Below are positions 1-36,056 of a stretch of DNA of 36,056 nucleotides, in pieces. Every line of letters begins with the position of its first letter. Positions within the stretch are counted from its first letter, which is position 1. Made by a program: the position numbers and the translations under genes. The notes below the pieces were generated by a model. It was not told the DNA's origin and did not search any database. It worked only from the letters and a program-made list of their open reading frames with translations. The DNA is taken from positions 1 to 36,056 of the forward strand of contig NZ_VDFU01000033.1 of NCBI RefSeq assembly GCF_006152115.1, given 5' to 3'. This DNA is from Rubellimicrobium rubrum (GTDB lineage Bacteria; Pseudomonadota; Alphaproteobacteria; Rhodobacterales; Rhodobacteraceae).

Positions 1-57
1 GCCTACGTCCGCGCCCACCAGGCGGCCAGCCAGCCCCAGCCGAACCCGGCCAAATAG
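1..57 (+). CDS. 3' end of an unidentified CDS (partial)
   Basis: From the first base the plus strand reads AYVRAHQAASQPQPNPAK followed by a TAG stop at 55-57. The Ala/Pro/Gln-rich tail looks like a real protein C-terminus, but the gene begins outside the window. No function can be assigned from 18 residues, and chance openness cannot be excluded. Confidence 0.35.
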   Translation, partial: AYVRAHQAASQPQPNPAK

Positions 58-90
58 CGGCAGCGGTTACAGACCGCGCTTTTGAGGCAC

Positions 91-157
91 TTTCCTGTCC
101 GAAAACCGTGTCAGGAAATCATTTGTCCAGGATACCCTGTTCAGCTACCATCCTGAC
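91..157. repeat. Inverted repeats upstream of the resolvase (candidate recombination or operator site)
   Basis: TTTCCTG (91-97) is mirrored by CAGGAAA (112-118), and GTCAGGA (110-116) is mirrored by TCCTGAC (151-157), which abuts the resolvase ATG at 158. Small serine recombinases usually bind imperfect inverted repeats next to their own gene, both as res subsites and as an autoregulatory operator. That role here is inferred from position and symmetry only. Confidence 0.4.
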
Positions 158-742
158 ATGCTCATCGGATATGCTCGCGTTTCCACCGACGACCAGAACT
201 TGGACCTGCAGAGGGATGCTCTCTCGCGTGCTGGATGCGGCCGCATCTTCGAGGAAAAGGAGAGCGGGCGCGCGGGAACCAAGCGCCCGGCCCTCGAGGC
301 TGCGCTCGCCTTCCTCCGGCCTGAGGATCAGCTCGTGGTCTGGAAGGTGGACCGGCTGGGCCGGAGCCTGCGGGAGATGCTGGACACCGCCCACAAGCTG
401 CAGGCGCAAGGGGTGAGGCTGCGCTCCCTCACCGAGGCCGTGGACACCGAGACCCCCACGGGCCGGCTCATGTTCAACTTCCTGGGCACCATCGCCGAGT
501 ACTTCCTGGACCTCAACCGCGAGCGCACGCTGGAGGGGCTCCGGGCTGCGGCGGCCCGGGGCCGCAAGGGCGGGCGCCGGCGCAAGCTTTCTGACGAGGA
601 CCTCGCGATGGCTCGCGCGCTCCTCAAGGACGCCAGCATCCCAGTGGCGCAGATTGCCAAGAGGCTGGGCGTGAGCCGGGCCACGTTCTACGCCTACTTC
701 CCAGGGGCACGGACGCGGAGCATGAGCGGAGCTGGATCATGA
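158..742 (+). CDS. Small serine recombinase (resolvase/invertase family)
   Basis: This 194-residue protein has the normal size of a Tn3/Hin-type small serine recombinase, which cuts and rejoins DNA at paired short sites through a phosphoserine link. The N-terminus carries YARVSTDDQ with the expected nucleophile Ser9, then the conserved KVDRLGRS segment and the dimer-helix region FNFLGTIAEYFLD. A C-terminal Hin-type helix-turn-helix follows around residues 145-180 (DASIPVAQIAKRLGVSRATFY). The ATG at 158 places Ser9 correctly. Paired inverted repeats lie directly upstream. The last six codons (MSGAGS) come from a 17-bp tandem duplication that moved the stop codon. Such genes commonly resolve plasmid multimers or belong to transposons; no transposase is visible here, so a plasmid-maintenance or orphan role is likeliest. 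Confidence 0.9.
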   Translation: MLIGYARVSTDDQNLDLQRDALSRAGCGRIFEEKESGRAGTKRPALEAALAFLRPEDQLVVWKVDRLGRSLREMLDTAHKLQAQGVRLRSLTEAVDTETPTGRLMFNFLGTIAEYFLDLNRERTLEGLRAAAARGRKGGRRRKLSDEDLAMARALLKDASIPVAQIAKRLGVSRATFYAYFPGARTRSMSGAGS

Positions 743-755
743 GCGGAGCTGGATC
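722..755 (+). repeat. Perfect 17-bp tandem duplication at the resolvase/WGR junction
   Basis: ATGAGCGGAGCTGGATC occurs at 722-738 and again at 739-755, followed directly by the ATG of the next gene at 756. Each copy carries a GGAG ribosome-binding core and ends just before an ATGAG. In a single-copy ancestor the resolvase TGA would have overlapped the WGR ATG (ATGA). The duplication made the resolvase stop at 740-742 and added a six-codon mini-ORF at 739-759. Confidence 0.9.
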
Positions 756-1094
756 ATGAGGGAGCCCGAGCAGCTGGATCTGTTGGATTGGCTGGCGGCA
801 CTGCCGCCCATTGCTGCTTCAGCTGCACCGCAGCTTGCGCCTAGTCCCACCAGTAAAGGCTCGGAGCCATCCCCGGTCCATCTCACTCGGGTTGACCCAT
901 CGTGCAACATGCGCCGGTTCTACAGCCTGGCGCTCACCACCAGCCTCTTTGGCGAATGTGGGGTGACGCGCCAGTGGGGGCGGCTTGGCTCTGAAGGCCG
1001 GAGACGGACGGAGTGGTATCTGGAGCCCAGCGAAGCCAGAAGAGCTCTTGAGGCTCTGCTCCGAGCCAAGCGGAGACGGGGTTACACGACCTGA
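756..1094 (+). CDS. WGR-domain protein
   Basis: This is a 112-residue protein. The first 50 residues are low in recognisable structure and rich in Pro/Ser/Ala. The remainder (about 52-110) is a WGR domain: an RRFYSLALTTSLFG strand, the signature RQWGRLGSEGR, and a helical end with EARRALEALLRAKRRRGY. WGR domains are found in eukaryotic PARPs, where they bind nucleic acid ends. Stand-alone bacterial versions are frequent on alphaproteobacterial plasmids, and their role is not well defined. The ATG lies one base after the tandem duplication and takes its ribosome-binding site (GGAG) from the second copy. Co-expression with the resolvase is likely. Confidence 0.85.
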   Translation: MREPEQLDLLDWLAALPPIAASAAPQLAPSPTSKGSEPSPVHLTRVDPSCNMRRFYSLALTTSLFGECGVTRQWGRLGSEGRRRTEWYLEPSEARRALEALLRAKRRRGYTT

Positions 1095-1106
1095 GGTGAT
1101 GGCCAG

Positions 1107-4100
1107 ATGACGATCGGCATGAACAAGGGATCCGTGACCCAGCCCAGCCGGGCAGGTACTTGGCCTCAAACTTCCGGCGAGATGGCGGACCTCATTCGTG
1201 CTCACGACTGGTCCGCCACCCCGCTCGGGCCCATCGAGGGCTGGCCCCCGCCTCTGCAGACCTTGGTCGGGACCATCCTGAGTATCCCGCAGGCCATGTG
1301 GATCGGCTGGGGACCGGAGTTCATCCAGATCTACAACGACGCCTACCGCCGGCTTCTGGACACCGAGCGGCATTGTTTGGCACTGGGACGGCCAGCCTCG
1401 GAGACCTGGGCGGACACTTGGTCCTTAGCGGGACCGCAACTCGAAAGCGTGCTGGACGGCGGCCAGCCTCTGTTTCACGCAGACCAGCCGATCGCCTACC
1501 GACGTGACGGCGAGGTCCGCGAGATCTACTACACCTCCAGCTTCTCGCCCATTCCGGACGAGGCCGCGCCCCAAGGTGTGGGCGGCGTGCTGTGCGTCGC
1601 GGCGGAGACCACGCCTGCGGCCCTGCTGCGCCAAAGCGAAGAGCGCTTCCGCGCAATCGTCGAGACCGCGACCGACTACGCCATCTTCACCACCGACCCG
1701 GAGGGCCGGATCGAGACCTGGCCGCCTGGAGCCCAGAAGGTGTTCGGGTGGACGGCAGACGAAGCCGTGGGCCAAGCGGTGGATATCATCTTCACGCCCG
1801 AGGACCGGCAAGCCGGCCAGCCCGCGAAGGAGCGGGAGGAAGCACAAGCAACCGGGCAGGCGCCCAATGAGCACTGGCACGTCCGCAAGGATAGCTCGCG
1901 CGTCTTCATCGAGGGTGTGGTCCGGCCGATCGCTGGTTCTGATGGTCGACCGATGGGTTTTCTCATGGTGGGTCAGGACGTGACCCAATGGCGGGCGGCA
2001 GAGGAGCGGCTCCAGCTTGCGACCGAAGCCGCCCGGATCGGCATCTTCGACGTCGACTTGGCTACAGGTGCGATGGCGTGGGACCCGCGTCAAAGGGACC
2101 TCTGGGGTATTGGACCAGACGAGGACATCACCGACGAGATCTTCCTGTCTGGCATTCACCCCGATGACCGGGACCGAGTCGAGCTGGCCCTGGCGCGGGC
2201 TAACGATCCAGGGGGCGACCACCTCTACGCGGCCGAGTACCGGGTACGCCACTGCCAGCACCACGGCGAGCGCTGGGTCGCAGCCACGGGCCGCGTCCAC
2301 TTCAACGGCCAGCAGGCCGTGCGGCTGATCGGGACGGTGCAGGACATCTCGGAGCGCAAGCGCACCGAGGCGGCGCTGCGCAAGAGCGAGGCGCGTTTGC
2401 GCGATCTGAATGAGACGCTCGAGCAGCGGGTCGCCGAGCGCACAGCCGAGCGCGACCGGGTGTGGCGGCTCTCGCGGGATCTCTTCGTTGTGCTTGGAGC
2501 TGACGGTATCGTACGCGCCATCAACCCGGCCGTGAGCGCAATCCTGGGCCTTGAGCCCCGTGAGGTGGTGGGGCACTCCTTCCGGAGGTTCGTCCTTCCA
2601 GAAGACGCCGAACTCACGCAGCAGGCCATCAACGAGGCTGCCGCGGGGCACGACGTCACCAACTTTGAGGCCCGTTTCTATCATCGAGACGGCACGCTCC
2701 GGTGGCTGTCCTGGCACACCTCGGTCGAGGGCGATCTGGTCTACGCCTATGGTCGCGACATCACCGGAGACAAGGAACGCCAGGCACAGCTCGAGGCGGC
2801 TGAGGCCGCGCGGCACGAGGCGGATGCGCTCTACCGTGCCTACTTCCAGAACTCGGCCGAAGGGCTCTTCGTAATCGGGATCCAGTCTGATGGAGGGTTC
2901 ACCATCGAGGAGGTGAACCCGGCGCATCGTAGGGCGATGGCCGGCTTGGGCCTTGAGCCTGTGCGCGGACGGCCGCTTGAGGAGCAGCTCCCGCCCGGGG
3001 CGGCCGAGGTGGTGGCCGCCAACTACCGCCGGGTGCTCGAGACGGGCGAGATCCAGCGCTACCGCGAGAGCGCCGACATCGGCGGGCAGGTGATGCACTT
3101 TGAGACCGTCTTGGTGCCGGTGCGCGACGAGACGGGACGGATCGTGCGCATCGTGGGCTCCGGCCGGGACATGACCTCCCAAGTCCAGGCGGAGGAGGCG
3201 CTGCGTCAGAGCCAAAAGATGGACGCCATGGGCCAGCTCACGGGCGGGGTGGCTCACGACTTTAACAACTTGCTGACCCCGATCCTGGGCGGGCTTGACC
3301 GTCTGCAGCGCAGGGGCGTGGGCGACGAGCGCGACCGCCGCATGATCGACGGAGCGCTCCAGTCGGCCGAGCGGGCCCGCACCCTGGTCCAGCGCCTCTT
3401 AGCCTTCGCGCGTCGCCAACCGCTCCAGCCGACCGCCATCAACGTGGCCGAGCTGATCCAGGGCATGGCCGGTTTGGTGGCCAGCACCACCGGCCCGCAG
3501 ATCCGCGTGGCGGTAGCCGTCGAACCCGGCCTGCCCGCGGCCCTGGCCGATGCCAACCAACTCGAGATGGCGGTCCTCAACCTCGCCGTGAACGGGCGCG
3601 ATGCCATGCCGGACGGGGGCACGTTGCGCATCTCGGCCACGAGCGATGTGGTGGGACTGGAGCAGACCTCAGTCGCCGCAGCCCCGGGCCGCTATGTGTG
3701 CCTGTCGGTGGCCGACACCGGCGTCGGCATGGACGAGGCCACGCTCGCGCGGGCTGTGGAGCCCTTCTTCTCGACCAAGGGCATCGGCCGTGGAACAGGG
3801 CTAGGCCTCAGCATGGTACATGGGCTTGCCTCCCAGCTTGGTGGAGCGCTCACGATCCAGAGCAAGCCCGGGCTGGGCACCAACGTCGAGCTCTGGCTGC
3901 CGGTGGCGGAAGCTGAGGTCGCGCCCGGGCTAACTGCCGTGGCGGTTCCGGACGCGCAGGAGAACGCCACGTCGGGGAAGGGCACCGTCCTTCTGGTCGA
4001 TGATGAGGACCTGGTGCGAGCCACCGTGGCCGATATGCTAGCCGACCTGGGCTACAGCGTCACCGAGGCTGGATCTGCCGAAGCGGCCTTGCGCCTCCTG

Positions 4101-4376
4101 GACCAAGGCCTTGCCCCGGATCTTCTTGTGACGGACCACCTGATGCCGGGTCTCACGGGCACCGAACTGGCCCACACCGTCCGGCAGCAGCGTCCCAGCC
4201 TCCCGGTGCTCATTATCAGCGGCTATGCCGAGGTGGAGGGTGTTGCTCTGGGCCTGCCCCGGCTCACCAAGCCGTTCCGGCCGGCCGATCTTTCGGCAAG
4301 TCTGACCAGTCTGGCACGGAGAGCGTCGCCGAACCCGTCCTCAAATCCGAACGCATCGGAACCAGGCGTTTGCTGA
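1107..4376 (+). CDS. Multi-PAS hybrid sensor histidine kinase with C-terminal receiver
   Basis: This 1089-residue, apparently soluble kinase has no clear membrane segments. In order it holds an N-terminal PAS/GAF-like sensor (about 30-175), PAS domains near 180-300, 300-425, 455-560 and 570-695, and a coiled coil around 420-455 (LRDLNETLEQRVAERTAER). The HisKA helix pair carries the phospho-His H717 (GGVAHDFNNLL). An HATPase domain follows with N box (NLAVNGRDAMPDGG) and G boxes (DTGVGM, GTGLGLS). A C-terminal receiver (about 960-1075) has VDDED and the phosphoacceptor D1010 (LVTDHLMPG). Such kinases pass phosphate within the protein and then to a separate phosphotransfer protein or regulator. 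No response regulator with an output domain is nearby, so its partner is elsewhere. The signal is unknown; several PAS folds suggest redox, light or small-molecule sensing. An alternative start is the ATG at 1119. Confidence 0.93.
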   Translation: MTIGMNKGSVTQPSRAGTWPQTSGEMADLIRAHDWSATPLGPIEGWPPPLQTLVGTILSIPQAMWIGWGPEFIQIYNDAYRRLLDTERHCLALGRPASETWADTWSLAGPQLESVLDGGQPLFHADQPIAYRRDGEVREIYYTSSFSPIPDEAAPQGVGGVLCVAAETTPAALLRQSEERFRAIVETATDYAIFTTDPEGRIETWPPGAQKVFGWTADEAVGQAVDIIFTPEDRQAGQPAKEREEAQATGQAPNEHWHVRKDSSRVFIEGVVRPIAGSDGRPMGFLMVGQDVTQWRAAEERLQLATEAARIGIFDVDLATGAMAWDPRQRDLWGIGPDEDITDEIFLSGIHPDDRDRVELALARANDPGGDHLYAAEYRVRHCQHHGERWVAATGRVHFNGQQAVRLIGTVQDISERKRTEAALRKSEARLRDLNETLEQRVAERTAERDRVWRLSRDLFVVLGADGIVRAINPAVSAILGLEPREVVGHSFRRFVLPEDAELTQQAINEAAAGHDVTNFEARFYHRDGTLRWLSWHTSVEGDLVYAYGRDITGDKERQAQLEAAEAARHEADALYRAYFQNSAEGLFVIGIQSDGGFTIEEVNPAHRRAMAGLGLEPVRGRPLEEQLPPGAAEVVAANYRRVLETGEIQRYRESADIGGQVMHFETVLVPVRDETGRIVRIVGSGRDMTSQVQAEEALRQSQKMDAMGQLTGGVAHDFNNLLTPILGGLDRLQRRGVGDERDRRMIDGALQSAERARTLVQRLLAFARRQPLQPTAINVAELIQGMAGLVASTTGPQIRVAVAVEPGLPAALADANQLEMAVLNLAVNGRDAMPDGGTLRISATSDVVGLEQTSVAAAPGRYVCLSVADTGVGMDEATLARAVEPFFSTKGIGRGTGLGLSMVHGLASQLGGALTIQSKPGLGTNVELWLPVAEAEVAPGLTAVAVPDAQENATSGKGTVLLVDDEDLVRATVADMLADLGYSVTEAGSAEAALRLLDQGLAPDLLVTDHLMPGLTGTELAHTVRQQRPSLPVLIISGYAEVEGVALGLPRLTKPFRPADLSASLTSLARRASPNPSSNPNASEPGVC

Positions 4377-4720
4377 GGCAGAGGGCGGCCGCTTTCGGAC
4401 TGTGTCCTCGAGCGAAGTGTCAGCGGGGGTTAGCGACCTGGCCAGTTGCTGCCCAACGAAAACTCAGACCAGCCCGCTCCCCTACTCCGCAGGGTCCTGA
4501 ATGACATTCTGTTCGCGAGCAAATCTGGTTTTGATCACACCCGCAGGAGACCAGAAGCCTGAGAATACGCACGTGAGATGCGCACAGGTTAAGCGGCTGG
4601 AGGGCCTGGGTCGGAGAGACATCTGCTTTGGGTAGCTCAGCCCTTGAGTCTCTGATCTGGGTGCATCCTTGGCTGAGACCTAGTCTCCCGGCCGGCGCGA
4701 TGCCGGCCGGGGAACGCTGA
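4377..4720. other. Convergent intergenic region between the kinase and iolA
   Basis: This 344-base gap separates two genes that point at each other. Apart from the strong hairpin at 4687-4711 I see no gene, no tRNA fold and no repeat of note. A short TAGCTCAG stretch near 4640 is not part of a tRNA. Confidence 0.6.
4687..4711 (-). terminator. GC-rich hairpin ending the inositol operon
   Basis: CCCGGCCGGC (4687-4696), a 5-base loop (GCGAT) and GCCGGCCGGG (4702-4711) make a perfect 10-bp stem about 10 bases beyond the iolA stop. There is no U-tract on the minus-strand side, so it may act as a weak terminator or as a 3'-end stabiliser. Confidence 0.65.
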
Positions 4721-6223
4721 TCAGCCCATCGTCGGCATCACGAACTCCGGGTCGGAGCGAACGCCTGTGGGCCAGCGGGTGGTGATGGTCTTGAGGCGGG
4801 TGTAGAAGCGCACGCCCTCAGCCCCGTGCATGTGGTGGTCGCCGAACAGCGACTGCTTCCAGCCGCCAAACGAGTGGAACGCCATTGGCACGGGGATAGG
4901 GACATTGACGCCCACCATGCCCACCTCGATGTCGTGGGCGAATGTCCGGGCCGCATCCCCGTCGCGGGTAAAGATTGCCACGCCGTTGGCGTAGTCGTGT
5001 CCCTGGATCAGCTCGACGGCCTCGGCGTAGGATTTGCGCCGCACGACTGACAGGACGGGGCCGAAGATCTCCTCCTTCCAGATCGTCATGTCGGGCGTCA
5101 CGTCGTCGATGAGCGTGCCGCCGATATAGTAGCCGTCCTCGTAGCCCTGCCGGTCCATGCGGAACCTGCGACCGTCAACGACGATCTTCGCGCCCTCGGC
5201 CTCGCCCGCGTCGACATAGCCGCGAACCTTGGCAAGGTGCTGCGCAGTCACGAGCGGCCCCATGTCTGATGAGCGGTCAGCTGCGGGCCCGACCTTCAGC
5301 GCCTCGATCTTGGGGATCAGTTTGGCGATCAGCGCGTCAGCCACGCGGTCGGTCACTGGCACGGCCACCGAGATCGCCATGCAGCGCTCGCCGGCCGAAC
5401 CGTAGGCCGCACCCATCAGCGCGTTCGCTGCCATGTCGAGGTCGGCGTCGGGCAGGATCACCATGTGATTTTTGGCGCCCCCGAGAGCCTGCACCCGCTT
5501 TCCGTTCTTTGTCCCGGTCTCGTAGATGTACCGTGCAATCGGCGTGGAGCCGACGAAGCTCACGGCCTTCACGTCAGGGTGCGCCAACAGGGTGTCGACA
5601 GCCTCCTTGTCTCCTTGGACGACGTTGAAGACGCCCTTCGGCAGCCCGGCCTCGGTCAGCCACTCGGCGAGGAGGAGCGACGCGGACGGGTCGCGCTCGC
5701 TCGGCTTCAGGATGAAGCAGTTGCCGCAGGCCAGGGCCACGGGGAACATCCACATGGGCACCATTACCGGGAAGTTGAATGGCGTGATCCCGGCCACTAC
5801 GCCCAGCGGCTGACGCAGCGAGTGGCTATCGACGGCCGTGCCGACGTTCTCGGTGATCTCGCCCTTGAGGAGGTGGGGGGCACCCACGGCGAACTCCACC
5901 ACCTCGAGGCCCCGTGTGACCTCGCCTACGGCGTCGTCATGGGTCTTGCCGTGCTCGGCCGAGATCACCTCGGCCAGCTGGTCAGCGCGCTCCCATAGGA
6001 TCGTCTTGAAACGGTCGAGGATGCGCGCGCGGCGCAGCGATGGCGTGCGCGCCCAGGCCGGCCAAGCTGCTCGCGCCGAGGCTACGGCTCGGCCGACCTC
6101 CTCGGTCGAAGCAAGAGCAACGGTCCTCTCGCTCTGCCCCGTTGCAGGATTCCAGACCGGCTGGCTGCGGCCGGACGTGCCCGCGACACGGGCGTTGTCG
6201 ATATAGTGGGCGATCTCACTCAT
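4721..6223 (-). CDS. iolA: CoA-acylating (methyl)malonate-semialdehyde dehydrogenase, IolA/MmsA type
   Basis: This 500-residue aldehyde dehydrogenase has the usual length of IolA/MmsA. The family oxidises malonate semialdehyde, the three-carbon product of inositol breakdown, to acetyl-CoA and CO2 using NAD and CoA; it also accepts methylmalonate semialdehyde from valine. The sequence shows WNPATGQ at the N-terminus, the [14 protein letters not shown] segment typical of this subfamily, the cofactor segment SFVGSTP, and the catalytic Cys281 within [10 protein letters not shown]. The C-terminal [13 protein letters not shown] and [14 protein letters not shown] motifs are intact. It is the last gene of the long minus-strand inositol operon, 45 bases after the aldolase gene, and is followed by a strong hairpin. 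The ATG at 6221-6223 has an AGAGGA ribosome-binding site. Confidence 0.93.
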
Positions 6224-6268
6224 AGATTACATCCTCTGCTCTGGCCTCCGCAGGCCTGGGGGTCGGTT

Positions 6269-7192
6269 TCAGTGCTGATAAGCAGCTACGAGCTGGTCGA
6301 GCAGCGCCACGGCCTGGGCGCGAGGGCGCTGGAAGACGTTGCGGCCGATGATCGAGCCGTTGCCGCCGCCCGCCGCGATGTCGCGTGCGTCCTGGAGGAC
6401 CGAGTCCTCGCCCTTGGCCGCGCCGCCGGAGAAGACCACGATCCGCCGCCCGCCGAGGCAGGCTTGCACGACGTGGCGCACGCGGGCGCCGCCGGTCGCG
6501 ACGTCGATCTTCTGGGCGTCGTAGACCTTCTTGGCCTCGGACTGCGAGACATGGTCCGTCGGCAGCTTCACCTTGATGATGTGCGCGCCGAGAAGCGCGG
6601 CGATGTGGGCAGCGTAGGCCGTCACGTCCACCGCCGTCTCGGCCTTGCTGTCGAGGTCCTCGCCGCGCGGATAGGACCAGATCACGGTCGCGACGCCCTT
6701 GGAGGCCGCCTCCTTCCGCATCTCGGCGATGTCCTCGAACATCTCCAGCGAGAGGGAGGAGCCCGGGTAGATCGTGAAGCCGATGGCCGCGCAGCCGAGG
6801 CGCAGGGCGTCGTCCACCGTCGCGGTGATGGCCTGCGTCTTGGGCTGGTTGGAGGGCAGGAGCGAGTTCGAGGAGTTCACCTTGAGGATCAGCGGGATCT
6901 GGCCCGCGAAGGTGTCGGCCCCGGCCTCCAGGGGACCGAGCGGCGCGGCATAGGCCGAGAGCCCCGCGTCGAGGGCGAGCTGGTAGTGGTAGTGGGGGTC
7001 ATAGGCTGCGGGGTTCACGGCGAAGCTGCGGGCGGGCCCGTGCTCGAACCCCTGGTCGACGGGAAGGATGATCATCTTGCCGGTCCCGGCCAGACGCCCC
7101 TGCATCAGCATGCGGACGAGGTTCGCCTTCACCCCGGGGTTTTCGCCTTCATAGTTCCGGAGGATTGACTGGACGACGGGTGTAACGGTCAT
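6269..7192 (-). CDS. fbaB: Class I fructose-bisphosphate aldolase (DhnA/FbaB family)
   Basis: This 307-residue TIM-barrel aldolase of the DhnA type has IILPVDQGFEHGP near the N-terminus, the segment HIIKVKLPTDH (K207 and K209, one of which should be the Schiff-base lysine), and phosphate-binding loops FSGGAAKGED and GGNGSIIGRNVFQR. The family interconverts fructose 1,6-bisphosphate with dihydroxyacetone phosphate (DHAP) and glyceraldehyde 3-phosphate. Here it lies between glpX and iolA. Two jobs fit: running in the gluconeogenic direction on DHAP released from inositol, or cleaving 2-deoxy-5-keto-gluconate 6-phosphate as IolJ does in Bacillus. Because IolC here carries a DUF2090 domain proposed for that cleavage, I favour the gluconeogenic role. 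The ATG at 7190-7192 has an AAAGG ribosome-binding site. Confidence 0.88.
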   Translation of the reverse strand: MTVTPVVQSILRNYEGENPGVKANLVRMLMQGRLAGTGKMIILPVDQGFEHGPARSFAVNPAAYDPHYHYQLALDAGLSAYAAPLGPLEAGADTFAGQIPLILKVNSSNSLLPSNQPKTQAITATVDDALRLGCAAIGFTIYPGSSLSLEMFEDIAEMRKEAASKGVATVIWSYPRGEDLDSKAETAVDVTAYAAHIAALLGAHIIKVKLPTDHVSQSEAKKVYDAQKIDVATGGARVRHVVQACLGGRRIVVFSGGAAKGEDSVLQDARDIAAGGGNGSIIGRNVFQRPRAQAVALLDQLVAAYQH

Positions 7193-7247
7193 GTGGCGAT
7201 GGCCTTTGCTGCGTTTCGGAGACGGTGGGAGCGAAGATTTGAGGGCT

Positions 7248-8222
7248 TCAGCGCCCGCTAGGTTGCCTGGGGTTTGTGTAGGTCATCCGCCGAACCGACC
7301 CAGTCTTGGAGCGCATCAGCACCGTCTCCACAGTGACGCTCTCGGGGTCCGAGCGGACGCCTGGCAGGAGCGAGCCGTCGGTGACGCCAGTGGCGGCGAA
7401 GATCACGTCGCCAGTGACCATGTCGTCGCGGGTGTAGACGCGATCCAAGTTGGTGATCCCGGCCTTGGCCGCCCGATCCCGTTCGCCGTCATTGCGAAAC
7501 AACAGGCGGCCGAAGATTTGCCCGCCCATGCACTTGAGGGCTGCCGCCGCCAGCACCCCCTCTGGGGCACCGCCCGAGCCCATGTACATATCGATACCGG
7601 TCCTCGCCGGCTCTGCGCAGTGCATCACGCCCGCGACGTCGCCGTCGGTGATGAAGCGGATGGACGCGCCCGTAGACCTGATCTCAGCGATCATCCTCTC
7701 GTGGCGCTCGCGGTCGAGGACGCAGACGGTGATGTCGTTGGTTGAGCAGCCCTTGGCCGAGGCCAGCGCCGAGACGCGCTCGGCCGGGGTCATGTCGAGG
7801 GTAACGACGCCGCGGCGGAAGCCGGGACCGATAGCGAGCTTTTCCATGTAGGTGTCGGGCGCGTGGAGCATGGTGCCACGCGGGCCCATGGCGATCACCG
7901 CCAAAGCGTTTGGCATGTCGCGGGCGGTGAGAGTCGTGCCCTCCAGCGGGTCCAGGGCGATGTCGACCGCCGGTCCCTGGCCGGTGCCTACCTCCTCGCC
8001 GATATAGAGCATCGGCGCCTCGTCGCGCTCGCCCTCGCCAATAACGACGACGCCCTGGATGTCGAGCTTATTGAGTTCGCGGCGCATGGCGTCGACAGCG
8101 GCTTGGTCGGCCGCCTTCTCGTCGCCGCGTCCCACCAGCGGCGCGCAGGCTATGGCTGCGGCCTCCGAGACTCGGGCGAGGCCAAGGGATAGGAGGCGGT
8201 CGTGAAACTCAGGGGCGGCCAT
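7248..8222 (-). CDS. glpX: Class II fructose-1,6-bisphosphatase
   Basis: This 324-residue GlpX protein dephosphorylates fructose 1,6-bisphosphate to fructose 6-phosphate, the committed step of gluconeogenesis (sedoheptulose bisphosphate is a second substrate in some bacteria). Visible motifs are GRGDEKAADQAAVDAMR, the acidic VIGEGERDEAPMLYIGEEVG, the metal/phosphate signature DPLEGTT, and TDGDVAG. I chose the ATG at 8220-8222 (MAAPEFHD), which has a well-spaced AAAGGA; an ATG ten codons earlier at 8252 lacks one. It is cotranscribed with the aldolase gene, 55 bases upstream of it. The pair would turn inositol-derived triose phosphate into hexose phosphate when inositol is the sole carbon source. 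Confidence 0.92.
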   Translation of the reverse strand: MAAPEFHDRLLSLGLARVSEAAAIACAPLVGRGDEKAADQAAVDAMRRELNKLDIQGVVVIGEGERDEAPMLYIGEEVGTGQGPAVDIALDPLEGTTLTARDMPNALAVIAMGPRGTMLHAPDTYMEKLAIGPGFRRGVVTLDMTPAERVSALASAKGCSTNDITVCVLDRERHERMIAEIRSTGASIRFITDGDVAGVMHCAEPARTGIDMYMGSGGAPEGVLAAAALKCMGGQIFGRLLFRNDGERDRAAKAGITNLDRVYTRDDMVTGDVIFAATGVTDGSLLPGVRSDPESVTVETVLMRSKTGSVRRMTYTNPRQPSGR

Positions 8223-8264
8223 AGAGCGTCCTTTCGCGGCTGTCGTATGCATCTCGTTTCGCGT

Positions 8265-9290
8265 TCAAAGAGAGACAGAATGACCGTTTTCGGCGCTTTG
8301 GCGGGCAGCATCCAAGATCATCAGGACGTTGACCGCCTCGGCGGCACTCACAGGTGGCGGGCGTCCTTCCCGGACAGCACGAGCGAAGGTCGAGTAATAG
8401 TCTTGGTAACGTCCCTGCTTGGACGGGACTTGTGTCCGGCCAGTGGTCGTGGACAGGGTTCCCCAGTTGCCCTCTGGCTCGTAGCCCCAGCCCCTCGGGT
8501 CGTCGATCGGACGTCGGCCGGCGAAGATCGCCTGCGCCTGGACATCGATGCTCGAAGACACGTAGCTGCCGGCCTCCCCATAAGCGCGCAGCTCGCGCGA
8601 CGTGATGTGGTTCAACTTGCTCGCAGACAGATGGGAATGAGCGCCCGACGCGTGGCGTAGGGTGATGGTGAACCCAGCATCTGTCGTCCCCTGCACGAGG
8701 TCGACCATGTCGAGCTGGGCGTCCACGGTCGTAGCTGGTCCCAAGAGCCAGAGCATCTGGTCCACGAGGTGGCTCCCCAAGTCGCGCAGGAGACCTCCCG
8801 TGGGTCCCGCCTCGAGCGTCGCCGCGTCGTCAAACTCCATCCGCGAGTGAATGCGCCAGAGACAACCGAGGAGCCCGTCGTCGATCACGCCGCGAAGCGT
8901 CAGGATGTCGGAGTCCCAGCGGCGGTTGTGAAACACGCCGAGGAGGACCCCGTGGGCTTGTGCTGCGGCGTCGAGCTCTCGACCGCCCTCCGCGTTCGGT
9001 GCGAAGGGCTTGTCGGCGATCACGTGCAGCCCGGCCTCGATCGCCTCGAGCACCAAATCTCGACGGGTTTCAGGGGGAGTCGTGATCGTCACGGCATCGA
9101 GGCCCCCTGCGGCGATCATGGCCGAGAGGCTGGAGTGGATTGCGACGCAGGGCAGGTCGCGCTGGACGGCCAGGATGGTTGCTGGCGCGCGCGCCACGAC
9201 GCCAACCAGCTCGACACCCTCCGCGGCCGCGATGAAGGGCGCGTGGAAGTGCCGGCCTCCGGTGCCGTAGCCGACCAGTCCGATCCTCAT
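8265..9290 (-). CDS. Gfo/Idh/MocA-family oxidoreductase, YdgJ/IolW-like
   Basis: This 341-residue NAD(P)-dependent dehydrogenase starts MRIGLVGYGTGGRHFHAPFI, a nucleotide-binding loop in the style of the YdgJ/IolW branch (scyllo-inositol dehydrogenases, often NADP-linked). The cofactor/catalytic motif DKPFAPN and a GGLLRDLGSHLVDQMLWLLG segment holding the catalytic Asp and His are present. The start at 9288-9290 is set by that Rossmann loop and a strong AGGA ribosome-binding site; an in-frame extension upstream has no homology signal. Its place in the inositol operon, beside a separate IolG, suggests that it converts another inositol isomer (for example scyllo-inositol) to or from the shared keto-inositol. 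Specificity cannot be read from sequence. Confidence 0.85.
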   Translation of the reverse strand: MRIGLVGYGTGGRHFHAPFIAAAEGVELVGVVARAPATILAVQRDLPCVAIHSSLSAMIAAGGLDAVTITTPPETRRDLVLEAIEAGLHVIADKPFAPNAEGGRELDAAAQAHGVLLGVFHNRRWDSDILTLRGVIDDGLLGCLWRIHSRMEFDDAATLEAGPTGGLLRDLGSHLVDQMLWLLGPATTVDAQLDMVDLVQGTTDAGFTITLRHASGAHSHLSASKLNHITSRELRAYGEAGSYVSSSIDVQAQAIFAGRRPIDDPRGWGYEPEGNWGTLSTTTGRTQVPSKQGRYQDYYSTFARAVREGRPPPVSAAEAVNVLMILDAARQSAENGHSVSL

Positions 9291-9424
9291 CGTTCCTCCG
9301 CCTCCAGTTTCAGTGGCTCTTGGAGAGCCGTGACGCGTGTCGGCCACCCGAGACCGCAATTGAGCCGCTGCCGGCTCCGGCTCATAAAACAGTGCTGTGG
9401 TTAAGCGACCGGCACGCGCCGGCG

Positions 9425-10243
9425 TCATTTCGGAGGGTTGGTGTCGCGTTCCATGATCCAGCGGTGCGCGGGATCGGGCTCGAACCGCCACGCTCGACGG
9501 GGGCCCGCCATGACGTTCAGGTAGTAAAGCTCGTAGCCGTGCGGGGTGCCGCAAGGGTGGTGTCCGCGCGGCACAAGCGTCACGTCGCCGTCCCTCACCA
9601 CCATCGTCTCGTCGAGGCTGCCGTCCTCGGTGTAGACGCGCTGGATACCAAAACCCTGAGCCGGGTTCAGCCGGTGATAATAGGTCTCTTCGAGGTAGGT
9701 GATGCGCGGGAAGTCGTCCTCGTCGTGGCGGTGGCTCGGATAGGACGACCAGTTCCCCGCCGGCGTGAAGACCTCGGTCACCAGGAGACTGTCAGCGGTG
9801 TCCTCGGCTTCCATGGCGATGTTGTTGATGTGGCGCGTGTTGGAACCTGTACCACGCGGGGTCAGCACGATCCCCTCCGGCCCGATCCGCCGCGCCGCAT
9901 GCCTGCCCTGGCCCGGCGCGGAGCAGACGGCGAGGACGCAGTCAGTCTCGGCCACAACCTCCCAGGTGGTGCCGTTCGGCAGGTAAAGGCAGTGCGGCGG
10001 CGTCTTCTCGAAGACGTCCATTCGGTCGCCCAAGGTCCCCCAGTCCTGACCCGCGCCCGAGAGCCGGGCGCGGCCCTCGACCATCACGAGGATGACTTCG
10101 CGCTCGCCGGTTGCCTCGGTGGCCGTTTCACCCGCGCGGAGCCGCCAGAGCGAGAAACCAACGTACCGCCAGCCCGCGCTCGCTGGGGTGATCTCGTGGA
10201 CGCGGCCGTGGCTGCCGAATGGCCGGCGGAGCAGGTCGGTCAT
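9425..10243 (-). CDS. iolB: 5-deoxy-glucuronate isomerase
   Basis: This 272-residue bicupin protein of the KduI/IolB family isomerises 5-deoxy-D-glucuronate to 2-deoxy-5-keto-D-gluconate, the step after IolD. The metal-binding cupin signature YPSHRHDEDDFPR is present, with a downstream Glu (LEETYYHR) and His (PRGHHPCG) as further ligand candidates, as in the family. The start chosen (MTDLLRRPFG, ATG at 10241-10243) has a GAGGG site and leaves 31 bases after iolD. A longer reading frame would overlap iolD and looks spurious. Downstream, 134 bases separate it from the YdgJ-like gene, so an internal promoter or processing site there is possible. Confidence 0.93.
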   Translation of the reverse strand: MTDLLRRPFGSHGRVHEITPASAGWRYVGFSLWRLRAGETATEATGEREVILVMVEGRARLSGAGQDWGTLGDRMDVFEKTPPHCLYLPNGTTWEVVAETDCVLAVCSAPGQGRHAARRIGPEGIVLTPRGTGSNTRHINNIAMEAEDTADSLLVTEVFTPAGNWSSYPSHRHDEDDFPRITYLEETYYHRLNPAQGFGIQRVYTEDGSLDETMVVRDGDVTLVPRGHHPCGTPHGYELYYLNVMAGPRRAWRFEPDPAHRWIMERDTNPPK

Positions 10244-10274
10244 GGATTGCCCTCGCGATCCGAGCTCGGGCGCA

Positions 10275-12113
10275 TCAGTTAAACGTCCTCTGGAGCGCTG
10301 CGGTCGCATCGTAGCGGCGCCTCGCCTCCTCAAGCCGCTCGGGCCCGCCCACTTGCGGGACGGCCACGTCCCACCAGGTGCCCCCCACCCCGAGCCCAGG
10401 GACGGCGTCGGTGTCGATAACGATCACGGTGGGCACGTCACGCCCGCGGGCGTCGGCGATTTCGGCGCCGAGTGCTGCGATGTCGGCGGCCTTGACGGCC
10501 GTAGCGCCCATCGACCGGGCATGGGCCACGAAGTCGATTTCGGGCTGGGTCTCGACTAGGCTGTCTTTGTACATGTTATTGAACTCGGCACCGCCGCACT
10601 CGATCTGGAGGCGGTTGATGCATCCGTAGCCGCGGTTGTCGGTCAAGACGACCGTGAAGGGGATGCGGCGCATGACAGCAGTGGCCAGCTCGGAGTTGGC
10701 CATCATGTAGCTGCCGTCGCCCACAAAGCAGATTACCTCCTTGTCAGGCGCGGCGATCTTGATGCCCATGGCGCCCGCGACCTCGTAGCCCATGCAGGAG
10801 TAGCCGTATTCCATATGGTAGCCCCCCCGCGCCGCCTGCCAGAGCACCTGCAGCGCGCCTGGCATGGTGCCGGCGGCGCACATCACAACAGTGTCCTCGC
10901 CCGCCGCGCGCTGGACCGCGCCAATGACTTGGGCATCGGTGGGGAGGGCGTTGGAGTCAGGCGCAGGCGCAGCGGTCACGCGGCCTACTTCGGCCAGCCA
11001 AGCCTCCCGGGCAGAGGGGTCGTGGCCATCAAAGCGTAGGTCGCTCAAGGCGTCCGACAGCCGCTCCAGCGCCACGCGGGCGTCCGCGACCAGTGGCATG
11101 GCAAGGTGCTTAGCCGCGTCGTACGGATGCAGGTTGATCGACACGAGCCGGCGCTCGGCGTTGCGGAACAGCGACCAAGAGCCTGTGGTGAAATCCTGGA
11201 ACCGCGTCCCCACGCCGATGACGAGGTCGGCCGCCATGCAGATCTCATTGGCACAGTCCGACCCGGTGACACCTGGTGAGCCGAAGTTGAGCGGGTGTGA
11301 GGCTGCGAGCCCGCCCTTGCCGGCCTGGGTCTCCACAAAGGGCACATTGTGGCGCTCGGCGAAGGCCGCGAGCGCGTTCTCGGCCCCGGAGTAGAGCACG
11401 CCGCCGCCCGAGATAAGGACGGGCCGGGAGGCACGGGCAATCATGTCCGCCACATCAGCCACCTCGCGTGGGTCAGGCTCGGCGCGGCGGTCGGTGCGCC
11501 AGGTGCGCGGCTCGAAGAAGCTCGCTGGGTAGTCGTAGAGTTCAGCTTGGACATCCTGGCAAAAGGCGAGGACGGCGGGGCCCGCGTTTTGTGGGTCGGT
11601 CATCACCTGCAGCGCGCGCGGCAGCGCCGTCAGCAGGTGCTCGGGGCGGGCAATGCGGTCGAAGTAGCGGGCGACCGGCTTGAAGCAGTCGTTGACGCTG
11701 ATCGTCCCATCCTCAAAGTCCTCGATCTGCTGGAGGACCGGATCAGGGCGGCGGTTGGCGAAGACGTCGCCTGGGATCAACAGAACGGGCAGGCGGTTAA
11801 CGTGGGCGAGCGCGCAGGCCGTGACCATATTGGTGGCGCCCGGACCGATGGAGGATGTGACGGCCATCGCCTTCCGGCGGCGCTTCTGCTTGGCGTAAGC
11901 AATAGCGGCGTGGGCCATCGTCTGCTCGTTCTGGCCGCGCCACGTGGGCAGGGCGTCTCCAATGCCGTGAAGCGCCTCACCGATGCCCGCGACGTTGCCA
12001 TGCCCGAAGATAGCCCAAACGCCCTCGATGAAGCGGTCGCCGTCCTCGGTCCTCTGCACAGACAGCCAACGCATCATGGCCTGCGCCGCCGTCAGTCGGA
12101 TCGTATCTACCAT
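10275..12113 (-). CDS. iolD: 3D-trihydroxycyclohexane-1,2-dione acylhydrolase (ThDP enzyme)
   Basis: This 612-residue member of the acetolactate-synthase superfamily has the expected IolD length. It opens the six-membered ring of 3D-(3,5/4)-trihydroxycyclohexane-1,2-dione to give 5-deoxyglucuronate. The N-terminal IRLTAAQAMMRWLSVQ and GHGNVAGIGEALH segments are diagnostic of IolD. The ThDP pyrophosphate motif is GDGSYMMANSELATAV followed by LTDNRGYG near residue 470. The ATG at 12111-12113 has an AGGAG site and lies 9 bases after the iolC stop, so translation is probably coupled. This is the ring-opening step that commits the pathway. Confidence 0.95.
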   Translation of the reverse strand: MVDTIRLTAAQAMMRWLSVQRTEDGDRFIEGVWAIFGHGNVAGIGEALHGIGDALPTWRGQNEQTMAHAAIAYAKQKRRRKAMAVTSSIGPGATNMVTACALAHVNRLPVLLIPGDVFANRRPDPVLQQIEDFEDGTISVNDCFKPVARYFDRIARPEHLLTALPRALQVMTDPQNAGPAVLAFCQDVQAELYDYPASFFEPRTWRTDRRAEPDPREVADVADMIARASRPVLISGGGVLYSGAENALAAFAERHNVPFVETQAGKGGLAASHPLNFGSPGVTGSDCANEICMAADLVIGVGTRFQDFTTGSWSLFRNAERRLVSINLHPYDAAKHLAMPLVADARVALERLSDALSDLRFDGHDPSAREAWLAEVGRVTAAPAPDSNALPTDAQVIGAVQRAAGEDTVVMCAAGTMPGALQVLWQAARGGYHMEYGYSCMGYEVAGAMGIKIAAPDKEVICFVGDGSYMMANSELATAVMRRIPFTVVLTDNRGYGCINRLQIECGGAEFNNMYKDSLVETQPEIDFVAHARSMGATAVKAADIAALGAEIADARGRDVPTVIVIDTDAVPGLGVGGTWWDVAVPQVGGPERLEEARRRYDATAALQRTFN

Positions 12114-12122
12114 CTCAAACTC

Positions 12123-14063
12123 CTATGCGACCGTCGTTTGCGGGGTCCTATCAGCCTCGCCGGGAGCCGCAGCCCTCGCTTCGTCCCAGATGCGGCACAG
12201 GTGCGAGAACCGACGGGCCATCTCGGTAACCGCGTCTGTGTCTCCAAGCTCCTCTCGCAGCCACGCACGCGCCACCGATCCAAAGATGGTTCGGCCCACG
12301 GCGAAGCCCTTCACGAGGGACTGCCGGGCGGCCAGCGCGAAGCTCTGGGCCAGCTCCTCGGCGGGGGCGTCGAGGCCCAGCACCACGACGCCGCGCACGT
12401 AGGGATCGTGGCGGGTGATGGCGTCGCAGGCGCGGGTCCAGGCGGCGTCCGTCTTGAAGGGCTCGAGCTTCCACCAGTCGGGGGAGATGCCGAGGGCGTA
12501 GATCCGGTCGATGATCCTTGCCGTGGTGTCGTCGTCTACGGGGGCGACCTTGGAGGGAATGACCTCCAGCAGGAACTCGAGCCGGTTGCGGCGGGCGGCG
12601 GTGAAGAGGCGCAGGAGCGTCTCCTCCTGTTGCGCCCACATCTGCGCGTCGTCGTCGGGGTGGCAGAAGCAGAGGACCTTGACGACATGCTCCAGCGGCC
12701 ATTCGGAGAGGCCGCCGAAGTCGGGGCCGATCTCGGGCTCCAGCATCAGGGGGCGCGAGCCGGGCCATTCGACTGGGCGGCCGATCCAGAGGCCCGTGCC
12801 GGCGGCCCTGTAGAGCGCGTCGCGGCCCAGGCGGTTGTCGCAGAGGATGCCGTAGCCGGGGCCGCCGTCCGCGACCTGCTCTGCAGCCTGGAGGCAGAGG
12901 AGCTTAAAGGCGCCGATCTTCTCGGGGGTCGCGCCCTCCATCTCCTCCAGCTGCTTGCGGTGGTCGAAGGCGAAGACGCGCATATGGTCCCACACACCGT
13001 GGCGGTTCGTGGACCAGTGGATCTGTTCGAGGTCGGGGTCCTTGCGCAGCGCGGGCGTCTTGACGCCGCGGTTCAGGAAGTAGGTCAACTCTTCCAGCGA
13101 GGGATAGGCGGGCGTGCAGCCGTGGCGCGAGACGGCGAAGGCGCCGCAGGCGTTGGCATACTTGAGCGCCACGGGCCAGGGCTCGTTGTCGAGCCAGCCC
13201 TTGAGGAGGCCGGACATGAAGCCGTCGCCCGCGCCCAGAACGTTGAACACCTCGATGGGGAAGCCGGGACCGGTCTCGCCGTCGTCGAGGGAGTCGGGGA
13301 TCTCACCAGTAAAGGCGACGGCGCCGCGGGCCCCGCGCTTGCAGACGAGGTGGGCCTGCGAGACGGCGCGGACGGCGCGCAGGGCCTCGACAGTGTTCGT
13401 GGAGCCGCCAGCGATGTGGAACTCCTCCTCGGTGCCGACGATCAGGTCGAAGAGATGCAGGTGGGCCTGGAGCTTGGCGGTGACGGCGGCGGATTCGATG
13501 AAGCGTGACTCCCCTGCCCCGTGCCCAGCCAAGCCCCAGAGATTCGGGCGGTAGTCGATGTCGAGCGCAGTCTGGGCGCCGGTCTCGCGGGCGAGGCGGA
13601 GAGCCTTGAGGACGGCGGCCTCGGTGCGGGCGTGGCTCAGGTGGGTGCCAGTGGCGACAACGGCGCGGGACTCGGCGATGAAGGATGGGACGATGTCGTC
13701 CTCGCAGAGGGCCATGTCGGCGCAGTCGGTGCGGTAGAAGATGAGGGGGAACTGCTCTTGGTCGCGGATGCCCAGGATCACGAGCGCGGTGAGCCGCTCA
13801 GGGTCGGTCACCACGCCCCGGACGTCGACGCCCTCGCGCGAGAGCTCCTCGCGGATGAAGCGGCCCATGTGCTCGTCGCCGACCCTCGTGATGAGGGCCG
13901 AGCGGAGGCCAAGGCGCGCGGTGCCCGCCGCCATGTTGGTCGGGCTGCCCCCGATGTACTTCTGGAAGGACCCCATGTCCTCGAGCCGTCCGCCCACCTG
14001 CGCGCCGTATAGGTCAACGGAGGATCGTCCGATGGTGATGACGTCGAGGGTCTTGCCCGTCAT
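12123..14063 (-). CDS. iolC: 5-dehydro-2-deoxygluconokinase fused to a DUF2090 domain
   Basis: This 646-residue two-domain protein has an N-terminal PfkB-type sugar kinase (about 1-325) with DVITIGRSSVDLYG at the start, GGSPTNMAAGTARLG in the substrate lid, and the anion-hole motif GAGDGFMSG with catalytic Asp280. This domain phosphorylates 2-deoxy-5-keto-gluconate. The C-terminal part (about 335-640) is DUF2090, a TIM-barrel related to class I aldolases, proposed to cleave the phosphorylated product to DHAP and malonate semialdehyde. Such fusions are common in Proteobacteria and would explain why no separate iolJ is seen. The ATG at 14061-14063 has a GGGAG site. The gene follows a 100-base gap after the TIM-barrel gene. 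Confidence 0.95.
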   Translation of the reverse strand: MTGKTLDVITIGRSSVDLYGAQVGGRLEDMGSFQKYIGGSPTNMAAGTARLGLRSALITRVGDEHMGRFIREELSREGVDVRGVVTDPERLTALVILGIRDQEQFPLIFYRTDCADMALCEDDIVPSFIAESRAVVATGTHLSHARTEAAVLKALRLARETGAQTALDIDYRPNLWGLAGHGAGESRFIESAAVTAKLQAHLHLFDLIVGTEEEFHIAGGSTNTVEALRAVRAVSQAHLVCKRGARGAVAFTGEIPDSLDDGETGPGFPIEVFNVLGAGDGFMSGLLKGWLDNEPWPVALKYANACGAFAVSRHGCTPAYPSLEELTYFLNRGVKTPALRKDPDLEQIHWSTNRHGVWDHMRVFAFDHRKQLEEMEGATPEKIGAFKLLCLQAAEQVADGGPGYGILCDNRLGRDALYRAAGTGLWIGRPVEWPGSRPLMLEPEIGPDFGGLSEWPLEHVVKVLCFCHPDDDAQMWAQQEETLLRLFTAARRNRLEFLLEVIPSKVAPVDDDTTARIIDRIYALGISPDWWKLEPFKTDAAWTRACDAITRHDPYVRGVVVLGLDAPAEELAQSFALAARQSLVKGFAVGRTIFGSVARAWLREELGDTDAVTEMARRFSHLCRIWDEARAAAPGEADRTPQTTVA

Positions 14064-14163
14064 GGTACTGCTTCTCCCAGCTCGGCATACGTCGAGGCGC
14101 AGCCCCGCAAGGAAAACCCTCGCTGGGCTGGGCGCTGTTCAGGGTCCAAGGCCCTTGTTGGTT

Positions 14164-15105
14164 TTAGCGGCTGATCGTAGCTTGGAGCGCATTGATCGAG
14201 GATTGAACGCCTGCCTCGGTGGACATGGTGAAGTCCTCCATTTCCAGGCTCACCCAGCCATTGTAGCCGCACATGCGGACCACTGAGAAAAACTCCTTCC
14301 ACCACTGAAGGTCACGTCCTGCGCCCACGGCAACGTAGTTCCAGGCCCGGTTGGCGACGTCGGTGACGTCCTTGAGCTCCAAAAGGCCGTTCACATCCGC
14401 GAGGCCTCGCTCGATGCGTGTGTCCTTTCCGTGGCAGTGGTGGATTGCCCCCTTGAGCGCGCGGGCCGAGGCAATGGGGTCCGCTCCCATCCACATCAGG
14501 TGCGAGGGGTCGAGGTTCATGCCGACCTTGGGTCCAACTGCGTTGCGCAAGCGGAACAGCGTCTCGGGGTTCCACACCAGCATGGCACTGAAGTTCTCGA
14601 GCGCGTAGCGCTCCACCCCTACCTCGTCGGCGAGCCTCACAAGGCCCTCCCAATAGGGGATCGCGCAGTCTTCCCATTGGTACCGGTCGCGCTCGGGCAT
14701 CTCGTCGGGCCAGCTCTTGGTGTAGACGAGCCAGTTCGGGACCGTGTCGCCAGGCGCGGCGGCTGGGAGGCCGGACATGGTCACCACAGTCTTGACGCCG
14801 ATCTCGCCCGCAAGACGGACAGTTTGCTCGATCTCGCGGCGGTGCCGCTCGCCCAGGGGACCCGGGTCGAGGGGGTTGGCGGAGCAATTGAGCGCCGCGA
14901 TCTCGAGGCCGCGCGCCTCTATCTCCTTGAGGGCAGCCCTGAGCGCACCCTTGTCAGCCAGCAGCCGGTCGGCGCGAAAGTGGGGACCTTTGGACCAGCC
15001 GCCGCCGGTCATCTCGATCCCCTCGACGCCTAGCGCCACGCATTTGTCGAGCATGTCAGTAAAGGACAACTCGCCCATTACGTCAGTGCAAATGGAAAGC
15101 TTCAT
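14164..15105 (-). CDS. Sugar-phosphate isomerase/epimerase-family TIM barrel
   Basis: This 313-residue AP-endonuclease-2-like TIM barrel of the xylose-isomerase superfamily starts MKLSICTDVMGELSF and shows metal-site candidates: Glu in YALENFSAM, Asp-His in MNLDPSHLMWMG, His in IHHCHGKD, and Glu in VSLEMEDF. It sits between iolG and iolC, exactly where IolE (2-keto-myo-inositol dehydratase) or an inosose isomerase would be expected. However, the N-terminus does not resemble canonical IolE, which begins with a P-I-W/S-N-D-D type motif. It may be the dehydratase by replacement, or an inosose isomerase/epimerase. The ATG at 15103-15105 is set by the barrel's first strand; the longer reading frame upstream overlaps iolG and is spurious. 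Confidence 0.85.
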   Translation of the reverse strand: MKLSICTDVMGELSFTDMLDKCVALGVEGIEMTGGGWSKGPHFRADRLLADKGALRAALKEIEARGLEIAALNCSANPLDPGPLGERHRREIEQTVRLAGEIGVKTVVTMSGLPAAAPGDTVPNWLVYTKSWPDEMPERDRYQWEDCAIPYWEGLVRLADEVGVERYALENFSAMLVWNPETLFRLRNAVGPKVGMNLDPSHLMWMGADPIASARALKGAIHHCHGKDTRIERGLADVNGLLELKDVTDVANRAWNYVAVGAGRDLQWWKEFFSVVRMCGYNGWVSLEMEDFTMSTEAGVQSSINALQATISR

Positions 15106-15140
15106 CGGTTCTGTCTTCTCTTTAGGAGGAGCGCCGGGCC

Positions 15141-16163
15141 TCAGGCCGCGACGGCGACCGGCACTCCGTAGAGCGCGGGCTTGCCGCGCATCCGCACGGG
15201 TTCGAGGTGTCCACTCTCGACCGCCCGGAGAGCCGCGTCGGCGACCAGGGTGGCCGCATAGCCGTCCCAAGTGCTGGGGCCCGTTGCCGTGCCCTGGCCG
15301 GCGGCAGCGATCCACTCGCGGAACTCCTGGTCGTAGGCGTCGATGAAGCGCTCGCGCCAGTCCTCGGGAATGGCCTGGCGGATGCCGTGATGGTCGCTGA
15401 TAACGGTGGCCGGGCGGTTCGGGAGCGAGGCCACGCCCTCCTCGCAGCTCACTTCGCCGCGAATGTCGTAGCCGTAGCCAATGTTCACCGAGATCTCGAC
15501 ATCCACGAGCGCGCCGGAGACGGTGTGCAGGAGCACCAGGGTCGGATCGCGGAGGTCCTTGCCACGCAAGGAGCGTCGGGGCACGCGCACCTCCACGCCG
15601 GTGATCTCATCGTCGAGGAGCCAGCGCGAGATGTCCGCGTCATGCACCAGCGTGTCGTTGAGGGGCATGTCGGAGGTGTAGAGTCCCTCAGGCACCGAGG
15701 CGTTGCGATGCACCGAGTGGTAAAGGAGCGGCGCGCCCAGGGTGCCGCCGTCGATCACCGCCTTGAGACGACGGTAGTCGCCATCGAAGCGGCGCATGAA
15801 GCCCACCTGCACGAGGCGGCGCCCGAAGGCCACTTCGGCGTCCATGACCCGTATTGCGGCGGCTTCGGATGTCACGAGGGGCTTCTCGCAAAAGACCGGC
15901 TTGCCGGCGCTGATACACTCGAGAAGCTGCTCTTCATGGGCGGGACCCCAAGAGCAGATCACCACCGCTTGCACGCTCTCGGACCGGATCAAGGCTTGGG
16001 GCGTATCGAAGACCTCGGCGCCCTCGGGAGCAGCGGTCAGGGCGCGCCCCTGATCAATGTCGGTGACCGCGACCACCCGGACGCCGGACAGGACTTGCGT
16101 GAGACGGCGGATGTGGTCCTGACCGATCATCCCCGTCCCAATGACTCCAACGCGAAGGGTCAT
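15141..16163 (-). CDS. iolG: Inositol 2-dehydrogenase (IolG)
   Basis: This 340-residue Gfo/Idh/MocA dehydrogenase closely follows Bacillus IolG in pattern. It has the Rossmann loop [12 protein letters not shown], then VTDID, the SWGPAHEE segment, EKPL with the catalytic Lys94, and [11 protein letters not shown]. The catalytic Asp170/His174 lie in [14 protein letters not shown]. The C-terminal [10 protein letters not shown] plus [17 protein letters not shown] is characteristic. It oxidises myo-inositol (and probably D-chiro-inositol) to the keto-inositol with NAD. Its start codon overlaps the stop of the upstream IolH-like gene by four bases (ATGA), a classic coupled operon junction. Confidence 0.93.
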
Positions 16164-17065
16164 TTAGCGCTCCAATGCTTGTCGATGTAGCGTTGCATCT
16201 CGGCGCGCATGAACGTGCCGGACTGGTCGGCCTTGTCTTCCCAGGCGAAGACGCAGGCGGTCATGATGCCGTCGAAGCCGATCTCGGCCAGCGTGCCGAA
16301 GAAGTCGTCCCAGGGCACTTCGCCCTGGCCGATGTTGAGGTGCTGGTGAACACGCGCCTGGGTGCCGGGCGGGTTCAGGATGTAGCGCAGGCCCGAGGAG
16401 GCCTTGTGGTTGAACGTGTCGCCCACATGGACATGCGCGATCACGTCCTTCGCCTCGCGCAGCATCGCGACGGTGTCGTCGCCGAAGTAGAAGGTGTGGG
16501 GCGCGCAGTAGAGGAACTTCACGCGTGGGGAATTCACCGTGCGGATGATGTCGAGAGCGGGCTGGATCGTCTCGCACCAGTCCTCGGGGTGCGGCTCCAC
16601 ATGGAGGTTGATGCCCTCGCGCTCGAAGATCGGCACGAGCTCTTCCATCGAACGCCACCAGGCGTCCTCGCAGGCCTCGACCATGCTTCCGGTGTGGCAG
16701 CAGTAGCAGGACCCCTTGTCCGGGTGCGGGCCGCGCCCGAACTCGGAGTTCATGGTGTCCACTTCCATCTCGACCGCAATCTCGATGGCGCGCTTCCAGT
16801 GCTTGACCGCCGCCTGCCGCTCCGTCTCGTCGGGGGACGCCCAGCGGTACATTGGCAGCAGCGACGCGATCTTGACGTTCTCCGAGGCCAGTGCCGCCTT
16901 GAAGGTCCGGATGCGGTCGGGGAACACCCGGGGCGCCTTGAACCATTCGAGGAAGTCGCCCCGCGGGCTCATCTCGATCCAGTCGTAGCCCAGCTCGCGC
17001 ACCTTGCGCGGCAGATCCTCAAGCGAGAGGTGGCGGTGCATGAAGGGGTCGAGGGCGATCTTCAT
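16160..17065 (-). CDS. iolH: IolH-like sugar-phosphate isomerase/epimerase
   Basis: This 301-residue TIM-barrel protein resembles IolH of Bacillus-type inositol operons. It opens with [19 protein letters not shown] and has [51 protein letters not shown] and [18 protein letters not shown]. IolH is conserved in inositol clusters but its reaction is unsettled. Metal ligands are likely Glu in HVEPHPEDW, His in [10 protein letters not shown] and residues of [11 protein letters not shown] chose the ATG at 17063-17065 because AAGGA lies at the right distance and the first beta strand starts there; an in-frame start six codons earlier is weaker. A CxCCH motif (SCYCCHTGS) in a loop near residue 120 is unusual and might bind a metal. 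The gene overlaps iolG by 4 bases. Confidence 0.85.
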
Positions 17066-17117
17066 CGTGGGGTCCTTCGCCATACAGGCGTCGCGGGAAA
17101 GTGGGGTAGGGATTGCT

Positions 17118-17151
17118 GGCGCCGCGTGGTGGGTCGTCCCGCTGCGGCGCC
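17118..17151 (-). terminator. Stem-loop after the ABC importer genes
   Basis: GGCGCCGC (17118-17125) pairs with GCGGCGCC (17144-17151), an 8-bp stem with an 18-base loop just beyond the ATPase stop (17157) and before the IolH-like gene. There is no U-tract, so it more likely attenuates or processes the mRNA between importer and enzyme genes than ends it. Confidence 0.5.
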
Positions 17152-17156
17152 TAGAG

Positions 17157-17972
17157 TTACGCTACAGGCGATGCGCGACTGCCTTCAGCGTCCATGACGT
17201 CTTGGACCTCGGCATCGAGGTTGGCCAGGGACTCGCCACCAGCCATGAGGTCGGTGATCTCCTCGCGGGTCTTCTCGCCCTTGAGGAAGTTCGCAGCGAG
17301 CGCGCCTCGGATCAGCACAGCGAAGTGGTCGCCGACGGCCATGGCGTGCGTGACCTGGTGGGTGATAAAAATCACCGCGAGCCCGCGCTTGCGCGCCTCC
17401 AGCACGATGCGCAGGACGTGGGAGGCCTGTTTGACGCCGAGCGCGGCCGTAGGCTCGTCAAGGATCAGAAGGCGGGCGCCGAAGTGGACGGCCCGGGCGA
17501 TAGCCAGTGACTGGCGCTCGCCCCCTGACATGCCGCCCACCAGGCGGTCGCCATCGTCGATGCGCGTGATGCCGAAGCCTTGGATCGACTTCACCGCGAT
17601 CTCGTTGGCGGTGGCTCGGTCGTAGATCCGGAGCGGCCCCCACTTCTTGGTGGGCTCGCGGCCCACGAAGAAGCAGCGTCCGACGCTCATCAGCGGGAAG
17701 GTGCCGCCGAACTGGTGGACCGTAGCTACGCCCATCTCGCTCGCCTCGCGAGGGTTGGCAAAGGTGACCTCCTTGCCGTCCATCAGGACGATGCCGGAGG
17801 TCGGCTTGTGCACGCCTGAGAGAGTCTTGATGAGCGTGGACTTGCCGGCTCCGTTGTCACCGAGAAGGCAGAGGACCTCCCCAGCATCAACCTTGAGCGA
17901 GATATCGTGGAGGACGTCTATGGGACCAAAGGACTTGTTGACGTGGCGAAGCTCGATGATCGGAGCAGGCAT
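17157..17972 (-). CDS. Sugar ABC importer ATP-binding protein (single ABC domain)
   Basis: This 271-residue ATPase carries Walker A GDNGAGKST, the Q-loop region TVHQFGGTFPLMSVG, signature MSGGERQSLAIARA, Walker B LLILDEPTAALG and the switch FITHQ. It resembles one half of RbsA/MglA-type sugar ATPases, as in FrcA-like rhizobial importers where a single domain dimerises. Its start codon overlaps the permease stop as TGATG (17970-17974), so the two are translationally coupled. With the adjacent permease and binding protein it should energise uptake of an inositol-type polyol. A second binding-protein gene at 25.9 kb has no ATPase of its own and may use this one. Confidence 0.93.
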   Translation of the reverse strand: MPAPIIELRHVNKSFGPIDVLHDISLKVDAGEVLCLLGDNGAGKSTLIKTLSGVHKPTSGIVLMDGKEVTFANPREASEMGVATVHQFGGTFPLMSVGRCFFVGREPTKKWGPLRIYDRATANEIAVKSIQGFGITRIDDGDRLVGGMSGGERQSLAIARAVHFGARLLILDEPTAALGVKQASHVLRIVLEARKRGLAVIFITHQVTHAMAVGDHFAVLIRGALAANFLKGEKTREEITDLMAGGESLANLDAEVQDVMDAEGSRASPVA

Positions 17973-19021
17973 CACGACTTTCCCTTCTTCGGGCTGTAGT
18001 TGAGCGCCATCTTGCGGAACGTGTTATTCAGGAGCACCGCGAGGAGCAGCAGCACGCCGATGATCAGCGACGCCCAGTTGGCGTCAAATCCGGTGTAGAA
18101 GATGCCTTGGTTGACGATGGCGAAGGTGATCGTCCCGAAGACTATGCCCACCACTGAGCCGAAGCCCCCGGTCAGCAGCACGCCGCCGATCACCACCGAG
18201 ATGATGGAGTTGAAGATGAAGCTCTGCCCCGTGGAGACCTGGGCCGAGTTGTAGAGGATCGCCTGGGAGATGCCGATGAAGGCGGCCGCGAACCCGCTAC
18301 TCATGAAGAGCTGGATGATAAGGCGGTCGATGGGGATGCCCTCGTTGCGGGCAGAGACCTTGTCGCCGCCCAGAGCAAAAATCCAGTTTCCCCAACGCGA
18401 GATGTGAAGGAGGAAGCCCACCACGACTATGGCCACGAGCCACCACAGGATGGTGACTTGGAAAATGCCGGCAATGAACTGACCCAGCAGCGCTTTGCCA
18501 ATCGGGCCTGTTTGGATCGGGACGCCAGTGCTGCCAGTGATGATGACACTGAGACCCAGAGTGAGGCCCGCCACAGCGAAGAGGCTGCCCAGGGTAACAA
18601 TCAGCGACGGCACACCGGTGCGGATCACGAGGATCCCGTTGACGAAACCCACGAGGAGGCCAAGCGCCAGGGCCGCGGCAACGCCAAGGATGAGGGGCAG
18701 GCCGAAGTAGCCGGAAATGATCGCCACTGTCATCGAGGCGGCAGGGATGACCGAGCCGATGGAGATATCGAGTTCGCCGGCGATCATCAGGAGACCAACG
18801 GGCAGAGCAACGATGCCAATCTCGGCGGCGACGTTGAGCCAGCTCGCCGTGCCGCCTAGCGTCACGAAATTTGCGCCTCCGGCGATGGCGAAGAATATGA
18901 AGACAATCACCATACCAAGGAACGAGCCCGCTTCGGGCCGGCGCGCCAGAGCGCCGAATGAGAAGCTGCGGGCAGATCGCGTGGCGGGTGGCGCGCCTGT
19001 TCGGTGAAGGGTATCGGACAT
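17972..19021 (-). CDS. Sugar ABC importer permease (RbsC-like)
   Basis: This 349-residue, very hydrophobic inner-membrane protein of the BPD_transp_2 family has about eight to ten membrane segments, starting with FLGMVIVFIFFAIAGGANF. The family motif ELDISIGSVIPAASMTVAII lies near residue 75 and GGVLLTGGFGSVVGIVFG near 270. The first 35 residues are cytoplasmic and Arg/Ser-rich. The start MSDTLHRTGAPP (ATG at 19019-19021) has a GGGAG site; the longer reading frame upstream lies within a stem-loop and is unlikely. It should import the ligand of the adjacent binding protein, most likely myo-inositol or a close relative. Confidence 0.92.
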   Translation of the reverse strand: MSDTLHRTGAPPATRSARSFSFGALARRPEAGSFLGMVIVFIFFAIAGGANFVTLGGTASWLNVAAEIGIVALPVGLLMIAGELDISIGSVIPAASMTVAIISGYFGLPLILGVAAALALGLLVGFVNGILVIRTGVPSLIVTLGSLFAVAGLTLGLSVIITGSTGVPIQTGPIGKALLGQFIAGIFQVTILWWLVAIVVVGFLLHISRWGNWIFALGGDKVSARNEGIPIDRLIIQLFMSSGFAAAFIGISQAILYNSAQVSTGQSFIFNSIISVVIGGVLLTGGFGSVVGIVFGTITFAIVNQGIFYTGFDANWASLIIGVLLLLAVLLNNTFRKMALNYSPKKGKS

Positions 19022-19061
19022 TGCGGTGAGGCTCCCGGAGGGTGATCCTGATCGCGGCATG

Positions 19062-19109
19062 GCGCCACCCTGGCACCGGCCGCTTGGCCGCGACCGGCCC
19101 CGGTGGCGC
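19062..19109 (-). repeat. Nested stem-loop between binding-protein and permease genes
   Basis: GCGCCACC (19062-19069) pairs with GGTGGCGC (19102-19109), with a smaller hairpin inside (CGGCC 19077-19081, GGCCG 19086-19090). Such structures after a binding-protein gene commonly protect its message and reduce read-through, giving excess binding protein over membrane components. Confidence 0.6.
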
Positions 19110-19156
19110 AAGGCCTGGGGAGCCGGTCGGATCGATCTGGGCGGTCAGTGCCCGCC

Positions 19157-20137
19157 TTAGCGGGTGCCGGACGCCACGCCGGCCATCGTCGCCTCGACAT
19201 TCGAGGCGTCCACGATGCCGGGGCCGGTCAGGATCTGCCTAGTTGGCACAGTCAGGCCGTAGTTGACGTAGTTGTTCAGCAGCGCCACCGCGAGGAAGCC
19301 CTGGAGGTAACCCTGCTGGTCAATGGCGAAGAGTTGCGAGCCAGCTTGGATGTTGTTCAGGATGGTCTGGTCCATATTGACGCCGCCGAGCTTGACCCGG
19401 TCGGCCGCGCCCGCCTGCGTAATCGCGATGGACGCCGAGTTAGCGTCCACGTTGCCGATGGTGTAGAGACCCGTCACCTCGGGGTTCTGAAGCAAGTGCG
19501 CCTTGATGGCCTGCGTGACAGCGGTCGGGTTGCCGAAGCTCGTCATCGGCAGCGGCAGCTCTTCGGCCGTACCACCTTTACCTGTGGCGCCCTCGGCCAG
19601 ACCCGCACATTGCGCCTGCAGGTTGGCGGCGCCGGGTAGCGTGTTGACGCAGACAAGGTTGGTAACGCCCGCTTCAGCGAAGTACTCGCCAGCGGCTTTG
19701 CCCGCGAGGAAGTCGTCGCTGCCCACGTAGTTCATGGCGCCCAGCCGGTCGGCGGCCTCTAGACCACCGGCGTTGTAGATGATGAGCGGGATGCCGGCCT
19801 CGGTCACGGCCATGAAGGCCTCGTCCATCGACTCCGGAACCCAGTCGGGGCCGACGATGGCGTCGGCACCTTGGGCGATGGCAGTACGGATAAGGTCCGC
19901 CGCGTCGGCGCCAAGATTGTCGTAGTTCTGCGGCCCGAGCCAAGTCACGGTCCCGCCCTGGGCTTCGACGATCTGACCCGCATCCTCGGCACCGCGCTTA
20001 ACGATGGACCAGAATGGGTCATCCGCCTTGCCGCCGATGACGAAAATGTTGGCGCCATCCTGCGCCATGGCCGTGCCCGCCGAGGCAATAGCAGCCGTAG
20101 TCATGAGGGCAACTGCGATGCCCTTGAAGTTTGTCAT
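19157..20137 (-). CDS. Periplasmic sugar/inositol-binding protein 1
   Basis: This 326-residue Peripla_BP_4-type protein has a signal peptide (MTNFKGIAVALMTTAAIASAG, likely cut after AMA). The mature part begins QDGANIFVIGGKADDPFWS. The ligand-cleft segments DPFWSIVKRG, GPDWVPESMDEAF and IIYNAG are clear. It is a close paralogue of the second binding protein at 25.9-26.9 kb and resembles inositol- and rhizopine-type binding proteins (IbpA/MocB-like) in its family. It is the first gene of the inositol operon and starts 148 bases from the divergent LacI-type gene. A GGAGGAG site precedes the ATG at 20135-20137. Ligand identity is inferred from the operon, not from residues. Confidence 0.9.
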   Translation of the reverse strand: MTNFKGIAVALMTTAAIASAGTAMAQDGANIFVIGGKADDPFWSIVKRGAEDAGQIVEAQGGTVTWLGPQNYDNLGADAADLIRTAIAQGADAIVGPDWVPESMDEAFMAVTEAGIPLIIYNAGGLEAADRLGAMNYVGSDDFLAGKAAGEYFAEAGVTNLVCVNTLPGAANLQAQCAGLAEGATGKGGTAEELPLPMTSFGNPTAVTQAIKAHLLQNPEVTGLYTIGNVDANSASIAITQAGAADRVKLGGVNMDQTILNNIQAGSQLFAIDQQGYLQGFLAVALLNNYVNYGLTVPTRQILTGPGIVDASNVEATMAGVASGTR

Positions 20138-20208
20138 GTGATGCTCCTCCCAGTTCGCTTTAACAGCGATGCTTTCTTCGTGAGCTGCTGCATATCTCAA
20201 GGTTTCTT

Positions 20209-20237
20209 TTGGACATAGACGTAATTTGCCTTACAGT
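20209..20237 (+). promoter_or_regulatory. Candidate promoter of the divergent LacI gene
   Basis: TTGGAC (20209-20214) and TACAGT (20232-20237), spaced by 17 bases, form a fair sigma-70-type promoter reading toward the regulator gene. The -10 element overlaps the left arm of the operator palindrome, which would give autoregulation. This is inferred from sequence only. Confidence 0.4.
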
Positions 20238-20266
20238 ATCATTAGTTTCAGAGTTACAATGATACT
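20235..20266. promoter_or_regulatory. Candidate LacI-family operator, palindrome 1
   Basis: AGTATCATT (20235-20243) and AATGATACT (20258-20266) form a perfect 9-bp inverted repeat with a 14-base spacer, in the gap between the divergent regulator and the binding-protein gene. It is the best symmetric site in this gap and the natural target of the neighbouring LacI-type protein. The TCATT/AATGA core recurs at the second regulator gene. Confidence 0.7.
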
Positions 20267-20285
20267 TTGACACATGAGAGATGTC

Positions 20286-21320
20286 ATGAAGAGACCCAGG
20301 ATCGTCGATCTTGCTCAAGCGGCTGGCGTTAGCGTGGCTACGGTCAACCGGATCTTGAGCGGCTCGACTTCGGTGCGTGTGGCTACAATCCAGCGGGTCC
20401 AGGACGCTGCGGCAGAGATTGGCTTCCACGGCCTGAATACGATCGATTCGCGCCGGACGAAGTCCATGCCCTATTATCGCCTGGGCTTCCTACTTCAGCA
20501 GTCTAGCCGCGAGCTCTACCGCCTGTTCGGACAAAAGATCGAAGAGGCAGCGCTTCAGCGGCAGCACGAACGCATTGAGCCTGTTTTGGAGTTTGTGGAC
20601 AGGCTCGAGCCCGAAAACATCGCAGCTCAGCTGAAGGCATTGGGCAATACCTGCGATGCCATCGCCCTGATTGCAGGAGATCACCCATTGATTGGGCAAA
20701 CCATCCAAGCTCTCAGGGCCAATGGCAAGCCAGTCGTGGCCTACATCACCGATCAGTCGGCCCCCGGACGTGCGGGCTACGTGGGCACCGATAACTGGAA
20801 GCTTGGTCGGACGGCCGCTTGGTTTATAGCGCAGACAACCAAGGGCTCTGGCCGGATCGCCGTTCTGATCGGAAACCATCGTTATCAGTGTCAGGACATC
20901 TCGGATGCCAGCTTTCGCTCTTACATCCGCGAGAATGCACCTCACCTGACGGTCGATGATTGTCGGCCGACGCATGAGGAGCCTCAAGAAGCCTATCGCA
21001 TTACAGCTCGATTGCTTACGGAATTGGACGATCTGGTCGGCATCTATATCGCCGGAGGCGGGATTTCTGGAGTATTGCAGGCCTTGAGGGAAGCACCGGA
21101 GGGGAAGCACCGCTCGGTCCGTCTCGTGTGCCGGGACATCGGACCGGAGACGCGAAAGGGCCTAGCCGAAGGGTTGATCACTGCAGCGCTGTGTCATCCT
21201 CTTGAGCAGACTTCGAGCCAGCTCGTCCAGACTATGATCGATGCTATAGGGCAACTGCAGGGCAGCCCGATCCTGCAGCGAACTATCCCTTTCGAGATTA
21301 TCACCCCAGAGAGCCTTTGA
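20286..21320 (+). CDS. LacI-family transcriptional regulator 1
   Basis: This 344-residue repressor-type protein has an N-terminal LacI helix-turn-helix (RIVDLAQAAGVSVATVNRILSGS) with hinge region, then a sugar-binding-protein-like effector domain (YYRLGFLLQQSSRELYR... GRIAVLIGNHRYQCQD... GIYIAGGGISGVLQAL). The start at 20286 (MKRPRIVD) gives the family's usual short lead to the HTH and has a GAGAG upstream; an ATG at 20274 is also in frame. It is divergent from the inositol operon and a clear paralogue of the second regulator at 28.3 kb. It probably represses the operon until an inositol or keto-inositol binds. Its effector domain belongs to the branch with an LLQQSSR motif, shared by both copies. 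Confidence 0.9.
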   Translation: MKRPRIVDLAQAAGVSVATVNRILSGSTSVRVATIQRVQDAAAEIGFHGLNTIDSRRTKSMPYYRLGFLLQQSSRELYRLFGQKIEEAALQRQHERIEPVLEFVDRLEPENIAAQLKALGNTCDAIALIAGDHPLIGQTIQALRANGKPVVAYITDQSAPGRAGYVGTDNWKLGRTAAWFIAQTTKGSGRIAVLIGNHRYQCQDISDASFRSYIRENAPHLTVDDCRPTHEEPQEAYRITARLLTELDDLVGIYIAGGGISGVLQALREAPEGKHRSVRLVCRDIGPETRKGLAEGLITAALCHPLEQTSSQLVQTMIDAIGQLQGSPILQRTIPFEIITPESL

Positions 21321-21374
21321 GCGTTCAGGCATCAATGCTGTCGCTCGGAAGGCGTCAGGCAGAGGTCTGCGAAG

Positions 21375-21389
21375 AGCCCAGACTGGGCT
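21375..21389. terminator. Short hairpin between convergent lacI and idhA genes
   Basis: AGCCCA (21375-21380) and TGGGCT (21384-21389) form a 6-bp stem with a 3-base loop in the 164-base gap between convergent genes. It is the only hairpin I see there and could serve either gene as a weak terminator. Confidence 0.35.
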
Positions 21390-21484
21390 GCTCCTCGTAC
21401 CTAGTGACGGCCTTGCAGACGCAACTGTGAGTATTGGATGCGCGCCTCGCAGTGGACTTCAGACGGATCAGCCCGCGCGGCTGC

Positions 21485-22486
21485 TCAAGCGAGCACGTTT
21501 GCGACGTTCACCGCTTCGCCCGTCACGCACGACCGCGTCGCGGCCTCGGCCAGGGTTAAGGCGTCGATACCGTCCTGAAGCGTCACAGGTACTGCGGTCC
21601 CGGCCTCCACCGCCACCACGAAGGCCGCCCATTCGGCCGCGTAGGCACGCATGTAGCGCTCGAGGAAGAAGAACTCGGGCTTGGCGCTGACCACGCCCCC
21701 CGCCGTGGACTTGGCGACCGTGTGCTCGAGCATGTTACCGGCGCTCAGCAGCCCTTCAGAGCCTAATAGTTCCACGCGCTGGTCATAACCGTAGACAGCT
21801 CGGCGTGAGTTCTTGATGACAGCGATGCGCCCGTCAGCCCACCGGAGGGTGACGACGGCGGTGTCGACGTCGCCTGCCGCCCCGATGGCGGGGTCGATGA
21901 TCGACGAGCCTACCGCCATCACCGTTTCAGGTAGGGTCCCCATGAGCCAGAGCGCCATATCGAAATCGTGAATCATCATATCCCGGAAGAGCCCGCCCGA
22001 CACTTTGACGTAGGCGACAGGGGGAGGCGCGGGATCGAAGGAGGTGATGGACAGAAGCTCGGGCCTGCCAATCTCACCTGTGTCAGCGGAAGCCTTAAGG
22101 GCGGCAAAGTTAGGGTCGAAGCGGCGGTTAAAGCCGATCATCACGGGCTGCCCGGTCGCGGAGGTACGACCAAGACAGGCCCGAGCCCGCTCGAGGCTCA
22201 GGTCTACCGGCTTCTCGCAGATCACGGCCTTGCCGGCGGCCGTGGCAGCCTCAATCAGGTCTGAGTGGGTGTCCGTCGAGGTGGCCACGAGCACCGCGTC
22301 AATCGCAGGGTCGGTGAGGATGGCCTCCGTGGTGCACGCCTTGGCACCGTGTTGGGCAGCCAGCCACCCAGCCGCATCCACGTTAACGTCGGATACCGCT
22401 ACTAAGCGGCTACCTGGGTGGGAGGAGATAGCGCGAGCATGAACGGTGCCGATGCGACCGGCGCCGAGGAGACCGACGTTGAGCAT
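21485..22486 (-). CDS. idhA: Inositol 2-dehydrogenase, rhizobial IdhA type
   Basis: This 333-residue Gfo/Idh/MocA dehydrogenase is of the rhizobial IdhA/IolG branch. It has GLLGAGRIGTVHARAI, VSDVN, EKPVDL with catalytic Lys92, IGFNRRFDPNF, and GGLFRDMMIHDFDMALWL with Asp169 and His173 as catalytic pair. It oxidises myo-inositol (and relatives) to the 2-keto form. It is clearly distinct from the IolG in operon 1, so the window has two inositol dehydrogenase types. It is the last gene of operon 2, 48 bases after the PanB-like gene, and converges on regulator 1. In operon 2 it may oxidise the inositol released from a substituted precursor. The ATG at 22484-22486 has an AGGA site. Confidence 0.9.
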   Translation of the reverse strand: MLNVGLLGAGRIGTVHARAISSHPGSRLVAVSDVNVDAAGWLAAQHGAKACTTEAILTDPAIDAVLVATSTDTHSDLIEAATAAGKAVICEKPVDLSLERARACLGRTSATGQPVMIGFNRRFDPNFAALKASADTGEIGRPELLSITSFDPAPPPVAYVKVSGGLFRDMMIHDFDMALWLMGTLPETVMAVGSSIIDPAIGAAGDVDTAVVTLRWADGRIAVIKNSRRAVYGYDQRVELLGSEGLLSAGNMLEHTVAKSTAGGVVSAKPEFFFLERYMRAYAAEWAAFVVAVEAGTAVPVTLQDGIDALTLAEAATRSCVTGEAVNVANVLA

Positions 22487-22534
22487 GGATGATCCTGGAT
22501 TTGAGAAGCCGTCGCGAGGCGACAGACGCGGGAT

Positions 22535-23359
22535 TCAGACCTGTGCGGCTGAGAGGAAGTTGTCGAACTCGGCGTCAGCCATCGGTACGACGTGCTTGGC
22601 CTCGGGGTAGGCGCCCGAGGCCACGTCGGCCTTAAACTCACCGAAGGCGGCGACGCGCTCGGCTTGCAGGCGGGCGAACTCGGCGTGGAAGTCGCGGTAG
22701 GTCTTGGCGTGGCGCGGCTTGTGGCCCCGTGTGTAGCCCAGCACGTCCTCGGCAAAGAGGTACTGCGCGTCCGCCCCCGGCCCCGCACCCATGCCCAGCA
22801 TGATCATGGAAGTGTTGCGCGAGATCCAGGCGCCCAGGCGGTCGGGAACGACTTCGAGCTCGGCTCCGAAGGCGCCGATGGCCTCCAGGCGCTGGACGTG
22901 CTCCCAGACAGCGCGCGCCTCGCTTGCGGTCTTGCCGACGGCGCGGAAGCCGGTCCAGGTGATGTAGGAGGGGATCAGGCCCACATGCGCCACGATGGGG
23001 ATGTGGTTGTCGCAGAGCACCTTCTGGATGTCCAAGGAGGCCGCGCAATAGAAGCAGTCTCCGCCAATGGTGGCGAAGTGGAAGGCCGCGCGCAGGTAAT
23101 CCTCGGCTGTGGCGAGCGGCCGGCCCTCAAAGGTCCCGCATCCGCCATAGGGCAGGCCCACCTGCACGAAGCAGGAACCCGCCGCCTCGCGCATCGCGGG
23201 CGAGAAGAAGCGCCCCTCGATGGAGAGCATATTGATTCCCGCCGCATTGGCGGCAGCCGCCTCGTCGGGGGTGGTGACGTAGAGCATTGAGATCTTTCGA
23301 CCTTGCGCTTTCATGGCGCGGAAGTCGGCGACGGTGGGACGAGCGTTGTGTTGGGCCAT
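22535..23359 (-). CDS. Divergent PanB-like (ketopantoate hydroxymethyltransferase family) protein
   Basis: This 274-residue protein has the fold pattern and length of PanB (3-methyl-2-oxobutanoate hydroxymethyltransferase): RKISMLYVTTPDEAAAANAAG, HVGLIP with His125, ELEVVP with Glu169, LGMGAG (188-193), and EDVLGYTRGHKPRHAKTYRDF near the C-terminus. The metal-site motifs of PanB are changed, however. VGDS is replaced by IEGR (47-50), ADLPF by VGLPY (67-71), and KIEGG by FYCAA (103-107). It therefore probably does not make ketopantoate; a C-C bond-forming or bond-cleaving role in operon 2 is possible. The start MAQHNARP (ATG 23357-23359) lies two bases after the stop of the Hyi-like gene, so the two are coupled. 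A longer in-frame reading upstream overlaps that gene and is spurious. Confidence 0.8.
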   Translation of the reverse strand: MAQHNARPTVADFRAMKAQGRKISMLYVTTPDEAAAANAAGINMLSIEGRFFSPAMREAAGSCFVQVGLPYGGCGTFEGRPLATAEDYLRAAFHFATIGGDCFYCAASLDIQKVLCDNHIPIVAHVGLIPSYITWTGFRAVGKTASEARAVWEHVQRLEAIGAFGAELEVVPDRLGAWISRNTSMIMLGMGAGPGADAQYLFAEDVLGYTRGHKPRHAKTYRDFHAEFARLQAERVAAFGEFKADVASGAYPEAKHVVPMADAEFDNFLSAAQV

Positions 23360-23361
23360 GA

Positions 23362-24138
23362 TCAGACCGTGAATGTAGTGCGGAAGGCTTCCAGGGCGGC
23401 TTCGGGGTCGCCGGAGGCCCAGGCCTCCATGCCGACCGGGCCGGTGTAGCCCATCACTACGAGGGCGCGGGCCACGCCGGGCCAGTTCACCTCGCCGGTG
23501 CCGGGCTCGCAGCGCCCCGGCACGTCGGCCACCTGGATTTCGCCGATCCAGGGGAGGCACTTGCGGCAAAGCTCGATCAGGTTCCCCTCGCCGATCTGGG
23601 CGTGGTAGAGGTCGAGGTTGAGGCGCAGCCTCGGGTGGTCGATGGAGGACACGAGCGCGAGCGTGTCCTCGGCCCGGCCGAAGGGGACGCCGGGGTGGTC
23701 GACGGGGAGGTTCAGGTTCTCGAGCGTGAAGGTCACGCCCTCCTCCTCGGCCATGTCCACCACGCGGGACAGGGTGTCGCGGGCCTTGAGCCACATGGCC
23801 CCGGTGACAACCTCGATGGGCTGGACGGGAAGACCGCCCTCGCCCAGGCCGGTGCCGTGAAGGTTGAGGCGTTGCACGCCCAGGCGCTTGCCCACCTGCG
23901 CGGTCTCGCGGGCGGTGGCCAGCAGCTCCGCCGCGCCCTCGTCGTCGGTGAGGCGGCCGCGGAGGTAGCCGTTCATGATGGTGAAGGTGGCGCCCGTCCG
24001 CTCCAGGGCCGAGAGGTCATGCTCGGGCCAGTTCCAGAGGCCGACGCCGAAGCCCATCTCGTGCAGGCGCGACGCGCGCCACTCGATCGGGCGGTCGCGC
24101 CAGAGCATCTCGGCGCAGGCGGCAAGGGGGAAGGTCAT
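23362..24138 (-). CDS. Hydroxypyruvate-isomerase-like TIM-barrel protein
   Basis: This 258-residue member of the Hyi branch of the sugar-isomerase TIM barrels shows the catalytic Glu in FTLENLNLPVDHPGVPFG, a metal-binding Asp-His in LNLDLYHAQIGEGNL, the characteristic IGEIQVADVPGRCEPGTGEVNW, and a second Glu near the end (VGMEAW). Hyi interconverts hydroxypyruvate and tartronate semialdehyde, but the branch also includes enzymes acting on other keto-sugars. The ATG at 24136-24138 follows the ferredoxin stop after one base; a TTG four codons upstream would overlap it. Tight coupling to MocE-like ferredoxin and PanB-like genes places it in the operon 2 pathway; its substrate is unknown. Confidence 0.85.
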   Translation of the reverse strand: MTFPLAACAEMLWRDRPIEWRASRLHEMGFGVGLWNWPEHDLSALERTGATFTIMNGYLRGRLTDDEGAAELLATARETAQVGKRLGVQRLNLHGTGLGEGGLPVQPIEVVTGAMWLKARDTLSRVVDMAEEEGVTFTLENLNLPVDHPGVPFGRAEDTLALVSSIDHPRLRLNLDLYHAQIGEGNLIELCRKCLPWIGEIQVADVPGRCEPGTGEVNWPGVARALVVMGYTGPVGMEAWASGDPEAALEAFRTTFTV

Positions 24139-24139
24139 G

Positions 24140-24451
24140 TCAAAGCCCAATCAGCACCCGGTCGCCTTCGATGCGCACCGGGTATGTGTTGAGGTTCACG
24201 CACACTGGAGCCCGCTTGGCCTGGCCGGTGCGGTAGTCAAACTGGCCGTTGTGCTTGGGGCACTCGATTGCGTAGTCCATGACCAGCCCCCCCGCGAGGT
24301 GGACGTTCTCGTGGGTGCAAAGCCCGTCCGTGCAGAAGAACTCGCCGTCCGGGGAGTGGAAGATCGCGAAGGTGCGTCCGCCGTGGTCCCAGCGCATCAC
24401 GTCCTCCTCGTCGATCTCGTTTGTGGCGCAAGCGTCGGTCCAGGTCGTCAT
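24140..24451 (-). CDS. mocE: MocE-family Rieske [2Fe-2S] ferredoxin
   Basis: This 103-residue stand-alone Rieske ferredoxin has cluster ligands Cys45-x-His47 (CTH) and Cys64-x2-His67 (CPKH), and no signal peptide, so it is cytoplasmic. The patterns DEEDVMRWDHGGRTFAI, FFCTDGLCTHENVHLAGGL and APVCVNLNTYPV are those of the MocE family, named after mocE of the Sinorhizobium rhizopine (moc) genes, where it serves the oxidative removal of the O-methyl group of 3-O-methyl-scyllo-inosamine. It should carry electrons to an oxygenase; the membrane di-iron hydroxylase at the head of the same operon is the obvious partner. No ferredoxin reductase (MocF-like) is present in the window. Confidence 0.92.
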   Translation of the reverse strand: MTTWTDACATNEIDEEDVMRWDHGGRTFAIFHSPDGEFFCTDGLCTHENVHLAGGLVMDYAIECPKHNGQFDYRTGQAKRAPVCVNLNTYPVRIEGDRVLIGL

Positions 24452-24590
24452 GGATAGGTCCTATTGGGGTGAAACGGTTGTTAATCTTGAGGCTGCACCA
24501 GACACGACGGGCTGACTGCACCCCCAGGACTGATCTTCGAAACGCAAAGCCTGCCGAGAAGGGCTCGCAAGGAAGCCGCATTTGTCGATA

Positions 24591-25832
24591 CTAGCTTTGG
24601 ACCGAAACGCCCTTGCCAGGGAGCCCAGGCTCCCCAGTTGACCCTTCATCAGTCGAGGCGTTCAGCTCGCAATCTTCCCAAGAGCCTGACTCATTTGATC
24701 GCACCGCTGCCTCGACGAAGGCGACTCCGGCGGCGGCGTCCTTGACGGTCGGATAGCCAAGCATCCCGTCGGGAAGCACTTGGCCAGTTCGTCGGGCCTC
24801 CACCGCGAGGCCGAGCTCCGTGTAAAGGTTGGCCCAGGCTTCGAGGATACCCTCGGGGCAGCCGCGCGGCATCCGGGCGAGGCGGCGCGCCTCCGGGTAG
24901 AGGCCGCCTGCGAAGCCGGATTGATAGCGCTGCGCCGGGGCGTCGAAGGGCGTCACGATCAGCTCGTCGCCTCGTTCCTGGTTCCAGTCGAGGGCGGCCT
25001 TGGTGCCGAAGACCCGCAGCCGCAATCCGCACTGGTTCCCGATGGCGGCTTGGCTGACCATGAGCGTTCCCGGCACGCATCCGAAGCGCATGTGGCAGAA
25101 GGCGGTGTCTTCGAGGTCCTTCGGCTCGCCTGAGACGTGGAAGTCGGCGCGCACGCTCGTCGCCGGTTGGCCGGTGACGAAGCTCGCGAGGTGAACAGCG
25201 TGGGTCCCGATGTCGCCGGTGGTGAAGCTGCCGCCGCTGCGCGCGGGATCGACCCGCCAGGGCTGCTTGCCCCCAGCATCGGCGATCAGGGTCGCCGCGA
25301 ACTCCTGGAAGTATTCGACATGGATCTGCCGCAGATCGCCCAGCTCGCCGGCGCGGATCATGGCACGGGCCTGCCGGACCATGGAATAGGCCGCGTAGGC
25401 GTAGGTCACACCAAAGACGAGGCCGGAGGCCTGCTGCGCCTCCACGAGGCGCAGGGCGTCCTCCACGGTGGGCGCGAGAGGCTTGTCGCAGATGACGTCG
25501 ATTCCCTCAGCTAGGAAGGCCTCGGCCACGGGCGCGTGCAGGTGATTGGGCGTCACGATCGCCACGGCGTCGATGCCCTGCGGGTGCGCCGCTTCGGCGC
25601 GGGCCATGGTGCGGAAGTCGGCGTACGTCCGATCGGAGGGCAGCAGCCACTCCCGGCCGGATTGCCGGGCCCGGTCGGGGTCGGACGAAAGGGCACCGGC
25701 CACGATTTCCCAGCGGCTCGACAGCCGCGCAGCCTGGGCGTGGATGGCTCCGATAAAGGCGCCGGCGCCGCCGCCCACGAAGCCCAGCCGCATCAGCCGG
25801 GAAGGCGGCGGGAACGGCGTGAAAGTAGGCAT
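24591..25832 (-). CDS. MocA-like Gfo/Idh/MocA-family oxidoreductase
   Basis: This 413-residue dehydrogenase is larger than the other three of its superfamily here. The Rossmann loop is RLGFVGGGAGAFIGAIHAQA with the branch-typical WEIVAGALSSDPDRA. It then has VTPNHLHAPVAEAFL, CDKPLAPT with the catalytic Lys, and GGSFTTGDIGTHAVHLASF holding Asp and His. This branch is often found with sugar-isomerase TIM barrels and polyol importers. The last 25 residues (rich in Gly, Ser and Pro) extend beyond the usual fold. The start MPTFTPFPPP (ATG 25830-25832) is chosen because the loop begins 13 residues later; a longer frame overlaps the stem-loop upstream. A 139-base gap separates it from mocE. Confidence 0.87.
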   Translation of the reverse strand: MPTFTPFPPPSRLMRLGFVGGGAGAFIGAIHAQAARLSSRWEIVAGALSSDPDRARQSGREWLLPSDRTYADFRTMARAEAAHPQGIDAVAIVTPNHLHAPVAEAFLAEGIDVICDKPLAPTVEDALRLVEAQQASGLVFGVTYAYAAYSMVRQARAMIRAGELGDLRQIHVEYFQEFAATLIADAGGKQPWRVDPARSGGSFTTGDIGTHAVHLASFVTGQPATSVRADFHVSGEPKDLEDTAFCHMRFGCVPGTLMVSQAAIGNQCGLRLRVFGTKAALDWNQERGDELIVTPFDAPAQRYQSGFAGGLYPEARRLARMPRGCPEGILEAWANLYTELGLAVEARRTGQVLPDGMLGYPTVKDAAAGVAFVEAAVRSNESGSWEDCELNASTDEGSTGEPGLPGKGVSVQS

Positions 25833-25886
25833 GGTCACGGATGTTTCCTTGTCACGGACGCGTGCTTGGCTCGGCAAAAGGGAGGA

Positions 25887-25916
25887 GCCGGCCCTAGGAG
25901 ATGCTCTAGGGCCGGC
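25887..25916 (-). repeat. Perfect 11-bp stem-loop after binding protein 2
   Basis: GCCGGCCCTAG (25887-25897) pairs exactly with CTAGGGCCGGC (25906-25916) across an 8-base loop, starting 10 bases beyond the binding-protein stop. There is no U-tract. As at the first binding-protein gene, it probably stabilises the upstream message or partly terminates transcription. Confidence 0.7.
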
Positions 25917-25926
25917 GGCTGGCTTA

Positions 25927-26907
25927 TCAGCGTGCCCCGGCCGCGACGCCGGCAATGGTCGCCTCGATGTTGCTGCTGTCCACGATGCCGGGCCCGGTCA
26001 GGATCGGGGCCGTGGGTACATCAAGGCCGTAGTTGACGTAGCCGTTGAGGAGCGACACCGCGAGGTAACCCTGGAGGTAGGGTTGTTGGTCGATGGCGAA
26101 GAGCTGATCGCCCGCCTTGATCCGGTCAAGCGTACCCTGGTTCATGTCAAAGGTGCCGAGCGCGACGCGATCGCCCACGCCGGCCTGGCTGACTGCGATG
26201 GCCGCGCTGTCGGCGTCGCCCGCACTGATGGTGACGAGGCCATCCACGGTGTCGTCCTTGAGGAGCACGGCCTTGATCGCCTCGGCAACTGCAGTCGGGT
26301 TGCCGAAGCTGCTCGCAGGCAGAGGCAGTTGAGTGGAGATCCCGCCGTTCTCGGCCATACCCTCGGCGATGCCTTGGCAGCGGGCCTCGAGGCTCGCGGC
26401 ACCCGGGATCGTGTTGACGCAGATAACGTTCTTGGCCCCGTGCTCTGCGAGGTAGGCCCCACCTGCGCGGCCAGCTTCGGAGTCATCGCTGCCGATGTAA
26501 TTCATGGCACCAAGCTCTTCGGCCTTCGCGAAACCGCCGGCGTTATAGATGATCACAGGGATTCCAGCATCCACCGCCGTCTTGAAGGCGTCGTCCATGG
26601 CCTCGGGCACCCAGTCGGGAGCGACGATGGCATCGGGAGACTGACTGATTGCCGTTCGGATCAAGTCGGCCGCGTCCGCGCCGAGATTGTCGTAGGTCTG
26701 CGGGCCGAGCCAAGTGACAGAGCCACCCTGAGCCTGAACAACCAGGCCCGCGTCCTCGGCGCCGCGTTTGACGATGGACCAGAATGGGTCGTCTGACTTG
26801 CCGCCTACCACGAAGATGTTGGCGCCATCCTGGGCGGCGGCAGCCGTGGCAAACCCTACGAGGGCCGTGGCTGCAAGGAGCGCCCGCAGGCGCATCGTGG
26901 CCGTCAT
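25927..26907 (-). CDS. Periplasmic sugar/inositol-binding protein 2
   Basis: This 326-residue protein is a close paralogue of binding protein 1: same length, the same mature start DGANIFVVGGKSDDPFWS, and the same GPDW/APDWVPEAMDDAF and VIIYNAGGF cleft segments. It has a signal peptide (MRLRALLAATALVGFATAAAA). Differences concentrate in the middle third, around EAGRAGGAYLAEHGAKN and the LPLPASSFGNPTAV region, consistent with a changed ligand. A GGAGGAG site precedes the ATG at 26905-26907. No permease or ATPase gene accompanies it, so it likely docks on the importer of operon 1. In context its ligand may be the substituted inositol that operon 2 processes. Confidence 0.9.
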   Translation of the reverse strand: MTATMRLRALLAATALVGFATAAAAQDGANIFVVGGKSDDPFWSIVKRGAEDAGLVVQAQGGSVTWLGPQTYDNLGADAADLIRTAISQSPDAIVAPDWVPEAMDDAFKTAVDAGIPVIIYNAGGFAKAEELGAMNYIGSDDSEAGRAGGAYLAEHGAKNVICVNTIPGAASLEARCQGIAEGMAENGGISTQLPLPASSFGNPTAVAEAIKAVLLKDDTVDGLVTISAGDADSAAIAVSQAGVGDRVALGTFDMNQGTLDRIKAGDQLFAIDQQPYLQGYLAVSLLNGYVNYGLDVPTAPILTGPGIVDSSNIEATIAGVAAGAR

Positions 26908-27043
26908 TCTCTGTCTCCTCCCTGGGCCGCCGTGAGCGGCGTTTGTCGTTGTTCGCGGCCTGACGCCGTCTTGGTGTTGGATCGGCTTGAAAGTAATGGG
27001 TTGCCCGACATTCTCCGTCGGCCGGACGCCTATGCTGCTTGCA

Positions 27044-28078
27044 TCACTCGGCAGGGGTCTGCCGCGCCTTAGCCTGTTTGGCGTTCATGCGCTCGACCTT
27101 CTTCTGGTAGCGGGCCTCCATGCGGGCCTCGCCTTCCTTGCTGCCGTCGTGCCAGGTGCCGAACCACTGATCGAGCGGAATGAGCCCATCGCCGCCGTAG
27201 TTCACCTCGAAATGCTTGTGGTGGAGGTAGTGGGTGTAGGCATGACCATCCATCACAGTGTCTTCCGTGAGCTCCAGCCGATGGAAGCCCAGATGGCCGT
27301 TCACTGCCCCAAAGCCCGCCATATGGAGCTGGAACAGACCGACGATCGGGTTCGAGGGGATCACGAGGTGCCAGAGCGCCACCGCGTGGTAGAGGAAGCC
27401 CTCCACCGGGTGCATCGACAACGACGACCAGGGCGACGGGTTCACCGAGTTGTGGTGGACCGAGTGGATCCACTTGTAGAGCGGGCCCCAGTGGATCAGC
27501 CGGTGGATGCAGAAGAAGTGGACTTCGTGAATTATGGGCGCCGCGAGCACCAGGAGAGCCAAGTAGACCGGGTGGTCGGCCCAGCCGAGCCATGGGACAT
27601 AGCCGTTGGCGAAGCACCAGAGCATGAACACCTCGACCACTGTCCAGAGCGGGATCGAGATGAAGAAGCTGCGCAGGAAGTTGTCGATGTTCTGGCTTTG
27701 GAACCAGAACACGTCCGAGGGCTGCTCGGCGGGGAACTTGCCGTTATACTTGAAGCGCCGCTCCTGCTTCTGGAGCACGTAATAGCGCAGCTCGAAGATG
27801 CCGTAGAAGACGAAGATGGCGGCCGCGTTCACCGCGTAAAGCCAGAGCGCCCAACCCCAGGACAGGGTCTGCAGGGTCTCCAAGTCAGGAATGACAAGAT
27901 ACCAGTAGGCGAGCGTGGTCGCCATGTGGAAGGCGTTCCACGGCCAGACGTACTCCAGCGCGAAGCGGCCCAGGTCACGCAGACCGAAGGCACCGCGCCA
28001 GAACGGCGGCAGCGCGACGGTCTCGTGAGGGGTGAAGTCACCCCGCTTGTTGCGTTTGCCGAATCTGAGATCGTCCAT
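27044..28078 (-). CDS. Membrane di-iron hydroxylase, fatty-acid hydroxylase/sterol desaturase family
   Basis: This 344-residue integral membrane protein has four or more hydrophobic helices (about 50-65, 75-98, 138-160, 170-190). The family's three histidine clusters are complete: His192-x3-His196, His205-x2-His208-His209, and His283-x2-His286-His287. They bind a di-iron centre that activates O2 for hydroxylation. Start MDDLRFGKRN (ATG 28076-28078) has a GGAGAG site. It is the first gene of operon 2, divergent from regulator 2, and shares the operon with the MocE-type ferredoxin, a plausible electron donor. In the rhizopine system the MocD oxygenase is a different di-iron family (desaturase/alkane-hydroxylase-like), so this would be an analogous, not orthologous, oxygenase. 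A lipid hydroxylase role is the main alternative. Confidence 0.88.
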   Translation of the reverse strand: MDDLRFGKRNKRGDFTPHETVALPPFWRGAFGLRDLGRFALEYVWPWNAFHMATTLAYWYLVIPDLETLQTLSWGWALWLYAVNAAAIFVFYGIFELRYYVLQKQERRFKYNGKFPAEQPSDVFWFQSQNIDNFLRSFFISIPLWTVVEVFMLWCFANGYVPWLGWADHPVYLALLVLAAPIIHEVHFFCIHRLIHWGPLYKWIHSVHHNSVNPSPWSSLSMHPVEGFLYHAVALWHLVIPSNPIVGLFQLHMAGFGAVNGHLGFHRLELTEDTVMDGHAYTHYLHHKHFEVNYGGDGLIPLDQWFGTWHDGSKEGEARMEARYQKKVERMNAKQAKARQTPAE

Positions 28079-28197
28079 CACGTCTCTCCGTTCGTCTTGG
28101 AAGTTCAGCGGGGCTGCGACTTGTCCTGGGTCGCCTTGCGACGCCGTCCTGCTCGACCACTGTCTTTGCGATACATCGAACTTCGTCGCTGATAACA

Positions 28198-28225
28198 TTG
28201 ACAGCCAAGCACAGTCTCCTAGAAG
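28198..28225 (+). promoter_or_regulatory. Candidate promoter of regulator 2
   Basis: A perfect TTGACA (28198-28203) is followed after 16 bases by TAGAAG (28220-28225). It reads toward the regulator gene and its -10 lies inside the GTCTCCT/AGGAGAC palindrome, allowing autoregulation. Inferred from sequence only. Confidence 0.45.
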
Positions 28226-28283
28226 TTGTCAGGAGACGTCATTTTCCGTCATTCTTGTCTTTTCTCCCGGATGAAGAAATGAC
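28214..28283. promoter_or_regulatory. Candidate operators between oxygenase and regulator 2
   Basis: Two kinds of symmetric sites are visible. GTCTCCT (28214-28220) mirrors AGGAGAC (28231-28237). Two direct copies of CGTCATT (28237-28243 and 28247-28253, ten bases apart) mirror AATGAC (28278-28283). The TCATT...AATGA half-sites match those of palindrome 1 at the first regulator gene, with spacers of 24 and 34 bases against 14 there. Confidence 0.55.
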
Positions 28284-28307
28284 AGTCTCTTTCAAAGGAG
28301 AGATGCC

Positions 28308-29327
28308 ATAGGCCGTCGGGTTACCATAGATGACTTAGCCGAGGCCGCTGGCGTGAGTGTCTCAACAGTGGACCGCGTGCTAACCGGTCGAGCCAAAGTG
28401 CGCCCGAAAACAGCAGAACGGGTCCTCGCTGCCGCCGAGGCGATAGGTTTCTATGCGGCTCCCATCCTGCGAGAGCGGCTGGAAACTGTGCAACCTGTGC
28501 ATCGCCTCGGCGTGCTCCTCCAACAGTCGAGCCGCACCTTCTACAGGATGCTCGCGGAGGCGCTTTCTGAGGCGGCCGCGGGCGACCCTGGCTTAGGTCT
28601 AGACATTGCTCATATGGACGACCTCTCGCCCGAAGCAGTAGCGGCGCGCATGATGGAGATGGGATCGAACGTCCAAGCGCTGGCCGTGGTCTCTGCCGAA
28701 CATCCCCGCATCACTGAGGCAATCGAAAAACTCGCTAGCAAAGGCGTCCGCACTGTGGCGCTCATATCGGCTCTTACCGCTCCCTCAGGCGTCGCCTACG
28801 TCGGCCTCGACGCTTGGAAGGTGGGCCGCACTGCCGGCTGGGCCTGCGCTCGGCTCGCTCGTACACCAGGCCGCCTAGGCATCTTAGTCGGGAACCACCG
28901 CTACCGCTGCCAAGAGCTCAATGAGTCAGGGTTTCGCTCATACCTGCGCGAACATGCCCCTAGCTTTACCGTTCTCGAGCCGCTGACAACTTTCGAGGAT
29001 CGTGTGGTCGCGCGTGAGCAGACCGAGAGACTGCTGGCGGCTGAGCCTGACCTAGCTGGGCTTTATGTTGCGGGCGGCGGCATCACTGGAGCGCTAGCTG
29101 CGGTTCGGGACGCTGCCCGTGAGAGCCTTGTGGTGGTAGGCTATGAAAGGATGCCCACGACCACGACTGGCCTCCTCGACGGCACACTTGACTTCGTGAT
29201 CGCGCATCCCCTCCAGCGCCTGGCAACCGAATGCCTAGAGGCGCTGCTGCAATGCGCCCAAGATCCCAACTATCGGCCGAACGATCGCGTCGTACCCTTC
29301 GAACTTGTGACGTCTGAAAGTCTATGA
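28308..29327 (+). CDS. LacI-family transcriptional regulator 2, no ATG/GTG/TTG at the expected start
   Basis: This about 339-residue paralogue of regulator 1 shares the LLQQSSR, LVGNHRYRCQE and GLYVAGGGITGAL segments and the C-terminal VPFELVTSESL. The intact HTH (RRVTIDDLAEAAGVSVSTVDRVLTG) begins before the first standard start codon (GTG 28353), which would remove half of it. In frame, ATA at 28308 lies 7 bases after AAGGAG and gives a normal LacI N-terminus; the stop TGA at 28272-28274 excludes anything further upstream. The ATG at 28303 is out of frame and meets TAG after two codons. Either ATA is used as a rare start, the ATG has mutated, or the sequence lacks a base. It is divergent from operon 2 and is its likely regulator. 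Confidence 0.85.
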   Translation: MGRRVTIDDLAEAAGVSVSTVDRVLTGRAKVRPKTAERVLAAAEAIGFYAAPILRERLETVQPVHRLGVLLQQSSRTFYRMLAEALSEAAAGDPGLGLDIAHMDDLSPEAVAARMMEMGSNVQALAVVSAEHPRITEAIEKLASKGVRTVALISALTAPSGVAYVGLDAWKVGRTAGWACARLARTPGRLGILVGNHRYRCQELNESGFRSYLREHAPSFTVLEPLTTFEDRVVAREQTERLLAAEPDLAGLYVAGGGITGALAAVRDAARESLVVVGYERMPTTTTGLLDGTLDFVIAHPLQRLATECLEALLQCAQDPNYRPNDRVVPFELVTSESL

Positions 29328-29873
29328 AGCGAGGAAGATACAGTCCGAGCTGCAGGCCTACTTCCTCGACAGCCTCTTAGCGAAGGCCGAGAAGCGGCAG
29401 GCCTCGCGCCGTGGGTCACGGCATTGCCCAGAAGGTTGGACAGGAGCTGCCCGATGCGCAGCGGGTCACACCGGAGGGGCCAGGGTAGATCCAGCGCAAG
29501 TTCAATCCTTTGCTCCGAGGCGGCGGCTCCACAGGACGTGCCTCCTCGCTAGGCCCAGAGCTGCAGCAACCCGACAACGATGCGCCTGATGAAGTGGTCT
29601 CCTAATCTCCCCTGACGTGGAGCTCAGATCCTGCCTACCTCTGCGCATATATAATCCGCACAGCCCAACTCATTGATCGACTGAGGTCGAGAACTGGCTG
29701 CGTCTTTCAAGATGGGCGCACAGTGTCAGAGTCCTTGTTGGCGCCAAGCTACCGGTTCGACGGACATGGTCTCTGCCCAGGAACAGCAACCAGCTTTCTT
29801 GCATCCGACGGAAGTCGCTCCAAGTCGCGTTCAAGAGGCCACACAACGCCCCATCCGACGCCAGGAGGCTCCC
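29328..29873. other. Gene-poor spacer with decayed coding sequence
   Basis: This 546-base region between regulator 2 and the dioxygenase has no intact gene. It contains a histidine-kinase fragment on the minus strand (29409-29545) and, just before the dioxygenase, a good ribosome-binding site (AGGAGG, 29863-29868). The open frame running through 29712-29873 ahead of the Tat signal looks non-coding. Confidence 0.6.
29409..29545 (-). pseudogene. Histidine-kinase HATPase remnant
   Basis: Read on the minus strand this stretch gives EQRIELALDLPWPLRC and then DPLRIGQLLSNLLGNAVTHG, the N-box region of a sensor-kinase ATPase domain. An in-frame TAG lies shortly upstream and the match stops right after the N box, with no G boxes. 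It is a truncated, dead fragment of a kinase unrelated in subfamily to the intact one at 1.1 kb. Its presence suggests a deletion or insertion scar here. Confidence 0.65.
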
Positions 29874-30731
29874 ATGGCCCGACCCGACCCGACCCGCCGC
29901 GCCCTTCTGGCCTCTTTGGCCGCCTCGCCGGCGGTGATGCTGGGCGCGCGTCCCTCGCTTGCGCAGGAGGCTGCTGCTACAGGTGCGGGGCTGATCTCGC
30001 CCAATGTCTGCATGCTGGCCACCGAGGTCACCGAGGGGCCCTACTACACCGACCCCGAGCTTGTCCGCGCCGACATCACCGAGGGTAAGGAAGGCGCTGC
30101 GATGGACATGATGATCCAAGTCGTGGACGCCGCCTGCCAGCCCCTGGCCGGAGCGCGCGTGGACATCTGGCATTGCGACGCTCAGGGCAACTACTCGGGC
30201 TATGCCAACCAGGGCTCGGACGGCACCGTGGACACCTCTGCCGAGACCTTCCTGCGCGGAACCCAGATTGCGGACGAGCGCGGGATCGTGACCTTCCAGA
30301 GCATCTACCCGGGCTGGTATCGGGGCCGGACCACGCATATCCACCACAAGGTGTTCGTAGACGAGACCAACGTGCTCACGGGGCAGATCTTCTTCCCCGA
30401 CGCGCTGTCGCAGTATCTCTATGACAACGTGCCGCCCTACAACGACCGGGCCTCGGCCCGTGACACGGTGAACGCCAACGACCACATCGCCGAAGACGCT
30501 GGCGAGGGCGCCTATGCCGCCGTGCGCGAGGCACCGGACCGCTATGTGGCCACCCTGGTGATCGGCGTGGACCCGACAGCGGTGAGCCAAGGCGGTGGCC
30601 CTGGCGGAGATGGACAGCCGGGCGAGCCGCCGCCGGAAGGTGGACCGCCTCCAGGCGAAGGCGAAGCGCCTCAGGGCAACCTCGGCGGCAACAGCGCCGG
30701 ACCCGCCACGCTGGTGCCGGGTCAGGAATGA
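29874..30731 (+). CDS. Tat-exported intradiol ring-cleavage dioxygenase-like protein
   Basis: This 285-residue protein has a twin-arginine-type signal (PTRRALLASLAASPAVMLG, cut near LAQ), so it should be folded before export. The fold is that of the intradiol dioxygenase / protocatechuate 3,4-dioxygenase beta-like family: TEGPYYTDPELVRADITEG, VDIWHCDAQGNYSGY, and YPGWYRGRTTHIHHKV, which supplies the Tyr and two His iron ligands; another Tyr comes from GNYSGY. Exported members are common but their substrates are largely unknown. A Gly/Pro-rich tail of about 45 residues ends the protein. The ATG at 29874 has AGGAGG at ideal spacing; an upstream in-frame start would bury the signal peptide. It has no catechol-pathway neighbours. 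Confidence 0.88.
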   Translation: MARPDPTRRALLASLAASPAVMLGARPSLAQEAAATGAGLISPNVCMLATEVTEGPYYTDPELVRADITEGKEGAAMDMMIQVVDAACQPLAGARVDIWHCDAQGNYSGYANQGSDGTVDTSAETFLRGTQIADERGIVTFQSIYPGWYRGRTTHIHHKVFVDETNVLTGQIFFPDALSQYLYDNVPPYNDRASARDTVNANDHIAEDAGEGAYAAVREAPDRYVATLVIGVDPTAVSQGGGPGGDGQPGEPPPEGGPPPGEGEAPQGNLGGNSAGPATLVPGQE

Positions 30732-30772
30732 CCGGCCTCTTTGCTTAACAGCCAGTCAGGTGGCTTTTTCCC

Positions 30773-31180
30773 ATGCTCCTAGCTTTGCGCCGCCATCCCT
30801 GGCTCACGGCCGCGTTCTTCCTCTTCACCGCCCTGGCGCTCTGGCTCCTTGTCGAGACGTTCGATCATGCGCGCGGCTGGCATGGCGCACCGGAGGAGGA
30901 GGTCCGACCCTGGATGACCGTGGGCTATGTGGGCCGCTCCTGGGAGCTCGATCCTCGCGCCATCGACGGCGTAGCGGACCTGCCGCTCCCCGAAGAGGCC
31001 GGCCGGCCCCTGACCCTGCAAGAGATTGCCGACCGGCGCGGTGTGCCGGTGGAGGACATCGTCGTCCTTGTCGAAGAGGCTATCCGCACGTTGCGTGAGG
31101 AGGAACGAGCGGAAGGGCGGGACGACAGACCCGGCAGCGCGCTGGACGAGCTTGGCCACCGCGAAGGCTCAGCTCCGTGA
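30773..31180 (+). CDS. Small membrane-anchored protein upstream of DedA
   Basis: This 135-residue protein has one N-terminal membrane helix (about 9-27, WLTAAFFLFTALALWLL) followed by a soluble part with WMTVGYVGRSWELDP and a short helix-turn-helix-like stretch (TLQEIADRRGVPVEDIVVLVEEAIRTL). I do not recognise a named family. The last codons overlap the GTG of the DedA gene (GTGA at 31177-31180), so the two were a coupled pair, suggesting a shared role in the membrane. The partner is now broken. Confidence 0.75.
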   Translation: MLLALRRHPWLTAAFFLFTALALWLLVETFDHARGWHGAPEEEVRPWMTVGYVGRSWELDPRAIDGVADLPLPEEAGRPLTLQEIADRRGVPVEDIVVLVEEAIRTLREEERAEGRDDRPGSALDELGHREGSAP

Positions 31181-31770
31181 CCGAATGGCTCCTGGCCCTG
31201 GTTCCCACATGGGGGCCGTGGCTCCTTGCAGCCTGCACCTACCTCGCGTGCCTGGCCCTGCCGGTGCCCGCCTCGATCCTGCTCCTGGCCGCTGGGGGCT
31301 TCGCGGCGGCCGGAGACCTCTCGCTTGTAGCTGCCATTATCGCGACGCTCGCGGCCGCCTTCCTGGGCGACCAGACCATGTATGCCGTCGGTCGACGCGG
31401 CGGAGCTGGGCTTCTCGACCGCATGGGGAGCCGGGCACAGCCTATCGCGCGGGCGCGCGACCTGCTTGCCCGGCGGGGCGCCGTGGTGGTGTTCCTGTCG
31501 CGGTGGCTAATCTCGGCGCTTGGGCCTTATGTGAACCTTGCGGCCGGAGCCTCGGGCATGGGCTGGGCCCGCTTCACCTTCTGAGGCCTCTTGGGCGAGG
31601 CGGTGTGGCTCGGGCTCTACCTGGGGCTTGGCTATGCCTTCACTGGCAACCTGGAGGCCGCCTCGGTCTTCGCGTTGCGCATCCTTCTGCTCCTCGGGGT
31701 CGCGGCAGTGGCCGTAGGGCTCGGCCTCTGGCTGCGCGCCGCAATCAGAGCAGACCCGGCGGGAACCTGA
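31177..31770 (+). pseudogene. DedA-family membrane protein interrupted by a TGA codon
   Basis: The frame encodes a DedA-type protein (undecaprenyl-phosphate/phospholipid flippase family) of 197 residues: TWGPWLLAACTYLACLALPVPASILLLAAGG, FLGDQTMYAVGRRGG, and VVVFLSRWLISALGPYVNLAAGASGM. After RFTF a TGA (31582-31584, codon 136) stops translation. The same frame then continues as GLLGEAVWLGLYLGLGYAF and further hydrophobic sequence to a TGA at 31768-31770. Family members have Trp or a similar residue at this position, so TGG to TGA is the simplest explanation. The truncated product lacks its last two membrane helices. Start is GTG overlapping the upstream gene. Confidence 0.85.
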
Positions 31771-31789
31771 CGCATATGTATTTCAAGAA

Positions 31790-31946
31790 TACTGTTGAAA
31801 AACTCGGCCGAGGACTCTTTCAGGCGCCCTTCGGCCAGCTCAGTCAGGCTCGGAATTTTACAAGCTGCTGATTTTGTTAGAGGCAGTTTGGCCCGAAAGT
31901 CCGTCTGGGAGCTCTCGTCGGCTTGCCACCGAGTCTTTCAACAGTA
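31790..31946. mobile_element. MITE-like element with 19-bp terminal inverted repeats and TA flanks
   Basis: The left end ATACTGTTGAAAAACTCGG (31789-31807) matches the reverse complement of 31929-31947 at 18 of 19 positions. If the ends are CTGTTG...CAACAG (31792-31944), the 153-bp element is flanked by TA on both sides, as in IS630/Tc1-type insertions. It contains no reading frame, so it is a non-autonomous element moved by a transposase elsewhere, or a collapsed insertion sequence. It sits between the DedA pseudogene and the flavin protein. Confidence 0.75.
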
Positions 31947-32018
31947 TCCAGGAGATACGCACCAAGTCGCAATCAATAGAGGACAGCTCACGCTTCGCTG
32001 GTACCAGCCGAACTGATC

Positions 32019-32750
32019 TCAGGGTTCGCTGCGGGTCAGATCTCCGCGATAGGCAAGAACGTGAGCCTCCGATAACGCCTTTTCCAGGGCTCGGTCGACG
32101 CCGTAATTATTAAGGCTCGTCGGGCGCTCCACCCCGGCCATCAGTCGTGGGCAGGGCTCGGGCTTGCCCAAGACCATGCGCACGGGCAGCCGCTCGGCGT
32201 AGATGGGCAGATCGTAGTCCTCGTCCACCACGCCTTTCGCCCTGATCTTTGCCGAGGCTCGCTCAATGTCCATACTCACTACCGCCGTTGCTTTGATCTC
32301 CTGCTCGGTGCTGAGCCGCAAATGGGCCGTGCGGCCCGTGAAGAAGCGATCCACCATCATGACCAGCGCACGCCGTTTCTCTTCCGGGTCCTCGACGAGC
32401 CGGGCGTGGCCGAAGGCCATGACGGAACGGTAGTCGGCGGAATGGTTGAAGCCGCACCGCGCAAGCACGAGGCTGTCGAGATGGGTGACAGTCAGACACA
32501 CGGGCTGGCCACCTGACTGGTTGCGCAGCATGCGGCTGGCGCTCGATCCGTGCCAGAAGAGGCGGGTGCCTTCACGCCAGAAGAGCGTAGGCGTGCAGTA
32601 AGGCTGCCTGTCCACGACGTAGGACACATGGCAGAGTGCCGCGGCGTCGAGCAGGGCATGCACCGTCGCATGGTCGTAGAAGCCCCGGTCATGCCGTCGC
32701 TTCACACGGTTGATCCCGTCCACAGGGTAGCTCGCTATGATGTCGTCCAT
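32019..32750 (-). CDS. Pyridoxamine 5'-phosphate oxidase-like FMN-binding split-barrel protein
   Basis: This 243-residue protein of the PNPOx-like/NimA-like family has the split-barrel core at DHATVHALLDAAALCHVSYV, YCTPTLFWREGTRLFWHGSSASRML, VCLTVTHLDSLVLARC and SVMAFGHARLVEDPEEK. Members bind FMN or F420 and reduce or sequester small molecules; the function of this branch is undefined. Start MDDIIASYPVDG (ATG 32748-32750) has a GAGGA site. It is divergent, by 74 bases, from a MocR/PdxR-type regulator. Such pairs are common, and the regulator normally controls the flavin protein. That regulator is broken here, so expression may be altered. Confidence 0.87.
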   Translation of the reverse strand: MDDIIASYPVDGINRVKRRHDRGFYDHATVHALLDAAALCHVSYVVDRQPYCTPTLFWREGTRLFWHGSSASRMLRNQSGGQPVCLTVTHLDSLVLARCGFNHSADYRSVMAFGHARLVEDPEEKRRALVMMVDRFFTGRTAHLRLSTEQEIKATAVVSMDIERASAKIRAKGVVDEDYDLPIYAERLPVRMVLGKPEPCPRLMAGVERPTSLNNYGVDRALEKALSEAHVLAYRGDLTRSEP

Positions 32751-32824
32751 TAGATCCTCTCGGCTTGATGGCGGGTCAATGCACGAGCAAAGTGGGTGGA
32801 TCGAGGTCCAATCCCGGAGCAATC

Positions 32825-34255
32825 ATGCCGACCACTTTGCGTCCGCGCCGCGCCGTGCTCGAAGTGCCGCTCCGGTTTGATCCTGCCGCGGGCAACCAGG
32901 CGGCCCAGGTTCGCTTGGCGCTGCGAGGCGCGATCTTGGCCGGCCAGCTTGCGGCGGGGCTACGGCTGCCCTCGAGCCGCGACCTTGCGGCACAGCTAGG
33001 AGTCCGCCGCAATGCCGTTGTGATAGCCTACGAGCACCTGATCGGCGACGGCTTGGCGGAAGCCCGGCAGGGCTCGGGAACGTTTGTGGCGGCTCACCTG
33101 CCTAGCCCTCGGCAAGAGCCTGAGTCCCGGGCACCCTTTAGGCTTAAGGTTGCGCCACGGTCGGCCTTTGCCTTGGGCCAGGCTCACGTGGATCCAGTCG
33201 TGCTTCGGCGTCTCGCGAATGCGGTGCGCTGGCGTATTGCCAGGGCGAGCTTGGCCGACCTCGCCTACGGTAAACCGCGTGGTTCGGAGGCGTTGCGGGT
33301 GCAGGTCGCAGCCTACTTGGCCGCAAGTCGCGGCATGCGTGCGAGCCCCGATCGAGTCCTCATCGTCAACGGCACGCAGCAGGCGCTGCGCCTCGTGGTG
33401 GCCGCACTCTTCGCTCCTGGGGACATCGCTTGGGTCGAGGACCCGGGCTACCGGGTCGCCCACGATACCTTAGAGGCCGCCGGCCTGCGCCTAGCGCCGG
33501 TGCCGGTCGACACCCAGGGCGTCGACGTCGGTGTAGAAGTGCGTTCGGCTTCAAATGCCCGGGTAGCCTACGTCACACCGTCTCACCAGGTCCCCTTGGG
33601 CGTGACCATGAGCCTGGCGCGGCGCGCGGCCTTGCTCGACTGGGCATGAACTACGGGCGCTTGGGTTTTGGAGGATGACTACGACAGCGAGTTCCGCTAC
33701 GACGGCCCCCCTCTCACGGCACTTGCAGGGCTAGATGGCAACGACCGGGTCATCTATCTCGGCACCTTCTCCAAGACACTGTTCCCAGGACTGCGGCTGG
33801 CCTTTGCCGTCCTGCCGGAGGTGGCGCTCGAGCGGGTCATCGCCGTGCGCGCGACGTTTGACCGCGTCCCGCCGGTCTTCTTGGAGGGCGCGGTCGCCGA
33901 TCTTCTGGCAGACGGGACCTTCGCGGCGCACCTGCGACGAGCGCGAGCGCGGGCTCGCGCCGGTCGGGACAGGCTGGCCGAGGCACTGGCCGAAAGCGCG
34001 GGCGGCCTCCTGGACGTCGGTGTGCCGGCGCAAGGGCTGCACCTCCTGGCCAGGCTGCCTGCCGGTGTATCGCGCGACACGGCCCAGCACATTCGAGCAG
34101 AGGCCAAGGTGGTGGCCGGCCTTGTGTCGGACACACGGCTGACCTTTGAGGGCCCCGAAGGCTTCATCCTTGGCTTTGGCGGGCACTCTTTAGCGGACCT
34201 CACCATGGCTGCAATACGGCTCGGCCAAGCCGTGCGGAGCCACTTGGAGGCGTAA
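32825..34255 (+). pseudogene. MocR/PdxR-type GntR-aminotransferase regulator interrupted by a TGA codon
   Basis: The frame encodes a 476-codon MocR-family regulator: a GntR winged helix (LRGAILAGQLAAGLRLPSSRDLAAQLGVRRNAV) joined to a type I aminotransferase-like domain. That domain carries the PLP lysine in YLGTFSKTLFPGLRLAF and the cofactor aspartate region LEDDYDSEF. At 33647-33649 (codon 275) a TGA interrupts ALLDWA|TTGAWVLEDDYD. The frame is the same on both sides, so this is a single nonsense change, most simply CGA (Arg) to TGA. Without it the protein would have normal length. The two halves lie in the DNA-binding-plus-N-domain and the cofactor domain, so neither alone should work. It is divergent from the flavin split-barrel gene. 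Confidence 0.88.
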
Positions 34256-34268
34256 GGCAGAATCAGCT

Positions 34269-34388
34269 TTAGACTACGTCAGCGCAGTCGTTCACCCAGT
34301 CGAACGGGGCATAGAAGGCGCTGTAGGCGCCTTCGTAACCCCGGGAGAGCAACTCGTCGCGCAAGCGCGAAGGCACGGTCTTAGTCAT
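34269..34388 (-). CDS. Small ORF of unknown function
   Basis: ATG at 34386-34388 opens a 39-codon frame with LRDELLSRGYEGAYSAFYAP and an acidic end, stopping with TAA at 34269-34271. The composition (Tyr/Ala/Asp) looks protein-like, and the LRDELLSRGYEGAYS stretch is vaguely like transposase helices, but I cannot assign a family. It may be a remnant. Confidence 0.3.
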   Translation of the reverse strand: MTKTVPSRLRDELLSRGYEGAYSAFYAPFDWVNDCADVV

Positions 34389-34573
34389 GGCCGCGCTGAT
34401 CTTATTTCCGCTGGAAGCGGGAATGCTGGTGCGAAGCGCTCGAGGTGGGTGCGAGCGGAAGGACTCAAGCTCACGCGGTGGCTCCTCTGATTACAACAGG
34501 ACACAAGGGAGCCGTGCGGACCCATGCTCGATAGGCCCACAGGTTGACAGAACGCGTGGGGAAGGAACACCGA

Positions 34574-34599
34574 CGACCCCTGCAGCCGCGCAGGGGTCG
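34574..34599 (-). terminator. Hairpin after ardC
   Basis: CGACCCCTGC (34574-34583), a 6-base loop, and GCAGGGGTCG (34590-34599) make a perfect 10-bp stem 25 bases beyond the ardC stop. It lacks a clear U-tract but is the only strong structure there, so a terminator or 3'-stabiliser is likely. Confidence 0.6.
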
Positions 34600-34623
34600 G
34601 GGACATCAACGATATGGGGCCGC

Positions 34624-35526
34624 TTACGCCGCCACCGCCCGCTCAACCTCAGGAGCCATGCCGCAGCGCTCGGCGATGAAGTCCACAGCCTTTTGCGCCT
34701 CGCTCGCAGCCCGGAAGATGGCCTTCTTGTCCTCGGCCAGGGCTTTGAGCCAACCCTCGACGTAAGCGGCCGACTGGTCGATGGACGGGATCAGGCCCAG
34801 AGTCGCGAAGAGGAGGCACTGCCCGATCTCGGCCACGAGTTCCTCGAAGGCGTAGGCCTGCCGGTCCTTGCAGCGGGTCAGCCGGTCCAGCCGCGCCGCC
34901 CCTCCCGTCCAGTGTACTGCCTCGTGGCCCAGCGTCTCATAGTAGCCCTCCGTGGTGTGGAAGGTGGCAATCGGGGGCATGTGGATGAGGTCGTGGGCGG
35001 GGTGGTAGTAGGCCCGGGGATCGGCGCTGGTCTCGATGGTGGCGCCCAGCCGGGCAAAGTAGGCCTCCAGCGCGTCGTCGGGTCGGGTGCCCAGGTCCTG
35101 GGGGGTTTCGACCTCGCGGGTAAAGCTCTCCGGCAGGCCGTCCACCTGATCAGCGTTGAAGACGTGGTAGGCCCGGAGATAAGGCCGACGCACCTCTTCC
35201 CCCGCCTCGCCCTCCTTCTCCACCACTCCGTACTTGACGACGAGGGTGGAGCGCTCGCCCTTGCGGACTTGTCCGCCCAGCTCGCTGGCCTGCTTGTACG
35301 TCATCCAGAACGGAGACGCGTAGCCCTTCTCGGCCGCCTCCAGCCAGAGCATGAGGACGTTGATGCCGCGATACCGCTCGCCCGTGGCGCGCAGCGGGAA
35401 GGCTGCGCCACCCCCCTGCCCCGTCCACGGCTTGCGCCAAGGGGGCGTGCCCGCCTCTAGGGCGGCGATGATCCGGTCCGCGATCTCGCGCTCGGGGTCG
35501 AAAGTCTTGGTGATCTGAGAAGCCAT
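34624..35526 (-). CDS. ardC: ArdC-like antirestriction protein (DUF1738 plus zincin-like domain)
   Basis: This 300-residue protein has the ArdC layout. The N-terminal ssDNA-binding domain (about 1-135) has EIADRIIAALEAGTPPWRKPW, YRGINVLMLWLEA and SPFWMTYKQASELGGQVRKGE. A zincin-like metallopeptidase domain (about 150-300) carries the HEAVHW zinc motif (residues about 207-212) and a downstream Glu in FEELVAEIGQCLL. ArdC proteins protect incoming single-stranded plasmid DNA from host restriction during conjugation and usually lie in the leading region next to oriT. Here it marks the window as plasmid- or ICE-derived. The ATG at 35524-35526 has a GGAGA site. No relaxase or other transfer gene is in view. 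Confidence 0.93.
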   Translation of the reverse strand: MASQITKTFDPEREIADRIIAALEAGTPPWRKPWTGQGGGAAFPLRATGERYRGINVLMLWLEAAEKGYASPFWMTYKQASELGGQVRKGERSTLVVKYGVVEKEGEAGEEVRRPYLRAYHVFNADQVDGLPESFTREVETPQDLGTRPDDALEAYFARLGATIETSADPRAYYHPAHDLIHMPPIATFHTTEGYYETLGHEAVHWTGGAARLDRLTRCKDRQAYAFEELVAEIGQCLLFATLGLIPSIDQSAAYVEGWLKALAEDKKAIFRAASEAQKAVDFIAERCGMAPEVERAVAA

Positions 35527-36056
35527 CTGTCAGGTCTCCGCGTGGTGGTATTTGCGCGGCGTGTGTGGGTCTGGGTGCCCTTTGCGCCGCCTTTGGGCGG
35601 AGCCGTCCTGATCTGCTGTCTGAAACAGGCCCCGCATGTTTCGGACGGCAGAGCGGGGCGGGCGACAGCCCGGCCCGCGGCCCGGGGCTGGGCCGTCAGA
35701 GGGGGCGGAGGGGCCCGGTGGTGCGGCCCGCAGCCGTAGGCGAGGACACGGCGGGCCCTGGAGCCGACCGCGCCCCAGGCGCGGGCGCTCGCCCCTTGAC
35801 GGACCGGACCCGGGATGCGTGGCGGCATCACGAAGCAGCGGAAGCGTCGCGCGGCCCCTCTCCGGCCGCGCGTCCGTCTCCCCTGGAGCCCGGCCCCTCC
35901 TGGCCGGGCTCGCCGCCTTACCCTCCCGCAGCAAGGGTCTGGCCCGCACCTGGGCCGGACCAAGCACAAGCCTCACCCCGGGCCTGCGTCAGGGATCGTT
36001 CGTTAACAGCGGTGGTGGTCAAGGCTCTTGGTTCGACCCCATGGATCCTTGGAGGA
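35527..36056. other. Extremely GC-rich leader upstream of ardC
   Basis: These 530 bases contain open frames only because stops are rare in GC-rich DNA; none has a credible ribosome-binding site together with recognisable motifs. Several GC-rich imperfect palindromes occur around 35655-35720 (GCCCGGCCCGCGGCCCGGGGC region). The place fits an ardC promoter or a plasmid leading-region element, but I cannot define one. Confidence 0.5.

Follow-up and report, generated by a model that had tools for sequence, protein, structure and literature searches.

An operon with a MocE-type ferredoxin and a PF04116 di-iron oxygenase beside the inositol genes of Rubellimicrobium rubrum: a likely O-demethylation module

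Described systems and the operon of the window

The rhizopine 3-O-methyl-scyllo-inosamine (3-O-MSI) is an O-methyl compound (PMC6668481), and the reaction of MocD has been described as the conversion of 3-O-MSI to SI (PMC2593844). The rhizopine locus compared here (L096, on a Rhizobium indicum plasmid) encodes a MocR of 739 bits (cut-off 650) in addition to a PF00487 MocD, MocE, MocF, a PanB-like protein and PurU. Other rhizobial clusters combine a LacI (FixV-like) regulator with mocDEF (PMC3538637; L094 and L095 in our set). Alkylglycerol monooxygenase, which carries the fatty acid hydroxylase His motif, is reported to cleave an ether via a hemiacetal (PMC3617469).

The window (the whole stretch analysed, 36,056 nucleotides of contig NZ_VDFU01000033.1) contains seven open, collinear genes on the minus strand (21485-28078, ORF inspection). 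The first-pass annotation had proposed a minus-strand operon beside inositol genes, and this was confirmed by the ORFs, the family profile scores and the conserved gene set. The first gene (27044..28078) encodes the proposed O-demethylase, a membrane di-iron oxygenase of 344 aa in the fatty-acid-hydroxylase/sterol-desaturase superfamily (PF04116, 63.5 bits; gathering cut-off 31), and is the sole PF04116 match of its genome. The start at 28078 is supported by conservation, which opens at MDDLRFG, 40 residues inside the longest ORF. Numbered from this start, the three His clusters already noticed in the first pass are H192xxxH196, H205xxHH209 and H283xxHH287, and they are invariant in 19 of 19 aligned proteins (the window's included).

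The next genes encode the second periplasmic sugar-type substrate-binding protein of the region (25927..26907; PF13407, 130 bits), a Gfo/Idh/MocA dehydrogenase (24591..25835; PF01408; start ATG 25835 picked from the reading frame), a MocE-family Rieske [2Fe-2S] ferredoxin as the proposed electron donor (24140..24451; TIGR02377, 166.8 bits; cut-off 136.15) and a TIM-barrel isomerase/epimerase-like protein (23362..24138; PF01261; start ATG 24138 or TTG 24150). The last two encode a PanB-like protein with an altered PanB active site, the candidate for C1 transfer to tetrahydrofolate (22535..23359; PF02548, 117.6 bits; cut-off 28.7), and an IolG-type inositol 2-dehydrogenase (21485..22486; TIGR04380, 420.4 bits; cut-off 355). 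The names MocE, MocA-like, IdhA-type and extra binding protein given in the first pass are upheld by these matches, as is the name PanB-like, but the panB equivalog level was not reached.

A LacI-family regulator (28353..29327, plus strand, family match) is divergent from the hydroxylase gene, and a second one (20274..21320, plus strand, family match) sits between the two operons. A search for LacI operators (palindromes with a central CG) in 72 regions, 70 intergenic regions of relatives and two of the window, found nothing conserved. A single isolated palindrome match was seen in L008.

The neighbouring inositol operon (4721..20200, minus strand) is real, as had been claimed, with iolA-type, iolB, iolD and iolC-J fusion genes over their cut-offs. 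It also contains class I FBA-type, GlpX-type, Gfo/Idh, TIM barrel, ABC ATPase, permease and binding protein genes. Its iolE-like gene (25 bits; cut-off 290), its chiro-inositol-dehydrogenase-like gene (379; cut-off 540) and the IolG-like gene at 8265 fall below their cut-offs. A short MocR-like ORF (32765-33649) reached 171 bits, the MocR cut-off being 650.

When the operon was compared with the rhizopine locus L096, the MocE proteins were 60 % identical and the PanB-like proteins 53 % identical, and a sugar-type binding protein, a Gfo/Idh dehydrogenase and an inositol-derived substrate class were further likenesses. However, L096 has the PF00487 MocD where the window has the PF04116 oxygenase, and MocR where the window has a divergent LacI. 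MocF belongs to the rhizopine cluster but is absent from the profile matches of the window operon, which has, unlike the rhizopine system, an IolG gene of its own. The LacI/mocDEF clusters share the divergent LacI, MocE and the PanB-like gene (and, in L095, the TIM-barrel gene), but their oxygenase is of the MocD type. The window binding protein scored 183 bits on the 'rhizopine SBP' profile NF052284 (cut-off 420). The L096 binding protein encoded next to MocR likewise scored low on it (39.8 bits), after which a MocB-like name for the window protein was dropped.

Conservation of the gene set and exchange of the oxygenase

A total of 80 related loci, which are not independent of each other, were compared with 22 other PF04116 loci as controls, and neighbour genes were sought within 9 kb. 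In the 69 related loci that reach 7 kb or more downstream, MocE was found in 58, the PanB-like gene in 57, the binding protein in 64 and LacI in 65, whereas none of the 22 control loci had a MocE or PanB-like gene nearby. The linkage of hydroxylase and MocE, part of the co-occurrence for which the first-pass annotation had proposed a genome search, is conserved. Because the gene set is kept across Rhizobiales and Rhodobacterales, in addition to two betaproteobacterial MAGs (L055 and L064), chance association can be excluded. At the threshold used, 11 of the 69 loci had no MocE within 9 kb, and in two of them (L066 and L073) MocE lies slightly further away. The Gfo/Idh/MocA dehydrogenase has a counterpart in only one of the 80 relatives (L002) at the threshold used; most others carry an ABC permease and ATPase in its place.

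We also analyzed the oxygenases beside MocE and PanB-like genes. Among 385 Alphaproteobacteria, 14 MocE places were over the cut-off; judged on larger stretches or the window, nine of them had a MocD-type oxygenase within 9 kb, three a PF04116 oxygenase, one both and one neither. From a sample of 398 genomes, 24 PanB-like loci were retrieved, of which 15 had MocD within 9 kb, four PF04116 and five neither. Since PanB-like loci carry either oxygenase, we conclude from the sequences that two oxygenases without detectable similarity (the window hydroxylase against MocD of L096, E 0.35) alternate in one module. In a quick MocE tree with many weak forks, the window MocE grouped with that of L002 and with two MocD-type MocE proteins of its own genome (starred 97).

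The module hydroxylases were on one side of a branch from the 22 other PF04116 proteins, with a support of only 44. A clustering with lipid or sterol hydroxylases not linked to inositol, named earlier as evidence against an inositol role, was not seen. The structure model of the hydroxylase was weak (pLDDT 70) and gave no Foldseek match with E < 0.001. Comparison with the sequences of solved structures gave one chance match (E 0.54).

PF04116 enzymes are known mostly for lipids, and hydroxylation of C-H bonds is common among them. Alkylglycerol monooxygenase offers a described parallel for an ether in its His motif, its hydroxylation next to the ether oxygen and its hemiacetal collapse, but it differs in its tetrahydrobiopterin cofactor and lipid ether substrate (PMC3617469). 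The glutamate reported there to contact the pterin, beside the second motif histidine (PMC3617469), corresponds to a tryptophan in the window hydroxylase when placed on the motif rather than by an alignment.

PanB-like protein and one-carbon genes

The role of the PanB-like gene, left open in the first pass, is probably one-carbon transfer. The fold is that of PanB (the first 28 Foldseek rows are all PanB chains) and the score on the panB equivalog TIGR00222 is 77.3 bits (cut-off 207.55). When aligned with the genome's own PanB, the protein retains the HxGL histidine, the glutamate in the LE motif after it, and GxGA. In contrast, the VGDSLG stretch is absent, the Asp of VVVDMPF is replaced by Gly, and VKLEGG has Tyr and Ala in place of its Lys and Glu. 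We take the lost residues to be those that hold the keto-acid and the metal in PanB; the genome's own PanB has His at a position which is presumably Asp in E. coli PanB. Ordinary pantothenate synthesis was rejected as the function because a separate, full-scoring PanB (339.7 bits) is encoded in the genome, and it is also countered by the PanB-like proteins of both the window and L096 falling below the panB equivalog cut-off. A quick tree of PanB-like proteins, with many weak forks and long branches, supports no history.

Some PF04116 operons also carry MocF, PurU and FolD, the latter two making up a folate pathway that takes methylene-THF to formate. PurU was found in 10 of the 80 loci and FolD in five (missing from 70 and 75, respectively), and neither in any of the 22 controls. 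They lie on the strand of the hydroxylase in nine of the ten PurU loci (exception L043) and in all five FolD loci. Examples are FolD of L055 (518 bits; cut-off 421) and PurU of L020 (333.5 bits; cut-off 285.95). The window operon has neither gene, and a search of its genome found no PurU over the cut-off. FolD and FTHFS adjoin each other in this genome, and the best MocF homologue (40 % identical) is on another contig.

In the TRIS degradation cluster, FolD and PurU were likewise proposed to recycle methylene-THF from a catabolic step, but the THF-loading enzyme is of the serine-hydroxymethyltransferase type and not PanB-like (PMC10848231). The uncatalysed formation of methylene-THF from formaldehyde was reported as too slow, and E. 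coli PanB was considered a possible promiscuous catalyst; a double deletion of panB and ltaE made no difference in that study (PMC7073904). We tentatively suggest, while considering it somewhat doubtful, that the PanB-like subfamily is dedicated to loading tetrahydrofolate with the oxidised O-methyl carbon, taken up as formaldehyde or directly from the hydroxymethyl ether. Such a loader would be common to two di-iron oxygenase families without detectable similarity, and carbon from ether O-demethylation would then enter the folate pool with no formaldehyde set free. In the Sinorhizobium/Shinella form (L082, L084 and L085), the hydroxylase and MocE occur without a PanB-like match, and thus C1 capture is not always coupled.

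Proposed function and alternatives

At the sequence level, the families, the intact His boxes, the conserved linkage and the alternation with MocD within one module are established. On this basis we consider it likely that the operon imports an O-methylated inositol and oxidatively removes the methyl group, and that tetrahydrofolate receives the C1 unit by way of the PanB-like protein; the substrate and its conversion, the route of the electrons and the role of the PanB-like protein are all inferred. The imported substrate would most likely be a plant methyl-inositol, e.g. pinitol, ononitol or a relative. A MocF-type FAD reductase, whose gene lies elsewhere in the genome, may relay electrons from NADH to MocE, and MocE may hand them to the PF04116 di-iron enzyme, which would turn the O-CH3 group into a hemiacetal by hydroxylating its carbon. 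The PanB-like protein would take the C1 unit, directly or as formaldehyde, to tetrahydrofolate, giving methylene-THF, which could be converted to formate by FolD and PurU or, here, by FolD and formate-THF ligase. IolG would then oxidise the freed inositol, and the TIM-barrel protein would isomerise the product for entry into the adjacent iol pathway.

The first pass had put forward O-demethylation with an oxygenase that is served by MocE and belongs to another di-iron family, and this part is well supported by the context, as the MocD/PF04116 swap occurs in a module also present at the MocR locus. The locus is more an exchange of oxygenases within one module than the separate route suggested there, and the suggested removal of an amine or side group gained no support.

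Four other explanations were weighed. C-demethylation is unlikely: the hydroxylase would turn the C-methyl of a branched inositol into a hydroxymethyl group, IolG would form the adjacent ketone, and the hydroxymethyl group would be moved onto THF in a retro-aldol step by the PanB-like protein (PanB in reverse). It accounts for the PanB ancestry, FolD, PurU and the IolG gene in the operon. However, the PanB residues presumed to hold keto-acid and metal are absent, and a similar PanB-like protein and PurU occur in the rhizopine locus, whose substrate 3-O-MSI is an O-methyl compound (PMC6668481). Direct ring hydroxylation of an unsubstituted cyclitol, for example a deoxy-inositol of the quercitol type, to inositol, which releases no C1 unit, is equally improbable. 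It agrees with the C-H hydroxylation common in PF04116 and with the inositol genes downstream, but leaves the PanB-like gene of 57 of the 69 loci and PurU/FolD without explanation.

A rhizopine route proper, for 3-O-methyl-scyllo-inosamine, is very unlikely despite the MocE family membership and the module common to L096. The operon has LacI instead of MocR and lacks MocD, its binding protein falls short of the rhizopine SBP cut-off, and its family matches include no candidate for an aminotransferase or deaminase. Modification of a fatty acid, inositol lipid or membrane with fortuitous inositol neighbours, as the superfamily name and the public-record annotation 'lipid metabolic process' would suggest, was rejected as extremely unlikely, since the operon with its sugar transporter, MocE and PanB-like protein is conserved across orders and none of the 22 control PF04116 loci shares the last two.

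Methyl-inositols abound in plants. In the root exudate of Mimosa, no measured compound reached a higher concentration than pinitol (PMC5789663), which is also reported to cross the symbiosome membrane in Lotus (PMC8730688). A description of a bacterial gene set for pinitol O-demethylation was not found in the literature searched, which covered few subscription papers. If O-demethylation by the operon is true, the enzymes of methyl-inositol O-demethylation would be named, and a ferredoxin-driven sugar-ether demethylase would be placed within a superfamily mainly known for lipids. The PanB-like protein would, in addition, be a candidate catalyst for the conversion of formaldehyde to methylene-THF.

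Operon architecture and conservation

The minus-strand operon at 21485-28078 agreed with the first-pass annotation in its profile matches and gene order. From 28078 downwards it encodes a PF04116 membrane hydroxylase, a binding protein, a Gfo/Idh/MocA dehydrogenase, a MocE-family Rieske ferredoxin, a TIM-barrel protein, a PanB-like protein and IolG, and a LacI gene (28353) is divergent from it. The ferredoxin and IolG both scored above their curated cut-offs. The neighbouring iol operon (4721-20200) has iolA-type, iolB, iolC-J and iolD genes above cut-off; genes resembling iolE and chiro-inositol dehydrogenase and additional IolG-like genes fell short of theirs. Class I fructose-bisphosphate-aldolase-type and GlpX-type genes also lie within the inositol operon (6269-8252). 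Elsewhere in the window (32019-33649), a short PdxR/MocR-like ORF (294 aa, aligned to roughly the N-terminal half of the model) adjoins a Nim-type nitroimidazole-reductase-like gene on the opposite strand.

A protein search of GTDB genomes yielded 132 confirmed relatives, of which the best 80 were analyzed; genes were counted within 9 kb of the hydroxylase in the 69 of these loci whose downstream sequence spans 7 kb or more. The proposed conserved co-occurrence of the hydroxylase with MocE and inositol genes was observed (MocE 58/69, IolG 34/69), although the counts are not independent as all 80 loci were found via the hydroxylase and are mutually related. MocE was absent from 11/69 loci within 9 kb at the threshold applied. 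Also frequent were LacI (65/69), binding protein (64/69), permease and ATPase (62/69 each), TIM-barrel (59/69) and PanB-like (57/69) genes, followed by MocF (15/69) and PurU (9/69). The recurrent order in Rhizobiales and Rhodobacterales was LacI, hydroxylase, binding protein, permease, ATPase, MocE, TIM barrel and PanB-like, often followed by IolG. In the window, the Gfo/Idh gene (24591-25835) occupies the permease and ATPase place of most loci, an arrangement shared, at the threshold applied, with L002 alone; the stretch of the other close relative, L003, was too short to show this. The window operon may therefore have its transporter in common with the neighbouring iol operon. A Sinorhizobium/Shinella form, also occurring on pSymA of S. 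meliloti 1021, consists of LacI, hydroxylase, MocE and binding protein (L082 10919-13711, L084 10892-16468 and L085 10844-16462); no PanB-like match was found in these three loci, and L084 and L085 also carry an FAD reductase and an isomerase.

Stretches around 22 other PF04116 genes, drawn from the listed strong matches in 289 Alphaproteobacteria, served as controls (mostly 19 kb; three shorter, 6.3, 12.2 and 14.5 kb). Neither MocE nor PanB-like was matched in any of the 22, and the best 80 relatives contained them in 62/80 and 60/80 loci, respectively. In a quickly built tree, one branch with a support of only 44 separated the 53 hydroxylases included from the 22 controls. No second PF04116 match was found in the window's genome.

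One module with two oxygenases

In plasmid MocE loci, a MocD-type fatty acid desaturase occupies the place of the PF04116 gene (PF00487 match for L096). The window hydroxylase and the L096 MocD show no similarity (E 0.35). Based on its MocR (739 bits vs the cut-off of 650), L096 of Rhizobium indicum is assigned as a rhizopine locus, with the order Gfo/Idh (MocA place), binding protein (MocB place), MocR, MocD, MocE, MocF, PanB-like, PurU and ABC genes; the names MocA, MocB and MocF follow the gene order published in PMC10107442. Its PanB-like and MocE proteins are 53% and 60% identical, respectively, to those of the window. PanB-like, full-length PurU and a FolD fragment are placed after mocDEF (8616-10929); the moc genes named in the relevant passages of PMC10107442 are only mocDEF, mocR, mocBA and mocC.

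When MocE was searched in 385 Alphaproteobacteria, 23 places in 20 genomes were found, 14 above cut-off. Judged on larger fetched stretches or on the window, these 14 had within 9 kb a MocD-type gene (9), PF04116 (3), both (1, L128) or neither (1, L126). Searching 398 Pseudomonadota for PanB-like proteins located 28 places across 19 genomes. For 24 of these the neighbourhoods were fetched; the remaining four, L137 and three places in the window's own genome, were already part of the set. Among the 24, MocD was found in 15 (including L254, its MocD only 33% identical), PF04116 in 4 and neither in 5, and MocE in 18. As for the five, L234 has MocE and a TIM gene, L238 is at a contig end, and L255, L256 and L257 have no more than a distant or partial PanB-like match. 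In Bradyrhizobium L099, PanB-like, PF04116-type, Rieske ferredoxin, sugar isomerase and FAD reductase genes are consecutive.

The window's genome contains two further MocE modules, each with MocD-type and PanB-like genes (L123 5142-8592 on contig C12; L124 9428-16629 on C13); one internal TAG was reported in the C12 PanB-like frame. The window MocE clustered with those of L002 and L123/L124 (97, starred), thus close ferredoxins accompany both oxygenase types within one genome. Both oxygenases are present in L128 (6375-11857), L077 (10013-16131), L069 (5960-11718) and L036 (10001-19445), where they perhaps serve different methyl positions. In L253, a PF04116 gene of the hydroxylase clade (9772) adjoins PanB-like, TIM and ABC genes, and MocE was not detected within 19 kb.

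One-carbon genes and the PanB-like protein

PurU and FolD were found in 10/80 and 5/80 loci (best 80 of 132 relatives) vs 0/22 controls; the majority of the 80 lack PurU or FolD. In L014, L020, L031 and L033, the PF04116 operon extends via IolG and MocF to PurU and FolD, and in L055 (Comamonadaceae MAG) hydroxylase, MocE, PanB-like, IolG, PurU, FolD and MocF all run in the same direction. L043 is an exception, with PurU and MocF upstream of the hydroxylase on the opposite strand. Scores were 333.5 bits for PurU of L020 (cut-off 285.95) and 518 bits for FolD of L055 (cut-off 421). PurU is also present in the MocD-type locus L245. The window's genome has no PurU above cut-off, and its FolD adjoins a formate-THF ligase gene on C15. 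A FolD and PurU pair was proposed to recycle methylene-THF in the TRIS pathway, as described in PMC10848231.

Aligned with the genome's own PanB, the PanB-like protein lacks the VGDSLG stretch. Gly replaces Asp in VVVDMPF, and in VKLEGG Tyr stands for Lys and Ala for Glu. Retained are His in the HxGL motif, Glu in the LE motif after it, and GxGA. We take these changed and kept residues to have active-site roles in PanB. The structure model (pLDDT 78) gave PanB chains in the first 28 Foldseek rows. The protein thus has the PanB fold, but its active site is altered. The genes that accompany it (oxygenase, ferredoxin, PurU and FolD) point to a putative role in C1 transfer to THF. Spontaneous condensation is described as slow in PMC7073904, with PanB named as a possible catalyst; an E. 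coli strain deleted for panB and ltaE showed no change there, which is neutral as to the PanB-like subfamily.

Proposed oxygenase chemistry and predicted substrate

Eight motif histidines were invariant in 19/19 aligned hydroxylase sequences; structure modelling and fold comparison did not confirm the hydroxylase fold. Alkylglycerol monooxygenase, with the same motif, is described in PMC3617469 as hydroxylating an ether beside its oxygen, whereupon the hemiacetal collapses and the ether is cleaved. That enzyme has a pterin-linked glutamate, whereas the window hydroxylase, placed on the motif, has no glutamate there, which would be in line with a ferredoxin as donor. A MocF-like reductase (40% identical) is encoded on C104 of the window's genome.

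As reported in PMC5789663, pinitol was the compound of highest concentration in Mimosa exudate, and mocDEF homologues and inositol genes of R. mesoamericanum were up-regulated, which its authors interpreted as use of a rhizopine. The same source describes a fatty-acid-hydroxylase gene induced by root exudate, with <40% identity to other bacterial orthologues. FixV-type LacI regulators are tied in PMC3538637 to mocDEF clusters and an inositol-like inducer. The window binding protein falls outside the curated rhizopine family, which counts against the proposed reading, as do the unconfirmed hydroxylase fold, the Sinorhizobium/Shinella loci with no PanB-like match, the 11/69 loci with no MocE in range and the scarcity of PurU and FolD. 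One group of relatives carries, within the operon itself, genes resembling chiro-inositol dehydrogenase and iolE. Because of these genes, IolG and the adjacent iol operon, we favour an inositol methyl ether, pinitol first, as the predicted substrate.
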